This document shows positions 1 to 64,000 of a DNA stretch of 64,000 nucleotides, one piece after another. The notes below the pieces were generated by a model. It saw only the letters and a list, made by a program, of their open reading frames with translations. It searched no databases and was not told where the DNA came from. This DNA comes from Microcoleus sp. FACHB-68 (GTDB taxonomy: Bacteria > Cyanobacteriota > Cyanobacteriia > Cyanobacteriales > Oscillatoriaceae). Both the position numbers and the translations under genes were made by a program. Location: assembly GCF_014695715.1 (NCBI RefSeq), contig NZ_JACJOT010000008.1:248001-312000 (forward strand). Direction: 5' to 3'. The stretch's first letter is position 1; every line of letters starts with the position of its first letter.

Positions 1-276
1 CGCTCGGTTTTCATCATTGACCCCAGCAAGAAACTGCGTCTAGTGTTCACCTACCCGGCTAGCACAGGACGCAACTTTGATGAAATCCTGCGGGTGATTG
101 ACTCACTGCAACTGACTGACAACTACAGCGTTGCCACTCCCGCCAACTGGAAAGATGGCGAAGATTGTGTGATTGTCCCTTCTATCCAAGATCCAGAAGA
201 GTTGAAGGAAAAATTCCCCAAAGGCTACACCCCATTGAAGCCTTACTTGCGGATGACTCCTCAGCCAAACAAATAG
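1..276 (+). CDS. 1-Cys peroxiredoxin, C-terminal part (5' end outside window)
   Basis: The frame is open from base 1 and ends at TAG 274-276, so only about 91 C-terminal residues are visible. They carry the arm typical of the Prx6/1-Cys peroxiredoxins: FIIDPSKKLRLVFTYPAS, then TGRNFDEILRVIDSLQ, VATPANWKDGEDCVIVPS and a final KGYTPLKPYLRMTPQP. The family reduces H2O2 and alkyl hydroperoxides in the cytosol using one N-terminal peroxidatic cysteine, which lies off the window. The cysteine in GEDCVIVPS is not the catalytic one. No partner gene is visible upstream; the next gene, Uma2-like, starts 146 bases on. Confidence 0.9.
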   Translation, partial: RSVFIIDPSKKLRLVFTYPASTGRNFDEILRVIDSLQLTDNYSVATPANWKDGEDCVIVPSIQDPEELKEKFPKGYTPLKPYLRMTPQPNK

Positions 277-422
277 GCCATAGGGCAATGCCCGTGCCGG
301 TTTAACCAAAGTAAAATGTTGTAGGGTGGGCGTTGCTCACCCCGCAATATTTTTATTTTGTTCTGTCGCCGGCAGCCCCGATTGATCCGAAGCAAACTCA
401 TCTGAAATTTGAGCGAATCATC

Positions 423-1004
423 ATGCTTTCATCTCCGATTGTGTTGCGGATGCCACCCGAATTGCAAATGACAGATGACCAGTTTTTTGAGTTCTGTCAG
501 ATTAACCGCGATTTAAACATCGAACGCAATAAAACTGGAGAATTGCTGATTATGTCTCCAACCGGCGGAACCACAGGCAATCGTAATTTCAATATTGCTG
601 TACAGCTCGGAATTTGGGCAGAGCAAGATGGCACGGGGATTTGTTTTGATTCTAACAGCGGATTTAAGCTATCAATGGGTGATAAGTCGCCTGATGCTTC
701 GTGGATGAAGCTAGAGCGGTGGAACGCTTTATCAGAAGAACAGCAAGAAAAATTTGTACCCATTTGTCCAGATTTTGTCCTTGAATTACGTTCAGCTTCT
801 GATAACCTGAAACCGTTGCAGGAAAAAATGGAAGAATACATCAGGGAACCTGGATGTCAGCTAGGATGGTTGATTGACCGCAAACACCGGCAAGTCTACA
901 TCTACCGTCCGGGACTGCCAACGGAATGTTTAGAAAATCCCGATACCGTCAGCGCAGAGCCGGTATTGCCAGGATTTGTTTTAAATATGAGCAAAGTTTG
1001 GTAA
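423..1004 (+). CDS. Uma2 family (DUF820) PD-(D/E)XK nuclease-like protein
   Basis: About 193 residues if started at ATG 423 (MLSSPIVLRMPPELQ); the frame is open from 333 but the extra 30 residues look unlike the family. Uma2 hallmarks are GELLIMSPTGG, SPDASWMKLERWNAL, the core strand PDFVLELRSASD and the C-terminal GWLIDRKHRQVYIYRPG. The family has a restriction-endonuclease-like fold and occurs in very many copies in filamentous cyanobacteria; its biological role is not established. The protein looks full length. It stands alone, followed by a likely terminator at 1017-1041. Confidence 0.85.
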   Translation: MLSSPIVLRMPPELQMTDDQFFEFCQINRDLNIERNKTGELLIMSPTGGTTGNRNFNIAVQLGIWAEQDGTGICFDSNSGFKLSMGDKSPDASWMKLERWNALSEEQQEKFVPICPDFVLELRSASDNLKPLQEKMEEYIREPGCQLGWLIDRKHRQVYIYRPGLPTECLENPDTVSAEPVLPGFVLNMSKVW

Positions 1005-1016
1005 CTGAAATTTCGC

Positions 1017-1041
1017 CCTTTTGTTAAAAGGATTTTTTTTT
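1017..1041 (+). terminator. Rho-independent terminator after the Uma2-like gene
   Basis: A six-base stem (CCTTTT/AAAAGG) with a three-base loop is followed by A and nine T residues. It lies 13 bases after the Uma2 stop codon. The stem is short and AT-rich, so efficiency is uncertain. Confidence 0.5.
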
Positions 1042-1100
1042 CGAGTTTAAGCGCCTAATCAATTAATATTTTTAAAGAAAACAATTTAGGAAACCGCAAA

Positions 1101-2075
1101 ATGGATATCAAAACCGGCTTTATCGGGGCAGTAGGCAACACACCATTAATTCGGATCAACAGCGTTAGTGAAGAAACCGGCTGCGAAATTTTAGGAAAAG
1201 CAGAATTTCTCAATCCGGGTGGCTCGGTGAAGGATCGGGCAGCTTTATATATTATTGAAGATGCTGAGAGAAAAGGCTTATTGAAACCAGGCGGAACCGT
1301 TGTTGAAGGAACCGCCGGCAACACCGGCATCGGTTTAGCGCACATCTGCAACGCCAAGGGTTACAAATGCCTGATTGTAATTCCAGATACACAATCTCAA
1401 GAGAAAATTGACGCATTAAGAACGCTGGGTGCAGAAGTGCGAACCGTGCCGGCGGTTCCTTATAAAGATCCCAATAACTATGTAAAACTCTCCGGCAGAT
1501 TGGCATCTGAAATGGAAAATGCCATCTGGGCAAATCAATTTGATAATTTAGCAAATCGGCTGGCGCACTATGAAACAACCGGCCCGGAAATTTGGGAACA
1601 GACAGCCGGTAAAATCGATGCTTGGGTAACAGCAACTGGCACCGGAGGAACCTTTGCCGGTGTTGCAATGTTTCTCAAAGAAAAGAAGCCGACGATTAAA
1701 AATATATTAGCCGATCCAATGGGTAGCGGACTCTATAGCTACGTTAAAACCGGCGAAATTCACACAGAAGGCAGCTCGATCACCGAAGGCATTGGCAATA
1801 GCCGCGTCACCGCCAATATGGAAGGAGTTCCCATCGATGATGCGATCCAAATTGATGATCATGCAGCTGTGCGAGTGATTTACCAACTCCTCAAAAAAGA
1901 CGGCTTATTTATGGGAGGATCGGTAGGGATTAATATCGCGGCTGCGGTAGAATTAGCGAAACAAATGGGTCCAGGTCACACGATTGTAACCGTACTCTGC
2001 GATGGCGGTTCGCGTTACCAGTCTCGGCTGTTTAATCGGGAGTGGCTCGCCTCAAAAGGACTTTCTCCCGATTAG
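1101..2075 (+). CDS. cysK: Cysteine synthase (O-acetylserine sulfhydrylase family)
   Basis: 324 residues, normal family length. It is a PLP fold-type II enzyme expected to make L-cysteine from O-acetylserine and sulfide in the cytosol. The PLP lysine is K44 in NPGGSVKDRA; the substrate loop is TAGNTG (71-76), where the classical CysK has TSGNTG; the glycine-rich phosphate cup is TGTGGTFAG. The ATG is preceded by AGGA at good spacing. The TAGNTG loop places it in a CysK-like subgroup, so the exact substrate preference is inferred. An alcohol dehydrogenase follows 37 bases downstream on the same strand and may be co-transcribed. A distant paralogue lies at 62022-63098. Confidence 0.88.
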   Translation: MDIKTGFIGAVGNTPLIRINSVSEETGCEILGKAEFLNPGGSVKDRAALYIIEDAERKGLLKPGGTVVEGTAGNTGIGLAHICNAKGYKCLIVIPDTQSQEKIDALRTLGAEVRTVPAVPYKDPNNYVKLSGRLASEMENAIWANQFDNLANRLAHYETTGPEIWEQTAGKIDAWVTATGTGGTFAGVAMFLKEKKPTIKNILADPMGSGLYSYVKTGEIHTEGSSITEGIGNSRVTANMEGVPIDDAIQIDDHAAVRVIYQLLKKDGLFMGGSVGINIAAAVELAKQMGPGHTIVTVLCDGGSRYQSRLFNREWLASKGLSPD

Positions 2076-2112
2076 TTAGGATTCAAAATTCAATCGCACA
2101 GGATAACAAATT

Positions 2113-3120
2113 ATGCAAATTAAAACACTGGCAGCCCACGAAAAAGGCGCGGAACTCAAGCCGTTTACCTTGGAAGTGGATTCGCCCAAAGGGTATGATT
2201 GCATACTAAAAGTGTTAGCTTGCGGCATTTGCCACTCAGATATTCACGTCATTGATAATGACTGGGGAAACTCACGCTATCCCGTCGTTCCAGGTCACGA
2301 AGTGGTTGGGGAAGTGATAGAGTTAGGCGACCAAGTTAAGCATTTAAAAGCCGGTGATCGCGTTGGAGTTGGCTGGCAAGGTTCGGCTTGTTTACAGTGT
2401 CGTGATTGTCTCAGGGGAAATGAAAATCTCTGTGATAAAAATGAAGGGTTGATTATCAGCGGTTATGGTGGTTTTGCTGACTATTTACGGGTGGATTCTC
2501 GGTTTGCTTTTCCGATTCCAGCCGGCATCAAAACTGAAGCAGCCGGCCCTCTGTTGTGCGGAGGAGTTACTGTATACTCGGCTTTGCGATACGCCGGCAT
2601 GAGTTCAGGTCAAGAAATTGGGGTCATCGGTGTCGGAGGACTGGGGCACATGGCTGTGCAATTTGCGAGTAAATTGGGCAACCGCGTCACGGTTTTTACC
2701 ACTTCTGACGATAAAGCTGAGTTTGCAAGTAAGTTAGGCGCACATGATGCAATTGTTGTACCTGCCGGCAGTTCACCACCAGAACCAGACCGAAAATTCA
2801 ATATCTTAATCAGTACCGTTCCTGCTTCTGTCGATTGGGCGGCTTATATAGAATATCTTGATTCTGATGGCACTTTAACGATGGTCGGAGTGCCCGATGA
2901 ACCCCTCTCAATTCCCTTGTGGTCGTTGCTTACTAAACGTCGCAGAGTCATGAGTTCTCTAATTGGAGGTCGCGCGATTATCACTGAGATGCTTGACGTT
3001 GCAGATCGCTTTGGAATTGAGCCGATTATTGAGACGTTTCCCTTGGAACAAGTGAATGAAGCGATGGACAAAGTCCGTAGCAATAAAGTTCGCTATCGGG
3101 CTGTTCTTACGGTTAGCTAA
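2113..3120 (+). CDS. Zinc-dependent alcohol dehydrogenase (MDR family)
   Basis: 335 residues. N-terminal GroES-like domain with catalytic-zinc ligands C40 (CGICHSD) and H62 (PGHEVVGEV), and a complete structural-zinc set C93, C96, C99, C107. The Rossmann domain follows, with the nucleotide-binding turn GVGGLGHMAVQFA. The overall pattern resembles YahK/CAD-type NADP-linked aldehyde reductases, which interconvert alcohols and aldehydes; the substrate cannot be told from the sequence. AGGA precedes the ATG. It follows cysK by 37 bases and is followed by a methyltransferase gene after 83 bases. No functional link between the three is evident. Confidence 0.85.
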   Translation: MQIKTLAAHEKGAELKPFTLEVDSPKGYDCILKVLACGICHSDIHVIDNDWGNSRYPVVPGHEVVGEVIELGDQVKHLKAGDRVGVGWQGSACLQCRDCLRGNENLCDKNEGLIISGYGGFADYLRVDSRFAFPIPAGIKTEAAGPLLCGGVTVYSALRYAGMSSGQEIGVIGVGGLGHMAVQFASKLGNRVTVFTTSDDKAEFASKLGAHDAIVVPAGSSPPEPDRKFNILISTVPASVDWAAYIEYLDSDGTLTMVGVPDEPLSIPLWSLLTKRRRVMSSLIGGRAIITEMLDVADRFGIEPIIETFPLEQVNEAMDKVRSNKVRYRAVLTVS

Positions 3121-3203
3121 TCTGATAAATTAATCGTAATGTTGCTATCTCAAAAATAGTCACTTACTATTAACGTTTAAGCTACGCCCGCACAAAAAAA
3201 CAC

Positions 3204-4043
3204 ATGAGCAAAACAAACGTTCAGTTGCCTTATTTTGATGAGCTGCTTGAGCAACTTCGCAAAGGAAATCCTGACGCCATTCAAGCTTTTGGCCGTCATG
3301 TCCATTGGGGTTACTGGGAAAACCCTGATGCTGCCGATGGGTCAGTAGCGGACTTTGCAGAGGCGGCTGAACGTTTGTGCCGGCGCGTGTGTGATAGCGG
3401 CAGTGTGGGTGATGGAATGCGTATTCTTGACTGCGGTTGCGGTTTTGGTGGCACAATTGCTAGCCTCAATGAGCGCTTTTCTAATGTCCAACTGGTAGGT
3501 TTAAATATTGACGAACGCCAGCTTGAAAGAGCAAGAAAAGAAGTCAAACCTCGTGCCGGCAATCAGATTGACTTTGTCCAAGGCGATGCCTGTGAATTGC
3601 CGTTTGAAGATGCGTCGTTTGATGTGGTTTTAGCAGTGGAATGTATTTTCCATTTTCCCAGCCGTGAACGATTTTTCAAAGAAGCGCGGCGCGTGCTAAA
3701 ACCAGGGGGCAAACTAGCAATTTGCGATTTTGTGCCGACATCTTTTATGATGCCTTTCATTAAGTTTATGGATCTTTTTGTTAAAAATTCTGTATCTCAA
3801 GTTTACGGCAATGTTAATAGTCACTACACTTTGGGCGATTACCAAAATTTAGCTAAAAATACAGGATTTGTATCTCAAATTGAGGAGAATATTACGAGCA
3901 ATACCCTGCCAACTTATCCAGTGGTATGCCGGCTAATGCGGGAATCGGGAAATATTGAGGCGGGAAACATCACGATGGGTGCAGATTGGTTAGGTCGGCT
4001 TGGTTTAACGCATTATATGATTCTTTCATTTGATGCAAAGTAA
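3204..4043 (+). CDS. SAM-dependent class I methyltransferase
   Basis: 279 residues. Motif I is ILDCGCGFGG (74-83); the acidic end of strand 2 is seen in LVGLNIDERQLERAR; motif II/III are FVQGDACELPFEDASFDVVLAVE and the post-I segment RRVLKPGGKLAICDF. The order fits the UbiE/small-molecule methyltransferase group. The C-terminal half (SHYTLGDYQNLAKNTGF and after) would form the substrate cap. The substrate is not recognisable; it lies 4 kb from the NRPS locus with several unrelated genes between, so a role in natural-product tailoring is possible but unsupported. An inverted repeat covers its stop codon. Confidence 0.82.
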   Translation: MSKTNVQLPYFDELLEQLRKGNPDAIQAFGRHVHWGYWENPDAADGSVADFAEAAERLCRRVCDSGSVGDGMRILDCGCGFGGTIASLNERFSNVQLVGLNIDERQLERARKEVKPRAGNQIDFVQGDACELPFEDASFDVVLAVECIFHFPSRERFFKEARRVLKPGGKLAICDFVPTSFMMPFIKFMDLFVKNSVSQVYGNVNSHYTLGDYQNLAKNTGFVSQIEENITSNTLPTYPVVCRLMRESGNIEAGNITMGADWLGRLGLTHYMILSFDAK

Positions 4044-4057
4044 AATATTTGCATCAA
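4030..4057. repeat. 10-bp inverted repeat over the methyltransferase stop codon
   Basis: TTGATGCAAA at 4030-4039 is matched by its exact reverse complement at 4048-4057 with an eight-base spacer containing the stop codon. There is no T-run, so it may be an RNA-stabilising hairpin rather than a terminator. A second smaller pair (GGTTATC/GATAACC) lies at 4105-4127. The rest of the 4044-4370 gap is AT-rich with no recognisable gene. Confidence 0.45.
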
Positions 4058-4162
4058 GCAATAGAGCGAATGTTTATGAAAAGCTAGGATAAATTTTGTT
4101 AAAAGGTTATCTGGAAAATGGATAACCTCACCTCTACAGAATATTTTCTGATAAAAATTTTG

Positions 4163-5179
4163 AACTGGAGTTTAGACTACGAAAAACTAACTTAGTCTTA
4201 CAGAGTTGCAGTAAGGAGATAAATTGACACTGAGGTGGCATAGCTCAAGCTACCTTGATGTCATCTGTAGGGCAACAGTTGAGCTTGTTTGTTTGCTATG
4301 CAGTGTAGTTTGTTGTAACATTGTCTCAGTTTGGAAACCCACAAAGGGGTTATAGATATGAGGCTGTTGCATGAAACCTGCTTTCAATAAAGGGCAACTG
4401 ACAACCTGGAAAGATGACAGAGGTTTTGGCTTCATTCAACCAGCCGACGGAAGTCAAGAAATTTTTTTGCACATTTCTGAACTGAAAGACTCGACTCGCC
4501 GGCCACAAGTAGGCGACACAATTTTTTATTATGCCATAGCTGAAGATGGCAAAGCTCGCGCTTGCAACGCCTTCATTTTAGGAGCAAGAAGTAAGCAAAC
4601 TTCGACATCTTCTAATAACAAAGCTGCATCTAATAGTGAGTCCAAATCCCCATTTCCAGTGTTGGAGTTATTGCTTCTGTCAATTTTACCTTTGGTTGGC
4701 TCACTTCACTTGGTTTGGACGACAGCTAATCCGCTTCCGTTGATTTTCTATCCTGCGATGAGTCTATTAACTTTTATTTTGTATGCAGACGACAAGTCTC
4801 GCGCAAAGCGAGGGAAATGGAGAACCGCAGAAACAACGCTACATCTGTGTGAACTAGCGGGTGGATGGTTGGGAGGATTTGCCGCGCAACGAAGGCTTCA
4901 CCACAAAAGCAGGAAGAAATCCTATCAGTTTGAGTTTTGGACAATTGTCACGCTTCACTATATTGTCTGGTTAGGTTGGTTATTTTTTGGCAAGCTTATA
5001 ACACGTTAGTCTATGTTTCGGATATTACCTGCTGCCGTTCAGCTTTACCGTTATCTTGCTCTATACGCATAGCTTGCACTCATCCCGCTGGCTAGATCGG
5101 TCGAAAGGCAGTGCAAAGCCAGTTGAACATGACTTTATATCAATTTAAATTAATACCAGTTTTAATCTAAACTCCAGTT
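4163..5179. repeat. Pair of 14-bp inverted repeats flanking the cold-shock/DUF1294 gene
   Basis: AACTGGAGTTTAGA at 4163-4176 and its perfect reverse complement at 5166-5179 lie on both sides of a single gene, about 1 kb apart, with weaker similarity continuing a few bases outward. Nothing inside resembles a transposase. The pair could mark a former mobile segment or be coincidence. Confidence 0.4.
4371..5009 (+). CDS. Cold-shock domain + DUF1294 membrane protein
   Basis: 212 residues in two parts. Residues 5-75 are a cold-shock (OB-fold) domain with RNP1-like GFGFI (18-22) and RNP2-like FLHIS (32-36), expected to bind single-stranded nucleic acid. After a Ser/Asn-rich linker (about 77-92), residues 95-212 form a DUF1294 region with about four hydrophobic segments and a conserved WRTAETTLHLCELAGGW block. 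This CSD-DUF1294 fusion is a known bacterial architecture of unknown role; it would tether a nucleic-acid-binding domain to the inner membrane. The gene is monocistronic and flanked by 14-bp inverted repeats. Confidence 0.88.
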   Translation: MKPAFNKGQLTTWKDDRGFGFIQPADGSQEIFLHISELKDSTRRPQVGDTIFYYAIAEDGKARACNAFILGARSKQTSTSSNNKAASNSESKSPFPVLELLLLSILPLVGSLHLVWTTANPLPLIFYPAMSLLTFILYADDKSRAKRGKWRTAETTLHLCELAGGWLGGFAAQRRLHHKSRKKSYQFEFWTIVTLHYIVWLGWLFFGKLITR

Positions 5180-5185
5180 TAAAGA

Positions 5186-6640
5186 TTAATTTCTTGATTT
5201 TGGCACTAAACGAGCAATCAGGGGACGCAGCAGCAGTGCCAAAGCCAAACCCAAGCACAAGTGCAGTACAATATCAAGGGCGCTGTAGGTTAAACCCATT
5301 ACAGGCCAAGGCTTTATCCCATCTGGATGGGGTTGATTGAGAATAGATTCAATCGGTCGGGGATTGACGGCAGAGGAGACAACACTCACAGCAAAGCCGG
5401 CAGCGACAACAGCAACCCATATTTTTAAGTTGCGATCTCGTTCTTTTTCGGCTTCTTCATAGTCTTTTGCCTGTTCCTGCGCGTTGATTTCTATTATTAC
5501 CCGAATCGCCTCAATCATTTGGTCAAATAATTGCTTACCGGGTTGTAAATAGCGCAAATCTATTTGAATTTGATTTTGAAGTTCTTTAGTTCGATTACAG
5601 AAATTCTCTAAAAAATCTAGCTTGTCTTCTGGTAAACTATGAGCGCGAATTTCCTCTAGCTTGGAGAAATACTTTTCAGTAATCGTAACAATTGTGGTGT
5701 TGTAATCGTCAATATCATGCAATAGCTTGTTATATTGAAATGCACTCGTTGGGATTTGCTTGAGGCGCTGTTTTAAATCTTCTAGCGTCTCTTCTTGAGA
5801 TGTAGCAAAATCATCAGCTTTTTGGTTTAATTCTATATAAAGTTCTCGTGCTTTTTGATAGCATAAACGCGCTTGCTCAGTGGCAAAAAGAATTTTATGC
5901 CGGCAGTACAACAGTATAAAAATTGAATGATAAGCTTGTTCACCTAAATTCAACGTTGTCGGGTAACAGTCAAACCATACCAAAATATGACATTGATCCG
6001 CTGGGTTTTCGCTGCCCGTGTTATATTCAAAGATCGGACTGCCAAATAATTGACCTTCAGCTATCAAACTCACAGAAGTTTTTTCAGCATCTTTTAAAAA
6101 AGCTTCAATGCAAGCGTTAGCCAGAGTTTTATAATCGTCTGTATTATCAGATAATTCAGCAAAGATGAGCAAGGTTTGCCCAATAGATGCTTGAATAAAG
6201 TGGGGTAATAAGCAACCTTTGGAATTGAATCGGCCTAGTTGGTCTATTTCGACTGTTTCTCCGTAACGAAGAGTTAGATCAACTGCATCGGTATCCTGAA
6301 TCTTTAAGGGATAAATTTCGCCAATAATTTCAAGCAAATCTGGCTGAGATTCAGACTTTAAACGCAGAAATGGTTCTTTGTCTGATTTATTAGCTTGATT
6401 TAATAAAGGAAAATATTCTGCTTTGTCGCCGGTAAATTCATCGAGATGGTTTTTTTCTTCTAAAAGTTCGTTCGGTAAAGATTGGAGTGCGGGAATTTGC
6501 AGATGTTTTCCCAAGGCAACACATCGCTGCCAAAGGTGATCTACATTGCCGGCAACTTCTTGAGAATTTTGGGATATTTCGTCACTCCAATGAAAAGCGT
6601 AGAGTGTGACACTAGGAGTATTGAGACGTGTATTGCTCAT
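5186..6640 (-). CDS. Uncharacterised protein with coiled coil and C-terminal membrane hairpin
   Basis: 484 residues; I do not recognise the family. Residues 1-250 are globular with no clear motif. Residues about 255-400 are charged and heptad-like (ETLEDLKQRLKQI, then FLENFCNRTKELQNQIQID), consistent with a coiled coil. Two hydrophobic segments follow, near 404-424 (WVAVVAAGFAVSVVSSAV) and 455-480 (ALDIVLHLCLGLALALLLRPL), so the C-terminus is probably membrane anchored with the bulk in the cytosol. It is a single gene on the minus strand, 125 bases downstream of the phosphopantetheinyl transferase and in the same direction, so co-transcription is possible. Nothing in it points to peptide synthesis. 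Confidence 0.7.
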   Translation of the reverse strand: MSNTRLNTPSVTLYAFHWSDEISQNSQEVAGNVDHLWQRCVALGKHLQIPALQSLPNELLEEKNHLDEFTGDKAEYFPLLNQANKSDKEPFLRLKSESQPDLLEIIGEIYPLKIQDTDAVDLTLRYGETVEIDQLGRFNSKGCLLPHFIQASIGQTLLIFAELSDNTDDYKTLANACIEAFLKDAEKTSVSLIAEGQLFGSPIFEYNTGSENPADQCHILVWFDCYPTTLNLGEQAYHSIFILLYCRHKILFATEQARLCYQKARELYIELNQKADDFATSQEETLEDLKQRLKQIPTSAFQYNKLLHDIDDYNTTIVTITEKYFSKLEEIRAHSLPEDKLDFLENFCNRTKELQNQIQIDLRYLQPGKQLFDQMIEAIRVIIEINAQEQAKDYEEAEKERDRNLKIWVAVVAAGFAVSVVSSAVNPRPIESILNQPHPDGIKPWPVMGLTYSALDIVLHLCLGLALALLLRPLIARLVPKSRN

Positions 6641-6764
6641 TAGTTTGAGTTTGAGTGTTTGGCAGATATCATATCTTTTAAAGGTAACCGCTTAGCTTGA
6701 TAAGTTAACTTAAGCTGTTACAGATATTTAAGTTTTACACTTTTTACAGCTATTTAAATAATTT

Positions 6765-7505
6765 CTACTCAGGCGACCACTGCCAATGTGATAAATTAAA
6801 ATCTTTACCTTCTATCGCCAAAGCACCCACATAATCGGCAGATGGAATTAAATGTAAAATAGACCACCGGCTGGCTGATTCAACATCACCGGCAACGCTC
6901 AACAATCGAGCCGGCTCATCTGGAAGAAACGAAACTTCAATTTGCTCTAGCGGTTTATATAAGCCATCCCCAATGGCTTTTAAAAACGCTTCCTTTCGCG
7001 TCCAGCAGTTTAAAAAAGCCGCTTGTTTCTCACTTGCCGGCATTCCCTGAAGTACCGCATATTCTCGCTGAGAAAAAAAGCTTTTCGCGATTGCTTCAGC
7101 ATCAGGCATCGAACGTACCTGTTCCAGATCAATGCCAACTACCCGATCCAGTACGATTGCATAAAGAGCGAGTCCTTGTGAATGAGATAAATTAAAACAA
7201 ACCCGCTCATTCATCAAAGCCGGCTTGCCACGTTTTTCATAACAAAACTGTATTTGACTTGGTGCGATCTCTAAATACCGGCTCAAAATATTTCTGAGTA
7301 TCCCTCTGCCGGCAATAAAACGCTGCCGATCTCGCTCAAAGTAAAACCGCTTAGCGCGATCACCCTCGTCTGCTGAAAGCGTTTCCCGCAAATCATCAAT
7401 CTGTTGTGCCGGCAGATCGAGTTCAGCAAGCCAAATGTGGACTTCATTTAAAGATAGCCTTAAGTCTGCCGGTGGCTGACACCACAAAATACTGTTTTGA
7501 ACCAT
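6765..7505 (-). CDS. 4'-phosphopantetheinyl transferase (Sfp/HetI type)
   Basis: 246 residues, the usual length of the two-domain Sfp-type enzymes. It transfers phosphopantetheine from CoA to the conserved serine of carrier domains. The magnesium/CoA motif VGIDLE is at 123-128 (D126, E128), preceded by FNLSHSQGLAL; the second signature WTRKEAFLKA starts at W168 with E172. It is transcribed away from the NRPS gene, with starts 763 bases apart. The obvious inferred substrates are the five carrier serines of the neighbouring synthetases, though in cyanobacteria one such enzyme often serves all carrier proteins in the cell. Confidence 0.92.
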   Translation of the reverse strand: MVQNSILWCQPPADLRLSLNEVHIWLAELDLPAQQIDDLRETLSADEGDRAKRFYFERDRQRFIAGRGILRNILSRYLEIAPSQIQFCYEKRGKPALMNERVCFNLSHSQGLALYAIVLDRVVGIDLEQVRSMPDAEAIAKSFFSQREYAVLQGMPASEKQAAFLNCWTRKEAFLKAIGDGLYKPLEQIEVSFLPDEPARLLSVAGDVESASRWSILHLIPSADYVGALAIEGKDFNLSHWQWSPE

Positions 7506-8268
7506 TTGTTATTAGTCGTGAGTCTTGTGTCAAGAATAACTGACAGCAGACACTTGACAAAGGCGCTTAAAATCACTTTTGAGTCTGCTGAGGAGACAAT
7601 CTGTGCGCGGCTGGGATGTTAAGTTGATTGTGATGTAGAGCCGCTTGCCGGCTGACCGCCCTTGAGCGCATATAAGTATATTTTATAATGGTGATAAATT
7701 TTATTAATTTCTGTTAAATTTATAAAAATCGTTTTTACTCAACCTTATCAAACTATCTTGGGAAACAGAATTTAAAATTACCGTATAACCACTTAACTAT
7801 TTATATTAACTTCATAGAAACTTCATAAACTTTGATACCCTTTTCCAGTATTATACATAGCAAAAAACCAGGTTTTAGAGCTATAAAACAACTTTTTGGC
7901 TTAAATCACTTAAGTATTTAAATAGCCTGAAGCCGAGTTATTATAAAGATTTTGTATAAGCGCTAGCAATTAAGAGAAAGGCTATGTAAAAATTTATGAA
8001 AGTTATCGGAATATCAATGATTGATTTTTCTGAGGACTGCATACCGCAGGCACTCTGGAAAACTTTCAATCGCTTAACGCCTCTTTGAGGACGTGGCCTG
8101 CGTGTTTAAGCATCAGGGAACTTTGAAGCTCTAAAAAAACAACCTTAAAAGCTCCAAGGAAAACGCCGGCTCCTAGTTAATGGGTTTCAGCCTTTAGCTA
8201 ATTAAAAGAGCTGTGATTTTTCATGCCATTTCATTTTCATTATTGTTTGAGCACCTAAATCAACAACC
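7506..8268. promoter_or_regulatory. 763-bp divergent intergenic region between the PPTase and NRPS genes
   Basis: No gene is visible. The middle (about 7670-8010) is very AT-rich. The region must contain the promoters of both divergent genes, but I could not single out a -35/-10 pair with confidence. I looked here for the missing N-terminal half of the first condensation domain (an HHxxxDG-coding stretch) and found none. No Shine-Dalgarno precedes the NRPS ATG at 8269. Confidence 0.4.
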
Positions 8269-11200
8269 ATGACCCAATCCAAAGTGAATCCAGGCGTTCC
8301 CACCGGCACCCCCCCCACGCATCCCGAAATGCTCAGCCAGCCGTCAAACACAGTAGGAAAACAGTCGCAAAAACAGCTTGAGAGCGGAAAATCCCCCTAT
8401 AGCAACATCCCCTTACTAGATTTGCCGGCAGATCGTCCGCGCTCAGCACTCGGCACGTTTGTAGGTGCATCTCAACATCTCGCACTTTCTCAGACACTCG
8501 CGCACAACCTCAAAGCGCTCTCGCAACAGCAAGGAAACCCCCTGTCTATTACCCTGCTGGCAGCATTTAAAGCCTTGCTCTACCGTTACACCGGCACACC
8601 AGAAATCGTCGTTGCTTCAGCCGCACCGAAACGCAAGTGGACTAAAAATGAAGGACTGATTGCATTCACCAACACATTAGTTTTACATACTCAAATTGAT
8701 GGAAATGCAAGTTTTCTGGAATTAGCAGAGCGTGTGCAAACAGTCACCTTAAACGCTTACAACAAGCCAGAATTGCCCTTCGAGACACTGGCGGGTGAGC
8801 GGCAATTGCAACAACCCAATCAGACACCCCTATTTCAGGTGATGTTTGCGTTTGACAATCCTAAAATCGCGGACATACTGGATCGTACAGGACTGACGCT
8901 GCTCCCCATCAACTTCGACAGTGACGCGGCTGGGTGTGACTTAACGCTGTGCGTGAAGGACACAGAACGAGAAGTGATTGCGGAATTGAAATATAATGCC
9001 GAGCTGTTTAACCCAGACACGATTAACCGGCTCATTGGGCATTTCCAAACCTTACTCGAAGGCATTGTTGCAAATCCAGAGCAACCGATTTCACAGCTGC
9101 CACTGTTAACCCCAGCAGAAAGGCAGCAGATCCTCATCGAGTGGAATAACACACAGACAGATTACCCCCACGACACCTGTGTTCACCAGCTCTTTGAAGC
9201 CCAAGTCGAGCTTACACCCGACGCTGTAGCCGCAGTTTTTCAAGACAAACAATTAACTTACCGGCAGCTCAACACCAAAGCCAATCAGCTTGCACATTAC
9301 TTGCGTTCGCTCGGTGTAGGGCCAGAAGTTTTCGTCGGGATTTGTCTGGAGCGATCTTTAGAAATGATGGTCGCAATCTTGGGAACGCTCAAAGCCGGCG
9401 CTGCTTATGTCCCACTTGATCCAGCCTATCCAACGGAACGATTAGGCTTCATTTTAGAAGATGCTCAGACGCCGGTTCTGCTAACTCAAACACATTTAGT
9501 TAAAAATTTTCACCAACATTCGGCACAAGTTGTTTGCTTAGATAAAGATTGGGAAACAATTGCCCAACATAGCGAAGAAAATCCTATTAACTTAGCCGAT
9601 ACCTCTAATCTCGCCTATATTATTTACACCTCGGGTTCCACCGGCAAACCCAAAGGAACCATGATTCCCCATCGGGGATTAGTTAACTATCTGGGTTGGT
9701 GTATCAAAGCCTATGCTGTTGCAGAAGGACAAGGCACCCTTGTTCACTCCTCCATCGGATTTGATTTAACGGTTACTAGCTTATTCTCACCCCTACTTGT
9801 CGGGAAAAGCGCCGTACTTCTGCCGGAAAATCAAGAAATTGAAGCTCTGGGTGACGCAATTCGCACCGGCGGCGATTATAGCCTCGTTAAAATTACCCCA
9901 GCTCACCTAGAAGCGCTTAGCCAATGTTTAACCAGTGAAAAGCCAGCTGGTCAAACCAGAGCATTTATTATTGGCGGCGAAGCACTCTTAGGAAAAACCC
10001 TTTCCTACTGGCGCACTCAATCACCACAAACCCGACTGATTAATGAATATGGCCCGACAGAAACCGTTGTAGGATGCTGCATTTATGAAGTGCCCGAAGA
10101 TGCCCAATTGTTGGGAGCCATGCCCATCGGTACTCCGATTGCAAATACGCAACTTTATATACTAGATAAACATTTGCAACCCGTGCCGGTTGGTCTTCAG
10201 GGTGAACTTTATATTGGAGGTGCCGGCCTTGCCAGGGGATATCTAAACCGGCCTGATTTAACGGCTGAAAAATTTATTGCCAATCCCTTCTTTGATACAG
10301 GGAAAGAATCGGTTTTCACTTCAAACCGGCTCTACAAAACTGGTGATTTAGCCCGTTATTTACCCGATGGCACAATTGAATATCTCGGTCGCATTGATAA
10401 TCAAGTTAAACTTCGCGGTTTCCGCATTGAATTAGGCGAAATTGAAGCCGCCCTTAGTCAGCATCCAGCCGTGCGAGAAACCGCAGTTATTGTGCGGGAA
10501 GATGTTGCCGGTGACAAACGCTTAGTCGCTTACGTCGTCCCTAGCGAAACGGCTAACTCTGCACTCACAAAAGAACTGCGCCATTTCCTAGAGGCAACCT
10601 TACCTCACTACATGGTGCCTTCAGCTTTTGTGCTGCTAGAGGTTTTGCCCCTAACAACCAACGGCAAAGTGGATCGCAAAGCACTGCCGGCACCCGACGC
10701 ATCTAGCGCACTCGCAGAAACCTTTGTCGCACCCCGCACCCCCATTGAAGCCGCATTAACCGCTATCTGGGCAGACGTGCTGGGACTGCAGCAAGTGGGC
10801 ATTCAAGACAATTTCTTCGAGTTGGGAGGACACTCCTTATTAGGAATGCAAGTGATCTCCCGCTTGCGTAATAGCTATCAAGTTGAGTTGCCGTTGCGCT
10901 CGCTCTTTGAAGCGCCCACGGTTGCGGAACTCGCGCAAAAGGTAGAAACAGCCGGCGAGCAAGAATTGTCAGTGATCGCCCCTGCCATCACCCGGATTTC
11001 ACGCGATCGCAACCTTCCCCTTTCCTTTGCCCAAGAACAATTGTGGTTTTTCGGGCAACTCGCGCCAGATACCCCGGTTTACAACGAACCGGCCACGATT
11101 CGCCTCACCGGCACGATTAATATTCCCGCCCTGGAAAATAGCCTTAACGAAATTATCCGGCGTCATGAAGCACTGCGAACCACGTTTGCAGAAGTTAATG

Positions 11201-14200
11201 GTCAACCCGTGCAAGTTGTCCATCCAACGCTCACCCTCACGCTGCCGGTGGTGGATCTGCGAGAATTGCCGCACTCAGAACGAGAAGCAGAAGCCCTACG
11301 CCTCGCCACAGAAGAGGCACGGCGTCCCTTCGACTTGACAGCCGGCCCGCTAATCCGGGCAACGTTGATCCAGCTAGATGAGTCGGATTGCCGGTTATTC
11401 CTGACCCTACACCACATTATCCATGACGGCGTTTCTAACTACAGCGTGCTTGCGCCAGAACTCGCCGCGTTATATGAAGCCTTCTGCGCCGGCAACCCCT
11501 CGCCTCTGCCAGAACTGCCGGTACAATATCCAGACTTCGCCCACTGGGAACGGCAATGGCTGCAAACGTCCGTTTTAGCGCCACAATTAGACTATTGGCG
11601 GCAACAACTGGCAAATTTGCCGGTGTTGCAACTGCCCACAGATCGCCCCCGCCCCGCAGTGCAAACTTTCCGGGGTGCCAGACAGTGTGTATCTCTCTCC
11701 AAATCCTTAACAGAGGCACTGAAAGCCCTCTCGCGCCGGCAAGGTGTCACTTTATATATGACCCTGTTGGCAGCTTTTAAAACCTTGCTGCACCGTTATG
11801 CCGGCCAAGATGAGATTGTAATTGGCACTGTCACCTCCAACCGTAGCCGGCCTGAAATTGAAGGGCTGATCGGGTATTTCCTCAACACCCTTGTATTGCG
11901 AACCGACTGCTCAGGCAACCCCAGTTTCCAACAGTTACTCGAACGCGTGCGGGAAGTCACGTTAGGCGCTTATGCCCACTCAGACGTACCTTTTGAGCAA
12001 TTGGTGCAAGCATTACAGCCAGAACGAAGCCTCAATCAAAACCCGCTTTTTCAAGTTTCCTTTGTTCTGGAACCACCCATGCCGGCCCTTGAGTCTGGGT
12101 GGACATTAAGCCAACTAGATGTAGAAACCGGCACCGCAAAACTCGATTTAACCCTAGAACTTGACGAAAGACCAGAGGGATTAATTGGTCGCTTTGAATA
12201 CAGCACAGATTTGTTTGATGATGCCACCATCACCCGCATGGCTGAGCATTTTCAAACTTTACTGGAAGGCATTGTCGCCAACCCAGATCAGCAGATTGAG
12301 AATTTACCAATCCTGACAGAATCAGAGCGGCAACAACTCCTCTTTGAGTGGAATTCTACTGATACAAATTACCCGCAAAATGTTTGCATTCACCAGCTAT
12401 TTGAAGCCCAGGTAGAACAAACACCCGACGCCGTTGCGGTTGTCATTGAAGGCGAACATTTAACATATCAGGAACTCAACGCCAAGGCGAACAAAATCGC
12501 TCATTATCTGCGTTTCTTAGGCATTGTTCCAGATACCTTGGTGAGTATCTGCGCTGAGCGATCTTTAGAAATGGTTGCCGGCATCTTGGGAATTCTCAAA
12601 GCCGGTGCTGCTTATGTGCCATTAGATCCGGCATATCCTCAAGATCGCCTTAGTTTCATGCTTGAGGATACCCAAGCGCCGGTGCTGCTAACTCAAAGCC
12701 GGCTCGTTGAAAAACTGCCCCAACACAACGCCCAAGTTATCTGCCTCGATGCAGACTGGGAAACGATTTCCCAACATAGCGACTGCAAGCCAAACTCTGA
12801 GGTAAGCGCCGAAAACCTCGCCTACACAATCTACACATCAGGTTCCACCGGCAAACCCAAGGGCGTACCCATCACCCACCAAAACTTGGTTCATTCCACG
12901 TTTGCACGCACTGCATATTACAAAGAACCTGTCAAGGGTTATTTGCTGCTGTCGCCCTTTGCCTTCGACAGTTCAGTTGCCGGCATCTTCTGGACACTCT
13001 GCCAAGGCGGAAGTCTGGTTTTACCCCAAGATGGCGCTCAAGCGGATGTGCCACAGCTAATCGAGTTAATTGAGCAAAATCAAGTTTCCCACTGGTTAAG
13101 CCTTCCGTCTCTTTACGGGTTGCTTTTATCAATTGCAAAACCCCAACAACTCGGTTCTCTACGCACCGTAATCGTTGCCGGCGAAGCGTGTCAAAAAGAC
13201 TTAATTGAACGTCACCGGAAACGGCTGCCTCACGCCTGTTTATTTAACGAATACGGGCCGACAGAGGGAACAGTTTGGAGTACCGTTTACGACTGTGGTG
13301 ATCTCGGAGAAAATACCCTCGTTCCGATTGGTAAACCGATTCCGAATATGCAAGTTTACCTGCTCGATTCTCACTTGCAACCCGTGCCGGTGGGAGTGGC
13401 TGGAGAGTTGCATATTGGCGGTGCCGGCTTAGCGCCCGGATACTTAAACCGGCCTGATTTAACGGCAGAGAAATTTATTGCCAATTTATTTAGTCAAGAT
13501 GCCAATAGCCGGCTATATAAAACTGGCGACTTAGCCCGTTATTTACCCGATGGAAACATCGAATATCTGGGGAGAATTGACCATCAAGTAAAAATTCGCG
13601 GCTTCCGTATCGAAATGGGTGAAATTGAAGCCTTGCTCAATTCTCATCCATCCGTGCAAGAAACCGCAGTGATCGCACGAGAAGACGTACCGGGCGATCA
13701 GCGCTTAGTCGCCTATATTGTCCCCAGCTTAACGGCTAGTTCAGAAATCATTAAAGAATTGCGTCGCTTCTTAAAAGAGAGACTGCCGGCTTATATGGTG
13801 CCTTCTGCCTTCGTGTTGCTGGAAGCTTTGCCACTTACACCCAATGGCAAATTAGATCGCAAAGCATTGCCGGCACCGAATCACCTGAAAGCTGAACGGG
13901 AAGAAATTTTTGTTGCGCCTCGCAATCCCGTTGAAAAAATCCTGGCTGACATCTTAGCCCAACTTTTAGGACTTCAAGAAATCGGGATTCATGATAATTT
14001 CTTTGAATTAGGCGGACATTCTCTGCTAGCGATTCAATTGATCTCCCGACTAAGTGCTGCATTCGGAATTAAAATTTCCTTACGCTGCTTATTTGAAAAC
14101 CCGACCCTTGAAGGGATCGCAATTGCAATTGTCAAAAATCCCCAGTACCGCAGCGAAGTTTTCGGCAATCGGCAAATCGTAGAAACTCAAATCCCCAAAT

Positions 14201-17200
14201 CTTTAACTACAGGACTCAAACTCCGCCCAGAAAACATTTATGCCCAAGGTGCAACAGATTTCCTTCCCCTATCTTTCGCCCAAGAACGATTGTGGTTCCT
14301 TGAAAAGTTAAGACCGGCAACAGCGTTTTACAATATCGCCACTACCATAAAAATGGTAGGCCGGCTCAACCCAAGCACCCTAGAACAAAGTCTTAACGAG
14401 ATCCTCCGCCGTCATGAAGCTTTGCGGAGTAGTTTTACAACCGTCGATGGACAGCCGGTGCAAGCCGTCGCCGCAACTGTTCACTTAAAACTTCCCATTT
14501 TCGACTTGCGGAGTCTAAGTGAAACTGAGCGAGAAGCAGAAACCGAGCGATTAACCGCACAGGAAGCCCAGCGTCCTTTTGACCTCGCGCAAGCACCTTT
14601 AGTCCGGGCAACGCTGCTGCAATTGGCTGAGACAGAACACATCCTGCTGCTGACAGTGCATCACATTGTCTCCGATGGTTGGTCGATGGGGTTACTGCAT
14701 CGGGAAATGTTAGCAATTTATCAGTCCTTGATGGCAGGAGAACCTTCCTCCTTGGCTGAGGTGCCGGTTCAGTATCCCGACTTTGCAGTTTGGCACCGGC
14801 AGTGGTTACAAACTCAGGAAGCCGGTAAAGCATCGCCCCTCGAAACCCAGCTATCTTACTGGAAACAACAACTTCAGGGCGCACCCTCCGCGCTGGAAAT
14901 GCCCACAGATCGACCGCGCCCGCCCGTTCAAACGTTCCGAGGCGCGACACACCCAGTCGTACTGCCTAAGCCTCTAATTGAAGCGCTGAATCGCTTAAGC
15001 CGGCAAACCGGCGCGTCCCTTTACATGACCCTTTTAGCAGCGTTCAACACGTTGCTACACCGTTATACAGCCCAGGAGGATATTGTCCTCGGCACCGTCA
15101 CGGCTAACCGTAATTGGTCTGAAATTGAGAACCTGATTGGGTTCTTTGTCAATACCCTGCTAGTTCGCACGGATCTTTCAGGAAATGTCTCTTTCCGGGA
15201 GTTGCTGGATCGAGTGCGTGAGGTGGCGTTTGGTGCTTACGCTCACCAAGATTTACCTTTTGAAAAGTTAGTGAGCGAACTTCACCCGAATCGGGATTTA
15301 AGCCAAAATCCCTTATTCCAAGTAATGTTTGTATTCCAGAAAGATGGGCTGGAAACGTTAGAAATTCCGGGCTTGAATCTGAATTTCTCAAATGTACATT
15401 GCGGCACGGCGAAGTTTGATTTAACGCTGCAACTTCAAGAGACACCTAGCGGCGTGAGTGGCTGGTTTGAGTACAGCACAGACTTATTTGATGCCGGCAC
15501 CATTGAGCGCATGGCCGGCCATTTCCAGACGTTACTGGAAGGCATCGTTGCGAACCCAGAACAGCGCCTCTCAGAGTTGCCAATTCTGACCCCAGAAGAA
15601 CGGCACAAAATCGTCTTTGAGTGGAATGATGTTTACACTGATTACCCCCACGATGCCTCGATCCAAGCGCTATTTGAAGCGCAGGTAGAACAGACACCCG
15701 ATGCCATTGCCCTCGTCTTTCATAATTCTCAGGACTCAGGACTCAGGACTCAGCACCCTCAACTAACCTACCGGCAATTAAACGCCAAAGCGAACCAGGT
15801 GGCACACTACTTGCGTTCGCTGGGTGTTGGCCCGGATGTGTTGGTGAGCTTGTGTATGGAACGTTCCCTTGAGATGATCATCGGAATCTTGGGGATTCTC
15901 AAAGCCGGCGGCGCTTATGTCCCCCTCGATCCTGCTTATCCCCAAGAGCGCTTGGGTTATATGCTAGAGGACTCTCAAGCGCCGGTGTTGCTTGCTCAAG
16001 AGCGACTGCTGAACGGTTTGCCGGCACACAAAGCACACACCGTTTGCATCGATACAGACTGGGAAGCCATCGCCCGTGAAAGTGAGGAAAATCCGCCGGT
16101 TGAAATTTCTTCACTTCACCTTGCCTATATAATGTACACCTCCGGCTCCACCGGCAAGCCAAAGGGTGTTTGCATTCCTCATCAAGGCGTAGTGCGGTTG
16201 GTCAGAAATACCGACTATGCCGACTTGAATTCCGAAGAAGTCCTCCTGCACCTAACCTCAAGTGCCTTCGATCCGGCAACCTTGGAGATTTGGGGCGCTT
16301 TGCTCAACGGTGGCCGGCTGGTGATCGCGCCCCCTTACACCCCCTCTTTGGAAGAGTTAGGACAGGTGATTAAGCAACACCAAGTTAGCACCCTGTTTCT
16401 CACAACCGGCCTGCTCCATGTGATGATTGATGAGCGGCTTGAGGATTTAAAAGGTGTACGCCAACTGTTAACCGGCGGGGATGTTTTCTCTGTCGCCCAC
16501 GCCCAAAAGGTTGTGCAAACCCTGAAAGGATGCCGGATGGTTAACGGCTATGGGCCAACCGAAAACTCAATCTATTCCTCTTGCTACACCGTCCCAGCCG
16601 TTGATCAGATTGGAAATTCGGTTTCCATCGGTCGTCCGATTGCGAATAGTCCGACTTATATTTTGGATCGCCATTTAAACCCCGTTCCCATCGGTGTCTG
16701 GGGTGAACTGTATGTTGGAGGTCCCGGCTTAGCGCGAGGCTATTGGAACCGGCCAGAATTGACGGCTGAAAAATTTATTCCCAACCCCTTCTTTAAAAAA
16801 GAGGGAGACTATGTAGACCGGCTCTACAAAACCGGCGACCTCGTCCGATACTTACCGGATGGAAATATCGAGTTCCTAGGACGTATCGACAACCAAGTTA
16901 AAATTCGCGGTTTCCGCATTGAATTGGGCGAAATTGAAACCGTCCTCAACCAGCATCCATCTGTACGCGAAACTATTGTGCTTGCTCACAAAGATGCAGC
17001 CGGCGACAAACGCTTAGTTGCCTATATCGCTCTTGAAGAAGGCGATGGGCCATCCCTCAATCTCACTTCTAACTCTTTACCCAACTCCCAACTGGGCACT
17101 CAAGACTCAGCACTCATTACAGACTTGCGTGGCTTCTTAAAAGAACGGCTGCCGGCATACATGATGCCCTCTGCCTTCGTGCTGCTGGAAGCGTTTCCCC

Positions 17201-18354
17201 TAACCCCCAACGGTAAAATAGACCGCAAAGCCCTGCCGGCACCTGAGTTTGATCGCTCCCAAGAGCAAGAAGCTTTTGCCGCACCCCGCGATACCTTAGA
17301 ACTCCAGCTAACGCAAATTTGGGAGACTGTGTTAGGCATTGATTCTATCAGTATTCAAGACAATTTCTTCGATCTCGGAGGGCACTCCTTACTGGCTGTG
17401 CGCCTGTTAGATCGCATCGAAAAGGTATTCGGCAAAACGCTTCCCTTGCCTACCTTGTTCAGCGCCCCAACTGTTGAACAATTGGCTAATATTATCCGCG
17501 CTTCCGGGGTTGATTCTTCCGAAGAAGCGCTAGTGCCGCTGCGTTTGGGTAAAGATAAACCGCCTCTATTCTGTATTTACGGAATTATGCTTTATCACGC
17601 CTTAGCACGCAATTTGGCGGACGATCAGCCGGTTTATGGCGTCTACCTGCAAGCCGAAGTAGATATCTTAAAAGCGGATAACCCAGAAAAACAGATAGCC
17701 TCAATCAGTGTTACTTCCCTGGCGAGTCAGTATCTCAAAGAAATCCAAAAACAGCAGCCGGTTGGCCCTTACTATCTCGCCGGTGAATCCTTCGGCGGCT
17801 TAGTTGCTTATGAGATCGCTCAGCAGTTGCGTGCAGAAGGGCAAGAAGTGGCTTTATTAGCTTTATTTGATTCTTTTGCGCCGGGAGCTCTGAAAAAAGC
17901 GCCAATGCCGGTGCGAGTGATGCTGCATTTGCAAAACTTTTTCCGGCAAGGCTCAACTTATGCTTTCCACAAAGCAAGGCGGAGGCTTCAACTTGCTAAA
18001 AAGCAACTGCTTAGACTCACTAACCGGATGTATGGGAAATTAGACTCTATCAATGAGAGTTCTTTATCGAACACCTTCACGGATGCTGTCATCCGCGATC
18101 TGCGTGAACTTATTCTTGAGAAGGCATCGAACAATTACGCCCCCCAGCCGTACCTGGACAAAATCACGTTATTCCGGGCGATGGATCGAAATGAATTTGA
18201 GGCAACTTACACTGATCCTCAATTAGGTTGGGGTGAGTTTGCTGCCGGCGAATTAGAAATTCACGATATTCCGGGCGATCACATCGGTATCCTTCAAGAA
18301 CCGAATGTTAAGGTTCTGGCAGAAAAATTGAGTGCTTACTTACAAAAGCCATAG
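8269..18354 (+). CDS. Three-module NRPS: C(partial)-A-PCP-C-A-PCP-C-A-PCP-TE
   Basis: 3361 residues. After a 40-residue unrelated leader, 41-300 match only the C-terminal half of a condensation domain (LDLPADRPRSALGTF onward); the HHxxxDG half is absent. A1 is 305-800 (YTSGSTGKPKG near 455), PCP1 has Ser856 in LGGHS. Module 2: C 913-1340 with HHIIHDG 1048-1054, A2 1375-1880, PCP2 Ser1918. Module 3: C 1998-2430 with HHIVSDG 2130-2136, A3 2465-2985, PCP3 Ser3040. The thioesterase (about 3100-3361) has GESFGG with Ser3174. No epimerase, methylase or reductase domain is present. Aligned by eye to GrsA, the specificity residues read DLTKIGEVG(K) for A1 (matches asparagine), DSALIAEVW(K) for A2 (not assigned) and DPLFLGGIY(K) for A3 (distantly like the valine code). 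A tripeptide starting with Asn, released by the thioesterase, is inferred. Two heptanucleotide-repeat insertions lie inside A3. A strong terminator follows at 18390. Confidence 0.95.
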   Translation: MTQSKVNPGVPTGTPPTHPEMLSQPSNTVGKQSQKQLESGKSPYSNIPLLDLPADRPRSALGTFVGASQHLALSQTLAHNLKALSQQQGNPLSITLLAAFKALLYRYTGTPEIVVASAAPKRKWTKNEGLIAFTNTLVLHTQIDGNASFLELAERVQTVTLNAYNKPELPFETLAGERQLQQPNQTPLFQVMFAFDNPKIADILDRTGLTLLPINFDSDAAGCDLTLCVKDTEREVIAELKYNAELFNPDTINRLIGHFQTLLEGIVANPEQPISQLPLLTPAERQQILIEWNNTQTDYPHDTCVHQLFEAQVELTPDAVAAVFQDKQLTYRQLNTKANQLAHYLRSLGVGPEVFVGICLERSLEMMVAILGTLKAGAAYVPLDPAYPTERLGFILEDAQTPVLLTQTHLVKNFHQHSAQVVCLDKDWETIAQHSEENPINLADTSNLAYIIYTSGSTGKPKGTMIPHRGLVNYLGWCIKAYAVAEGQGTLVHSSIGFDLTVTSLFSPLLVGKSAVLLPENQEIEALGDAIRTGGDYSLVKITPAHLEALSQCLTSEKPAGQTRAFIIGGEALLGKTLSYWRTQSPQTRLINEYGPTETVVGCCIYEVPEDAQLLGAMPIGTPIANTQLYILDKHLQPVPVGLQGELYIGGAGLARGYLNRPDLTAEKFIANPFFDTGKESVFTSNRLYKTGDLARYLPDGTIEYLGRIDNQVKLRGFRIELGEIEAALSQHPAVRETAVIVREDVAGDKRLVAYVVPSETANSALTKELRHFLEATLPHYMVPSAFVLLEVLPLTTNGKVDRKALPAPDASSALAETFVAPRTPIEAALTAIWADVLGLQQVGIQDNFFELGGHSLLGMQVISRLRNSYQVELPLRSLFEAPTVAELAQKVETAGEQELSVIAPAITRISRDRNLPLSFAQEQLWFFGQLAPDTPVYNEPATIRLTGTINIPALENSLNEIIRRHEALRTTFAEVNGQPVQVVHPTLTLTLPVVDLRELPHSEREAEALRLATEEARRPFDLTAGPLIRATLIQLDESDCRLFLTLHHIIHDGVSNYSVLAPELAALYEAFCAGNPSPLPELPVQYPDFAHWERQWLQTSVLAPQLDYWRQQLANLPVLQLPTDRPRPAVQTFRGARQCVSLSKSLTEALKALSRRQGVTLYMTLLAAFKTLLHRYAGQDEIVIGTVTSNRSRPEIEGLIGYFLNTLVLRTDCSGNPSFQQLLERVREVTLGAYAHSDVPFEQLVQALQPERSLNQNPLFQVSFVLEPPMPALESGWTLSQLDVETGTAKLDLTLELDERPEGLIGRFEYSTDLFDDATITRMAEHFQTLLEGIVANPDQQIENLPILTESERQQLLFEWNSTDTNYPQNVCIHQLFEAQVEQTPDAVAVVIEGEHLTYQELNAKANKIAHYLRFLGIVPDTLVSICAERSLEMVAGILGILKAGAAYVPLDPAYPQDRLSFMLEDTQAPVLLTQSRLVEKLPQHNAQVICLDADWETISQHSDCKPNSEVSAENLAYTIYTSGSTGKPKGVPITHQNLVHSTFARTAYYKEPVKGYLLLSPFAFDSSVAGIFWTLCQGGSLVLPQDGAQADVPQLIELIEQNQVSHWLSLPSLYGLLLSIAKPQQLGSLRTVIVAGEACQKDLIERHRKRLPHACLFNEYGPTEGTVWSTVYDCGDLGENTLVPIGKPIPNMQVYLLDSHLQPVPVGVAGELHIGGAGLAPGYLNRPDLTAEKFIANLFSQDANSRLYKTGDLARYLPDGNIEYLGRIDHQVKIRGFRIEMGEIEALLNSHPSVQETAVIAREDVPGDQRLVAYIVPSLTASSEIIKELRRFLKERLPAYMVPSAFVLLEALPLTPNGKLDRKALPAPNHLKAEREEIFVAPRNPVEKILADILAQLLGLQEIGIHDNFFELGGHSLLAIQLISRLSAAFGIKISLRCLFENPTLEGIAIAIVKNPQYRSEVFGNRQIVETQIPKSLTTGLKLRPENIYAQGATDFLPLSFAQERLWFLEKLRPATAFYNIATTIKMVGRLNPSTLEQSLNEILRRHEALRSSFTTVDGQPVQAVAATVHLKLPIFDLRSLSETEREAETERLTAQEAQRPFDLAQAPLVRATLLQLAETEHILLLTVHHIVSDGWSMGLLHREMLAIYQSLMAGEPSSLAEVPVQYPDFAVWHRQWLQTQEAGKASPLETQLSYWKQQLQGAPSALEMPTDRPRPPVQTFRGATHPVVLPKPLIEALNRLSRQTGASLYMTLLAAFNTLLHRYTAQEDIVLGTVTANRNWSEIENLIGFFVNTLLVRTDLSGNVSFRELLDRVREVAFGAYAHQDLPFEKLVSELHPNRDLSQNPLFQVMFVFQKDGLETLEIPGLNLNFSNVHCGTAKFDLTLQLQETPSGVSGWFEYSTDLFDAGTIERMAGHFQTLLEGIVANPEQRLSELPILTPEERHKIVFEWNDVYTDYPHDASIQALFEAQVEQTPDAIALVFHNSQDSGLRTQHPQLTYRQLNAKANQVAHYLRSLGVGPDVLVSLCMERSLEMIIGILGILKAGGAYVPLDPAYPQERLGYMLEDSQAPVLLAQERLLNGLPAHKAHTVCIDTDWEAIARESEENPPVEISSLHLAYIMYTSGSTGKPKGVCIPHQGVVRLVRNTDYADLNSEEVLLHLTSSAFDPATLEIWGALLNGGRLVIAPPYTPSLEELGQVIKQHQVSTLFLTTGLLHVMIDERLEDLKGVRQLLTGGDVFSVAHAQKVVQTLKGCRMVNGYGPTENSIYSSCYTVPAVDQIGNSVSIGRPIANSPTYILDRHLNPVPIGVWGELYVGGPGLARGYWNRPELTAEKFIPNPFFKKEGDYVDRLYKTGDLVRYLPDGNIEFLGRIDNQVKIRGFRIELGEIETVLNQHPSVRETIVLAHKDAAGDKRLVAYIALEEGDGPSLNLTSNSLPNSQLGTQDSALITDLRGFLKERLPAYMMPSAFVLLEAFPLTPNGKIDRKALPAPEFDRSQEQEAFAAPRDTLELQLTQIWETVLGIDSISIQDNFFDLGGHSLLAVRLLDRIEKVFGKTLPLPTLFSAPTVEQLANIIRASGVDSSEEALVPLRLGKDKPPLFCIYGIMLYHALARNLADDQPVYGVYLQAEVDILKADNPEKQIASISVTSLASQYLKEIQKQQPVGPYYLAGESFGGLVAYEIAQQLRAEGQEVALLALFDSFAPGALKKAPMPVRVMLHLQNFFRQGSTYAFHKARRRLQLAKKQLLRLTNRMYGKLDSINESSLSNTFTDAVIRDLRELILEKASNNYAPQPYLDKITLFRAMDRNEFEATYTDPQLGWGEFAAGELEIHDIPGDHIGILQEPNVKVLAEKLSAYLQKP
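15728..15755. repeat. Four CTCAGGA-type heptads inside adenylation domain 3
   Basis: CTCAGGA x3 then CTCAGCA, encoding part of NSQDSGLRTQHPQL. The sister A1 and A2 domains read QDKQLTYRQLN and EGEHLTYQELN at this point, so about ten residues have been added in a surface loop before the A1 core motif without breaking the frame. Confidence 0.75.
17097..17117. repeat. Three CACTCAA/GACTCAG heptads in the A3 linker before motif A10
   Basis: Encodes GTQDSAL within a linker (about 2945-2965) that is much longer than in modules 1 and 2. The same repeat type occupies the equivalent linker of the second NRPS at 26758-26785. Confidence 0.65.
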
Positions 18355-18389
18355 CCAATGAATTGAGCCGGCATCCCTAATTCCTATAC

Positions 18390-18425
18390 GACTGCACTGA
18401 CATAACGCGGTGCAGTCTTTTTTTT
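18390..18425 (+). terminator. Rho-independent terminator after the three-module NRPS
   Basis: GACTGCAC (18390-18397) pairs perfectly with GTGCAGTC (18410-18417) across a 12-base loop, followed by eight T residues. It lies 35 bases after the NRPS stop. It implies that the downstream FkbH-type gene is transcribed separately. Confidence 0.85.
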
Positions 18426-19382
18426 CGGCTATGGCTTCCCGTAATTCCCGCGCTGCCGGCTTAATATCGTGCCGATAAGCTTACCCTAAATTAAGCCCGA
18501 TTTCTTCCTTGGGTACGCAAGTCACGCACCCGAATGAGCTTTACAATTTGCGAGTCGGCACTCCTGTGAGGGGGATGAAGGCAAGGACTCGCTGTTTTAT
18601 TTTGATGAAGTCTAACAAACCATTAAAATTCCAAGCGAAATTTTACTGAGTGAAAATACAATTTGTGCTTCCAAATGCTAAAAAAATGCTTTATAACCTC
18701 ACAAATCTCAATGAAATCGATCTTTTCTGACTGAAACTTTGTTGCTGAATGATCGCAAAAGCAAGAATGAATGCCGATTAAAAAGTCTGTGTAAAGGCTA
18801 AAGTTTTTACAGATAAAGTATTGACTGCCGATTCAGCTTTTTTAAGTAATTTCCTCAAAATTTGCCGGTTTCCCGACAGTTCTTGTCTGGGATGCCGGTG
18901 AAAAGCCCTGAAACAACCAAAAAAACCAATAATAACAACTTCAAGCCAAGAATCATTTATACTGGGGATTAATAGAAGGCTTGGTCTTAAAGTGTGTAGG
19001 TAACACAGAGGCATAAAGCTGCTGAGGCTTTTGTCAAGCAAATTATATAAAATTTTTATTTTTGTCATGTGCCAAAACAACATTCGGCTGCGGTGAACGC
19101 TGTCAAAAAAATTACCAAAGCCTCATGGGGCAATGAATTTGGCCGATCTAAACGCCTAGAAATCCATTAATGTTTTATACAATATATTCATGCAACCCCA
19201 ATCTGCAAGGCGAGAGAATCTGAGACCGTCAAAACAATAGTCAAACGTTGATTGAGCGGAAAATTAGACGAGACAAGGCATTTTAGAAATCGTCCTTAAG
19301 GAAGATTGCACCCAGAGAAAGGTTAGTGAATAGGTGGAAAGAGACTCGGAAAAGTTAAGCAAGCCAGTGAGAGGAAGTTCTG
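18426..19382. other. 957-bp intergenic region upstream of the FkbH-type gene
   Basis: No convincing gene, RNA or repeat is visible. Short open frames exist (for example 18778-19083, minus strand) but show no family resemblance. The length and the terminator on its left edge suggest a regulatory upstream region for the gene at 19383, which has AGAGGAA at suitable spacing from its ATG. Confidence 0.4.
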
Positions 19383-22300
19383 ATGCAATTAAAAGAGAAG
19401 GAAACGCCATCCCAACTGTCAGCAATCGCAATTGCAATTGCAGCGACATTCACGGCTGAGCCGGTGGGGGAATCTCTCGCTTTTTGGATGCAAGAACTAG
19501 ATATCCCCTCTAAGATTGACTTCGCACCGTATAATCAGGTTTTTCAGCAACTGCTTGCACCTGACAGCCTGCTGGCTCAAAATAACAATGGCATTAATGT
19601 TATTTTGGTGCGAATAGAAGATTGGGAAAAGCAGGAAGAACGCGCACACACCGGCATGGCGTTGCAGCCGGCAGCCAAGCAACACATTGAACGAAATGTG
19701 GCGGATCTGGTGCGAATTTTGAAATCGGTGGGAGAACGTAGCGCAACCCCTCAACTCGTGTGCTTGTGCCCCGCCTCACCGGCAGCCGTTGCAGACTCCA
19801 GCCGGCAGGCATTCTTCCAGCAGATGGAAGACGTGATCGCCTCGGAATTAGACAGCGTTAGAAATACCTTCACTGTTACCCCTCAAGAATTCGCGTCTCT
19901 CTATCCCGTTTCCAACTACTACGACGCGCACACAGATGAGTTGGGGCACGTTCCCTACACACCGGCTTTCTTTGCCGCCCTCGGTTCCACCATCGCCCGA
20001 AAAATCGCCCGCCTGAGTCGCGCCCCCTACAAGGTAATTTTGCTCGACTGCGACCAAACTTTATGGAAAGGCGTTTGCGGCGAAGATGGGGCGATGGGAA
20101 TCGAAATTGATGCGCCTCGCAAAGCTCTGCAAGAATTCATGGTAGTCCAGCAACAAGCCGGCACGATCGTTGGGTTATGCAGCAAAAACATAGAAGCCGA
20201 TGTTTTTGAAGTCTTTGATCGCCGGCCTGAAATGCCCCTCAAACGCGAACATATCGTTTCCTGGCGGATTAACTGGCAACCCAAATCAGAAAATATCAAA
20301 TCCATCGCCGAAGAACTTAATTTGGGTTTAGACAGTTTCATCTTTATCGATGATAACCCCGTTGAATGCGCGGAAGTGCAAGCCAATTGCCCGGAAGTTC
20401 TCACCCTGCTGCTACCTTCGGAAGTCGAAGAGATTCCCAGATTTCTGAATCACATTTGGGCATTTGATCGGCTGAAAGTTACGGAAGAAGACAAGAAGCG
20501 CACCGCCCTTTACAAACAAAATGCAGAACGCGAACGATTCCGTAGTTCAGCCTTAACCCTCGATAATTTTTTAGAGGGATTGGGGTTAGAAATTGATATC
20601 TCTGAAATGGCAGCGCACCATTTTGCTAGAGTCGCCCAGCTTACGCAGAGAACCAATCAATTTAACTTTACAACCATTCGCCGGTCTGAAAGCGATATTC
20701 AACAGCTATGCGAATCGGGACAATTAGAAGGTTTGGTTGTTGAAGTGCGGGATCGGTTTGGCGATTATGGTTTAGTTGGGGTAATGCTTTTTGGCAGCAA
20801 CCCTGAAGCCATTAATGTCGATACATTCCTACTCAGTTGCCGCGCTTTGGGACGGGGTGTAGAGCATCGAATGCTGGCAAAACTCGGAAAAATTGCTGAG
20901 GATCGCGGGCTTTATCGGGTTGATATCGGTTATATTCCAACCAAAAAGAATCAGCCGGCTTTTAATTTTATTGAAAGTATCAGTTCAGTTAAAGAAGCGG
21001 TTGGTGATGCCGTGCGTTATCAGGTGCCGGTGGAGGTTGCCGCAGCAGTCAGTTATCAACCCTCAGCAGCATCGGATCTAGCCGAAAGTTCTCCAACTAA
21101 AAATGAAACCTCCCCGCAAAACGCGTCGGTACGGTTGCAGGAAAAAGCCGGTCATTCTTCCTCTGCCTTTCACCAAACAGTGATTCGGATTGCCAGGGAA
21201 TTATATGATGCCGAGCAAATTCTGCAAGTGATTGAATCGCAAAAATTGCGATCTAGGCCGGCAATTGAATCGAGTTACATTGCCCCCCGAACGCCTGTTG
21301 AGGAAGTGCTAGAAGGCATTTGGGCGCGTGTTCTCGGCGTAGATAAAGTGGGAGTGGAAGACAACTTTTTCGAGTTGGGCGGTCACTCGCTATTGCTTAC
21401 CCAATTGATTTCCCGCATTCGCGATAACTTCCAAATTGAGCTATCCATGCAGCGTTTCTTTGAAGCGCCAACGATTTCTGGACTCGCTTTATTGCTGGCC
21501 AAAAATCAAGAAGGGCCAATGAATGCCGAAGCGATTGCTGAACTTCTGAAAATGGTTAACCGGCTTTCAGAAGCAGAAGCGAAGGCAATGCTGGAGGCGA
21601 AAATGGGAACGTCTATCGTTGATTCTTCACTTTCTCCCAGCACTCAGGATTCAGAACTCAAAGCTCAAGATTCAGCACTGTATACTCAACCCTACCGGAT
21701 CGGAGATATCGAACGAGTTGCAATTCGCGCCGGCCAAGAATTAGTTTACTCAAGAAACAGCCGCAGAAGTCAACTTTTAAATGCTGATGTTGTGCAAATG
21801 CTGTGTGAATGCCGGCAATTCAAAACCATTGAGGAACACGCACAAAATATCTGCCGTAATGTGGGTGGAGATATAGCAGCGATTAAAACTGAGTTAGCCG
21901 CATTTGTCGAAGCCGGCTTCTTAATTTCCCAGCAGCAGCTACTAGAAAAATTCGGGCCAAATCAACAGATTACAGTCAAATCTGCTGAGGAATTAAACGC
22001 TCATTATCCTGTTGAAAATGACAGTGTAAGAAGTCATTCATTTACGGCTGTCAAAACCCATAGCAATGGGAAACAGTCGGCGGACAAGGATACGACAGAC
22101 GGCACAGTTGCCTCGGTGGGAATGGTGACGTGCAACCGCATTGAAGGTGCAAAACGCGCCCTGACAAGCTACATCGAAAATAGCCAACAACACGGCAGAA
22201 CGAATAATTTTGTCCTCATGGATGATTCTGCCAGTTCTCAAACGCGAGATGGCTATCGGCAAATGCTGCGCTCGCTTAAAACGCAGTATGGGGCGGAGAT

Positions 22301-23627
22301 TTTTTATGCCGGCTTAGAGGAAAAACAGCGGTTTGCTCAATCATTAATTCAAAAGGGAGGATTGCCACAAGACGTTGTCAATTTTGCCTTATTTGATGTC
22401 GAAAAATCCGGCGCATCTCCGGGTGCAAACCGCAATGCTTTGACGTTGCATACTGCCGGCGACATCATTTTTAGCGCAGATGATGATACGGTGTGCAAGT
22501 TAGTGCCTTCTCCAGAATTGCAGGAAGGCTTAACTTTAACTGCCGGCACTGATCCTTCCGATTATTGGGTGTTTGATGACCGCGAAACTGCCTTAAAATC
22601 GGTGAAGTTTGTAGATCAAGACCTTTTAGCCCTGCATGAGCAGTTATTGGGTAAAAATGTTGGTGCGATTCTTGAGTCTGCCGGCAATACCGACACCGTT
22701 AATATCAACCCAATCGAAAATCAATTTATGCGCCGGTTAGAAGCCGGTGCCGGCAAAGTTTTAGTTACATTTAACGGATTGGTTGGAGACTGTGGATGGG
22801 GTGCGCCTTTTGGTTATTGGGGTGCGCCTTTGGGTTATCTTTTACTAGCCGGTAAATCCCACGAACGATTAGTGCAATCAGAGTCAGGATACCGCAATGC
22901 GCTGACAAGTCGGGATATTTTAAGAGTCACCAACCGGCTAGGAATTAGCGATGACAGTTTCGGCATGACCACATTTGTGGGATTAGATAATCGGGGAGTG
23001 CTGCCGCCATTTATCCCCGTCCGACGCGGGCAAGATTTAATCTTTTCTAATACGGTTTGGAAGTGTTTTCAAAACAGCTTTTTTGGGCACTTACCTTGGG
23101 CATTATTACACGAGCCGGTGGAACAACGGAAATTCTGGGCCGGGGAAATTTTCAGAACCGCTTCTGGTTTTGATACCGCTAAATTAATTGTAGAATGCAT
23201 TAAATCTTGCGAATTCGGGCCGGCATCGCTTGATGAAAAAGAAAGGCTGCGTTCCCTTGGAAAACACCTAATAGAATTAGGTTCACTGCCTCTTGCCGGT
23301 TTTGAAGAGTTTCTACGGTTGCAAGTTTGGCGTACCAGCAGTTCCTTTATTTCCCTAGCAGAAGAACATCTGCGAATTTCTGGAGAGTCGCCGGCTTACT
23401 GGGCAAATGATGTTAAAAAATACACCGATTTGTTGTGTCAATCTCTAACACGAGATGATTATTTCATTCCCCTAGATTTAGTTCAGGGACGCAATTTAGA
23501 TGAAGCGCGACAGCTAGCCCAGCGTTTGGTACTTAAATTTGGTCAGTTGTTATACTGGTGGCCAGAAATGATTGAAGTTACCAAACAATTGCGTCATCAC
23601 GGGGAAAGATTGGGAAGACTAATTTAG
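19383..23627 (+). CDS. FkbH-type glyceryl loader - PCP - PqqD/RRE-like - glycosyltransferase-like fusion
   Basis: 1414 residues in four parts. (1) About 1-560: FkbH-like protein with HAD motif DCDQTLWKG (222-230; D222, D224), IDDNPVEC and the acetyltransferase-like tail LSCRALGRGVEHRMLAK. Family members load and dephosphorylate 1,3-bisphosphoglycerate to give glyceryl-S-carrier. (2) About 630-710: carrier domain, LGGHS with Ser669. (3) About 771-860: winged-helix segment resembling PqqD/RiPP recognition elements (SRRSQLLNADVVQMLCECR, then FKTIEEHAQNI and ELAAFVEAGFL). (4) About 905-1414: GT-A-like domain beginning SVGMVTCNRIEGAKRALTSY with an acidic SADDDT (D1033-D1035), as in nucleotide-sugar-dependent transferases. 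Parts 1 and 2 are confident, 3 and 4 are by pattern. A heptad-repeat linker (21641-21689) joins parts 2 and 3, and a WGAPxGY tandem lies at 22797-22838. The gene sits between two NRPS genes on the same strand and ends 151 bases before the second. A glyceryl unit made here and then modified is the natural inference. Confidence 0.85.
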   Translation: MQLKEKETPSQLSAIAIAIAATFTAEPVGESLAFWMQELDIPSKIDFAPYNQVFQQLLAPDSLLAQNNNGINVILVRIEDWEKQEERAHTGMALQPAAKQHIERNVADLVRILKSVGERSATPQLVCLCPASPAAVADSSRQAFFQQMEDVIASELDSVRNTFTVTPQEFASLYPVSNYYDAHTDELGHVPYTPAFFAALGSTIARKIARLSRAPYKVILLDCDQTLWKGVCGEDGAMGIEIDAPRKALQEFMVVQQQAGTIVGLCSKNIEADVFEVFDRRPEMPLKREHIVSWRINWQPKSENIKSIAEELNLGLDSFIFIDDNPVECAEVQANCPEVLTLLLPSEVEEIPRFLNHIWAFDRLKVTEEDKKRTALYKQNAERERFRSSALTLDNFLEGLGLEIDISEMAAHHFARVAQLTQRTNQFNFTTIRRSESDIQQLCESGQLEGLVVEVRDRFGDYGLVGVMLFGSNPEAINVDTFLLSCRALGRGVEHRMLAKLGKIAEDRGLYRVDIGYIPTKKNQPAFNFIESISSVKEAVGDAVRYQVPVEVAAAVSYQPSAASDLAESSPTKNETSPQNASVRLQEKAGHSSSAFHQTVIRIARELYDAEQILQVIESQKLRSRPAIESSYIAPRTPVEEVLEGIWARVLGVDKVGVEDNFFELGGHSLLLTQLISRIRDNFQIELSMQRFFEAPTISGLALLLAKNQEGPMNAEAIAELLKMVNRLSEAEAKAMLEAKMGTSIVDSSLSPSTQDSELKAQDSALYTQPYRIGDIERVAIRAGQELVYSRNSRRSQLLNADVVQMLCECRQFKTIEEHAQNICRNVGGDIAAIKTELAAFVEAGFLISQQQLLEKFGPNQQITVKSAEELNAHYPVENDSVRSHSFTAVKTHSNGKQSADKDTTDGTVASVGMVTCNRIEGAKRALTSYIENSQQHGRTNNFVLMDDSASSQTRDGYRQMLRSLKTQYGAEIFYAGLEEKQRFAQSLIQKGGLPQDVVNFALFDVEKSGASPGANRNALTLHTAGDIIFSADDDTVCKLVPSPELQEGLTLTAGTDPSDYWVFDDRETALKSVKFVDQDLLALHEQLLGKNVGAILESAGNTDTVNINPIENQFMRRLEAGAGKVLVTFNGLVGDCGWGAPFGYWGAPLGYLLLAGKSHERLVQSESGYRNALTSRDILRVTNRLGISDDSFGMTTFVGLDNRGVLPPFIPVRRGQDLIFSNTVWKCFQNSFFGHLPWALLHEPVEQRKFWAGEIFRTASGFDTAKLIVECIKSCEFGPASLDEKERLRSLGKHLIELGSLPLAGFEEFLRLQVWRTSSSFISLAEEHLRISGESPAYWANDVKKYTDLLCQSLTRDDYFIPLDLVQGRNLDEARQLAQRLVLKFGQLLYWWPEMIEVTKQLRHHGERLGRLI
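21641..21689. repeat. Seven degenerate heptads in the linker between carrier and RRE-like domains
   Basis: Seven consecutive seven-base units (CACTCAG, GATTCAG, AACTCAA, AGCTCAA, GATTCAG, CACTGTA, TACTCAA), 49 bp in all, encode a Ser/Gln-rich linker (STQDSELKAQDSALYTQ). They fall exactly between two recognisable domains, so the repeat has served as linker. Confidence 0.7.
22797..22838 (+). repeat. 21-bp tandem duplication coding WGAPFGY-WGAPLGY
   Basis: Two adjacent 21-base units differing at three positions encode a seven-residue repeat inside the glycosyltransferase-like domain, starting at residue 1139. Confidence 0.7.
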
Positions 23628-23635
23628 CGAACAGG

Positions 23636-23656
23636 GGGCATGGGGCGTAGGGCATT
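23636..23656. repeat. Short GGGCATG-type heptad run
   Basis: Three degenerate seven-base units (GGGCATG, GGGCGTA, GGGCATT) shortly after the FkbH-type gene. It is the same family as the arrays at 30808, 32370 and 54526, read on the other strand. Confidence 0.45.
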
Positions 23657-23778
23657 GCATAGAAAGGTGCTCAGTTGATTTATGTGTGCATACTTGTTGC
23701 AAAATCCTATAGCTTCAGCTCAATTTTTATCAGCGTTAATCGGCATCTTAATAAATTGTTCATCAAGAAGGATTCAAA

Positions 23779-26700
23779 ATGGGTGAGTCTATCCAAGATA
23801 TTGCAACGCTTTCTCCCACTAAGCGGGCACTATTTGAGTTGCTGCTCAAAGAAAAGGGTTTAAATGTCTCTAGAATCCCCAAAATCCTTCGGGGCAGTGA
23901 GACTCAATTTTATCCGCTTTCTTTCGCCCAGCAACGGCTATGGTTTCTCGACCGATTAGACCCAGGCAATCCGGTTTATAATGAAACAACCACAGTCCGC
24001 CTCACCGGCAGACTTAACATTGTTGCGCTTGAACTAAGTTTGAATGAAATTGTCCGCCGGCATGAAATTTTGCGGACAACTTACGCGCTTGTCGGTGCAG
24101 AACCCGTTCAATACATTTCTCCCGCACAACCGATTTCCCTGTCAGTAACCGATTTGAGAAACTTGCCTTTAGAGGAACGCGAACGCTCTTTCTGGCAGTT
24201 ATCCACTCAAAAAGCGCAGCAGCCTTTTGACTTAGAAACCGGGCCGTTACTTCGGGCTAATTTATTTCAACTCGATGAAGAATCTTATGTATTAGGACTA
24301 ATCATACATCACATCATTACAGATGGTTGGTCTAGTAGGATACTAATTCGAGAAATGACGGCACTTTATGACTATTATAGTGCCAGCAAACCTTCACTTT
24401 TACCCGAACTTTCGATTCAATATATCGACTTCGCCGGCTGGCAGCGCGAATGGATGCAGGGTGAAGTTTTAAACCAGCAACTTTCGTATTGGAAAAAACA
24501 CTTAGGCGGACGGCTGCCGGTGCTAGATTTGCCAACAGATCGCCCCCGCCCGCCGGTTCAAACATTTCGCGGCGCACGTCAGTCTTTAACCCTTTCCCCT
24601 GAATTAAGCACCGCATTGGCTGCATTTAGCCGCGCTGAAGGTGTCACTTTATACATGACGCTGCTAGCCGCATTCCAGACATTGCTAATGCGGCTAAGCG
24701 GACAAGACGATATTATTGTGGGATCTCCGATTGCCGGTCGCAATCGCGCAGAAATTGAAGGACTCATTGGATTTTTTATCAATACCTTAGTTCTGCGTAC
24801 CAATCTTGCAGGCAATCCAACATTTAAAGAAGTTTTGCAGCGAGTGCGCCAAGTTGCTTTAGACGCTTATGCTCATCAAGACTTGCCTTTTGAAAAATTA
24901 GTTGAAGAACTACAGCCCGAAAGAGATTTGAGCCGCACACCGCTATTTCAAGTATTTTTTAATATGCTCAGTTTTGAGCAAAATAGCATCGAAATATCAG
25001 GATTAACCGTAGAAACGTTACCGCGTCCCGAACTCGAATCAAAGTTCGATATAACACTTTATGCACGAGAAAATCCTGAACGAACTCAGCTAGAATTTGT
25101 TTATAATGCCGATTTGTTTGAGCCGGCACGCATGGTTGAAATGCTGGCACAATTCCAGCATATTCTGGCTCAAATTGTCAATAACCCAGAAGAAAAAATA
25201 GCTGAAATTTCTTTGGTAACGTCTTCAGTTCAAGCACGCTTACCAAATCCACATGAAACGCTCAATGATTCTTGGGAAGGCGCTGTTCACAGGCAGTTTT
25301 CCCAACAAGCAAAGCGAGTGGGAAATAGCACAGCCATCGTTGATCGGCAAGGAAATCTGACTTATTCACAACTCGATAAAATCAGCAATCAACTCGCCGA
25401 TTATCTGCAAAAACATGGCATTGGTTCTCAGGATGTTGTCGCGATTTACGCATATCGTAGCGCCCCAATAGTCGTGGCTTTGCTGGGAATTCTCAAAGCC
25501 GGCGCTGCATTTGTGATTCTCGATGCCAAATATCCCGCCGAGCGATTAATTGATTGTGTTAAGCTAGCTCAGCCGAAGGCTTGGCTGCAAATGTCAGTCG
25601 CAGGAAACCTTCCGGAGACTTTAGAAACCTTTATTGGGACATTATCAAGCCAGTGCCGGTTGAATCTACCTGAATCAGCCGTCGAAATTGGCGAGATTTT
25701 AAAGGATTATTCAACAGAAAATCCCCATACCGAAATTAACCCCGATGACTTAGCCTATATTGCCTTTACCTCCGGCTCAACCGGCAAGCCCAAAGGTATC
25801 TTAGGCACTCACAAACCGCTTTCCCACTTCCTGCAATGGCACGTCCAAACCTTTAATTTAAATCAATCAGATCGATTCAGTGGGCTATCTGGACTCGCCC
25901 ACGATCCCTTGCTGCGAGACATTTTTACACCCCTATGGTTAGGCGCAACCCTCTGCATTCCTACCCCAGAAGAAATCGGCACTCCAGGCAAGTTAGGCGA
26001 GTGGATGAAGCAACAGCAAATCACCATCAGCCACCTAACACCGGCAATGGGACAGCTCTTAACTGAAACTTCCCAAAATCAACAACTAACAAACCTGCGT
26101 TATGCCTTCTTTGGAGGCGATGTATTAACAACTCGTGATGTTGAAAAACTGCGAAATATAGCTCCAAATGTTACTTGCGTGAACTTCTATGGAGCCACAG
26201 AAACTCCGCAAGCAATGGGGTATTATATCGTTCCGAATCAAGAATTAGAAGAACATACAAACACAGCAACCCATCGACCCGAAAATTCCCTAATACCCCA
26301 ATCTCGCACTCAATCCCGAATTCCCTTGGGACGAGGCATCCAAGATGTGCAACTGCTAATTTTAAATTCCTCCCATCGGCTGGCAGGAATTGGAGAAATC
26401 GGAGAAATATACATCCGCACATCTTATTTATCTCAAGGATATTTGGGAGATGAATCGTTAACTACATCGCGATTTTTCACCAATCCATTTACCAATATCC
26501 CCTCAGACCGGCTCTACAAAACCGGAGACTTAGGCCGGTATTTACCTGATGGGAATATATCAGTTGCCGGTCGCGCTGATCATCAAATAAAAATCCGAGG
26601 ATTCCGCATTGAGCCGGGGGAAATTGAGACAGTATTAAGCCAGCATCCCCATGTGCGGCAAAGTGTGGTGATCGCCCGTGAAGATATACCGGGAGAGAAA

Positions 26701-28014
26701 CGTTTAGTTGCCTATCTTGTCCCCATTCTTGACTTCGGAACGCCAAACAAAACAGCCGACTCAGCACTCAGCACTCAGCACTCAGCACTTAAGAGTGAAT
26801 TACGCGATTTTGTCAAAGAAAAACTGCCAGATTACATGGTTCCTTCAGCATTTGTGATGCTAGAAAGTGTGCCATTAACACCCAATGGTAAAATCGACCG
26901 CAAAGCATTACCGGCACCTGAATACCGCAGTGAATCTGAAAATTCTTTCGTTGCACCCCGCGATGATTTAGAACATCAATTAACAGAAATATGGGAAACC
27001 CTGATCCATGTCAAACCGATCAGCGTTAAGGATAACTTCTTTGAACTAGGGGGACACTCGCTGCTAGCGCTGCGTCTGTTCAATCAAATTCAAGAAAAAT
27101 TCAACAAACTGTTGCCTCTAGCTACCCTTTTCCAAGCACCAACGGTTGAACAACTCGCAAATATTTTACGCTCTTCAGAGCCGTCAGCGCCCATCCGCTC
27201 ACTCGTTCCCATTCAGCCAAACGGTTCTAAAACGCCCTTATTCTGCATTCATGCCATTGGCGGCAACGTTCTTTCTTACCAAGGTGTAGCCACTTATCTG
27301 AGCAAAGATCAGCCGGTTTACGGGTTGCAAGCGCGGGGTATCGCCGGCAAACAGACTCCCCACACACGGGTCGAGGACATGGCATCTGACTATATCAAGG
27401 AGATCCGCACGGTTCAGCCTGAAGGGCCATATCTGTTAGCCGGCCACTCGTTAGGAGGAATTATCGCCTTTGAAATGGCTCAGCAGTTAGTGCGGGGTGG
27501 TCATAAAGTCGGTTTAGTCGCAGTTTTCGATACCTTCAGTCCCCTGGCATTTGGCAAAGGTACTCCTCCAAAATCTTATCAGTTTGATATTCACCGGCTG
27601 AATCTTTCACGACTCAATCGGAAAGATAAGGTACTTTACATTACAGATCGCGTGTACTGGAAAATTGAGGGTTTCATCGAGAAAATTTGGAAAAAGGTTT
27701 ACAAATTAACAGGTCGAACTTTGCCAGATCCGCTACCCGAACATTTCAAAAAAATCGAAAGTGCAAACCGTGTTGCTGCCACCAACTATGTCCCCCAAGT
27801 TTATCCAGGGCAAGTAACCCTTTTACGGGCAATAGAAAGGCCAACTACCAAGTATTATGATCCCCTATTAGGCTGGGGCGAATTAGCAGCAGATGGTGTA
27901 GAAGTTCAAGAGATTCCAGGGCATCACAAAACGATCATTTTAGAACCTCGTGTTCGCTACTTAGCTGAAACATTGCAAGCGTGCTTAGAGAGGGCGCAAA
28001 CAGAGGAAAGATAA
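23779..28014 (+). CDS. Single-module NRPS: C-A-PCP-TE with Lys2-like adenylation domain
   Basis: 1411 residues. Condensation domain about 45-480 with intact HHIITDG (177-183). Adenylation domain about 500-1010, with FTSGSTGKPKG at 663-673. Its core SGLAHDPLLRDIFTPLWLG plus HLTPAMGQLL resembles the Lys2/aminoadipate-reductase type of adenylation domain rather than the usual FDxSxxE type. Aligned by eye to GrsA the code is DPRHFGFQA(K), with D709 as the amino-binding aspartate; DPRHF also starts the fungal Lys2 code. Carrier Ser1094 in LGGHS. Thioesterase about 1110-1411 with GHSLGG (Ser1224) and a late GHH. The ATG has AAGGA upstream. As C-A-PCP-TE it could add one residue to a donor carried by the upstream proteins and release the chain. 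A heptad repeat has expanded its pre-A10 linker. The amino acid is not assigned. Confidence 0.93.
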   Translation: MGESIQDIATLSPTKRALFELLLKEKGLNVSRIPKILRGSETQFYPLSFAQQRLWFLDRLDPGNPVYNETTTVRLTGRLNIVALELSLNEIVRRHEILRTTYALVGAEPVQYISPAQPISLSVTDLRNLPLEERERSFWQLSTQKAQQPFDLETGPLLRANLFQLDEESYVLGLIIHHIITDGWSSRILIREMTALYDYYSASKPSLLPELSIQYIDFAGWQREWMQGEVLNQQLSYWKKHLGGRLPVLDLPTDRPRPPVQTFRGARQSLTLSPELSTALAAFSRAEGVTLYMTLLAAFQTLLMRLSGQDDIIVGSPIAGRNRAEIEGLIGFFINTLVLRTNLAGNPTFKEVLQRVRQVALDAYAHQDLPFEKLVEELQPERDLSRTPLFQVFFNMLSFEQNSIEISGLTVETLPRPELESKFDITLYARENPERTQLEFVYNADLFEPARMVEMLAQFQHILAQIVNNPEEKIAEISLVTSSVQARLPNPHETLNDSWEGAVHRQFSQQAKRVGNSTAIVDRQGNLTYSQLDKISNQLADYLQKHGIGSQDVVAIYAYRSAPIVVALLGILKAGAAFVILDAKYPAERLIDCVKLAQPKAWLQMSVAGNLPETLETFIGTLSSQCRLNLPESAVEIGEILKDYSTENPHTEINPDDLAYIAFTSGSTGKPKGILGTHKPLSHFLQWHVQTFNLNQSDRFSGLSGLAHDPLLRDIFTPLWLGATLCIPTPEEIGTPGKLGEWMKQQQITISHLTPAMGQLLTETSQNQQLTNLRYAFFGGDVLTTRDVEKLRNIAPNVTCVNFYGATETPQAMGYYIVPNQELEEHTNTATHRPENSLIPQSRTQSRIPLGRGIQDVQLLILNSSHRLAGIGEIGEIYIRTSYLSQGYLGDESLTTSRFFTNPFTNIPSDRLYKTGDLGRYLPDGNISVAGRADHQIKIRGFRIEPGEIETVLSQHPHVRQSVVIAREDIPGEKRLVAYLVPILDFGTPNKTADSALSTQHSALKSELRDFVKEKLPDYMVPSAFVMLESVPLTPNGKIDRKALPAPEYRSESENSFVAPRDDLEHQLTEIWETLIHVKPISVKDNFFELGGHSLLALRLFNQIQEKFNKLLPLATLFQAPTVEQLANILRSSEPSAPIRSLVPIQPNGSKTPLFCIHAIGGNVLSYQGVATYLSKDQPVYGLQARGIAGKQTPHTRVEDMASDYIKEIRTVQPEGPYLLAGHSLGGIIAFEMAQQLVRGGHKVGLVAVFDTFSPLAFGKGTPPKSYQFDIHRLNLSRLNRKDKVLYITDRVYWKIEGFIEKIWKKVYKLTGRTLPDPLPEHFKKIESANRVAATNYVPQVYPGQVTLLRAIERPTTKYYDPLLGWGELAADGVEVQEIPGHHKTIILEPRVRYLAETLQACLERAQTEER
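26758..26785. repeat. Four (G/C)ACTCAG heptads in the NRPS2 pre-A10 linker
   Basis: GACTCAG then CACTCAG x3, followed by CACTTA. Encodes DSALSTQHSAL. It occupies the same linker (between the A8/A9 region and the ELRxFxKEKLPxYM motif) as the 17097-17117 insertion in NRPS1. Confidence 0.8.
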
Positions 28015-28067
28015 GGCGTTAAATCTTTAACTTTTGCCTCTGATATTTGAAGTTCAACCCTGTTTGT

Positions 28068-28361
28068 ATGACAGCTTCTAAAAATGTCTTAGTCTGCCAA
28101 AACCGCACCTGTCGCAAGCAGGGTGCGGCGGCGGTACTTGCCAGTTTTGAATCCCACGCCCCAGATGATGTCGCCGTCACCGGCAGCAGTTGTTTGGGAC
28201 AATGTGGTAATGGGCCGATGGTGCTCGTCACTCCGGAGGAGGTTTGGTACTGCCATGTGCGCCCAGAAGAAGTGCCGGTGGTGGTTGAGCGACATTTGCA
28301 GGGGGGGAAGCCGGTGAAGGCAATGCTTTATCCCAAATTTCATCCTCAGTCGTTGAAGTAA
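28068..28361 (+). CDS. Thioredoxin-like [2Fe-2S] ferredoxin
   Basis: 97 residues from ATG 28068 (MTASKNVLVCQNRTCRKQG); the frame is open seven codons further upstream. Cysteines in VCQNRTC and SSCLGQCGNGP form the C-x4-C ... C-x3-C arrangement of thioredoxin-like ferredoxins (Shethna/NuoE-like), which bind one 2Fe-2S cluster and carry electrons. The C-terminal VTPEEVWYCHVRPEEVPVVV is usual for the cyanobacterial members. It lies just downstream of NRPS2 (53 bases) in the same direction; read-through from the NRPS locus is possible, but a role in it is not implied because these ferredoxins are general housekeeping proteins. Confidence 0.85.
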   Translation: MTASKNVLVCQNRTCRKQGAAAVLASFESHAPDDVAVTGSSCLGQCGNGPMVLVTPEEVWYCHVRPEEVPVVVERHLQGGKPVKAMLYPKFHPQSLK

Positions 28362-28443
28362 AAGTGTAAAAAACGTGATTTGACTATCTTTAAAAGCGCC
28401 GATTTGGTTACAAGAAAAGTAGCAAATTAAGGACAATAAAAAA

Positions 28444-29241
28444 ATGAATGGGGGATTTTCTTTCTGGCTTTGTCATGTCAAATTAATGGTTTGTGATCCA
28501 GATAAAAGCTCCTGTCATTGGGATTTAGTCTATTGCTCACTTCCTGCAAAAGCCTATGATCATTTACTGGGTTTTCAGAATGAAAATTTAAAAATAATTG
28601 CTATTTTTAATTTTCATCCTATGAATCGTTGTGCTATCGCAGAGATTGATGAACCTGAACAGATTAAAGCCTCAATAAAGGTTTTAAGAGTTGAAGATAA
28701 TTTGTCTAATTTTAGGATATATGCTAAGAGGTTTATTCTAAGATTTAATTTGGTGGCATATTATGGGTTTGACGTAGAAACCGTAATGGAAATTGCAGCT
28801 AACAAACAAGTGGATATAATTTTAGTCAATACTGGTTATTCGGGTAAATATAGACAAGTGGATTGGATGGAGAACATCCGAATGTTAAAATCTAACCCAG
28901 AAACCGCACAAATTCCCGTTATTTTAACAATGTGGGGTCAAGTCATGGTAGGTGACCGGGACAGATACTTAGAAGAAAGTGGTGCTGATGATGCCATTCG
29001 GATGGAGCCTGATAGTTGGGAACTCCTTGTCGAAAAAATAAAATATAACCTCCCTAAGGACGATCCCAGTCCAAACACGAAAATTAATTTAAAAAAAAGA
29101 TTTAGCCGTTTCCAGACAACTAAAGTAGAAAAAGAATCAGTTTTATTAAATTTTATAGCCCTTAGAATTTACCAGATCATAATATCGATAGCCGGTGGAA
29201 TTTATCTTTTGATTTCTGCTATTTCACGACGCTACAAGTAA
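28444..29241 (+). CDS. Degenerate response-regulator receiver with C-terminal membrane helix
   Basis: 265 residues. About 77-200 follows the receiver fold: acidic pair E84-D85 in VLRVEDN, strand QVDIILVNTGYSG, strand IPVILTMW and a final GADDAIRMEPDSWELLVEKI. The phosphoacceptor aspartate is replaced by N129 and the usual lysine of the KP motif by M187, so it is a pseudo-receiver that should not be phosphorylated in the ordinary way. Residues about 235-260 are one hydrophobic helix (FIALRIYQIIISIAGGIYLLI), an unusual anchor at the C-terminus. Residues 1-60 have no clear homology, and ATG 28621 is an alternative start. AGGA precedes 28444. The gene is AT-rich compared with its neighbours. Confidence 0.65.
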   Translation: MNGGFSFWLCHVKLMVCDPDKSSCHWDLVYCSLPAKAYDHLLGFQNENLKIIAIFNFHPMNRCAIAEIDEPEQIKASIKVLRVEDNLSNFRIYAKRFILRFNLVAYYGFDVETVMEIAANKQVDIILVNTGYSGKYRQVDWMENIRMLKSNPETAQIPVILTMWGQVMVGDRDRYLEESGADDAIRMEPDSWELLVEKIKYNLPKDDPSPNTKINLKKRFSRFQTTKVEKESVLLNFIALRIYQIIISIAGGIYLLISAISRRYK

Positions 29242-29470
29242 TTTAGGAAATGATGCAAATAACTTGTTTGAGTCTAACTGAGAAGTTAGCTCATTTGTCA
29301 TAACCATATTGCCTAGGGGGAACACAACGTTCAGCAATTCACTTTTATCATTAACGACCAGATGCACTCTTGAAACCAAAGAAGCAGTCAATCGGCCAGT
29401 TGACTTCCCACTGAAGTTCAAAGGTTTGACAAAAGTTATCGACACTGAACATGGGACGGGCAGATGGATG
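29240..29470 (-). pseudogene. IS982-family transposase remnant, frameshifted
   Basis: On the minus strand one frame reads SVDNFCQTFELQWEVNWPID-CFFGFK and the next frame reads SRVHLVVNDKSELLNVVF followed by PLGN. Together they match the IS982 transposase block (STGWFxGFKLHLVVNDKGELL then TPGN). The reading frame is broken and both ends are missing, so it is a dead fragment. The rest of the gap to 29631 has no recognisable feature. Confidence 0.6.
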
Positions 29471-29631
29471 AGAATTTAGCACTTTGAGGCTATCTATTTT
29501 GCCCTTTCTTGTCCCGAACTGATGTTAGAAAGATGACTGGATTTGTTGCAAAAACACAAGTATCGTGAATTTTTAACCCCAGATTCCGCAGATAAATCAT
29601 TTATGTTTATCTGCGGTTCAAATAAAAAAAC

Positions 29632-30690
29632 TTACGATTCCTCGCCCTTCAAAAAAGGCACATCCACAACTTCCCCTTCAATATCTCCAACGCGGACTTT
29701 CAAACCGGCACCCCCAGCTTTTGTGCGGATATACACCAAACCAAATGGCCCTTGAGCGGTTTCTGTATAACTCGTGAGGGTTCCAACTTTCTCCTCATCT
29801 AGCGTCACTACCGTTCCGGGTTCTACCCTAGCACTCAGTCGAACCCCCCAAAGTTGTTGCTTGACGCCTTTGTAGGTTTCCAGACGCGCAATTGTTTCTT
29901 GACCGATGTAACAACCTTTGGTAAAGGATAGTGTTTGCAATAAACGCGCTTCTAGCGGATTGTAATCTTCCGTGAGTTCCCGATCTGGTGTGGGGCGTCC
30001 CTGTTCAACTCTCAACTGTTCCCAACATTGTTCACCGAGAGGAACCGCACCGGCAGCCGTTAAAGTCTCCCACACGGCGGCTGCGTTGCCGGCTTCGACG
30101 ATCAGGGTGTAGCCGGCAACTGCTAAGCCACTGCCCACAGCCACACGCACTTGCGCGTCCCCTAGGGGTACTATCTGGTGAGTGCCATAAGGTTGGCCGG
30201 CAAGGGCACCGGCACCCAACTGATCCAGTAAAGCATCGCTGTTTGGCCCCATTAAGCTGAATGCAGCCGTTTTTTCGGTTACATCCGTTAATTTCACCTT
30301 ATCGGCAAAAAAGATATAGCGATCAAGCCACTGCATTAGCTTGGAACGACGATGAGGCGAGACAAGCAGCAGCACCGCATCTTCTGTAAGATATGCGGTT
30401 GCTAAGTCAATGGTGCGGGCGGTGGAGGTGACAAAAACCGTATCACAACCCTGTCCAGGCTTAAGGCTGTTGAAATCGTTTGTACTTTGATTGTGCAAAA
30501 ATCGTAGCCGGTCTGCATCGCCAACTTGAATGCGTCCCCAGTGGGTGCGATCACACAAAGCCACGCCTTCCCGTACCGCGTTGAGGGCGGCTGCATCGTT
30601 GCCAAAACTAGCCGGCACCGGCACGCCAGAGGCCGATTCCTCAAATGTTGCCCCACCGGCTGTTTGAAGTTTTTGTAATTCTTGAATCAT
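29632..30690 (-). CDS. ygfZ: Folate-binding protein YgfZ/GcvT-like
   Basis: 352 residues. The diagnostic motif KGCYIGQE lies near 258-265 in LSFTKGCYIGQETIARLE; the N-terminal half has the aminomethyltransferase-like fold (CDRTHWGRIQVGDADRLRFL). YgfZ binds tetrahydrofolate and supports assembly or repair of certain Fe-S enzymes such as MiaB; the motif cysteine is essential in the family. A normal length for cyanobacterial homologues. It is monocistronic on the minus strand, with a 21-bp tandem repeat in its upstream region. Confidence 0.9.
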   Translation of the reverse strand: MIQELQKLQTAGGATFEESASGVPVPASFGNDAAALNAVREGVALCDRTHWGRIQVGDADRLRFLHNQSTNDFNSLKPGQGCDTVFVTSTARTIDLATAYLTEDAVLLLVSPHRRSKLMQWLDRYIFFADKVKLTDVTEKTAAFSLMGPNSDALLDQLGAGALAGQPYGTHQIVPLGDAQVRVAVGSGLAVAGYTLIVEAGNAAAVWETLTAAGAVPLGEQCWEQLRVEQGRPTPDRELTEDYNPLEARLLQTLSFTKGCYIGQETIARLETYKGVKQQLWGVRLSARVEPGTVVTLDEEKVGTLTSYTETAQGPFGLVYIRTKAGGAGLKVRVGDIEGEVVDVPFLKGEES

Positions 30691-30807
30691 GCTGTGCCTG
30701 AGCGGTTGTCAGTGATTTCTGATGCTAGTGAAACGCAGAAAGCAAACGCGCATCTCATTCGCTATTTTATGCGAGCAGAGCCAATCTCCCTCAAAACTGG
30801 GAATTGG

Positions 30808-30870
30808 GGCATGGGGCATGGGGGATTGGGCATGGGGCATGGGGGATTGGGCATGGGGCACGGGGGATTG
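30808..30870. repeat. Three 21-bp tandem units (each three heptads) upstream of ygfZ
   Basis: The unit GGCATGGGGCATGGGGGATTG occurs three times without interruption (third copy with one mismatch), and similar sequence continues to about 30905. Each unit is a multiple of seven bases and belongs to the CCCCATG family seen at 32370 and 54526. Confidence 0.85.
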
Positions 30871-30919
30871 GGCAAGGCTTGGGCAACCTAAAGGTATGGG
30901 AATTGGGCACTCAAAACTC

Positions 30920-31303
30920 CTATCCCTTGGGCAAGTTGGCAAAGACTTCTTGTACCAGTTGTTTTGCCTTAGTGTCTAGCCGGTTCCAGTCTACATCGCC
31001 GGTTTCATCAAGGAGACTGGTGTCAACTTCAACGTCCACACTCTCCATTTCAGCGTGGGTAGACCTGTAGTTGCTAAAGCATACCTGATAGCACAAATCC
31101 CACACATCAAAGGTCACTTGCCGGTCTTGATGTTGCAGACACAGCGTATAACCCGGATAGGGCGTTTGCACTTCTTGATAGGTGCCCTGCCAAGTAGATT
31201 CTTCCAGTTGTTTACGGATATTGTCGATGACCCTGATTAGGGCCGGCTGCATCAACACACTAGCTTGTTGCCATGCAACTTCATTTTTAATTTTTGGCTT
31301 CAT
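30920..31303 (-). CDS. Conserved hypothetical protein, cyanobacterial type
   Basis: About 127 residues from ATG 31303 (MKPKIKNEVAWQQASVL); the frame is open 16 codons further upstream but that part looks non-coding. The composition is soluble, with VIDNIRKQLEESTW, a PYPGYTLCLQHQDRQVTFDVW core and an acidic middle (EMESVDVEVDTSLLDETGDVDW). I do not recognise a characterised family. It appears full length and ends close to the tandem repeat that separates it from ygfZ. Function unknown. Confidence 0.6.
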   Translation of the reverse strand: MKPKIKNEVAWQQASVLMQPALIRVIDNIRKQLEESTWQGTYQEVQTPYPGYTLCLQHQDRQVTFDVWDLCYQVCFSNYRSTHAEMESVDVEVDTSLLDETGDVDWNRLDTKAKQLVQEVFANLPKG

Positions 31304-31508
31304 TTGCACACCGCTCGGTATGGGTAAAAAAGCAGACCTCGCCTCTTGCAAAAATCAACTATAGCGGATGCCCCTAGCGCAGGGTGTGCGTCAACAGGCT
31401 GCGTTCATCTGTTACAGGCTGCGATTAAGAAAAAAGATATCGACTGTCTGCAAGAGGTTTAGTCTGCCCACGCCTATCCAAAAAGTTAACCAGAGTCAGC
31501 TAGGAAGG

Positions 31509-32228
31509 TTATAAGCGTGGTAGAGGAGTCTTACCGGCATCCCCCTCAGTGCCGGTGTTGGGTGGGGGTGGAGTCTTACCGGCATCTCCCTCAGTGCCGG
31601 TGTTGGGTGGGGGTGGAGGTACTTGATCCGCGCTTCCATCCCTTGATGGAGGCATGGGAGTGGTTTCAACTGGGTTGGAATAAGTTGACGCACCCACCGG
31701 CTCTAGCAAAGCTCTGAAAAAGTAAACCCGATCACAATATTTGGTATCGCTATTACAGACAGTTTCAACCGCAATATTGCGAACATTGGTGACATCAACC
31801 GACAAAGACGCTTTTTCTCCCGGCCCGACTGTGACCGTTTGAGAAGCATCTTGTTCTCCATCTAAGTAAACTCTGACCGTATTGGCAGGGCTACCCCGAT
31901 CGTTATCTCGCATTCCAAACTCTAATTGCAACGTTTGGAAGTCATATTCTGAAGGCTTCGGTTCGTCTGACTTGATGCGGCACGTCATGCCCGAAAATTC
32001 GGAGCCGGCTCCCATGTACAGATAAGAGGTATAAACGGCTCTACCTACAGATACATTTGAAGTAATCCGACGCCAGCGGCCCGGGCCGGTGCTGACACAG
32101 CGAGCGTCAAACAGGGAGATAGGCTTTGCCTCTGCCTTTGCGGTTGGCAATAGCGAGGGCGCTATCACCAAAGACAGCACCACACCGAGGAAAAGTTGAG
32201 CAATCGACTTGTTTTTTTGCATGGGCAC
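31509..32228 (-). CDS. Secreted hypothetical protein with proline-rich repeat tail
   Basis: 239 residues. Residues 1-33 form a signal peptide (KNKSIAQLFLGVVLSLVIAP, then an AKA-type cleavage site). The mature part (about 36-185) looks like a beta-sandwich: TLQLEFGMRDNDRGSPANTV, VYLDGEQDASQTVTVGPGE and SVDVTNVRNIAVETVC recall the NPCBM-like carbohydrate-binding arrangement, which is inference. The tail carries PPPPNTGTEGDAGKT twice, coded by a 45-bp tandem repeat. Likely exported or periplasmic; function unknown. Confidence 0.65.
   Translation of the reverse strand: MPMQKNKSIAQLFLGVVLSLVIAPSLLPTAKAEAKPISLFDARCVSTGPGRWRRITSNVSVGRAVYTSYLYMGAGSEFSGMTCRIKSDEPKPSEYDFQTLQLEFGMRDNDRGSPANTVRVYLDGEQDASQTVTVGPGEKASLSVDVTNVRNIAVETVCNSDTKYCDRVYFFRALLEPVGASTYSNPVETTPMPPSRDGSADQVPPPPPNTGTEGDAGKTPPPPNTGTEGDAGKTPLPRL
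31526..31615 (-). repeat. 45-bp tandem repeat in the C-terminal tail
   Basis: Two adjacent 45-base units differing at one position code two copies of a 15-residue Pro/Gly/Thr-rich unit at the C-terminus of the secreted protein. Confidence 0.85.
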
Positions 32229-32327
32229 GGGACTGTACAGTTACCCTAACAGGTTTAAATCTCCCTCATAATATCGAATCGCCACGGGCAGTCGCGGCAG
32301 TATTACTGCTTCTTTTTCCTAAGTGGG

Positions 32328-32418
32328 GAGTCCTGAGTCCTGAGTCCTGAGTCCTGAGTCCTGAGTCCCATGCCCAATGCCCAATGCCCAATGCCCAATG
32401 CCCCATGCCCCATGCCCC
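32328..32418. repeat. Composite array of 13 heptanucleotides
   Basis: Six GAGTCCT-type units (32328-32369, the last GAGTCCC) run without a gap into four ATGCCCA and three ATGCCCC units (32370-32418), 91 bp or 13 x 7. Two different heptad families are thus joined in register. The array stops two bases before the stop codon of the 35-residue gene at 32421. Confidence 0.9.
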
Positions 32419-32420
32419 TC

Positions 32421-32528
32421 TTACCGCTTTGTTGTCCACACGTTGGTGAACATCATCAAAAACGCACCAATTACAATAGCGATAGCAAGACCGCCGGCAA
32501 TGGCATTTAATAAATCAGTATTTTCCAT
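32421..32528 (-). CDS. 35-residue single-pass membrane microprotein
   Basis: Short minus-strand frame starting ATGGAAAATACTGAT and coding MENTDLLNAIAGGLAIAIVI then GAFLMMFTNVWTTKR. It has a short acidic N-terminus, one 18-20 residue hydrophobic helix and a basic C-terminus, the layout of the small subunits attached to cyanobacterial photosynthetic and NDH-1 complexes. I cannot match it to a named subunit. No Shine-Dalgarno is visible. The clear amphipathic design and a divergent conserved membrane gene beside it argue that it is real. Confidence 0.55.
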   Translation of the reverse strand: MENTDLLNAIAGGLAIAIVIGAFLMMFTNVWTTKR

Positions 32529-32581
32529 TGGTTTGTTGAGATATCAGATAAACTAACAGCCTAGCTTATCGTTTTTATGTG

Positions 32582-32950
32582 ATGTTTGACCTTAATACCG
32601 TTTCTGAATTCTCCCGCACTCACTGCATCAGCATCTGTGCGTTTCTGGTGCCGGCCAATCTGGTGGCAACCGGCCTGACAGTCGCTTTCACCCTACTGCG
32701 TCGCCCTAAAGCACAGGTGTGGAAAGCGGCTGCAATTGCTGCCATTCCCGCTCTGGTCATGGTGTTTCATGTGGTTACTTGGTTTATGATTGGTGTGGTC
32801 ATGGCTCCCACCTACATCCTGCTATGGCTGGCAGCGACCTGTCTGAGCATTAATTTATGGGCCATTTCCCATCCGCAAAGCATGGTTCGATTGATCAAAT
32901 GGGCGTGGGGGATGATTTCACCGGCATTCAACCGCCAACATCTCACATAA
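32582..32950 (+). CDS. Small membrane protein, three to four helices
   Basis: About 122 residues from ATG 32582 (a GTG directly before it is an alternative). Hydrophobic segments near 18-38 (CAFLVPANLVATGLTVAF), 48-75 (AAAIAAIPALVMVFHVVTWF) and 78-98 (MAPTYILLWLAATCLSINLW) predict an integral membrane protein. No characterised family recognised. It starts 53 bases from the divergent microprotein and is followed closely by another small membrane protein, perhaps as a two-gene unit. Confidence 0.6.
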   Translation: MFDLNTVSEFSRTHCISICAFLVPANLVATGLTVAFTLLRRPKAQVWKAAAIAAIPALVMVFHVVTWFMIGVVMAPTYILLWLAATCLSINLWAISHPQSMVRLIKWAWGMISPAFNRQHLT

Positions 32951-32982
32951 AGTAATCATTTTGTGCGAAATTTCAGTTGGAA

Positions 32983-33228
32983 ATGATGAAAGATAAATTA
33001 CTCGATTGGCTAAATCTGTTTTTAGTGGCGGATGTCTTCCTCGTGTTGTTTAGCTTCGCTTGGCTGGCGGCTGCGGTTATAGGGCGCGGGGCTGGGGTTC
33101 CTCTAGGACTCGATTTGTGGTACAAGCTTTGGCAGCCGGTTTTTACTCCAGCCATCGGGATTTTGATGGGGGGTGCGATTCTTAGTGGCATTATCAGTCA
33201 GATTACTAAGCGCCTGAAATCTAACTAA
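32983..33228 (+). CDS. Small membrane protein, two helices
   Basis: About 81 residues from ATG 32983. Two hydrophobic stretches, LNLFLVADVFLVLFSFAWLA and PAIGILMGGAILSGIISQI, are separated by a short loop; the C-terminus is basic (TKRLKSN). It follows the previous small membrane gene by 32 bases on the same strand. No family recognised. The 399 bases after it (33229-33627) show no further gene. Confidence 0.55.
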   Translation: MMKDKLLDWLNLFLVADVFLVLFSFAWLAAAVIGRGAGVPLGLDLWYKLWQPVFTPAIGILMGGAILSGIISQITKRLKSN

Positions 33229-33627
33229 GCGCTAAGAAAAGCGCAATGCCGACTTTGTAGGGGAAAAGAGATTCTGAATACTTTTCAGAAGAAAGGAATT
33301 GCTTAGTGGAATGCAGCGAAGTTCAGCCATCAAACCGGCCTGCCCTTAGCGGAAAATTGGCGTTTAGACAAGCGATCTTGCTGAGGGTCTAGGAGATTCT
33401 TAAGGTGGCCAGAATGCGACAACAATCGCATTTAAGGCTTACCTATTTCTTGGAGATTATTAGAAAGTTGAAGAATTGCCAGAAACACCTTGGGGAACAG
33501 AAAAGCCAATTTATTAAACAGTCTTCGGACTCATTCAAGCTTGGGCATTTCTGACGAAAAAGTTGATAAAATCCTGCCTAAAGGGTTGATTAATGATACG
33601 ATATATATACATAAAATAAAATTGCTA

Positions 33628-34314
33628 ATGCCGTCTAATTTCCAACCGCTTCCCCGGCTCAAAGCTAAGCAAGTACGGGAGTATGGGAAGCAATATTATA
33701 TTAATGAGCAAGGTGTTCGTTTACCGAGTGTGACGACGATTCTGAGTGCCACGAAACCTCAAGAAGATCGGGATCGGCTGGCGCAGTGGCAGCAGCGTGT
33801 TGGTGTAGAGGAAGCTTACCGCATTTCTTCAACGGCGGGACGCAGGGGAACGGGCACTCACAAGCACATTGAACGCTATCTTTTGGGTGAGGATGTTATT
33901 TGTCCAGATGGGATAAAGCCTTATTGGGAAAGTGTTGAGCCGGTGTTGCAAGAAATTGAGGATGTGCGATTGGTTGAAGGCAATATTTTTCACTACGATT
34001 TGCGCTACGCCGGCAGGGTAGATTGTGTTGCGAGTTATCGCGGGATTCCCTGTGTTTGTGACTGGAAAACTGCCGATTCTCCTAAAGGTTCAGTTGAGCG
34101 TTTGTACGATTATCCGCTCCAATTAGCTGCCTATGCCGGCGCGGTTAATCATTCTTATCAAGATTGCGGGATTGAAATCAATCATGCAATGTTAGTGGTG
34201 GCGATTCCTGAAATGCCGGCTGAGGTGTTTTGGTTTGAGCCGGCAGTCGTCATGGATTATTGGTGCCGGTGGCAAGAAAGAGTCAAGACTTTTTGGCAGC
34301 GTCAAAGCTGGTAA
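33628..34314 (+). CDS. RecB/Cas4-like PD-(D/E)XK nuclease domain protein
   Basis: 228 residues from ATG 33628 (MPSNFQPLPRLKAKQ); an upstream in-frame extension to 33490 looks non-coding. The nuclease signatures are in order: GTGTHKHIERYL, then YAGRVDCVASYRGIPCVCDW followed by K (catalytic D in RVDCV and the DWK version of D/ExK), and the QxxxY motif in YPLQLAAYAGAV, as in RecB-family exonucleases. No helicase or cas genes are nearby and there is no CRISPR array in the window, so it is probably a stand-alone DNA repair or phage-type exonuclease. Substrate unknown. Confidence 0.75.
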   Translation: MPSNFQPLPRLKAKQVREYGKQYYINEQGVRLPSVTTILSATKPQEDRDRLAQWQQRVGVEEAYRISSTAGRRGTGTHKHIERYLLGEDVICPDGIKPYWESVEPVLQEIEDVRLVEGNIFHYDLRYAGRVDCVASYRGIPCVCDWKTADSPKGSVERLYDYPLQLAAYAGAVNHSYQDCGIEINHAMLVVAIPEMPAEVFWFEPAVVMDYWCRWQERVKTFWQRQSW

Positions 34315-34349
34315 AGCTGTAGGAAACATTTACTTTTTTCCCTACAGCT
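34315..34349. terminator. Likely bidirectional terminator between convergent genes
   Basis: AGCTGTAGG (34315-34323) and CCTACAGCT (34341-34349) form a perfect nine-base stem, directly after the nuclease stop and before the end of the convergent patatin gene. A T-run lies in the loop rather than after the stem, so termination strength is uncertain. Confidence 0.5.
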
Positions 34350-34375
34350 ACGCCCATTAAAAACTACTCTTCTAC

Positions 34376-35416
34376 CTACAGCAGAAAATCGATAAATTTA
34401 TCCAATTTTTCACTATTGTCTGAAGCCGTGTCATTGGCTAATTGTCTCAACTTTTTCAAATTCTCCTCTGACACATTATCCATTTCTGCCATTGGACTGT
34501 GATTTGGTATAACCGTATTAATTCTTAGGTATTGTTCTGGGGTTTTGATCGTATCAAAAACCTGAAGTAATTGAAAATGTACGGTTTCGGCAACCCCCGT
34601 CATAATGATATTAATAATCGGGTTAACCCATTGGATTTTTCCCCAATCTTTTGCTTGAGCGTAAGAGTAAGATTCTTTAATATCGCCTGTCCCCAAGGAT
34701 AAGACCACCATATCTTTTGCACTCGGATTTGCTTGTGATGGATCTTCCGGTGTTGGCTTTCGCTGTAATTTTGTTCGGGCTTCGGCATAGGCGCATAGTG
34801 TTGGGTTATTTGCAAAAACTCCCCCATCGATATAAGGATAGCTTTTAGAGGCAAGTGATGTAATTTTTGCTACTTCAAAAAACGTGGGCGCGGCAGAAGT
34901 CGCTCGCGCTGCATCTCTAACAAAATAATTTTGATCTAAATCTTTTATGGCATCATGCTGAGTAAAAAATCGAGCTTTTCTTGCTTCAATATCATAAGCG
35001 GTAATTAAACACGGCTTGAGTAATTGGCTCAGCTTTAAATCTTTAAAGTACTCTGTTAATAAATTCTCTATGGGTGCTGATGGGTATTTTTCATCGGTGA
35101 TGCCTGCTAAAGATTGCAATTTTTTAAAGAACGGAGCTGAAAAAATTTGGCCTCCTCTATCTAGATAAATATCGACTGCGTTTTTTGCAGTAAATTTAGG
35201 TCTTGTTGGATTTTTTTCATCAGGACACAAATAAATGCAGGTTAAAATACCTCCTGTACTGGTGCCGGCAATCAAATCGAAATAATCGGCAATTCTTGCA
35301 TCTGGATTGCCTGTCCGATTCTTAATTTTTTCTTCCAGTGTTACTAAAACTTGTCCCGGTATAATTCCCCGAATTCCGCCCCCGTCAATTGAAAGAATTC
35401 TGGTGTATTTTGACAT
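34376..35416 (-). CDS. Patatin-like phospholipase
   Basis: 346 residues. The family's oxyanion-hole motif DGGGIRG is at 11-17, the nucleophile elbow GTSTGG at 51-56 (Ser53) and the catalytic aspartate in DGG at 197-199, so the Ser-Asp dyad is intact. Patatins hydrolyse acyl groups of glycerolipids. The architecture is a single patatin domain of normal length with no signal peptide. Some bacterial patatins are effectors of cyclic-nucleotide defence systems, but no nucleotidyltransferase or sensor gene is next to this one, so a general lipid role is more likely. Confidence 0.88.
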   Translation of the reverse strand: MSKYTRILSIDGGGIRGIIPGQVLVTLEEKIKNRTGNPDARIADYFDLIAGTSTGGILTCIYLCPDEKNPTRPKFTAKNAVDIYLDRGGQIFSAPFFKKLQSLAGITDEKYPSAPIENLLTEYFKDLKLSQLLKPCLITAYDIEARKARFFTQHDAIKDLDQNYFVRDAARATSAAPTFFEVAKITSLASKSYPYIDGGVFANNPTLCAYAEARTKLQRKPTPEDPSQANPSAKDMVVLSLGTGDIKESYSYAQAKDWGKIQWVNPIINIIMTGVAETVHFQLLQVFDTIKTPEQYLRINTVIPNHSPMAEMDNVSEENLKKLRQLANDTASDNSEKLDKFIDFLL

Positions 35417-35520
35417 GGTTATTTGAGTTCCCTGTAGATTGATTTGTTTGCAATCTTAGCAGATGAGAGGTGGAATTTGTTTATCTTGTAACAGATGTTT
35501 AAATGTGCCCAATATGGGGA

Positions 35521-36150
35521 TCATAAAAGCTCCGCCAAGCCAATTTTTCGAGCTGCTAGCATATAACGGAAAATATATTCTATCAGCTCAATATAATTAT
35601 ACGCGCTTGCTTGGGAGTCAGCCCAAACCGTGACACCGTGATCTCGGATGAGCAATACCGGCACTTGCGGCGGCTCAACCTGAAAACGCGTGCGAATGTC
35701 AGCGGCAATTTCAGGCACTTGGAAATGATTTTCAAACATCGGCACTGTGACTTTAGGATTTTTCTCCCAAATTCCCAGCCCTTTTAGCATTTCGATTGCC
35801 GGCAAAGGTAGCCCCTCGTGATTACTCATCCGAGAGATTAAATTTGCTTCAATTGAGTGAACATGATAGCAGGCTTGGGCTTTTGGAAAACAGGCATATA
35901 TCGCTTCATGAATGCTTGTTTCAGCAGAAGGGCGGGCATCAGGATGGGGCTGCTCTAGCACTGTACCATCAAGTGCTACGCGGATAAAATCGTTAGGTGT
36001 TAAATGCCCCTTATTGCGCCCACTGGCAGTAATCCAAAAGCTGCCATCGGGCACCCGCGCCGAGAGGTTGCCGGCGGTGCCAACCATCCAGCCTTGCGTG
36101 TAAAAATGGCTGGCTGCTGCAATTAAATTTTGTCTGGGATCGGTGTTCAT
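35521..36150 (-). CDS. mtnB: Methylthioribulose-1-phosphate dehydratase
   Basis: 209 residues of the class II aldolase fold. It dehydrates 5-methylthioribulose-1-phosphate to the diketo intermediate of the methionine salvage pathway. GWMVGTAGNLSARV, zinc ligands H96 and H98 in CYHVHSIEAN, a third histidine in RDHGVTVWA, and SAETSIH are all present. mtnX, mtnW and mtnD lie downstream on the same strand reading away from mtnD, but an SLH/WG gene separates mtnB from mtnX, so they are probably not one transcript. Length is normal. Confidence 0.9.
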   Translation of the reverse strand: MNTDPRQNLIAAASHFYTQGWMVGTAGNLSARVPDGSFWITASGRNKGHLTPNDFIRVALDGTVLEQPHPDARPSAETSIHEAIYACFPKAQACYHVHSIEANLISRMSNHEGLPLPAIEMLKGLGIWEKNPKVTVPMFENHFQVPEIAADIRTRFQVEPPQVPVLLIRDHGVTVWADSQASAYNYIELIEYIFRYMLAARKIGLAELL

Positions 36151-36159
36151 CTATATAAT

Positions 36160-36190
36160 AGTCCTGAGTTGATGAGTGCTGATTGCTGAG
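36160..36190. repeat. Degenerate CTCAGCA-type heptads
   Basis: About four seven-base units (AGTCCTG, AGTTGAT, GAGTGCT, GATTGCT) in the gap upstream of mtnB. They belong to the family found in the NRPS genes but have decayed. Confidence 0.4.
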
Positions 36191-36315
36191 TTTAAGAGAA
36201 GAGAGTTTTTGGATAAAAGTTCTGAGTGGAAGCAGAGAGGTTTTTGAGGGGTTTATTAGATTATTTTACAGAAATTTTATTCACTGTCTCTCTCTCCAGC
36301 AGAGGCAAGATTTTA

Positions 36316-37932
36316 TTACTTAAGGGGATTGCGAAGATAACCCCAAATGCCGCCCCGGAAATTGGTTTCAACCACTGGATTGGCAGAGGAATCGTATCCT
36401 ACAGTAGTTTCCCATTTTCCGCCCACATTTACCAGTGCCATGCCATCAGAAAACGAATAAGCGTTGTCAAATTGTGCTGGGAATACAAATTTGCCGGTTT
36501 TGTCGATAAAACCGGCTTTGTTGCCGATTCTTACCAGCGCTAACCCTTCCGAAAAGGGTGCGGCTTCAGCTTCTATAGCGTTTTTAGGGCCATAAAATTG
36601 CGGCTGAATCACGAGCTTTCCAGTTTTGTCGATATAACCCCATTTTCCCCCCACTCTCGCTGCGGCTAGCCCTTCTGAAAATGAGCGGGAATCTTCAAGT
36701 TGTTGGGAAGAAAAGACAAAATTTCCGGTTTTATCAATATAGCCGGTTCCGATATTTGCTAAGCCGTCGGAAAAAGGATAAGCAAAGCTATAGAGTGGCT
36801 CAATAACAAAGTTCCCCGTTTTATCAATATACCCCCACTGGGAAAGAGCGCCTTCTCTTTCAGGAGGTGCGTAGACAGCGGCTAACCCTTCGGAAAAGGA
36901 ATAAGCGAGGCTAAATTTGGGCGGAATAACGAGAGTGCCGGTGGTGTTAATATAGCCGTATTTTTCGCCAATTTTGACTCGCGCCATCCCATCGGAGAAA
37001 GCTTCAGCCGCATCAAATTGCTGCGGAGTGACGAAGTCGCCGGTTTTGTTGATATAACCCCATTTTTCGCCTATTTTTGCGGGGGCTAATCCATCGGCAA
37101 AGGAACTGGCAGAAGTAAATGGAGGTTGAATGATGAAGTTGCCGGCTCTATCGATATAACCCCATTTTTCGCCTAATTTCGCCGGCGCTAACCCTTCAGA
37201 AAAGGAACCGGCGTGATCAAATTTGGGTTGAATGATAAAGTTGCCGGTTTTATCAATAAACCCAGATTTGGTATTAACTGTTACCATTGCTAGTCCTTCT
37301 GAAAAGGAAGCCGCCCAATAAAATTGCGGCTGAATGGCAAATAACTCGCTGCCGGCAACATACTGTTTGGGAACTGTATTCGACAGATGTAATGCCTGAG
37401 AAAGCATCGCAGCGACTTCCCCTCTCGTTGCATCTTGATTCGGTTTTAGCTGTTTAATATTAGGATAGTTAACAACCAAAAGTCCTGCGGTTGCTGCCGC
37501 GACTGCATTGATGGCGTAGTTAGGAATTTGCATTGCATCTTCATAATATCTCTTGAGAATTTCCGAAGAATTTGCAGGGGCGGTATATTTTAGCCCATTT
37601 GCTAAGATTACCAATGCTTGTACTCGCTGCAGTTTTCGCGTCGGCTGAAAGGTGCCATCAGGATAGCCGGTAAAAAATTCTTTTTCATAAGCCGTTTTAA
37701 CCGCTTCGTAAGCCCAGTGAGTTGCCGGCACATCTTTAAAGGTAATAGCGTTGCGTTTTTTTTCTATATTCGGGAACGCTTTGCACATCAAAACAGCAAA
37801 TTCTGCACGGGTAATGGTTGCATCGGGGCGAAAGCTGCCATCTGGGTAGCCACCAGCTATTTTTAGCGTTTGCAGTTGGGAAATACACGCTTGCGCCCAG
37901 TGCTTTTCGATGTCAGAAAAGGAAGATGCCAT
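36316..37932 (-). CDS. SLH-domain and WG-repeat protein
   Basis: 538 residues. Residues 1-180 hold three S-layer-homology modules (FSDIEKHWAQACISQLQTL, then FKDVPATHWAYEAVKTAYEK, and a degenerate third), each with the GGYPDGSFRPD/TRAEF pattern. From about 200 to the end run eight to nine WG beta-hairpin repeats of the form F-SEGLAxVxxxGKWGYIDKTGxxVIxPxF. SLH modules usually bind the cell wall or outer envelope, but no signal peptide is visible here, so secretion is uncertain. WG repeats are protein-binding scaffolds common in cyanobacteria. It interrupts the methionine-salvage genes without obvious link to them. Confidence 0.85.
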   Translation of the reverse strand: MASSFSDIEKHWAQACISQLQTLKIAGGYPDGSFRPDATITRAEFAVLMCKAFPNIEKKRNAITFKDVPATHWAYEAVKTAYEKEFFTGYPDGTFQPTRKLQRVQALVILANGLKYTAPANSSEILKRYYEDAMQIPNYAINAVAAATAGLLVVNYPNIKQLKPNQDATRGEVAAMLSQALHLSNTVPKQYVAGSELFAIQPQFYWAASFSEGLAMVTVNTKSGFIDKTGNFIIQPKFDHAGSFSEGLAPAKLGEKWGYIDRAGNFIIQPPFTSASSFADGLAPAKIGEKWGYINKTGDFVTPQQFDAAEAFSDGMARVKIGEKYGYINTTGTLVIPPKFSLAYSFSEGLAAVYAPPEREGALSQWGYIDKTGNFVIEPLYSFAYPFSDGLANIGTGYIDKTGNFVFSSQQLEDSRSFSEGLAAARVGGKWGYIDKTGKLVIQPQFYGPKNAIEAEAAPFSEGLALVRIGNKAGFIDKTGKFVFPAQFDNAYSFSDGMALVNVGGKWETTVGYDSSANPVVETNFRGGIWGYLRNPLK

Positions 37933-37996
37933 AAGGTTAGATTAGAAAGTTATATTTGGCATTTTAGATAGAAGCTGATAGGGCTTTCTCTAAAAC

Positions 37997-38632
37997 TTAA
38001 TGATTTTTCCACCGGCTGGTCAACTGTTTCCGGATATCAACAAAATCATTCCAGGGAATATAAGCTTTTTGCCGCTCATCTAGATAGTCTGCAAGACGAT
38101 CTCGCGCAAAAACCAGAGATGCTTGCATCGCCATATTTAAATCTGTAACTGAATCTCCAATTGCTATGAATTCATCAGCCTGATATTGTGCCATCACCGG
38201 CACCTTTGCCAGTAACTCTGTTTCTCCCTCAAAATCTGAGTGTACTTGCAGATATTCACTGCTCGTTTTGACATCTACAGCATAAATGGCATGGATGCGA
38301 TTTAACAGGGGTTCAAGCACCGTTTGTACGATCCCCCGCACTCCTCCGGAAACGACGACAAAAGGCACTCCTTCTGCATCCAAGAAATCAAGTAATTCGA
38401 CTAAACCTGGGCGCATCACTTTGGCGCGGGCGAATTCAATTATTTCGGGATATCTTTGTGAGGGGATAGATTCTAAAAGTTGACGCACGCCTTCTCGCAA
38501 TGTTAATCGCAAGGCATACATTTCGGGCATGAGTTTGGCGGAAAGTTCGGGGGTAAAGTGTTTGAGCATTCCAACAAAGGTTTCTTCTGCGGTGATGGTG
38601 CCGTCAAAGTCACAGAAAACGATTCGTTTCAT
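37997..38632 (-). CDS. mtnX: 2-hydroxy-3-keto-5-methylthiopentenyl-1-phosphate phosphatase
   Basis: 211 residues of the HAD superfamily. The catalytic DxD is D8/D10 in VFCDFDGTIT; motif II lies in VVSGGVRGIV and the acidic motif IV in AIGDSVTDLNMAM. MtnX dephosphorylates the product of MtnW to give the acireductone that MtnD oxidises; the presence of both mtnW and mtnD nearby supports this assignment over other HAD phosphatases such as serine phosphatase. Confidence 0.85.
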   Translation of the reverse strand: MKRIVFCDFDGTITAEETFVGMLKHFTPELSAKLMPEMYALRLTLREGVRQLLESIPSQRYPEIIEFARAKVMRPGLVELLDFLDAEGVPFVVVSGGVRGIVQTVLEPLLNRIHAIYAVDVKTSSEYLQVHSDFEGETELLAKVPVMAQYQADEFIAIGDSVTDLNMAMQASLVFARDRLADYLDERQKAYIPWNDFVDIRKQLTSRWKNH

Positions 38633-38710
38633 TTTTGGTTGGTTAAAATTTTTTATATTTTCTCATAGCTTGGGAATTAAAGTTAGGAAAATATGGATTT
38701 TTAAATTAAC

Positions 38711-38737
38711 CGCAGATTAACGCAGATTAACGCAGAT
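38711..38737. repeat. 10-bp tandem repeat CGCAGATTAA
   Basis: Two full units and a third partial one (CGCAGAT) in the gap between mtnX and the EEP gene. The rest of the gap is AT-rich with no gene. A single related CGCAGATAAA is seen near 29588. Confidence 0.6.
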
Positions 38738-38763
38738 GGATTATTCTATTGGTGATTAGGTTT

Positions 38764-39633
38764 TTAAATTTTGATTGGGGAGGATTGCCAGAGGAGGCTG
38801 CCGGTTAAACCGAAATGATCAGAAGGAAAGACTTTTGGGTATTTGGGAGAAATTGGCTTTGTTCCCAACATTTCAATCGAATCTGGTTGCCAATTGAGCG
38901 AATCTGAGCGGATAAAGATTCGATCAAAGCGGACTTTTCTTTCTTTTCCTTTTCGCTCAAGTCTCATAATATTAATATCTGTATCTTCCGTGTAACCGGC
39001 TTCTTCGCTTCTCAAAACTGCCCACATATCTTGGTATCTGCTATCAATATTATCGTTTTCGCTTTTCCAAGAAGAACAAAAGTTAAAATCTCCCATGAGC
39101 AAAGCATGAGGTGAATCTTGAATGAGGGGAAAAATTAAAGAAAGCTGTTCGGCGCGAAGAGAGGCGGAAGATTTTTGACTTTCTAAATGTACGGTTGCAA
39201 TTTTAATAACTTCTCCATTCACACACAGTTCAGAAATTAATAATGTGCGGTTCATGGCGCTAGGTAATTTATAAAAAGATAACCGGCTTATGGGAATTCT
39301 CGACAGAAATAACACCCCGTAGGGAGTAACGGTTGCCCCTTTAGCGTCAGAAATATAGTAATTATTTCTTACCCATTCTTGCTGTAAAAGAATTTTCAAA
39401 AAGCTGGGGGTGACTTCTTGCAAACTGATGACATCGGCATCGCAATCATGTAATATTTGCAGTAAAGCTTCGCAACGGTTTTTGCGGTAATATTCTGAAA
39501 ACCAAACATTATAAGTAACCAGCGTTAATTGAGTAGCGGTAATATTAACACCGGCATCTGCATTATCCACCCAAGACCGTTTTTTTTGGTTAAATTTTTG
39601 TGGGGTTAGTTGTTTTCCCAAACTTAACTTCAT
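38764..39633 (-). CDS. Endonuclease/exonuclease/phosphatase family protein (TDP2-like)
   Basis: About 289 residues from ATG 39633 (MKLSLGKQLTPQKFN), chosen because it lies four bases after the mtnW stop; a longer in-frame start at 39681 would overlap mtnW by 44 bases. The EEP motifs appear in order: LTLVTYNVWF, ISLQEVTP, TVHLES, LMGDFNF, VRFDRIF and PSDHFGL. This set matches Mg-dependent phosphodiesterases of the TDP2 type that cut 5'-phosphotyrosyl or other phosphodiester bonds. The tight spacing suggests translational coupling to mtnW. Confidence 0.82.
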   Translation of the reverse strand: MKLSLGKQLTPQKFNQKKRSWVDNADAGVNITATQLTLVTYNVWFSEYYRKNRCEALLQILHDCDADVISLQEVTPSFLKILLQQEWVRNNYYISDAKGATVTPYGVLFLSRIPISRLSFYKLPSAMNRTLLISELCVNGEVIKIATVHLESQKSSASLRAEQLSLIFPLIQDSPHALLMGDFNFCSSWKSENDNIDSRYQDMWAVLRSEEAGYTEDTDINIMRLERKGKERKVRFDRIFIRSDSLNWQPDSIEMLGTKPISPKYPKVFPSDHFGLTGSLLWQSSPIKI

Positions 39634-39637
39634 TCGT

Positions 39638-40798
39638 TCAGGTTGCACCCCACTTTTCAACGGCACGGCGCAAGGGGCCATTTGGTAAAGACTCTAGCTC
39701 AAACGCTTTACCTTCTCCCCACCATTCCAGCGCCTCAAAGAAAGCTTGAACCCCTGCTGCCGCCCCATCTGGGTGATCCATGATCCCCGTACCGGCATTA
39801 AGAATTACCTGCTGCCCGTAATCTGCCAGCGCTTTGGGGACAATTCCGGGATGGATGCCGGCGGAGGGAACGGGAAAAACATTGCGAACCCGCAAATTAT
39901 CCCGAATTCGGGCTTCCTCCCCCGCATCAAACGGCAAACTGCCATAGTGGGCGGGATAGAGCACCGCATCTGCCCCGGCATAAGCCATCAGCGTCCCCAA
40001 CACCACCGAGTAAGCCATGCCATGTTCAGGGGCGGCACACAGGGCACCGGCAAGGGCTGGATGCACAAAAACCGGCACGTCAATTTCCGGATCAGATGCC
40101 AGTTGTTCCAAGACTGAAAAGCCGTAGGAAAGCACGTTCAGCAGCAGTGCATTCGCACCTTCTGCAACGAGACGTTTCGCCATTTCTACCGGGTTTTTGC
40201 CGGTAACGTTCACCGCATAAAGCACGGTACGCCCGGTTTCTCGCTTCACCGCATCCAGCACTTTGCGGCAAGCTTGCAAGCGTTGCAACGTGGGTGCGCC
40301 GGCCAAGTCGCCCATGATTTCATCATCTTTAATAATATCGAGACCGGCACCGGCCACCTCTTTTAAAATCGCGGCATGATCTTCAGCAGAAAGACCCAAA
40401 GCCGGTTTAAAAATGGCCATAATTAAAGGCCGATCACGCACACCCAGACGTTCCCGAATGCCGGTGATCCCGAATTTGGGACGTGTGCCATAACCCTCTG
40501 GCAGCCGTACCGCCACCACTTTTGCCGCACCTGCCATCGAATATTTCCCGAAAATCATCGTTAGCAGACTGGGTATGTCGTTCTCGACATTCGCCACGGG
40601 AAAACGGATCGTCGCTAAACTGTGCCCAGTCGGTTCACTGCTGACGGCAACAACTTCAGCTAAATGCGAACGCAGCGACTCCTCACGGTGGGCAAAACGG
40701 GCATCCCAAGTGCCGGCAGTTTGCCCAACTGCAATCATTTTGGCTTGTCGTGAGGCATCGATGCCGGGAGGAAAGCGGTAGTCTACTTCAATCGTCAT
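39638..40798 (-). CDS. mtnW: RuBisCO-like 2,3-diketo-5-methylthiopentyl-1-phosphate enolase
   Basis: 386 residues, Form IV RuBisCO-like protein. It enolises 2,3-diketo-5-methylthiopentyl-1-phosphate in methionine salvage. FKPALGLS (K131) and GLDIIKDDE (K157, the carbamylation-type lysine with the following acidic metal ligands) are conserved, as are HPALAGA and the late GIHPGIVPKALADYG phosphate-binding segment. The substitutions relative to true RuBisCO and the mtn neighbours exclude carbon fixation. mtnD lies upstream by 36 bases on the same strand. A short degenerate heptad run (CAGGTGT, 40803-40823) fills that gap. Confidence 0.92.
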   Translation of the reverse strand: MTIEVDYRFPPGIDASRQAKMIAVGQTAGTWDARFAHREESLRSHLAEVVAVSSEPTGHSLATIRFPVANVENDIPSLLTMIFGKYSMAGAAKVVAVRLPEGYGTRPKFGITGIRERLGVRDRPLIMAIFKPALGLSAEDHAAILKEVAGAGLDIIKDDEIMGDLAGAPTLQRLQACRKVLDAVKRETGRTVLYAVNVTGKNPVEMAKRLVAEGANALLLNVLSYGFSVLEQLASDPEIDVPVFVHPALAGALCAAPEHGMAYSVVLGTLMAYAGADAVLYPAHYGSLPFDAGEEARIRDNLRVRNVFPVPSAGIHPGIVPKALADYGQQVILNAGTGIMDHPDGAAAGVQAFFEALEWWGEGKAFELESLPNGPLRRAVEKWGAT

Positions 40799-40834
40799 CG
40801 GTCAATTGTCAGGTGTCAGGTGCAATGATATTGA

Positions 40835-41392
40835 TCAACCGGCAACTGCCAGAGGACGGAGGCGAATTTCGGTGCCGGTGTACTCAGGCGTCCATCCCTC
40901 GGTGCCGATAAAGTAACGCACTGCTTTAATGCGGCGTCCTTCTGTGAGATAAAACCAGTGTTCCGTGCCGGCGGGTACGTTGATATACTCTTCAGGCTGC
41001 ACGGTTAGTTCCACCTGACTGCCATCCGGGCGCACAAACCCAAACACGCCTTCGCCGGCGATGATGTAGCGCACTTCGTCATCCGCGTGAGTGTGGCAAG
41101 GCTTGAATTTTGACAGCAAGGTGTCGAGATTGGGGATTTCTGGATGCAGTACAATCAGGTCGCGCGATTGATAGCCATCGGTGCGTTGAAGTTCCTCGAA
41201 ATAGCCATCAAGGTTTTGCAACAATTGCTCTTTTTCAGCATCACCCAGCACATCTTTGGCAAGCAGGGCGCGAGTTTCGGGATTTTCCCCCACCGGCCAC
41301 CGGCTGAGCTTAATATTTAAAGGCGCTAATTCAGCGGCAATCTCAATCAGATCCGTGAGTTGGGTGCCATTTTCGAGTTGTAGAATGGCCAT
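40835..41392 (-). CDS. mtnD: Acireductone dioxygenase
   Basis: 185 residues of the cupin fold. Metal ligands H100, H102 and E106 in CHTHADDEVRY and H145 in AGTEHWFYL are present. The enzyme oxidises the acireductone of methionine salvage to the keto acid precursor of methionine (Fe form) or off-pathway products (Ni form). A strong Shine-Dalgarno GGAGGT lies just before the ATG. It is the first gene of the mtnD-mtnW-EEP run on the minus strand. Confidence 0.92.
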   Translation of the reverse strand: MAILQLENGTQLTDLIEIAAELAPLNIKLSRWPVGENPETRALLAKDVLGDAEKEQLLQNLDGYFEELQRTDGYQSRDLIVLHPEIPNLDTLLSKFKPCHTHADDEVRYIIAGEGVFGFVRPDGSQVELTVQPEEYINVPAGTEHWFYLTEGRRIKAVRYFIGTEGWTPEYTGTEIRLRPLAVAG

Positions 41393-41873
41393 AGCGCACC
41401 TCCGGTTAGTTGTGGGGATAAGCTCAGTGGGCTGAGCGGAACACTGACAACTGTATCAAAAATTTCCCTGGTTTATCGAGTTTAGATGCTGTAATGGTTG
41501 GCCGGCGCTGGGTTTAAATCGAGTGCGGCAACGACCGCTTCACAATTCTTAAGAATATCGATTTTGGACGGTAGCCCTACAGGATGTGGCCGGCACCGAT
41601 AAAGGACTCCGCAAACCTGGCCTGCTTTTCAGCTGATTTATCCAAGAAACAACCAGACTCTTTAACAGGATTTTGTATAGAATAAAATCAATATCTTTCA
41701 AAAAAACTTTGATGTAAAGCGGCACAAGATAACTGAAATGAACGTCCTAGTGAGCAGTGTTGGGGAAAACAAAGTCTTTTAAGTCTGTTTTCTAGCAACA
41801 GCTTATTTAAAACCCCGATCTTTTTCCATCCGATAACCGTTACAAAACACCTTTTCAGGAGTGTAATTTTACA
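41393..41873. other. 481-bp gap between mtnD and the next divergent gene
   Basis: No gene, tRNA or strong repeat is seen. It must contain the promoter of the mtnD run on its left. Near its right edge AGGAG precedes the ATG at 41874. Confidence 0.4.
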
Positions 41874-42272
41874 ATGATGCAATCTTTTAAATTAATGAAA
41901 AAAAGAACGCAAAGCGTCAATAATGATGAAAGCATGATAGTGCTGGGCGTTCATATGTCAGGAGTGATTGGCTGTGACGTAAAACCACTTCATCTTCCGC
42001 GTTCTGTTGTGGAGAAATACTTTAAGTCGCCGCAAGCAAGAATTGCCATACAAAATTGTATAGCCCAAGCCAAAGATAACCCCTTGCAAGTTTACCGGCC
42101 AAACATTCAAATTCGAGTGCAAGTCACTCCAGGAATTGCACTCGCCATTAAAACCAGCAATATTCAATCGATCTTGGGTCTTCAACAATTTCTAGAAGAG
42201 ATCAAGAATGAAACCAATTATTTAACTGTAATAGGCCGCTCTGCAAAAGAAGATGAACTTTTACAAATTTAA
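41874..42272 (+). CDS. Hypothetical protein
   Basis: 132 residues, soluble, basic at the N-terminus (MKKRTQSVNNDESM). A central hydrophobic stretch IVLGVHMSGVIGCDVKPLHL is followed by VTPGIALAIKTSNIQ and a helical C-terminus. AGGAG is well placed before ATG 41874. No family recognised, and the neighbours (a ZIP-like membrane protein convergent to it) give no clue. Confidence 0.5.
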   Translation: MMQSFKLMKKRTQSVNNDESMIVLGVHMSGVIGCDVKPLHLPRSVVEKYFKSPQARIAIQNCIAQAKDNPLQVYRPNIQIRVQVTPGIALAIKTSNIQSILGLQQFLEEIKNETNYLTVIGRSAKEDELLQI

Positions 42273-42360
42273 ATAAAACACAAGGTTAAGCCCAATAAAA
42301 TGAACTTGTAAAAGTTTTAATTTAAATAATGCCAATTAACCGCATAATTCTTAACAGTAA

Positions 42361-43086
42361 TTAAGCAGCAACCAGCAACATTGCATAGGTAACTGCACCC
42401 AAGGCAAATGCCCAAAACTTGCTTTGACGTTGTTCTGGTAATTCTTCTTTAATGACATTGAGAATAATTCCGCCGGCTAAAAAAGCAAAAAGCAGCGCCA
42501 GTGCAGGTTTGTGAATGGGAATAGCCAGCCCCATTACCCACCCCACAAGAATTGCAGATGCTAACACCCAACGACCCAATTGATCGTAGGTGGATTTGTG
42601 ATGTTGCCGCAGGCTGTGATCGTTCACCAGAAAATGCAAAGCCATCGCCATAAAAAAGAAGAAAAGGCTGAGCCAGCCCGGTTCCTCGCGGTGAACAACC
42701 AGGTATCCAATTAAAGCGTTATAAGCAGCAAAGGAACCAATATGCAGCCAAAATACTTCTTGACTTGTCACATCTGCGTTTCCTTCTTCCAGATTCTGCC
42801 GGCGTGACACTTTTGCCAGTTGTTCCAACCCGTAAAATACGGCAAATCCTAACAAAGCTATGAGGTAAACATGGTGTTCTAAAAAGCCAAGGATAAAAAT
42901 ATTTGTCTTCTCAACAGTCTGTTGTCCCTCGCTAAGTTCGGGGAAAATATGAACAAAAACATAAGCCACAGAAGCGCCGCCGGCAAATGAAAGCCAGCGA
43001 TGGCGAGGAATGCTATCAAGAAAACGCAGCCGGCCTGAGAAAAGGTGAACAATGGCTAGCCCAGCCGCAAAGAGAAAGTAAAGCAT
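42361..43086 (-). CDS. ZIP-like integral membrane protein
   Basis: 241 residues with seven to eight hydrophobic segments. AYVFVHIFPELSEGQ near 40-54, the histidine pair in FLEHHVYLIAL, and ALHFLVNDHSLRQHH near 147-161 resemble the His-rich helices of ZIP metal transporters, and the last helices end GGIILNVIKEELPE. This suggests a divalent-metal transporter-like protein in the inner membrane; the substrate is not predictable. Start at ATG 43086; a monocistronic gene. Confidence 0.65.
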   Translation of the reverse strand: MLYFLFAAGLAIVHLFSGRLRFLDSIPRHRWLSFAGGASVAYVFVHIFPELSEGQQTVEKTNIFILGFLEHHVYLIALLGFAVFYGLEQLAKVSRRQNLEEGNADVTSQEVFWLHIGSFAAYNALIGYLVVHREEPGWLSLFFFFMAMALHFLVNDHSLRQHHKSTYDQLGRWVLASAILVGWVMGLAIPIHKPALALLFAFLAGGIILNVIKEELPEQRQSKFWAFALGAVTYAMLLVAA

Positions 43087-43599
43087 AAATAAAACTTTTA
43101 CTGATACTTATTGAGGCAACGGCGTTATTGTAGCTTGAGCCGAACTCTCAGCATTCAGCTTCTATGCTAATCTCTACAATCTCAACCCCTCTCTGGCAAC
43201 AAACTCTTTCCATCTTTAGATAGAGGCAATATTTTAATAATATCTATCTTAAGAGGGATGCAAGTTAATATTTTGTACTAATAAAAGATAATAGCTTCCT
43301 GAATAGGGCCTCGGCAACTGTTGAGTCTTCCCAAGTTTATTTTAGGCGAAAGTTCTGTGAAGTGTTAAATAACGCCACTGTCCGCTTTTAGAATTCATCT
43401 TCTTCTACTTCAGCGTTACATAGCACTCGATTTTATTTAAAACAGGCAAGGCCATATAATTTTGCTGAGATAGGTTTCAACATAGGTTTCAACAACAGCA
43501 ATCAATCACAATCTACACCCAAAGGTAGTTTACCTGTTAGCGATCCCAAGGTTAAGTTTATTAATATCAATGAAAATGAAATTGCTTGAGGACAGAGAT
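43087..43599. other. 513-bp gap upstream of the acidic hypothetical gene
   Basis: No gene is visible. A 12-base direct repeat ATAGGTTTCAAC occurs twice near 43470-43495. The remainder is AT-rich and probably holds divergent promoters. Confidence 0.35.
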
Positions 43600-44028
43600 A
43601 TGACAATAGAAAAAAAGCCAGTTTCTAAGCATGAAGCTAATGAGAATCCTTTAATCGATAGTCCTTCAACAACCCCGCACTACGATAGAGGACTGATCCC
43701 GGCTGAAGTCGCTGCCCGCGAAGAACGGGAGCATGATACGTTCAGACGCACTCCCTCCAAAGAAAACGATCAAGCCGCCAAAACCGACGATCAAACCGAT
43801 CCAGAGAGCATCGACACCACCTCCGGCTACTCAGTAGACAAAGAAGGTTTGGTTGATAACTTTGCCATTGAACCGGAAATGTACATCAACGAACCCGGTG
43901 ACTTGCGTGAAAAAGAGGAAGCCCTCAAAAGAGAACACGCTCAAGAACTCAAAGACGCCAACGAAGACGAAGACGGAAAGCTGACAATGGATCGCGATAC
44001 GCGTCCCAAGGGTCCAGGTCTGATCTAA
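43600..44028 (+). CDS. Acidic hydrophilic hypothetical protein
   Basis: 142 residues from ATG 43600, chosen because GAGG lies about ten bases upstream; an in-frame ATG at 43570 is possible. The sequence is rich in Asp, Glu, Lys and Pro with almost no hydrophobic core (NEDEDGKLTMDRDTRPKGP at the end), so it is probably largely disordered, as stress-related hydrophilic proteins are. Function unknown. A good terminator follows at 44069. Confidence 0.6.
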   Translation: MTIEKKPVSKHEANENPLIDSPSTTPHYDRGLIPAEVAAREEREHDTFRRTPSKENDQAAKTDDQTDPESIDTTSGYSVDKEGLVDNFAIEPEMYINEPGDLREKEEALKREHAQELKDANEDEDGKLTMDRDTRPKGPGLI

Positions 44029-44068
44029 ATTAAAAATTCTGTCTAATTCATTTCTCACAATAACGCTA

Positions 44069-44101
44069 TCACCCGCCTAGCATGAAATTCCAGGCGGGTG
44101 A
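44069..44101 (+). terminator. Hairpin terminator after the acidic protein gene
   Basis: TCACCCGCCT (44069-44078) pairs perfectly with AGGCGGGTGA (44092-44101), a GC-rich ten-base stem with a 13-base loop. The following TTCTGTTT is a modest U-tract. It may also serve the convergent gene ending at 44177. Confidence 0.7.
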
Positions 44102-44176
44102 TTCTGTTTGGGCACACTCAAAGACACGATTCGCTTAAGCAGAAATAAAGTCTCTGCTAAGTCTTGCTGATTTGGT

Positions 44177-44776
44177 TTAGCGGTTGGGTAAGCTGATAGG
44201 TTCTTGCGGTAAATAACAAACCAACAACTTTAAAAAGTAGATAGGAAGAAACCACTCCATTCCAGGAACTCTTGCGAGAACGTAATTGTGCAGTACAATG
44301 CAGCCCATATACAACAAAATTGATTCTGCACGCTGGAGGGGGAGGGGCGAGAGAAGGATGATAGTTGCTGCGATAATCAGGTAACTATAGGCCAATAAAA
44401 AGTATGCCCAATCCCCCCCTATATATAACCAGGCGATGACCGCTGGGTGAAGATGGAATGCGATAAACAAGAAGTGATATTTAAACCCGTGTTCTGGCTT
44501 ATGGTGCCAATTCTTAGTCGTTTGGGTAACGTTGATTATCGCCCCACCCACTAGATCGAAAGCAATGATCGCAGCAATAATCAGTTGCACTGCATTCCAT
44601 CCGAGTTCATTGATAACTGCATAAAGGGGCACGGTAACCGCAGCTAGAAGGGAAGGAATTAGCCCTAACAATATCTCTGATACGGGCATCCTAGGCCCAA
44701 CAATTAAGTCCCAGATTCCCAGTAGCCCTTGCCTGGGGATCGGCAAGGCATTCATATCTGTTTTCAGTCCACTCAT
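44177..44776 (-). CDS. Hypothetical multi-pass membrane protein
   Basis: 199 residues with five to six hydrophobic segments (for example ILLGLIPSLLAAVTVPLYAV, LIIAAIIAFDLVGGAI and LLAYSYLIIAATIILLS). A histidine-rich loop, NWHHKPEHGFKYHFLFIAFHL, lies in the middle and could bind a metal or cofactor. No family recognised. It is alone on the minus strand, with an AT-rich 218-base gap on its upstream side. Confidence 0.55.
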   Translation of the reverse strand: MSGLKTDMNALPIPRQGLLGIWDLIVGPRMPVSEILLGLIPSLLAAVTVPLYAVINELGWNAVQLIIAAIIAFDLVGGAIINVTQTTKNWHHKPEHGFKYHFLFIAFHLHPAVIAWLYIGGDWAYFLLAYSYLIIAATIILLSPLPLQRAESILLYMGCIVLHNYVLARVPGMEWFLPIYFLKLLVCYLPQEPISLPNR

Positions 44777-44994
44777 GGTTTTGTTTATTCTTCTAAATTT
44801 CTCAATTTTAATGGATTTTCTATGGCGCTAAGTAACACGGAAAGTTTGCCTTTTAAACTAATTCATTTTGATTTTTTATTTAAATAAAGTTAAGCTATAA
44901 AGCTATTGTTCATTCGATTAAAATTTTTTATAATCTTTCTTTTTAAAGGTTATGCCGGCAATCATCACAAACAGACACTGCCCCGCCCATCCTC

Positions 44995-45822
44995 CTACTT
45001 TTGAGCGCGAACCAAGAATTTTGTCGTATCTTCCCAGACTCCCTGATCCGTTGCGAGTCTCTGAATTTCGGCGCTGTACTCAACTTGGAACTGCTCTAAT
45101 TGTTCCGGTGACAGTTTAGACAGCAGTGGATTGCCTTTAAAGCTTAAATTAATCACCTTCCCTGATAACTTGTCATCACTGAAACTACGATGCCGGCCTG
45201 ATGGCACAATTTCAATTTGGATATCTCTAAAACCCGCTTGCTGGAGCAAACTTTGACATTTCTTAGGAGTGCCAAGTGGTTCGAGGATATGTGACAGCGA
45301 TACACCCAAAACTCTAGTGCAGATACTTTTGTAAACATCTGCTAAATAAGCCGTTTCTGGCGGAGAGGTAAATGCAACAAACCCTCCTGGTTTAAGGAAG
45401 CGATACCACTTTTGCAAACTTGCAGGGATGTCAGTAAAAAGGACAAATGCCTCACAGCAAAAGATGACATCAAAACTACTATCACTAAAGTTTATAGATT
45501 CCGCATCTGCCTCAATTAATTCGATGTTTTGCAAGCCGGCTGCTTCAACCTTTTCTCTAGCTTGATGAAGCATTCCAGGGGTCATATCTATGCCAATGAC
45601 ATAACCCTCTGAACCAACTTTCTCAGCGGCGGGAATCGCAACTAAACCCGTTCCAGTCGCAACATCAAGGATTTTCTGCCCCTTCTGAATTGGGACAGAT
45701 TCAAGTAGAAGTTTGGCTTCAAGCGGATGGCGAGTTCCTTCCTCCCGATCATAGGCAGTTCTAGAATTGTAAAGTTCTATGACCAACTGCTGATAAGCAT
45801 CCATAACTCTTTGAAGTGGCAA
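44995..45822 (-). CDS. SAM-dependent methyltransferase (UbiE-like)
   Basis: 275 residues. Motif I ILDVATGTGLVAIPAAEKV, acidic residue in VIGIDMTPGMLHQAREKV, then IEADAESINFSDSSFDVIFC and FLKPGGFVAFTS give a complete class I core; the C-terminal 110 residues form a cap. Substrate unknown. ATG 45804 is an alternative start. A broken copy of its residues about 75-125 lies at 49105-49250, so the gene or its ancestor has been copied locally. Confidence 0.8.
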   Translation of the reverse strand: MPLQRVMDAYQQLVIELYNSRTAYDREEGTRHPLEAKLLLESVPIQKGQKILDVATGTGLVAIPAAEKVGSEGYVIGIDMTPGMLHQAREKVEAAGLQNIELIEADAESINFSDSSFDVIFCCEAFVLFTDIPASLQKWYRFLKPGGFVAFTSPPETAYLADVYKSICTRVLGVSLSHILEPLGTPKKCQSLLQQAGFRDIQIEIVPSGRHRSFSDDKLSGKVINLSFKGNPLLSKLSPEQLEQFQVEYSAEIQRLATDQGVWEDTTKFLVRAQK

Positions 45823-45837
45823 TCTTTCTGAATATCG

Positions 45838-46080
45838 CTATATTACTTCAATGTGGAGTGAGCCGGTGATCAGGCAGAGGGTGCCGGTGAAGCCGGTGAG
45901 GGTATCCAGAAAAGTTTGGCTAAAACCTTGGGGTGCGGCGTGTAGGGGCGACCTAGAAGATGAGAATGGGGTGTCTATCCCACTGTAGGAAGTATTTTTT
46001 GACCAGTTGCCGGTAGATATCGGCGGAGACGTTATCGAAGCAAGCTGCCGGCACTTCAGAGGAGTTGGAGGGTTTGGTGG
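45838..46080 (-). pseudogene. Remnant of an unidentified protein C-terminus, copy A
   Basis: On the minus strand one frame reads KPSNSSEVPAACFDN-VSADIYRQLVKKYF and, after a frameshift, another reads LDTLTGFTGTLCLITGS then HIEVI and a stop. The same pieces recur in copy B at 47016-47285 (CFDN...GIYRQLIKN, then CLIAGTPHPTILPQ). The coding signal is visible but broken, and no start is found. Confidence 0.5.
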
Positions 46081-46128
46081 AATCCTTCGGGTAGTAGTAA
46101 GATGGAAAAATGAATTCAAGGTTGTTTT

Positions 46129-46353
46129 ATGTCAAATCCTGAATTATTGGCTCAACTTCGCCAGTTATCCCATGCTGAGAAGGTTGAAGTGATGCAGTTT
46201 TTAACCGCTGAATTAGCGAAAGAAGAAGGTTTAAAGTTCTTAGATAATGGCGTTCCTTATCGTGCTTGGTCGCCTTATGATTATAGTGAAGCTGCTCAAA
46301 AATTAATGAGCTTATTAGAACAAGAAAAAACGACAGAAAATGCGAAATGCTAA
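46129..46353 (+). CDS. Small hypothetical protein overlapping a truncated protease-like ORF
   Basis: 74 residues, mainly helical (LLAQLRQLSHAEKVEVMQFL), with a middle YRAWSPYDYSEAAQKLMSL segment. It resembles the short regulatory-looking proteins found immediately before small protease or toxin-like genes in cyanobacteria, in size and coupling only. Its last 14 bases overlap the next frame at 46340. GC content is lower than in the surrounding core genes. Confidence 0.55.
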   Translation: MSNPELLAQLRQLSHAEKVEVMQFLTAELAKEEGLKFLDNGVPYRAWSPYDYSEAAQKLMSLLEQEKTTENAKC

Positions 46354-46477
46354 ACGATTTCCTTTTATCGAACGAAGGAATCAAGCAGGAGAAGCTAATG
46401 TTTTTCCCTGCGTACCTATAACTTTAAATCATCAAAATTGCGTTTTAGAAACTGTTACTGAACCAATACCTTCGTGA
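46340..46477 (+). pseudogene. Truncated retropepsin-like (clan AA) protease N-terminus
   Basis: A 45-residue frame, MRNAKRFPFIERRNQAGEAN then VFPCVPITLNHQNCVLETVT, ending at TGA 46475. The pattern fits the N-terminus of small cyanobacterial aspartic proteases, in which the sequence continues into a LLDTGAxxNVLP active site. Here it stops just before that point (TEPIPS then stop), so the catalytic part is missing. Identification is from recall and therefore tentative. Confidence 0.4.
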
Positions 46478-46495
46478 AGAACTAGGAGGAAATAT

Positions 46496-46735
46496 ATGAG
46501 CAACATATCTTTTCACGAAATTATAGATTCTATTGAAAAGCTCTCTTTTGAAGAGCAAGATAGTTTGTTTGAACTCATCAAAAAAAGAAGAATTGAAAAG
46601 CGACGTTTGGAAATTGCTGCCAATGCTAAAGCTACTTTAGAATTTTTAAAAGAAGGAACAGCAAAAAAAGGAAGTGTAGATGATTTAATTGCAGATTTAT
46701 TGGACGATAAAGACGATGAAGATAGTTTGGGATAA
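46496..46735 (+). CDS. Antitoxin-like small protein of a type II TA pair
   Basis: 79 residues with a strong AGGAGG Shine-Dalgarno. It is helical and charged (LSFEEQDSLFELIKKRRIEK) with an acidic C-terminus (DDLIADLLDDKDDEDSLG) suited to neutralising a basic toxin. The toxin gene begins inside its last 20 bases, the usual coupling of such modules. Antitoxins of this type bind both the toxin and their own promoter. Confidence 0.75.
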   Translation: MSNISFHEIIDSIEKLSFEEQDSLFELIKKRRIEKRRLEIAANAKATLEFLKEGTAKKGSVDDLIADLLDDKDDEDSLG

Positions 46736-46997
46736 TCGTTTTAAACGTGCTTTTAGAAAGTTTATAAAAAAGAATCCTGAAATGAGCGACAGGATTATTA
46801 ATGTGCTGACTTTATTAAGTATTGATCATCTGACGCCTTCTTTAAAATCTCATAAATTAACAGGTTCTTTGGAGGGCTTATGGTCTTGTTCGGTTGCTTA
46901 TGATTGTCGGATTATCTTCACTTTTTCTCAAGACGAGGAATCAGAAGAGTCTCTGATTGTTTTAGTTGATCTTGGCTCCCATGATGAAGTTTATTAA
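46716..46997 (+). CDS. RelE/YafQ-family mRNA interferase toxin
   Basis: 93 residues from ATG 46716 (MKIVWDNRFKRAFRKFIKKN). The basic N-terminal helix, HKLTGSLEGLWSCSVAYDCR and the strand IIFTFSQDEESEESLIVLVD are typical of the RelE/YafQ ribosome-dependent endoribonuclease fold. The C-terminal LGSHDEVY matches the family ending G(S/T)HxxVY. It overlaps the antitoxin gene by 20 bases and is not followed by a further module member. Confidence 0.82.
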   Translation: MKIVWDNRFKRAFRKFIKKNPEMSDRIINVLTLLSIDHLTPSLKSHKLTGSLEGLWSCSVAYDCRIIFTFSQDEESEESLIVLVDLGSHDEVY

Positions 46998-47015
46998 TTT
47001 GAAACCTCTTATAGA

Positions 47016-47285
47016 TTAGATTTCTAAAATAGTGCGTTGAAGCCAAGTAATAATAGTTTGGATGAGGCGGGGATCTTGGGGTAAGATGGTGGGATGAGGT
47101 GTGCCGGCAATCAGGCAGATTGTAGCGTCGAAGTCAATTTTGAGTTCTGTGAGGGTGCGTGGTTTGCCTTCTGTGGATTTAGGGCAGTGGAGTTTTTGAT
47201 GAGTTGCCGATAGATGCCGGCGGCAGGGTTATCGCAGTTATCGAAGCAAGGTGCCGGCACTTCAGAGGAGTTGGAGGGTTTGGTC
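47016..47285 (-). pseudogene. Remnant of an unidentified protein C-terminus, copy B
   Basis: Minus-strand frame from about 47202 to the TAA at 47016 reads STEGKPRTLTELKIDFDAT, then ICLIAGTPHPTILPQDPRLI and QTIITWLQRTILEI. Upstream in another frame are CFDNCDNPAAGIYRQLIKN and KPSNSSEVPAP. It is homologous to copy A and likewise frameshifted. The DNA match between copies is best at 46004-46078 and 47200-47284. Confidence 0.5.
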
Positions 47286-47395
47286 GAGGTTGGTTTTGGT
47301 GAGTTAGCTTTGTAGGAGTTGGGTAAGCTGGAGGAGGTTGAGGATTGGGATGTCGCTATGCTATAAATATAAAGCTAGCTTCATATTAACTCTCT

Positions 47396-49003
47396 ATGGC
47401 TGACACTCACGACTCTATTAGTATTAAAGATTTAATCAATGATTTGGAAAGAGGAAGGATTAGAATTCCGTCTTTTCAACGAGGTTTTGTTTGGGAACCC
47501 AGCCGGGTTTGCTACTTCATAGACAGTATTTATAAAGGTTTTCCTTTTGGCTCTGTATTAATTTGGAGAACTAAGACCCCTTTAAAAACTGAAAGAAATC
47601 TTGGCCCTTATAAACTTCATAGTAATGATCCAGAGTATCCAATAGATTATGTGCTGGATGGACAACAGAGAATAACTTCTATTTTTGGAATATTTCAAAA
47701 TTCTCTTACTGCTGAAGATGGTGAAAAGACTGATTGGACTAATCTATTCTTTGAATTCAATAGCAAAGAATCTGTTCCGTTTCAATATTTGGAAGATTAT
47801 AAAAATTATGATGCTACAAAATTTTTCCCTCTAAAGGATCTTTTTAATCCTGATTATTTGCTGCAATTTTTAGCAGAGAATTCAAATCGTGATTCAGCAA
47901 TACAGAGAGGAAAACAAATACAGGATTTGTATAACAAATTTAATGATGCTAAGATTCCTGTACAACTGTTTAAAAGTGAAGAACGGAAATATGTTGCAAC
48001 CGTTTTTGAGAGGATTAATAGGCAAGGGATCGAATTAGATACTTTTCAGCTTTTATCTGTGTGGAACTGGAGTGAAGATTTTGACTTGCAAGAGAAGTTT
48101 AGAGAACTTGCTGAAAAATTGGAACCATTCGGCTTTAAACAGGTTGGCTCAGATCTACTTCTAAAATGCTGCTCTGCGGTAGTAATGAATAGTGCAGATC
48201 CAGAAGATTTTTTGGAACTTCCTGGTAGTGCCGTTAGAGAAAAATTTGATGAAATTCATACAGGCATATTTAGGGCTATTGACTTTTTGAAGGATGAGCT
48301 AAATGTTTTTTCTCTTAAGCTTTTACCAATGGAAAACATATTAGCCGTTTTATCATCTTTCTTCGCGTCTTCACAGAAACAGCCACCGCCTGTACCTCAT
48401 GAGCAAAATCAAGCTATCAAGAGATGGTTTTGGCGTGCCTGTTTTTCTCAAAGATATGCAAGGGGGGGAGCTAAGAGTACCGATGTAGATTTGGCAGAAG
48501 TACAAAATCTTAAGGCTGGAAAACCTCATAAACTTGAAAACTTTGACGTGTCTTTAGAAACTAGCTTCTTTCTCAAAAACTCCTTTCGGATGAGTACAGT
48601 TGCAACAAAAACCTTTATTCTTCTTTTAGCACAAGGAAAACCGTTAAATTTTATTTCAGGTACGAGTATATCTTTGGAAAAGGTTTTATCCCAAGGTAAT
48701 CGAAATGAGTTCCATCATATTTTCCCCAAAGATTACTTAGAAAAGTTGAACAGGTATAAAGATGAGCAAATCAATTGTTTAGCAAACTTTTCATTGCTTG
48801 CCAGAGCGGACAACAATAAAATCAAAAATAAACCACCTAGCCAATACCGGACATTAATGCCTGCTGATTCGCAAACTTTCCAGAAAATAATAGCAACACA
48901 TTTTTGCCATACCAATGCGTTCACAGATGACTACGATAGCTTTCTAAAATTAAGAGCTGAATTGCTACTGCAAAAAGCAAAAGAATTGTCCGAGATTGTT
49001 TAG
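47396..49003 (+). CDS. DUF262/DUF1524 (GmrSD-like) protein
   Basis: 535 residues. The N-terminal DUF262 domain has IPSFQRGFVWEPSRVCYFID and the ParB-like DGQQR at 88-92 (YVLDGQQRITS), an NTP-using motif in this family. The C-terminal DUF1524 part has the HNH-type EFHHIFPKDYL (H440-H441) followed by NCLANFSLLARADNNKIKNK, a likely nuclease centre. Fused or paired DUF262-DUF1524 proteins include the modification-dependent restriction enzyme GmrSD, so a role against modified phage DNA is a reasonable inference. The gene is AT-rich compared with smc and sits directly after a toxin-antitoxin pair in a decayed strip, suggesting transfer. Confidence 0.8.
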   Translation: MADTHDSISIKDLINDLERGRIRIPSFQRGFVWEPSRVCYFIDSIYKGFPFGSVLIWRTKTPLKTERNLGPYKLHSNDPEYPIDYVLDGQQRITSIFGIFQNSLTAEDGEKTDWTNLFFEFNSKESVPFQYLEDYKNYDATKFFPLKDLFNPDYLLQFLAENSNRDSAIQRGKQIQDLYNKFNDAKIPVQLFKSEERKYVATVFERINRQGIELDTFQLLSVWNWSEDFDLQEKFRELAEKLEPFGFKQVGSDLLLKCCSAVVMNSADPEDFLELPGSAVREKFDEIHTGIFRAIDFLKDELNVFSLKLLPMENILAVLSSFFASSQKQPPPVPHEQNQAIKRWFWRACFSQRYARGGAKSTDVDLAEVQNLKAGKPHKLENFDVSLETSFFLKNSFRMSTVATKTFILLLAQGKPLNFISGTSISLEKVLSQGNRNEFHHIFPKDYLEKLNRYKDEQINCLANFSLLARADNNKIKNKPPSQYRTLMPADSQTFQKIIATHFCHTNAFTDDYDSFLKLRAELLLQKAKELSEIV

Positions 49004-49104
49004 TTTGTAAAGTTCTTTTAGTCTAGCTATCTGCTCATACATTTATTTTTGAGATATCACTGTTGCAAACTGGTAGGAATGTTAATCAAAAGTACAAGTT
49101 GATT

Positions 49105-49250
49105 AGAGCAAAAGATGGCATCAAAACCCCTATATCTAAAGCTTAGGGATGCCGCATCTGCTTAGTTAGTTCGATGTTTTGCAAGCCGGTTGCTTCAACC
49201 TTTTCTCTAGCTTGATGAAGCATTTCAGGGTTCATAATCTATACCAATTC
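49105..49250 (-). pseudogene. Broken copy of the methyltransferase gene at 44995-45822
   Basis: About 145 bases align along their whole length with 45460-45600, sharing long exact runs such as TTCGATGTTTTGCAAGCCGG and CTTTTCTCTAGCTTGATGAA. The matching part codes residues about 75-125 of the methyltransferase (PGMLHQAREKVEAAGLQNIE). Substitutions and indels have destroyed the frame. Confidence 0.8.
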
Positions 49251-49261
49251 GGGTAAACCTT

Positions 49262-49364
49262 ATACCAAATCCGGTTATGACAGACACCCTACAGATTGAC
49301 CAAATCCTCTTGGAGCAAAGGTTTTGGCTTGGGTGAAAGGAGTTATACCAAAAGGATTTGGTAT
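49262..49364. mobile_element. Candidate 103-bp MITE
   Basis: The segment starts ATACCAAATCC (49262-49272) and ends with its exact reverse complement GGATTTGGTAT (49354-49364). A further internal hairpin (ATACCAAA/TTTGGTAT) lies at its right end. It has no coding capacity and sits in a strip full of gene fragments. No target-site duplication was established. The remaining bases to 49645 show no gene. Confidence 0.45.
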
Positions 49365-49645
49365 TAGATCTTGCAGCAACTTCAACAGCACCTTGTCAAT
49401 AGCACCTCGCAAACCGGCTCGAAAATTAACCAGGCTAATCGCAAAAGTTCTCTTGAAATAAAAGTGGACGATAGCCAAAGGCTGAGCTTTCGGGCTAGTT
49501 GAGATGCGACAAACCCAGACACCGGCAACCGGCAGCCGGCTCAAACCCTCTTCGCTCCCCATAAAGACCGTGCTAACCTATACAGCATCGTTAAACTAAT
49601 TAATAATCCTTTAAGTCTCGCTCACAACCTGGCCACCCAGCCAAC

Positions 49646-52600
49646 ATGGTTCACATCAAGCGTCTGGAACTCACCAACTTTAAATCCTTTGGCGGCACAA
49701 CAGCGATTCCGCTGCTGCCGGTGTTTACCGTCGTTTCGGGACCCAATGGATCGGGCAAATCAAATATTCTCGATGCACTGCTGTTTGCCCTCGGACTTTC
49801 CACCTCCAAAGGGATGCGGGCAGAACGGTTGCCCGATTTGGTCAACAACACCCAAAACCCGCGCGGTACAATCGAAGCCAGCGTCACCGTCACCTTCGAT
49901 CTCACCGATGAACCGGCTTTCCTAGAAGAAAAAGAGGATCAAGAATTCTGGGGAGAAACGGAAAATGGGAATGGGAAAAGCGCCGAAACCGAAGAAACTC
50001 CCCCACCGGCACTCCCCTCTCCCCCTTCTACCAGTGAGTGGAGTGTGACGCGCAAACTTCGCGTTACCAAACAAGGCACCTATACCTCCAACTATTACAT
50101 CAACGGCAGCCCCTGCACCCTCACGGAACTGCACGAACAACTCAACCGGCTGCGAATTTATCCAGAAGGCTACAACGTTGTACTCCAGGGGGATGTCACC
50201 AGCATCATTTCCATGAACCCCCGTGAACGGCGAGAGATTATTGACGAACTCGCCGGCGTTGCAGCTTTTGATCGAAAAATAGTTCTGGCTAAAGAAAAGT
50301 TAGACGAAGTTAAAGAACACGAAGAACGTAGCCGTATTGTCGAAAAAGAACTGATCGCCCAGCGAGATCGCTTGGCATCGGATCGCAGCAAAGCGGAAAA
50401 ATACCAAAAGCTGCGAGTAGAACTCCACGAAAAAGAACAATTAGAAATTGTCCTCGTGTGGCGTCAGCTGCAACAGCAGGAGTGGCAACTTCGAGAACAT
50501 ATCGAAGCCGGTGAACGCACTTGCAACGACCTTACCGCTCAAATTAGCACCCTTACAGAAGAAATTTCTCAGGCAACGGCAGAACTCGACCGGCTTAACG
50601 CTTGCGTCAAAGCTTTGGGAGAAGAAGAACTCCTCTCGGTGCAATCTACCCTAGCCAGTCAGGCAGCGGAAAACCGGCAACTGCAAAACCGCCGGCAAGA
50701 ACTGGAAACCGCCCAACGGGAAACAGAAAATTACTTATCACAAACTGAGAAAAAAGTCAAGGAATATCGGCAAACTCTCGAACAACTTACCCAACAGCAT
50801 CTTCTAGAGACAAAAGCCCTCGCCAGCCGGCAACAAGAACGGGATGAAGCCCAGCAAATCCTTAACGAGCTGCGAGTAAAATCTGAAACAAGCGCCGACG
50901 CCTCCGAAGCCTGGGTGCAACAGCAAACCGAACTACACCGGCAGATAGAAACTCTACAGCAAAGCCTCAATCCCCAGCGCACCGAACAAGCAAAACTGCG
51001 GGAACGTGCCGATCAGCTAGAACGCCAACTCCAAGAGCAAAGCCAATCCTTGCAAACCTTGGAGGCAGAACTTGCCGGCAAACAAGCTCATCTGGCAGAT
51101 AACCAACAAACGCGCCATCCCGTATCCCAGCAGCAGGTTGAATTTTTAACCCAGGCGGTTGCTGCTGCTGAACAAGAACTGCAAACCCAGCAAGAAACCC
51201 AAAAGCGCCTGCTAGGCGAACAGCGGGAAAAACAGCGCCAGCTTGATAAACTGGAAGCCCAAGCCCAAGCCATGCAAGAAGCAACCGGCACGGGTGCCAG
51301 CCAAGTGATTACCGCCGCAGGCATCCGAGGCGTGTGTGGTTCAGTTGCTCAGTTGGGACGCACCGAACCCCGCTTTCAGTTAGCCTTGGAAACCGCTGCG
51401 GGGGGGCGTTTGGGAAATTTAGTCGTAGAAGATGATAGCGTTGCCGCCGCCGCGATTGCATTGCTGAAACAAAAACGAGCCGGTCGTGCCACCTTCCTCC
51501 CCCTGAATAAAATTCGCCCAGGCCGGTTTTCCCCGCTGAATCAGTTAAACCAAGCCTTGGGATTCATTGACTATGCGATCAATTTAATTGATTGCGATCC
51601 CCGCTATGACGACGTTTTTGCCTATGTTTTCGGAAATACCGCCGTTTTCGACATCTTAGACAATGGCCGTCGCTATCTCGGCCAGATTCGCATTGTTACG
51701 CTCGAAGGCGATATCCTCGAAAGCACCGGCGCAATGACCGGCGGTAGCACCGGCAGTGCCGGTTCACGCTTGCACTTTGGCACCGGCACTGCAACTGAAT
51801 CCGGCGAAATCCCGGCCTTACGCTCCCGTTTGCAAGAAATTGAGCAAATTTTAGAACGCTGCACGGCAGCCATTACCCAAGCAACCGTAGCCGTAAAAGC
51901 GCGAAATCAGGAGTTAATCGAAGCCAAACAGCAGCAGCGGGAAAGCCAGTTAAAATCTGAGCAAATTCAAACAGAAATCAAAAATTTAACCGCACAACAA
52001 GAACAATTGCGGTTGCAACTGGTTAAAAATAACCAAGAGCTATCCGACGCCCAAGGCCGGCTATATATCTTAGAAGTCGAGTTGCCGGCGCAAGAAGCTC
52101 AACTGCAACAACACCGGCAAGCCTTAGCCGAACTTGAACAATCGCAAACGCATAGTGAATGGCAGCAAATCCAAGTCAGCATCCGTGCTCAAGAAGCCAA
52201 AGTTAATGACTGCCTAAAAGCCGTACGCTCAGTTGAGCAAACTCTGCAAGACTTGGAAAATCAGCGCCAGCGTCTAGAAGAGAAAATTCAAGAAAGCCAC
52301 CAACGGCTGGAAGAATATAACTCCCAGCGCTCAACCCAACAACAGCAAAACTCAGCACTCACCACTCAGCACTTAACACTACAGCAGCAAATTGTCCAGA
52401 CAAAAGCATCACTAGCTTTGTTAGAAGAGAAGTTAGGGGAAGAGAAACAGGCGCGGGATCTGGCAGAGTCTCAACTGCGAGAGCGACATTTGGCTAAACA
52501 ACAGCGGGACTGGCAGCTGCAAAAACACCAGGAAAACCAGCAAGCGCGTCGGGAAAAACTGGAAACCCTGCATGAAGAATTGCAGGCGAAACAGGCGGAA

Positions 52601-53308
52601 TTGCCCGATCCCCTGCCGGCAATCCCGGAAAAAGTCGATGCCAAAGACCTTTCAGCCTTGCAGCAAGACGTGCGATCCCTGCAAAAACGCTTGCAAGCAA
52701 TGGAGCCGGTGAATATGCTGGCGCTGGAGGAATATGAGCGTACGCAAACACGTCTGGATGAATTAAGTCAGAAATTGGCAACATTAGAAGGCGAACGCAC
52801 GGAACTGCTGTTGCGGATCGAAAACTTCACAACCCTGCGGCTGCGTGCGTTTAAAGAAGCGTTTGACGCCGTTAACGAAAACTTTCAGACGATTTTTGCC
52901 GAACTTTCCGACGGGGATGGCTACCTGCAACTGGATGATCCCGAAGATCCGTTCAGTGCCGGCCTGAATCTCGTCGCTCACCCCAAAGGGAAGCCGGTGC
53001 AGCGCCTCGCATCCATGTCTGGGGGCGAAAAATCCCTCACCGCCCTCAGCTTTATCTTTGCCCTGCAACGTTACCGCCCGTCTCCGTTCTATGCTTTTGA
53101 TGAAGTTGATATGTTCTTAGATGGAGCAAATGTAGAGCGATTAGCTAAAATGATCAAACAACAAGCACAACAGGCGCAATTTATTGTCGTCAGTCTCCGC
53201 CGGCCTATGATTGAATCTTCTGAGCGTACCATTGGCGTTACGCAAGCCAGGGGAGCCTACACGCAAGTGATTGGACTGAACCTACAGTCTAAAAGTGCAT
53301 CTGTGTGA
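49646..53308 (+). CDS. smc: Chromosome segregation ATPase SMC
   Basis: 1220 residues, normal for SMC. Walker A GPNGSGKSN is at 32-40; a long N-terminal coiled coil (about 190-510) leads to the hinge (about 535-690, with GVCGSVAQLGRTEPRFQLAL and GAMTGGSTG), then a second coiled coil and the C-terminal head with signature SMSGGEKSLTALSF and Walker B FYAFDEVDMFLD. SMC forms a ring-shaped dimer that condenses and segregates the chromosome, normally with ScpA and ScpB (not in this window). A heptad DNA repeat adds a segment in the second coiled coil. A PRC-barrel gene follows, a recurrent order in cyanobacteria. Confidence 0.96.
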   Translation: MVHIKRLELTNFKSFGGTTAIPLLPVFTVVSGPNGSGKSNILDALLFALGLSTSKGMRAERLPDLVNNTQNPRGTIEASVTVTFDLTDEPAFLEEKEDQEFWGETENGNGKSAETEETPPPALPSPPSTSEWSVTRKLRVTKQGTYTSNYYINGSPCTLTELHEQLNRLRIYPEGYNVVLQGDVTSIISMNPRERREIIDELAGVAAFDRKIVLAKEKLDEVKEHEERSRIVEKELIAQRDRLASDRSKAEKYQKLRVELHEKEQLEIVLVWRQLQQQEWQLREHIEAGERTCNDLTAQISTLTEEISQATAELDRLNACVKALGEEELLSVQSTLASQAAENRQLQNRRQELETAQRETENYLSQTEKKVKEYRQTLEQLTQQHLLETKALASRQQERDEAQQILNELRVKSETSADASEAWVQQQTELHRQIETLQQSLNPQRTEQAKLRERADQLERQLQEQSQSLQTLEAELAGKQAHLADNQQTRHPVSQQQVEFLTQAVAAAEQELQTQQETQKRLLGEQREKQRQLDKLEAQAQAMQEATGTGASQVITAAGIRGVCGSVAQLGRTEPRFQLALETAAGGRLGNLVVEDDSVAAAAIALLKQKRAGRATFLPLNKIRPGRFSPLNQLNQALGFIDYAINLIDCDPRYDDVFAYVFGNTAVFDILDNGRRYLGQIRIVTLEGDILESTGAMTGGSTGSAGSRLHFGTGTATESGEIPALRSRLQEIEQILERCTAAITQATVAVKARNQELIEAKQQQRESQLKSEQIQTEIKNLTAQQEQLRLQLVKNNQELSDAQGRLYILEVELPAQEAQLQQHRQALAELEQSQTHSEWQQIQVSIRAQEAKVNDCLKAVRSVEQTLQDLENQRQRLEEKIQESHQRLEEYNSQRSTQQQQNSALTTQHLTLQQQIVQTKASLALLEEKLGEEKQARDLAESQLRERHLAKQQRDWQLQKHQENQQARREKLETLHEELQAKQAELPDPLPAIPEKVDAKDLSALQQDVRSLQKRLQAMEPVNMLALEEYERTQTRLDELSQKLATLEGERTELLLRIENFTTLRLRAFKEAFDAVNENFQTIFAELSDGDGYLQLDDPEDPFSAGLNLVAHPKGKPVQRLASMSGGEKSLTALSFIFALQRYRPSPFYAFDEVDMFLDGANVERLAKMIKQQAQQAQFIVVSLRRPMIESSERTIGVTQARGAYTQVIGLNLQSKSASV
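52349..52376. repeat. Four (C/A)ACTCAG heptads inside smc
   Basis: AACTCAG, CACTCAC, CACTCAG, CACTTAA; encodes NSALTTQHLTLQ in the C-terminal coiled coil near residues 902-913. The peptide matches the repeat-derived peptide in NRPS2 (DSALSTQHSAL), and no such peptide is expected from SMC itself. Confidence 0.75.
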
Positions 53309-53447
53309 TTTTTTTACAGTTACTATGTAATTAGTCTGAAGTCCAGGGTATCGGTGAGCGACCAAAAATCGCTGCAAGCCGGCAAAGGACACTCAGACAA
53401 AGATACAAAGGACAATATTAGGATTCGAGAGCAGGACTCGAGCAAGA

Positions 53448-54461
53448 ATGACATCTGAACAAATCCGGCAACGCTCAGACCTCTTAAATACCCAAGTGAT
53501 CACCCGCACCACCGGCAAGCGCCTAGGGGTGGTTAAGGAGCTATTAGTAGACATTGATCGGCGGGAGGTTGTGGCACTCGGTTTACGAGACAACCTGCTC
53601 TCGGTCGCTGGAATGCCCCGGTTTATGCTCCTCACCAGCATCCGGCAGATGGGCGACGTGATTTTAGTTGAGGATGAAAACGTCATTGAAGATATTGACG
53701 TTGACGCCTACAGCAGTTTGATCGGCAGCGAAGTGATCACCGAAACCGGCGAACTGTTGGGCAAAGTGCGCGGCTTCAAATTCAACACAGACACCGGCAC
53801 TGTCGTTTCCCTCATCCTGGCTTCGATAGGCGTTCCGCTGATTCCCGACCAAGTAATCAGTACCTACGAACTGCCGATCGAGGAAATTGTCAGCAGTGGC
53901 CCAAACCGGCTGATCGTCTTTGAAGGGGCAGAAGAACGCCTCGTTCAATTAACAGTCGGCGTCCTAGAACGTTTGGGCATTGGCCAAGCGCCTTGGGAAC
54001 GGGAAGAAGAAGAAACTTATTATGCGCCGGTGGCCCGACCGGAAAACCAATTGGGCACCGGCATCCCCCTCCGCACCCCAGAACCCGTTCGCAGAAGCGA
54101 GCCGGTGGTGCAAGCAGCCTGGGATGAAGATGATTGGGAAGAACCGCAACCCGAACCGATTATCGTCCGCCCCTCCCTACGCCAGCAACCGTCTGAATCG
54201 ATTTACTACGAAGAAGACCTAGAAGAAGAAGAAAACTGGCGCGAAGCCTCCGTGCGGGACGAGTACGAGGAAGAATACGATGATCGCGGCTACACTCCAG
54301 CCAAGGTCTACGAGGACGAGTACGAAGAAGAGTATGAGTACGAGGATATAGAGGCCGATGCCTGGGCAGATGATGAATCACCCAAGCCTTATCAAGCCCC
54401 CCGCCTCAACATCCCAGAGAAAACCAAGCTGCCAGAGTACGAAGAGGAAACAGGGTACTAG
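53448..54461 (+). CDS. PRC-barrel domain protein with acidic tail
   Basis: 337 residues. Two PRC-barrel domains: about 10-80 (NTQVITRTTGKRLGVVKELL) and about 92-165 (IGSEVITETGELLGKVRGF). From about 190 to the end the chain is very acidic and Tyr/Glu-rich (EEEYEYEDIEADAWADDE), probably disordered. PRC barrels are small beta-barrels known from photosynthetic reaction centres and RimM, used for protein or RNA contacts. Its position directly behind smc suggests an auxiliary chromosome or division role, by context only. Confidence 0.82.
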   Translation: MTSEQIRQRSDLLNTQVITRTTGKRLGVVKELLVDIDRREVVALGLRDNLLSVAGMPRFMLLTSIRQMGDVILVEDENVIEDIDVDAYSSLIGSEVITETGELLGKVRGFKFNTDTGTVVSLILASIGVPLIPDQVISTYELPIEEIVSSGPNRLIVFEGAEERLVQLTVGVLERLGIGQAPWEREEEETYYAPVARPENQLGTGIPLRTPEPVRRSEPVVQAAWDEDDWEEPQPEPIIVRPSLRQQPSESIYYEEDLEEEENWREASVRDEYEEEYDDRGYTPAKVYEDEYEEEYEYEDIEADAWADDESPKPYQAPRLNIPEKTKLPEYEEETGY

Positions 54462-54463
54462 AG

Positions 54464-54567
54464 GTTAGGGGCTAGGGACGAGGGACGAGGGAAGTAAAGA
54501 AAAATGCCCCTCGGCACTCCTCATTCCCCATGCCCCATGCCCTATGCCCCATGCCCCATGCCCCATG
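54464..54567. repeat. Two heptad runs between the PRC-barrel gene and the PBP4 gene
   Basis: GTTAGGG, GCTAGGG, ACGAGGG, ACGAGGG (54464-54491) and, after a spacer, six CCCCATG-type units (54526-54567, one CCCTATG). They fill the short gap between convergent genes and end 11 bases before the PBP4 stop. Confidence 0.8.
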
Positions 54568-54577
54568 CCCAATTCCC

Positions 54578-56083
54578 TTAACAAGAACGCAAACGAGTCA
54601 ATAACAGTACAATCTCATCAATTGCTTGACGCTGTTGGCCGGCAGATTGATGAGATTGATTCACGATAATGCTAAAAACTAAAGGCGGATAGTTCAGCGG
54701 GCGGGCATATCCTGACAACGCTGAAACCCCGGTAACGGTGCCGGTTTTCGCTTGAACAATTCCTTGGGCGGTTGTATCGCGAAAACGATAGGTGAGAGTG
54801 CCACTGACACCGGCAACGGGCAATGAAGTTTGATAAATCTCTGCTGCCGCTGAATTTGCCATTGCCCGAAGAGTTTGCACCAAAGCTTCTGGGCTGACTA
54901 AGTTATGACGGGACAACCCAGAACCATCTTCTGGGACGTAGCTTTCTGCGTTAACACCTAATTGAGTTAAGGTGGCTTTGATCGCTTCTAAACCGGCATC
55001 TGCGGTATCTTTGCCGGCCATCGCTGCATCTGCCTTGGCAACGGTACCGAGGGAACGCAGCAACACCTCTGCATACAGATTATTACTCTCCTGGTTCGTC
55101 TTCATCACCAGTTCAGACAACGGCGGGGATTCAACCGCCGCTAACTCCACTTCACCGGCAGTTGGGGTGCCGGCGGCGATTTGTGCTCGCCCCACAGCAA
55201 TTCCCTCGGCTGCTAATGCTTGCTGGAAGCGCTGCAAAAAGTTTTCTGCGGGGTTGACAATTGCGACAGCGACCTCTTCCGGTTCTGCGCCGGCACGCAA
55301 CTGACCTTTAATTCGCAAGATAGGCCGGCTGAAATCGCGCCCTACCTCTAAAAACTCCGGTTCATTTGGCCCAACCGTCACCGAATCGTTCTCAACTCGC
55401 CACCCCCTAGCTTCTTTGGGATCATCCCAAGTGACGCGTAAGGGTTGACCGGCAGCTTGGGGGGAGAGCGTCAAATTAATCGCATTTTCATTAACAATTA
55501 AACTATTCACCGGCGCACCATAGCCGGCTTGCACATCTTCCCATTCCCAATTCGGGTTCACCGGCTGCCCTTGAAAATAACCATCCTCAACAACCATCTG
55601 CCCGACTTGGCGAATTCCCCGACTCTTCAGCTGTTGCGCCAAACTCGCCAGATGGGAATCCGTTAAGCTGGGATCGCCGCGCCCCACAACCCGCAAAGAC
55701 ACCTCTCCTCCATTGACGGGAGTTCCATAAACCGAGGTGCGAATGCGAAATTGAGTCCCCAGTTTCGCCAAAGCAGCAGCAGTGGTAAGCAGTTTTTCAT
55801 TGGATGCCGGGATGAAATAGTCTTCTCCTTGCCGGTTGTACAGCGTTTGGCCATCTGTGGGGGAAAGCGGTTCCACGAGAATTCCCCAACGCGCCCGACT
55901 GAACTGGGGGCGGTTAGCGATGGCATCAATCGCATCGGGCAACTGCGCCGGACAGATCGGCTGCGTTGCTGGTGGTGTTTTTTGCGTCTGGGCAGATGCC
56001 GGCACCCCTGCCCATTGCGAACCCAGAATTAGCAGCAGCGCACCAATGGGCTGAGCGAAATTTGCCATCCATTTAACAATCAT
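54578..56083 (-). CDS. dacB: D-alanyl-D-alanine carboxypeptidase/endopeptidase (PBP4, peptidase S13)
   Basis: 501 residues. A signal peptide at 1-32 (ANFAQPIGALLLILGSQW, then PASAQ) directs it to the periplasm. The active-site serine motif SNEK is S94-K97 (IPASNEKLLTTAA), the SxN motif is in NQESNNLYAEVLL near 334, and KTG is in VQAKTGTVTG near 446. S13 enzymes trim or cut peptidoglycan peptide cross-links. Length and motif spacing, with a large insert between motifs one and two, are normal for the class. Confidence 0.92.
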   Translation of the reverse strand: MIVKWMANFAQPIGALLLILGSQWAGVPASAQTQKTPPATQPICPAQLPDAIDAIANRPQFSRARWGILVEPLSPTDGQTLYNRQGEDYFIPASNEKLLTTAAALAKLGTQFRIRTSVYGTPVNGGEVSLRVVGRGDPSLTDSHLASLAQQLKSRGIRQVGQMVVEDGYFQGQPVNPNWEWEDVQAGYGAPVNSLIVNENAINLTLSPQAAGQPLRVTWDDPKEARGWRVENDSVTVGPNEPEFLEVGRDFSRPILRIKGQLRAGAEPEEVAVAIVNPAENFLQRFQQALAAEGIAVGRAQIAAGTPTAGEVELAAVESPPLSELVMKTNQESNNLYAEVLLRSLGTVAKADAAMAGKDTADAGLEAIKATLTQLGVNAESYVPEDGSGLSRHNLVSPEALVQTLRAMANSAAAEIYQTSLPVAGVSGTLTYRFRDTTAQGIVQAKTGTVTGVSALSGYARPLNYPPLVFSIIVNQSHQSAGQQRQAIDEIVLLLTRLRSC

Positions 56084-56851
56084 AGGAAATATTAGAAAGT
56101 ATTTTTGAACTATACGGCGGAGGAATCTGCCCTATAAACTTCGCACATTACAGCTTCACTCCCGTAAAAAGCCGGCGTAAATTTAAATGAGTTTCCAATG
56201 ACTTAAAGTGTTTGAGAAAAGGCTTCCGGCTGCAAAGACACTGAGATGAAATGTCTTGCCGGTCTTCGCTGTGGATCTAAATCAAATAAGCTATCGAGCC
56301 GATTTTAATTGTTATCTTTCAGCATTCCTCTAAAACTTAGAATTTTTTAGCAGACTTTTGATAAATTTTATTAGTAGGGTTTCAAAAACACAAAACATCT
56401 AGATAAAACAAAATAAAATTGATGGGTAGACAAATTCATGCAAGAAATATCTTTAAACAAGTATTCAAAATTGTCTAATAAAAGAAGAGTTTTAAATCGG
56501 TTTGAATCGAAAAAATCAAGTTTTATTAACCGGCTGTGCAGATCATTTGAGCAAGCGAGCGGCAGTTAAGGTGAAAGTAAAAAAAAGGGGTGCAGAGGAA
56601 ACCCTCTATCCGAAGCGATCAATTAGTTTTTTGTTTTTGCTTACTCGTGTGTTTTCAAATGCTTTGGGGATCGAGCCGGCAAATTATTGGCGCAATTGCT
56701 CAGACGCGAGGGAGAAGCGCTTAAGTTTTTTTTAACAAAAATCCCCAAGAAAAATAATTCTCTCTTATGGCAGAGGGCACAGACTGCCCGGTTGTATGTA
56801 AAGTCTTTAGGATAGCCAAGACTATAGAATACTCATGGTTAGACTGAGCTT
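56084..56851. other. 768-bp gap between divergent genes
   Basis: No supported gene; a 77-residue frame at 56502-56735 has no family features. The stretch 56330-56480 is AT-rich. It should hold promoters for dacB (left) and for the gene at 56852 (right). No tRNA, hairpin terminator or repeat recognised. Confidence 0.35.
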
Positions 56852-58057
56852 ATGAAAACACGCAATCAAAATCTTGAAACGTCTAACGGAACCCCCGAAA
56901 GTAAACGTCGTGGCAGCAGTTTAAACAGCTTTTTGGCGGGCGGGGCAACGGTACTGGTGCTGTTGCTTGCCGGCGGTGCGTTCTTACTGTATCAAGCCAT
57001 GAAAGGCGATAGGGTGAACGAACCTGTCAGCCCTGCAGTGAATAATACAGTAGAAACCACCTCCCCTCCCCCGCTTCTAGAAACGCCGGTTCCCCCACCG
57101 GCAGTTAATACGGGTGGGCTTCGACCGGGACAATTTGCAGTGGCGGCTTTTGGAGATAAGGCAAGAGTTGAATTACTTTCTGTGCGACGAGTTCCCGGAA
57201 AAGCTGAAGAGGTGCGGGTCGAGATGCGAGTCGATCGTCTTGCGGATGAAGCTGCCGGTGAAATTATTGACGTGGGGGCAACAAGCGCTCGTAATTCAGA
57301 CACCTTCGATACTTACCAACCCATCGATCCCCTAAATCGCTCATCGGGATTAATTTCTTTATTTGAGTTGCGTCGCGGGCAGCCGGTGGAAGGGTATGCG
57401 GTGTTGAATGTCCCCCCAACGGTGAATGTGATTGATGTCGTTATCGAAAACGTCGGTGTGTTTAAAAAAGTTCCGATCGCACCGGCAGGGCAAGGAACTA
57501 ACCCACAAAATAGTTCTTTAGCCAATCCTTCTGTTGGCACATCTACGACGGCCACCTCCCCACTTCCGAAACCGCCTGTTAGCGCCGCTAGTAAAACACC
57601 GGCAGCGCAGGCAACAACCGCCGCGACTCCATCACCGAGTCCTACCGCTGCAGCGCCTCAAGCCGGTGCGGAACTGAAACCGGGCGAGTTTGTCCAACAA
57701 GCCTACGGCACAAAAGGAGAAGTTGAGCTGCTTTCTGTCCAGCGAATTCAAGATCCAGAAACGGGAAATCGTGATGTAGTCAATGTGCAGATGCGAATTC
57801 GCCGCAGTGCGGATCAAGTAGCGGCGACAGACATTATCGGTGTAGGAGAAACAGCCGCCCGTAACCCGCAAACCACCGAATCTTATAAAGCGGTTGATCT
57901 GGTCGAACACTCAACCGGCTCGGTTTCTTTATCCCAACTGCGCCCTAATGCGTCGGCAGATGCTTATGTCTGGCTGAGAGTGCCAGAGAATGTGAAAAGT
58001 CTGGATATCTTTGTCCCAGAAACAGCGGCATTTAAAAATGTGCCAGTCTCTAATTAG
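56852..58057 (+). CDS. Membrane-anchored protein with a duplicated extracytoplasmic domain
   Basis: 401 residues. A hydrophilic start is followed by one membrane segment at about 29-50 (SFLAGGATVLVLLLAGGAFL). Two homologous domains follow: about 88-210 (LRPGQFAVAAFGDKARVELL ... PINPLN-like turn ... VPPTVNVIDVVI) and about 275-400 (LKPGEFVQQAYGTKGEVELL ... VPENVKSLDIFV). They are joined by a Pro/Ala/Thr/Ser-rich linker. The domain resembles small immunoglobulin-like beta sandwiches, which is inference. Function unknown; likely periplasm-facing. Confidence 0.65.
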   Translation: MKTRNQNLETSNGTPESKRRGSSLNSFLAGGATVLVLLLAGGAFLLYQAMKGDRVNEPVSPAVNNTVETTSPPPLLETPVPPPAVNTGGLRPGQFAVAAFGDKARVELLSVRRVPGKAEEVRVEMRVDRLADEAAGEIIDVGATSARNSDTFDTYQPIDPLNRSSGLISLFELRRGQPVEGYAVLNVPPTVNVIDVVIENVGVFKKVPIAPAGQGTNPQNSSLANPSVGTSTTATSPLPKPPVSAASKTPAAQATTAATPSPSPTAAAPQAGAELKPGEFVQQAYGTKGEVELLSVQRIQDPETGNRDVVNVQMRIRRSADQVAATDIIGVGETAARNPQTTESYKAVDLVEHSTGSVSLSQLRPNASADAYVWLRVPENVKSLDIFVPETAAFKNVPVSN

Positions 58058-58074
58058 TTTGTTTTTTTCGTGCC

Positions 58075-58117
58075 TGAGCAGAATGCAAATAAGTTAAGTA
58101 TTGCTGCATTCTGCTCA
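58075..58117. terminator. 13-bp inverted repeat between convergent genes
   Basis: TGAGCAGAATGCA (58075-58087) and its perfect reverse complement TGCATTCTGCTCA (58105-58117) form a strong stem with a 17-base loop. No T-run follows directly on either strand. Its position between two convergent stops supports a termination or RNA-processing role. Confidence 0.6.
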
Positions 58118-58184
58118 AGTGTGAATGCCTAACTTTTTCCCAGAAAGTAAAGTTTTTGATACGACTTTTTAACTCAAAACTTAT

Positions 58185-58212
58185 CACTGAGGACTCAGGA
58201 CTCAGAACTCAG
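58185..58212. repeat. Four GACTCAG heptads at the 3' end of fdhD
   Basis: CACTGAG, GACTCAG, GACTCAG, AACTCAG. The array supplies the last residues (LSSES) and the stop codon of FdhD on the minus strand. Confidence 0.75.
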
Positions 58213-59070
58213 CACTTCTACTGTAACTTTTGCAAGAATTCTCTCTACGGCAGAGTAGACATTGAACCGTTCCCCACGCAGAAATCCGATTAGGGTGATG
58301 CCAAATTCTTGCGCGAGTGCGACGGCTAAACTGCTGGGGGCGGAAACGGCGCAGACAATGGGTACACTGGCAACGAGGCATTTCTGCAATATTTCAAAAC
58401 TTGTTCGCCCACTCACCATTACAATGTTGCTAGAAAGGGGGAGATAATCTCCGAGAATTGCCCAACCGATGAGTTTATCAAGGGCGTTATGCCGGCCTAC
58501 ATCTTCTCGCAGTGCTAACAGTTTACCTTCTGCATCGAATAAAGCTGCTGCGTGTAAGCCGCCGGTGGTGGCGAAAACTCGCTGTGCACTTCGCAACTTT
58601 TCTGGCAGGCTATAAAATATTTCTGTTGAAACTGCCGGCCCTTCAGTAATAACCGGAGAACGTTGCAGACGCAATGCTTCTAAGCTGGTTTTTCCGCACA
58701 CCCCACAAGCGCTGGTTGTGTAAAAGTGGCGTTCCAAACTGACTAAATCTGGGCAGACATTGCCGGCAAGTTCCACATTCACAATATTATCGTGATTTTC
58801 GATATCCACGCCCGGATCGGTGCAGTGAGTCATGCGTTGGATATCTTGCCGGCTGTTAATTACCCCTTCACTGTATAGAAAGCCGGCTGCCAGCTCAAAG
58901 TCATTTCCGGGCGTCCGCATGGTAATTGCAATCGTACGCCTCATGCCGGCGACAATCAAGCGAATTTCTAAGGGTTCTTCTGTGGCAAGACGATCTGAAC
59001 GCGATTGTACTTGCCCATTTTCTACCACCCAGACTTGGGTTTTCGTCTTGCTGCCTGGAGTTGCCTTCAT
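58195..59070 (-). CDS. fdhD: Formate dehydrogenase accessory sulfurtransferase FdhD
   Basis: 291 residues. FdhD passes sulfur to the molybdenum cofactor so that formate dehydrogenase becomes active. Cysteines C122 and C125 in SACGVCGKTS are the conserved reactive pair; EPLEIRLIV, TMRTPGNDFELAAGFLYSEG and the C-terminal LREDVGRHNALDKLIG and VMVSGRTSFEILQK are all typical. The C-terminus is remade by a heptad repeat. A molybdopterin oxidoreductase subunit that would be its client is cut by the window end at 63599-64000. Confidence 0.93.
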   Translation of the reverse strand: MKATPGSKTKTQVWVVENGQVQSRSDRLATEEPLEIRLIVAGMRRTIAITMRTPGNDFELAAGFLYSEGVINSRQDIQRMTHCTDPGVDIENHDNIVNVELAGNVCPDLVSLERHFYTTSACGVCGKTSLEALRLQRSPVITEGPAVSTEIFYSLPEKLRSAQRVFATTGGLHAAALFDAEGKLLALREDVGRHNALDKLIGWAILGDYLPLSSNIVMVSGRTSFEILQKCLVASVPIVCAVSAPSSLAVALAQEFGITLIGFLRGERFNVYSAVERILAKVTVEVLSSES

Positions 59071-59106
59071 TCGTTGGCTTTTCTTGTTTATTTAGCTAGA
59101 TATCTT

Positions 59107-60171
59107 TCAGGTTTGGACTGAAAATTCCGCCGCATCAACTCCCCAATTTACCCAGGAAATTGCCTCTCTCGCTGATTGTACATCAGGCGGAACTCGTAAG
59201 GCATAAATGCAGCCGGTGCTAGGGCAAGTCATTTTTATTAAAAATATTGGCTCAACATCAGCATTTTCAATTTTTAAAAGCGTGTATTCTTGCCAAGAAT
59301 CTAAGGCTTCAGCTTGCAATTCTTGGCAAATTCGCCCGTAACCTATTTCCTGAACTAATACTCGACGAACTTCAGCATTGCGTTCTTCTATTAGCCATTG
59401 AGCTTGCCACTGATGTGGCTGTAATTTCCCATATTTTTCAGGTAATGTTACCCCATGATAGGAGTACAGGCTGAATCCATCAGCATACTGAAGGGCGGCT
59501 TCGCCTTCCCCATGAAGGCGATTTTCACTATCAAAAGCGAGTTTGACGGGCCGGTTACAAACAATTGCTGTTTTATTATAATAAAAAATCCAGCCAGTAT
59601 TTTTCACGAGCGACTGAAATAACGACCAAGATTTTTCAGTCAAATTGCAATCTAATACAGTTATACAAAAATCGAATAAGCTTCCACTAGCCGCCCAAGT
59701 TTCGGATTTAACAGACTCAGAAAAAGCTAAATTAAGAAAGCTATTTCCGATATCAGGCTCCAAATATCTCTTGAGTTGCGGATAAAAGTTTTCCCACAGT
59801 TGTTCCTTGAGTGTTTGCCGAAGTTGGTTTTCTAATTGAGTCAATAATTGATTATCTACTTGACTCAATAATTCGCTTTCCAATTGGCTCAACAGTTGGC
59901 TTTTTAACTGATTGCTCAGTGAACTCCATCGGTTCGGGCAAAATTGGTGATGTTTCTTTTTAAGTATGTTTAATGCCTCATAAGGGCTATCATAAAAAAG
60001 AATTTCCGGTTCAGGTAAGCCAATCAAAGCATAAGCTTCTTTGACTGTTTCAGAGGCTTTTTTACGATCAATCGGTTGTGTTGCCAGCGAGATTTCTCTC
60101 CACTTTTCCTGATAAAGCGGAATTAAAGCTTCTTGAGCAGGCGTTAGTTTTTCAATCTTAATCTTCGACAT
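59107..60171 (-). CDS. DUF6745-like hypothetical protein
   Basis: About 354 residues from ATG 60171 (MSKIKIEKLTPAQEAL), which overlaps the end of the upstream gene by 14 bases. The region after residue 150 contains the aromatic-rich FCITVLDCNLTEKSWSLFQ and, near the end, a block on input and inheritance of values (EVRRVLVQEIGYGRICQEL), as in cyanobacterial DUF6745 proteins. Between about 85 and 140 runs a Gln/Leu-rich repeat of eight-residue steps (LLSQLESELLSQVDNQLLTQ) predicted to be an amphipathic helix. Function unknown. It is translationally coupled to the 97-residue gene before it. Confidence 0.6.
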   Translation of the reverse strand: MSKIKIEKLTPAQEALIPLYQEKWREISLATQPIDRKKASETVKEAYALIGLPEPEILFYDSPYEALNILKKKHHQFCPNRWSSLSNQLKSQLLSQLESELLSQVDNQLLTQLENQLRQTLKEQLWENFYPQLKRYLEPDIGNSFLNLAFSESVKSETWAASGSLFDFCITVLDCNLTEKSWSLFQSLVKNTGWIFYYNKTAIVCNRPVKLAFDSENRLHGEGEAALQYADGFSLYSYHGVTLPEKYGKLQPHQWQAQWLIEERNAEVRRVLVQEIGYGRICQELQAEALDSWQEYTLLKIENADVEPIFLIKMTCPSTGCIYALRVPPDVQSAREAISWVNWGVDAAEFSVQT

Positions 60172-60451
60172 ATCGCCATCCTGCCGGCTCATATTCCCGC
60201 TGAATTCGCACCATCCAATCGCCTTGCGGAATGGCAATTGCGTGATGTTCTTCGTGAGTTAAAGTTGCTGTTTCTGATAATATGTGCAGATACAACGTGC
60301 CATTTTTTTCATACAATTCAGCGTCTCCTTCACTGATTCGGTGTGCGTGTCCGGTTACTTCCCCTTCTGCGAGCGTTAAATGGGTTAGCTTTTCTCCCTC
60401 AATTTGAGGTGCCGACGTTAAAATTACATCGCCTTGTCGTATTGGTTGCAT
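60158..60451 (-). CDS. Small hypothetical protein coupled to the DUF6745-like gene
   Basis: 97 residues from ATG 60451 (MQPIRQGDVILTSAP); a TTG four codons upstream is possible. It is beta-rich with GEVTGHAHRISEGDAELYEK and LTHEEHHAIAIPQGDWMVRI, giving five histidines that could bind metal. The ending REYEPAGWRYVED is distinctive. No characterised family recognised. The stop overlaps the next gene's start by 14 bases, so the two proteins are probably made together. Confidence 0.6.
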   Translation of the reverse strand: MQPIRQGDVILTSAPQIEGEKLTHLTLAEGEVTGHAHRISEGDAELYEKNGTLYLHILSETATLTHEEHHAIAIPQGDWMVRIQREYEPAGWRYVED

Positions 60452-60699
60452 AAGCTTTGTCAACTCATCTTAATTAAATTGAATTTAATCGAATTGAGCG
60501 GACGCAGCTATAATTGCCTTTTGTCCCGCTCCAACTCAATTAATTGATTCAAAAATTTACTATTATTTTACTTCATGTTTTAAAGATGTGGGTAAATTTT
60601 ACCTAGCTCCTAACTCCTGTTTTACCTCAAGCGTGATGCACTGAAGATAAAACCCAGATGAAAATCCTGCCAAAACCCGATTTACTAGCACAGCAATCA

Positions 60700-62019
60700 T
60701 CAAGAAACGCTGCTTGATTGTTTGCTGAAATTGAATGCAAGACAAGATACTTCTGATATTAAAGCAATAATCATGGCGGTCGCAGCGGCAATCGCACCCG
60801 GCACTCCAAGCTGGACTCCTAAAAACGCGCCTAATAGTAAAATCGTCGTACCAATCCAGGTTGCACGGTTCACGCCTCGCGTCTGACCTGACCCCACCAA
60901 AAAGCCCTGAGTGGCATTTTGAGCCGCAACCAGAAGGGGGACAACAGCGCACAACAGCAACACAGGACGGATACCTTCTACCAGAGCAGAATCGTTTCCC
61001 ACGAAGCTCTGAACAACGATGAGTCCAAATGGGGTCGTGCTGCTCAAAAGCAACAGCAGCGAACACAGCATCCCCACGCTTAGGGCAAATGCGATCAATT
61101 GTCGATCAGTAACTAGACCTCTGTTTTTAATAATCACCTGCTGTACCATGCGAGTTGCATTAGCAATCACTAAAACCAATCCCCAAGCTGCCGGCCAAGC
61201 AGCTAGTGCAATATCAGCGTCTTGGGCACGGGCGATAATTCCCACCAGCACCGCACGCCCACCCCATAGCACAAGCATCGAACAGGCTAAGGGCCAGTAG
61301 AATTTCCAGACGCTTTTGAGATTGGTGGGCAGGTTTTGCACAGAATCGGTCGGTCGAGGGGGACGAGTCGCTCCGAGCCGGCGAGCAGCCCATGTCACGA
61401 TCACCGCCTCTAAAACGACCCCAGCTATCAAAGCAGTTCCCGCCAGCAGTGCCCCGGCTACCTTCAAGGTAAATCCGACTAAAAGCACAACCGCCACAAT
61501 CACCAGACGAGCAATGCTAGCGAACGCCACTGCCTGGGAATGGCCGGCATGAATCAACAACCCTTGGAAATAACGTCGCCAAGCAATCGCAAACGGCCAC
61601 AGAATCATTAACGTCAATACAATACGCACCGTTTCCTGTAATTGGGATGCAATCCCCAACAGGGTGCCACCTAGCGTTGCAAAAACAAATGGCAGCGTCA
61701 GTAGCAACAGTAATGCGCTCAATCCGCCCCCAGCTAAAAGCGTAAATCGCCACAAGGCACGCCGTGATCGCTCCATTGGCGCAAGGGCATTCGAGGCGTG
61801 CAGGATCGTAATAATCGGACTTTCAAAAAAGATCGCTAGCGATTTGGCGATGCCCAAAGCTGCCAAATTCACCCGTGTGTCGGGTAGGTGAGCTAGAGTG
61901 GTGGTCATCATCGGATCGCCGCAAGCCATTGCTACATCGCTGAGGGACAGCGGGATAAACTGCCGCCACAGATTTAAAAAAGTGATTTTAGACGGACTCT
62001 GAGAAGCGTTTAAGGTCAT
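60700..62019 (-). CDS. MATE-type multidrug/metabolite exporter-like protein
   Basis: About 439 residues from ATG 62019; a GTG at 62025 would overlap the upstream stop as GTGA. About twelve hydrophobic segments are visible (such as LLLLLTLPFVFATLGGTLLG and LIVIAVVLLVGF-like stretches). The N-terminal FIPLSLSDVAMACGDPMMTT and the two-fold arrangement of helices fit the MATE/MOP superfamily, near the ANKH-like branch. It starts two bases after the SbnA-like gene, so the two are almost certainly one transcript, and export of that enzyme's product is the natural inference. Confidence 0.75.
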   Translation of the reverse strand: MTLNASQSPSKITFLNLWRQFIPLSLSDVAMACGDPMMTTTLAHLPDTRVNLAALGIAKSLAIFFESPIITILHASNALAPMERSRRALWRFTLLAGGGLSALLLLLTLPFVFATLGGTLLGIASQLQETVRIVLTLMILWPFAIAWRRYFQGLLIHAGHSQAVAFASIARLVIVAVVLLVGFTLKVAGALLAGTALIAGVVLEAVIVTWAARRLGATRPPRPTDSVQNLPTNLKSVWKFYWPLACSMLVLWGGRAVLVGIIARAQDADIALAAWPAAWGLVLVIANATRMVQQVIIKNRGLVTDRQLIAFALSVGMLCSLLLLLSSTTPFGLIVVQSFVGNDSALVEGIRPVLLLCAVVPLLVAAQNATQGFLVGSGQTRGVNRATWIGTTILLLGAFLGVQLGVPGAIAAATAMIIALISEVSCLAFNFSKQSSSVS

Positions 62020-62021
62020 GG

Positions 62022-63098
62022 TCACGCGGGTTGTTGCTGTCGCAGAAGGGTTGCAGGGACGGGTTGGAGGGCGCGAATTGTAGCAGTAAGCGCTGAGTTT
62101 GACAAAATTTCAATCCCTTGCTGGGTCAGCCATTGCGGATTGTAGACAGTTTCGAGATAGCGATCTCCCCGATCCGGGTTCAACAATACCATGCGTTGAG
62201 AGCTGTGATATTGCGTGCCATAGGCAAGGGCAGCGGCAACGATTGCGCCGGTGGATGCCCCCAGCAGCAACCCCTCTAGACGCGCCAGAGCATGGCAAAC
62301 GGAGAAGGCAAGGCAATCGGTTACCGAATAAGCTGCATCCAGCACTGTCGCGTCAAAGTTGGGCGGTACAAAGGACAACCCCAACCCCGTCATTTTGTAG
62401 GGATGGGAGGGGGTGCCGAAGATAGCTGACCCTGCGACATCTACGCCGACAATTCGGGTTTGAGGATAGCGCTGTTTGAAAAACCGGCTGATTCCCCCCA
62501 GTTGTCCAGCAGTGCTGACCCCGATAACGATGACATCCGGTGCGCCGCCAAATGCTTGTTCGATTTCGCGGGCAGTGAATTGCTCATGGGCAGTCGGGTT
62601 TTCAGGATTGCGGTGCTGGCAGGGATACCACGCCCCCGGAATGCTCTGGGCGAGTTCTTGTGCTTTTTGCATTCTCGCTACCTGCATCGAACCATTGGCA
62701 TCTGCCGCACTCAGGGGTACATCCACCATTTCTGCCCCATAGGCAGCTAGCATTCGCCGAAACGGAGGCGCAGTTTTGGCATCGACGACAACAATGACAC
62801 GATAGCCCCGCGCTGCACCAATCATTGCCAGACCAACGCCGAAGTTACCAGAACTGGATTCAACAATCGTGCCACCAGGGTTGAGCAAGCCGATACGTTC
62901 TGCGTGTTGAACCAGATACAGGGCATTTTTCTCTTTAATGCTGCCACCAGGGTTGCAGGATTCCAATTTGAGATAAAATTCGTGATTCTGACAGAGTTCA
63001 CTCAAGCGGTTGATCCGTACAATCGGGACATTCCCAATCGCCTCCGTGATATCGCTAGACAGGGGCAATTTTGGAGTGTTTTTTAAAACTTGGAGCAT
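62022..63098 (-). CDS. SbnA-like PLP-dependent cysteine-synthase-family enzyme
   Basis: 358 residues. The PLP lysine is K55 in NPGGSIKEKNAL; the phosphate loop is SSSGNFG (81-87), in place of TSGNTG; GVSTAGQLGGISRFF follows, and the C-terminus contains GLLLGASTGAIVAAAL and LLNPDRGDRYLETVYNPQWL. This pattern is that of SbnA, which joins O-phosphoserine and glutamate on the way to 2,3-diaminopropionate. The partner SbnB dehydrogenase is not in the window, so the product is uncertain. It shares a transcript with a MATE-type exporter. A true cysteine synthase at 1101 makes a housekeeping cysteine role unlikely. Confidence 0.75.
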   Translation of the reverse strand: MLQVLKNTPKLPLSSDITEAIGNVPIVRINRLSELCQNHEFYLKLESCNPGGSIKEKNALYLVQHAERIGLLNPGGTIVESSSGNFGVGLAMIGAARGYRVIVVVDAKTAPPFRRMLAAYGAEMVDVPLSAADANGSMQVARMQKAQELAQSIPGAWYPCQHRNPENPTAHEQFTAREIEQAFGGAPDVIVIGVSTAGQLGGISRFFKQRYPQTRIVGVDVAGSAIFGTPSHPYKMTGLGLSFVPPNFDATVLDAAYSVTDCLAFSVCHALARLEGLLLGASTGAIVAAALAYGTQYHSSQRMVLLNPDRGDRYLETVYNPQWLTQQGIEILSNSALTATIRALQPVPATLLRQQQPA

Positions 63099-63260
63099 AG
63101 CTTTAGACCTTCAAAATCGACAATAGCCAGTCATAATGAGCGCTCCGGTAAGCTGGCTCGTTCAGCATCGGAACTCATTAGACATCTTTCCCTTAATGTC
63201 AAGCTTTGCCGGAAATAATGAAATTATGATGAAATTGTCGAACCAGATAGATTAGCTGCT

Positions 63261-63500
63261 CTAAAAACTAAGCGTTGTCTGCAACACGCTAGTTCCTAAC
63301 TCTACGTTGATACGTGGGCGTTTGCGAACAGTTAACCCATCTACTGTGTTATCCAATTCTGTAATTGCATCAACAATCTGCTATAAATCTCGTTTAAAAT
63401 TCTGAGGGTAACGGGAATTTTTAGGCAAATCTCGAATGGCTTCTATAGCAATCCTATTTAAGCTGTGAGATATCTGATGTTCAGAGCCTCGACTTCTCTA
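63261..63500 (-). pseudogene. Short unidentified coding remnant with internal stop
   Basis: One minus-strand frame reads LNRIAIEAIRDLPKNSRYPQ, NFKRDL, then an amber stop, then QIVDAITELDNTVDGLTVRK and RPRINVELGTSVLQTTLSF to a final stop. The uninterrupted, protein-like composition on both sides of one stop suggests a decayed gene. No family recognised. Apart from this, the 63099-63598 gap shows nothing. Confidence 0.4.
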
Positions 63501-63598
63501 AGAAGTTGGGTAACTCGTTTTCACGAATTATTAAGGACTGCTATCGTAAAAATTGAATAGATTTCCAAGTTTTCAGCCCAATCATTTAACGGCATTCA

Positions 63599-64000
63599 CT
63601 ATAATTTTTCCAAACGCACTAAAGCGTTATAATCTGGGATGCCGGCTTGAGGTGAACGCTTGTTTCTATCTAACAAAACATTACCTTCTGGCCAATGAAC
63701 TTGTAAATTTCCAGGTAATACCGGCGCTGTATGGATTCTTCCTTCCAACTTTCCAAAGTCATTACTTAAAATTACCGCATCTCCCTCTATTAATCCTAAA
63801 TTCTCCGCATCTTCTTTGCAAATAAAAATTGCTTCTCGCAAAGCGCCGGTGATCGCATCTTTCTTTGCTTGAACCATGCTGTTAAACTGCTTGCCGCGTC
63901 GGGTTGTCACGCGGAACATTCCTTGGGGTAACTCTGGCTTAACCGGCAAACCTAAAGCGGCAAAATGAGCTTTTCCATCTGATGTAGAAAAGTTCCAATC
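63599..64000 (-). CDS. Molybdopterin oxidoreductase / formate dehydrogenase alpha subunit, C-terminal part
   Basis: The frame is open to the window edge, giving 133 C-terminal residues. The first visible residues, DWNFSTSDGKAHFAALGLP, are followed by FRVTTRRGKQFNSMVQAKKD, EDAENLGLIEGDAVILSNDF and LQVHWPEGNVLLDRN. This is the molybdopterin-dinucleotide-binding domain of the FdhF/YdeP-type oxidoreductases. The active-site cysteine or selenocysteine region lies outside. With fdhD 4.5 kb away on the same strand, a formate-dehydrogenase-like enzyme is likely; other molybdopterin oxidoreductases remain possible. Confidence 0.82.
   Translation of the reverse strand, partial: DWNFSTSDGKAHFAALGLPVKPELPQGMFRVTTRRGKQFNSMVQAKKDAITGALREAIFICKEDAENLGLIEGDAVILSNDFGKLEGRIHTAPVLPGNLQVHWPEGNVLLDRNKRSPQAGIPDYNALVRLEKL

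Follow-up and report, generated by a model that had tools for sequence, protein, structure and literature searches.

An FkbH-carrier module joined in cis to a GT-A-like glycosyltransferase domain is conserved in one family of cyanobacteria

The window (the whole 64,000-nt stretch of Microcoleus sp. FACHB-68 DNA that was analyzed) contains a single open reading frame at positions 19383-23627 of the + strand, which encodes a protein of 1414 amino acid residues. Translation of this frame gave zero internal stops, and a frame check found numerous stops on the opposite strand, so the single 1414-residue chain read in the first-pass annotation was borne out. An assembly artefact was ruled out as the source of the fusion because the frame was open in eight genomes. 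The gene is located, as had also been claimed, in an NRPS locus: Pfam assigned a three-module NRPS gene upstream and a gene with the C-A-T-TE order downstream. The features of the locus are as follows:

6765-7505, - strand: HetI-like phosphopantetheinyl transferase (PF01648 above cut-off; NF042922 275.4 bits, under its cut-off of 370)
8269-18354, + strand: upstream NRPS, three C-A-T modules and a TE (Pfam), outside the conserved core
19383-20987, + strand: FkbH (HAD-IIIC glyceryl transferase/phosphatase) with the N-terminal region, residues 1-535 (TIGR01686)
21264-21497, + strand: carrier (PCP), residues 628-705 (PF00550), with Ser669 at 21387-21389
21498-21617, + strand: tail after the carrier, residues 706-745, resembling the C-terminal end of the NRPS subunit L002
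21684-21956, + strand: family-specific middle domain, residues 768-858, PqqD/RRE-like according to the first-pass annotation, conserved in 8/8 family genomes
22095-23624, + strand: GT-A-like C-terminal region, residues 905-1414 (hhalign to GT2), with a nucleotide-sugar core at ∼908-1060, GANRN and SADDDT
23779-28014, + strand: partner gene C-A-T-TE (Pfam), with C at residues 43-486, A at 507-1038, T at 1067-1128 and TE from 1153

The FkbH domain, as claimed earlier, was confirmed by TIGR01686, which spans residues 217-535 with 302.7 bits (curated cut-off 146.65). The DxDxT motif reads DCDQT and starts at residue 222; DCDxT was kept in 9/9 aligned rows, which represent eight genomes, the DNA of G389 being identical to a record named Microcoleus vaginatus WJT46-NPBG5. 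The carrier and its Ser669 were also found as first described: PF00550 covers residues 642-703 with 65 bits (cut-off 20.8), and Ser669, the phosphopantetheine serine in GGHS, was invariant across the nine rows. FkbH family proteins use D-1,3-bisphosphoglycerate to place a glyceryl unit on the phosphopantetheine of a carrier, and by analogy the FkbH domain is predicted to load Ser669 with glyceryl. Beyond the carrier, residues ∼715-745 were similar to the C-terminus of L002, a carrier-ending NRPS subunit from this genome. The end of L002 lies 76 residues past the carrier serine and has a similar tail, LSEEEVQQIL; the carrier-ending subunits L003 and L006, also of this genome, are without a tail of this type. 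Residues 706-745 may thus mark an old gene end and the fusion joint, at which an FkbH-carrier gene would later have been joined to the middle-GT part.

From profile comparisons, the C-terminal part clearly starts with a GT-A-like glycosyltransferase domain. When the first 160 columns were compared by hhalign with a GT2 reference profile made of 27 GT2 sequences from the window's own genome, a match of 93% with a score of 48.0 was obtained, and no control was as high (best of 200 column shuffles, 27.3; best of 52 decoy windows, 20.3). The whole-length region matched GT2 at 83.5%; by subset, the fused rows alone reached 57% and the stand-alone rows alone 4%. The core start, DDS, GANRN and SADDD were aligned to GT2, SADDDT being located at residues 1031-1036. 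The earlier assignment of a GT-A-like domain with SADDDT therefore held for the first ∼150 residues, by profile-profile comparison with controls. At E ≤ 1, PF00535 (Pfam GT2) matched 8/15 family members, with a lowest E of 7.7e-4; the window sequence itself scored 14.6 bits, under the cut-off of 23.3. DDD and GxNRN were invariant in all 15 members (eight fused and seven stand-alone). Thus, the N-terminal core, GxNRN and the DxD-type motifs align with PF00535/GT2, whereas the score stays below the cut-off and there is an extra C-terminal part of ∼350 residues, relatives of which were found only in stand-alone proteins of ∼490 aa. For these last ∼350 residues, no convincing family match was found with Pfam or the PDB profile search, in which the GT-part profile gave one match (E 1.2). 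The fused and the stand-alone sequences (eight and seven, respectively) can be aligned over 407 columns with 26% identity, and the ∼500 C-terminal residues therefore look like one family. The structure model of the GT part had a pLDDT of 35.0, its input being limited to the window and the relative L017; given the poor structure models, the GT fold is carried by profiles over ∼150 of the 510 residues.

The stand-alone ∼490-residue GT-A-like family (L010-L016, L018:7986-9446 and L128-L130) belongs mostly to the window's order and is also present on conjugative Trichormus plasmids; in a plasmid search, weakly similar stand-alone GT proteins were found in two Trichormus records. The surroundings of the stand-alone relatives, viewed on one plasmid and in three genomes, lie outside biosynthetic clusters, and on the Trichormus plasmid the GT gene adjoins an iron uptake porin gene. 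Because of this location, the stand-alone relatives give no hint of a glyceryl acceptor.

A search for the same fusion in other cyanobacteria, which the first-pass annotation had suggested, found it in full, as one frame, in 8/8 genomes of the window's family (the window's own included), with identities of 56-93% over the matched stretches and 61-93% over the whole proteins. With the GT-region profile, 22 of the 388 sampled genomes of the order gave a match: eight fused, all from the window's family; 11 in which the region forms a frame of its own, 487-514 residues long; and three with fragments only, so that among these 388 genomes the fusion was limited to the eight of the window's family. 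The fragments were those of G654, G658 and G663, and a further fragment was seen at a second place in G643. A single-sequence search of 386 genomes of the phylum matched eight, namely the own genome and seven with stand-alone frames. With the middle-domain profile, 378 genomes of the order yielded the same eight fusions and five weak matches; the latter, all in non-family genomes, were judged on reading to be due to chance. The middle domain had no match in a plasmid search, and relatives of the fusion were absent from the viral contigs searched. In a tree of 23 FkbH domains, which took in six of the eight fusions, these six grouped together with support of 93/92, slightly short of the value of 95 set by the program; a wider clade with 100/100 support joined them to NRPS loading modules and to the proteins from Aquisphaera and Streptomyces described below. 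The topology is compatible with a single origin of the fusion. By the Nei-Gojobori method over six pairs, dN/dS was low for FkbH, the carrier and the GT-A core (0.01-0.31 where computable), and 0.15-0.40 for the middle domain, a range that overlaps that of the linkers (0.19-1.2); in the pair G390/G392, the linker preceding the GT had a lower value than the middle domain. The fusion in cis of a glyceryl-loading module and a GT-A-like domain, with a family-specific domain between them, is real and conserved.

The partner gene was located directly downstream of the fusion in 7/8 genomes; the G387 copy is without the A domain, and that of G392 is truncated where the contig ends. In G387 (L025:13203-15719), where the adjoining fusion is intact, the partner has lost the A domain and its HHxxxDG reads HPLVADF; the T and TE motifs remain. 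G386 has an intact fusion alone, and its C-A-T-TE gene was found on another contig, directly downstream of a broken remnant of the GT C-terminus (L026:18353-18565), so the fusion-partner pair is probably ancestral. The A-domain signature of the partner was DPRHFGFQAK in the six of six members with a complete A domain. We take this signature to resemble the Lys2 (aminoadipate) code; against the aminoadipate family TIGR03443 the partner reached 685.9 bits, under the cut-off of 1030.1. The HetI-like phosphopantetheinyl transferase, a relative of which is also found beside the pair in G391 and G392, may activate the carriers. Among the ten window neighbors scanned (two of them without a Pfam match), no glycosyltransferase or nucleotide-sugar gene was found. 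Downstream of the pair, the window has a 2Fe-2S thioredoxin-like ferredoxin gene (28047-28358), which is also near the pair in G391, and a GcvT/YgfZ-like gene (29632-30690), which is also near it in G391 and G387; as these neighbors recur, the locus may occupy the same chromosomal place. In G390, the fusion adjoins an NRPS module (L022:5927-10693) whose A domain and carrier are separated by a PilZ domain.

When 367 genomes of the phylum were searched for FkbH at 1e-20, 43 matched, and seven matches besides the window's were 54-60% identical. Six relatives (five of these seven, and one at 39%) were without the middle or GT part by BLAST. Five relatives were scanned by Pfam, all of them NRPS proteins: a sulfotransferase follows FkbH-PCP in two (G095 and G042), and G360, G143 and G255 are without one after the carrier. 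A methyltransferase is inserted within FkbH in G042. In G360 (L163), FkbH-PCP is followed by a C-A module, the A domain of which carries an inserted nitroreductase-type oxidase. The dysinosin and suomilide papers, in their accessible parts, propose that the loaded glyceryl is modified by methyl- and sulfotransferase domains adjoining FkbH-PCP. Together with the sulfotransferases of G095 and G042, this suggests that the position behind FkbH-PCP can serve as a tailoring slot. A tailoring-type transferase is present C-terminal to FkbH-PCP here as well, in the form of the GT-A-like domain, and its action on glyceryl is predicted. As far as these papers are accessible, the dysinosin (DysB) and suomilide (SuoB/BslA) loading modules are similar in uniting FkbH, carrier and tailoring transferases in one protein, but they have an O-methyltransferase and a sulfotransferase where the window protein has the family-specific domain and GT-A; sugars are added there by separate genes, whereas the window protein holds its GT-A-like domain in cis.

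In the literature searched, mostly outside the subscription journals, no paper was found for FkbH with PqqD or for FkbH with Microcoleus, and in the partly accessible papers on FkbH with glycosyltransferase, glycosyl or sulfotransferase the present domain order is undescribed. The accessible text combining FkbH, glycosyltransferase, cyanobacterial and condensation domain concerns aeruginosin-type compounds. The earlier statement that no system with the order FkbH, carrier, extra domain and GT-A had been described thus stood within this literature.

With the sequence, domains, conservation and partner pairing established, we propose, with moderate confidence, that the locus encodes a glyceryl-loading module with a built-in glycosyltransferase, which would glycosylate the carrier-bound glyceryl in cis; extension by an amino acid and release would then be the work of the partner. 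The FkbH domain would place glyceryl, from D-1,3-bisphosphoglycerate, on the phosphopantetheine of Ser669; with a nucleotide sugar as donor, the GT-A domain would then glycosylate a hydroxyl of the bound glyceryl. We tentatively assign to the middle domain (768-858) a probable role in positioning or docking the carrier or the GT. The C-A-T-TE partner would join the glycosylated glyceryl to the amino acid that the Lys2-like A domain selects; release of the product would fall to the TE. Loading, on-carrier glycosylation and release are here predicted from domain content. By analogy, such on-carrier glycosylation would resemble the glyceryl tailoring of dysinosin and suomilide, as given in the accessible parts of those papers. 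We favor glycosylation of the carrier-bound glyceryl because FkbH and PCP are certain, the GT-A core passes its controls and its motifs are invariant; because the in-cis fusion is kept in all eight genomes, with low dN/dS for FkbH, PCP and GT and the partner following in seven; because a sulfotransferase takes the tailoring position in G095 and G042, in line with the methylation and sulfation of glyceryl proposed for dysinosin and suomilide; and because FkbH-carrier genes adjoin GT and TE genes elsewhere, in Aquisphaera and Streptomyces. It is weakened by the three of five scanned FkbH relatives without a sulfotransferase after the carrier and by the low GT2 match of the stand-alone relatives alone (against that of the fused rows alone). 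G387 fits poorly with an obligatory amino-acid step, since its partner is without an A domain and without an intact condensation motif.

The Aquisphaera and Streptomyces loci support a link of FkbH units to sugars, and by analogy they also support a rival reading, in which a glycan receives the glyceryl: the GT would build or extend a sugar (free, lipid-linked or in a polysaccharide), the TE or C domain would move glyceryl or glyceryl-amino acid there, and the carrier-bound unit would not be the GT acceptor. In an exopolysaccharide-type locus on an Aquisphaera plasmid, the gene for an FkbH-PCP-TE protein (L169:11935-14946) is flanked by a glycosyltransferase gene on either side; on a Streptomyces plasmid, FkbH-PCP lies near a TE, two GT genes and nucleotide-sugar genes. 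The Aquisphaera protein (WP_148599114.1) is close in that an FkbH domain 52% identical to the window's, a carrier, a TE and glycosyltransferase genes occur together; it differs in that its GT genes are separate and unlike the window GT by BLAST, and in that C-A domains are absent. Its TE reads GMCAGG, with cysteine replacing serine, whereas the TE of the window partner reads GHSLGG; the Streptomyces TE (L170) reads GWCVGG. The TE kept in G387, despite the loss of A and of the C catalytic motif, also fits transfer to a glycan. However, none of the five GT proteins of the two loci resembles the window GT domain by BLAST, the scanned window neighbors held no glycosyltransferase or nucleotide-sugar gene, and a covalent PCP-GT fusion is more easily explained by action on the carrier. 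We therefore consider transfer of glyceryl to a glycan rather unlikely, and retain glycosylation on the carrier as the preferred reading.

The segment at 765-865 had been read as PqqD/RRE-like, and this part of the first-pass annotation was not confirmed. PF05402 matched 0/8 fusion members at E ≤ 1, an NCBIfam search of the middle domain returned zero PqqD models, and a PDB sequence search with its profile gave no match. Against 30 PqqD-like sequences, the whole segment reached 3.6% by hhalign. For residues 767-860 the figure was 1.8%, and 12/300 column shuffles and 14/93 decoy windows scored as high; the middle-domain alignment is shallow and the comparison set represents the PqqD class of RRE. 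As a positive control, 12 PqqD groups were held out, six of which consisted of one sequence each; the procedure that gave 1-9% for the middle domain recognized all 12, at 93-99%. This control is lenient, since PF05402 had served to select its groups. Across the genome to which the window belongs, PF05402 had two weak matches, neither at the fusion gene. By eye, the domain does resemble PqqD, with a PqqD-like order that ends in ...EAGFLIS, and the aligned part of the 3.6% match is in the same register. HTH_48 (E 0.0074, in 2/8 members) and Lant_dehydr_N (E 0.05, in 1/8) were weak Pfam matches; with ASXH (E 0.005 or worse, 1-3/8 members in all three cases), they were treated as noise. The first two would agree with the RRE view and are the sole hints of a winged helix in 771-860. 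Apart from these, profile searches yielded no winged-helix match for 771-860, an outcome that the first-pass annotation had itself named as refuting its reading. The predicted model of the domain had helices only, with a pLDDT of 45.7 and an input limited to the window and L017. The spacing from ...FLIS to the ASVG of the GT core varies: 20-21 residues separate them in G386/G387, 40-41 in G390-G392 and 60 in the window.

No precursor peptide was found by small-ORF comparison across subgroups in the stretches adjoining the fusion-partner pair. Subgroups had in common the ferredoxin-like gene and a gene of ∼112 residues (G391, G387); the other shared small ORFs overlapped one of these two or the GcvT/YgfZ-like gene. 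Nothing beside the pair thus pointed to a ribosomal precursor, and directly beside the fusion, no small ORF was common to subgroups. In the accessible part of the RRE-Finder paper (PMC7470986), RRE-glycosyltransferase fusions are mentioned as novel; the middle domain is like these in size, in its position before the GT and in its pattern by eye, but it differs in having no statistical profile support, no precursor peptide found and a carrier-bound context. The rival reading built on this likeness, in which a true RRE and its GT recognize and glycosylate a ribosomal or nonribosomal peptide, is rated low in view of the shuffles, decoys and positive controls, and we find it improbable. An RRE identity is not supported by the profiles, and a remote winged helix is possible. 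Thus, the order FkbH, carrier, extra domain and GT-A was upheld and the RRE identity of the extra domain was not; likewise, in HMM-HMM comparison, the GT-A-like core within 900-1414 matched GT2 and the middle segment had no PqqD match. It is possible that the middle domain helps to bring the carrier-bound glyceryl to the transferase, though not through a demonstrated RRE identity. More speculatively, and in our view very improbably, an RRE-derived winged helix was captured by a thiotemplate enzyme and holds the Ppant-glyceryl or the carrier for a new on-carrier GT-A family; this would be a crossover of ribosomal and nonribosomal logic, leading to glycosylglyceryl amino acids as a core metabolite of the family.

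A GT-A-like domain that is catalytically inactive or has another role, for example in binding, would fit the missing family match of the last ∼350 residues, but the invariance of DDD and GxNRN and the low dN/dS of the core make this improbable. That the GT glycosylates the completed peptide of the three-module NRPS upstream, the fusion serving merely for gene co-regulation, is highly unlikely, since that NRPS, directly upstream in the window, G388 and G389, is not conserved: G390 has a different one and four of the eight genomes have none adjacent (among them G392, the contig of which ends soon after).

If glycosylation of the carrier-bound glyceryl is correct, the locus would provide a glycosyltransferase acting on a carrier-bound starter unit inside a loading module, whereas the published cyanobacterial examples, in their accessible parts, use separate glycosylation genes. 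Glycosylation would then join methylation and sulfation, already proposed for FkbH-PCP loading modules, and a first role would be given to the ∼490-residue GT-A-like family, which is annotated as hypothetical where annotation was seen. Glycosylglyceryl conjugates would be predicted in all eight sampled species of one cyanobacterial family, including G387, which has few carrier-domain matches.
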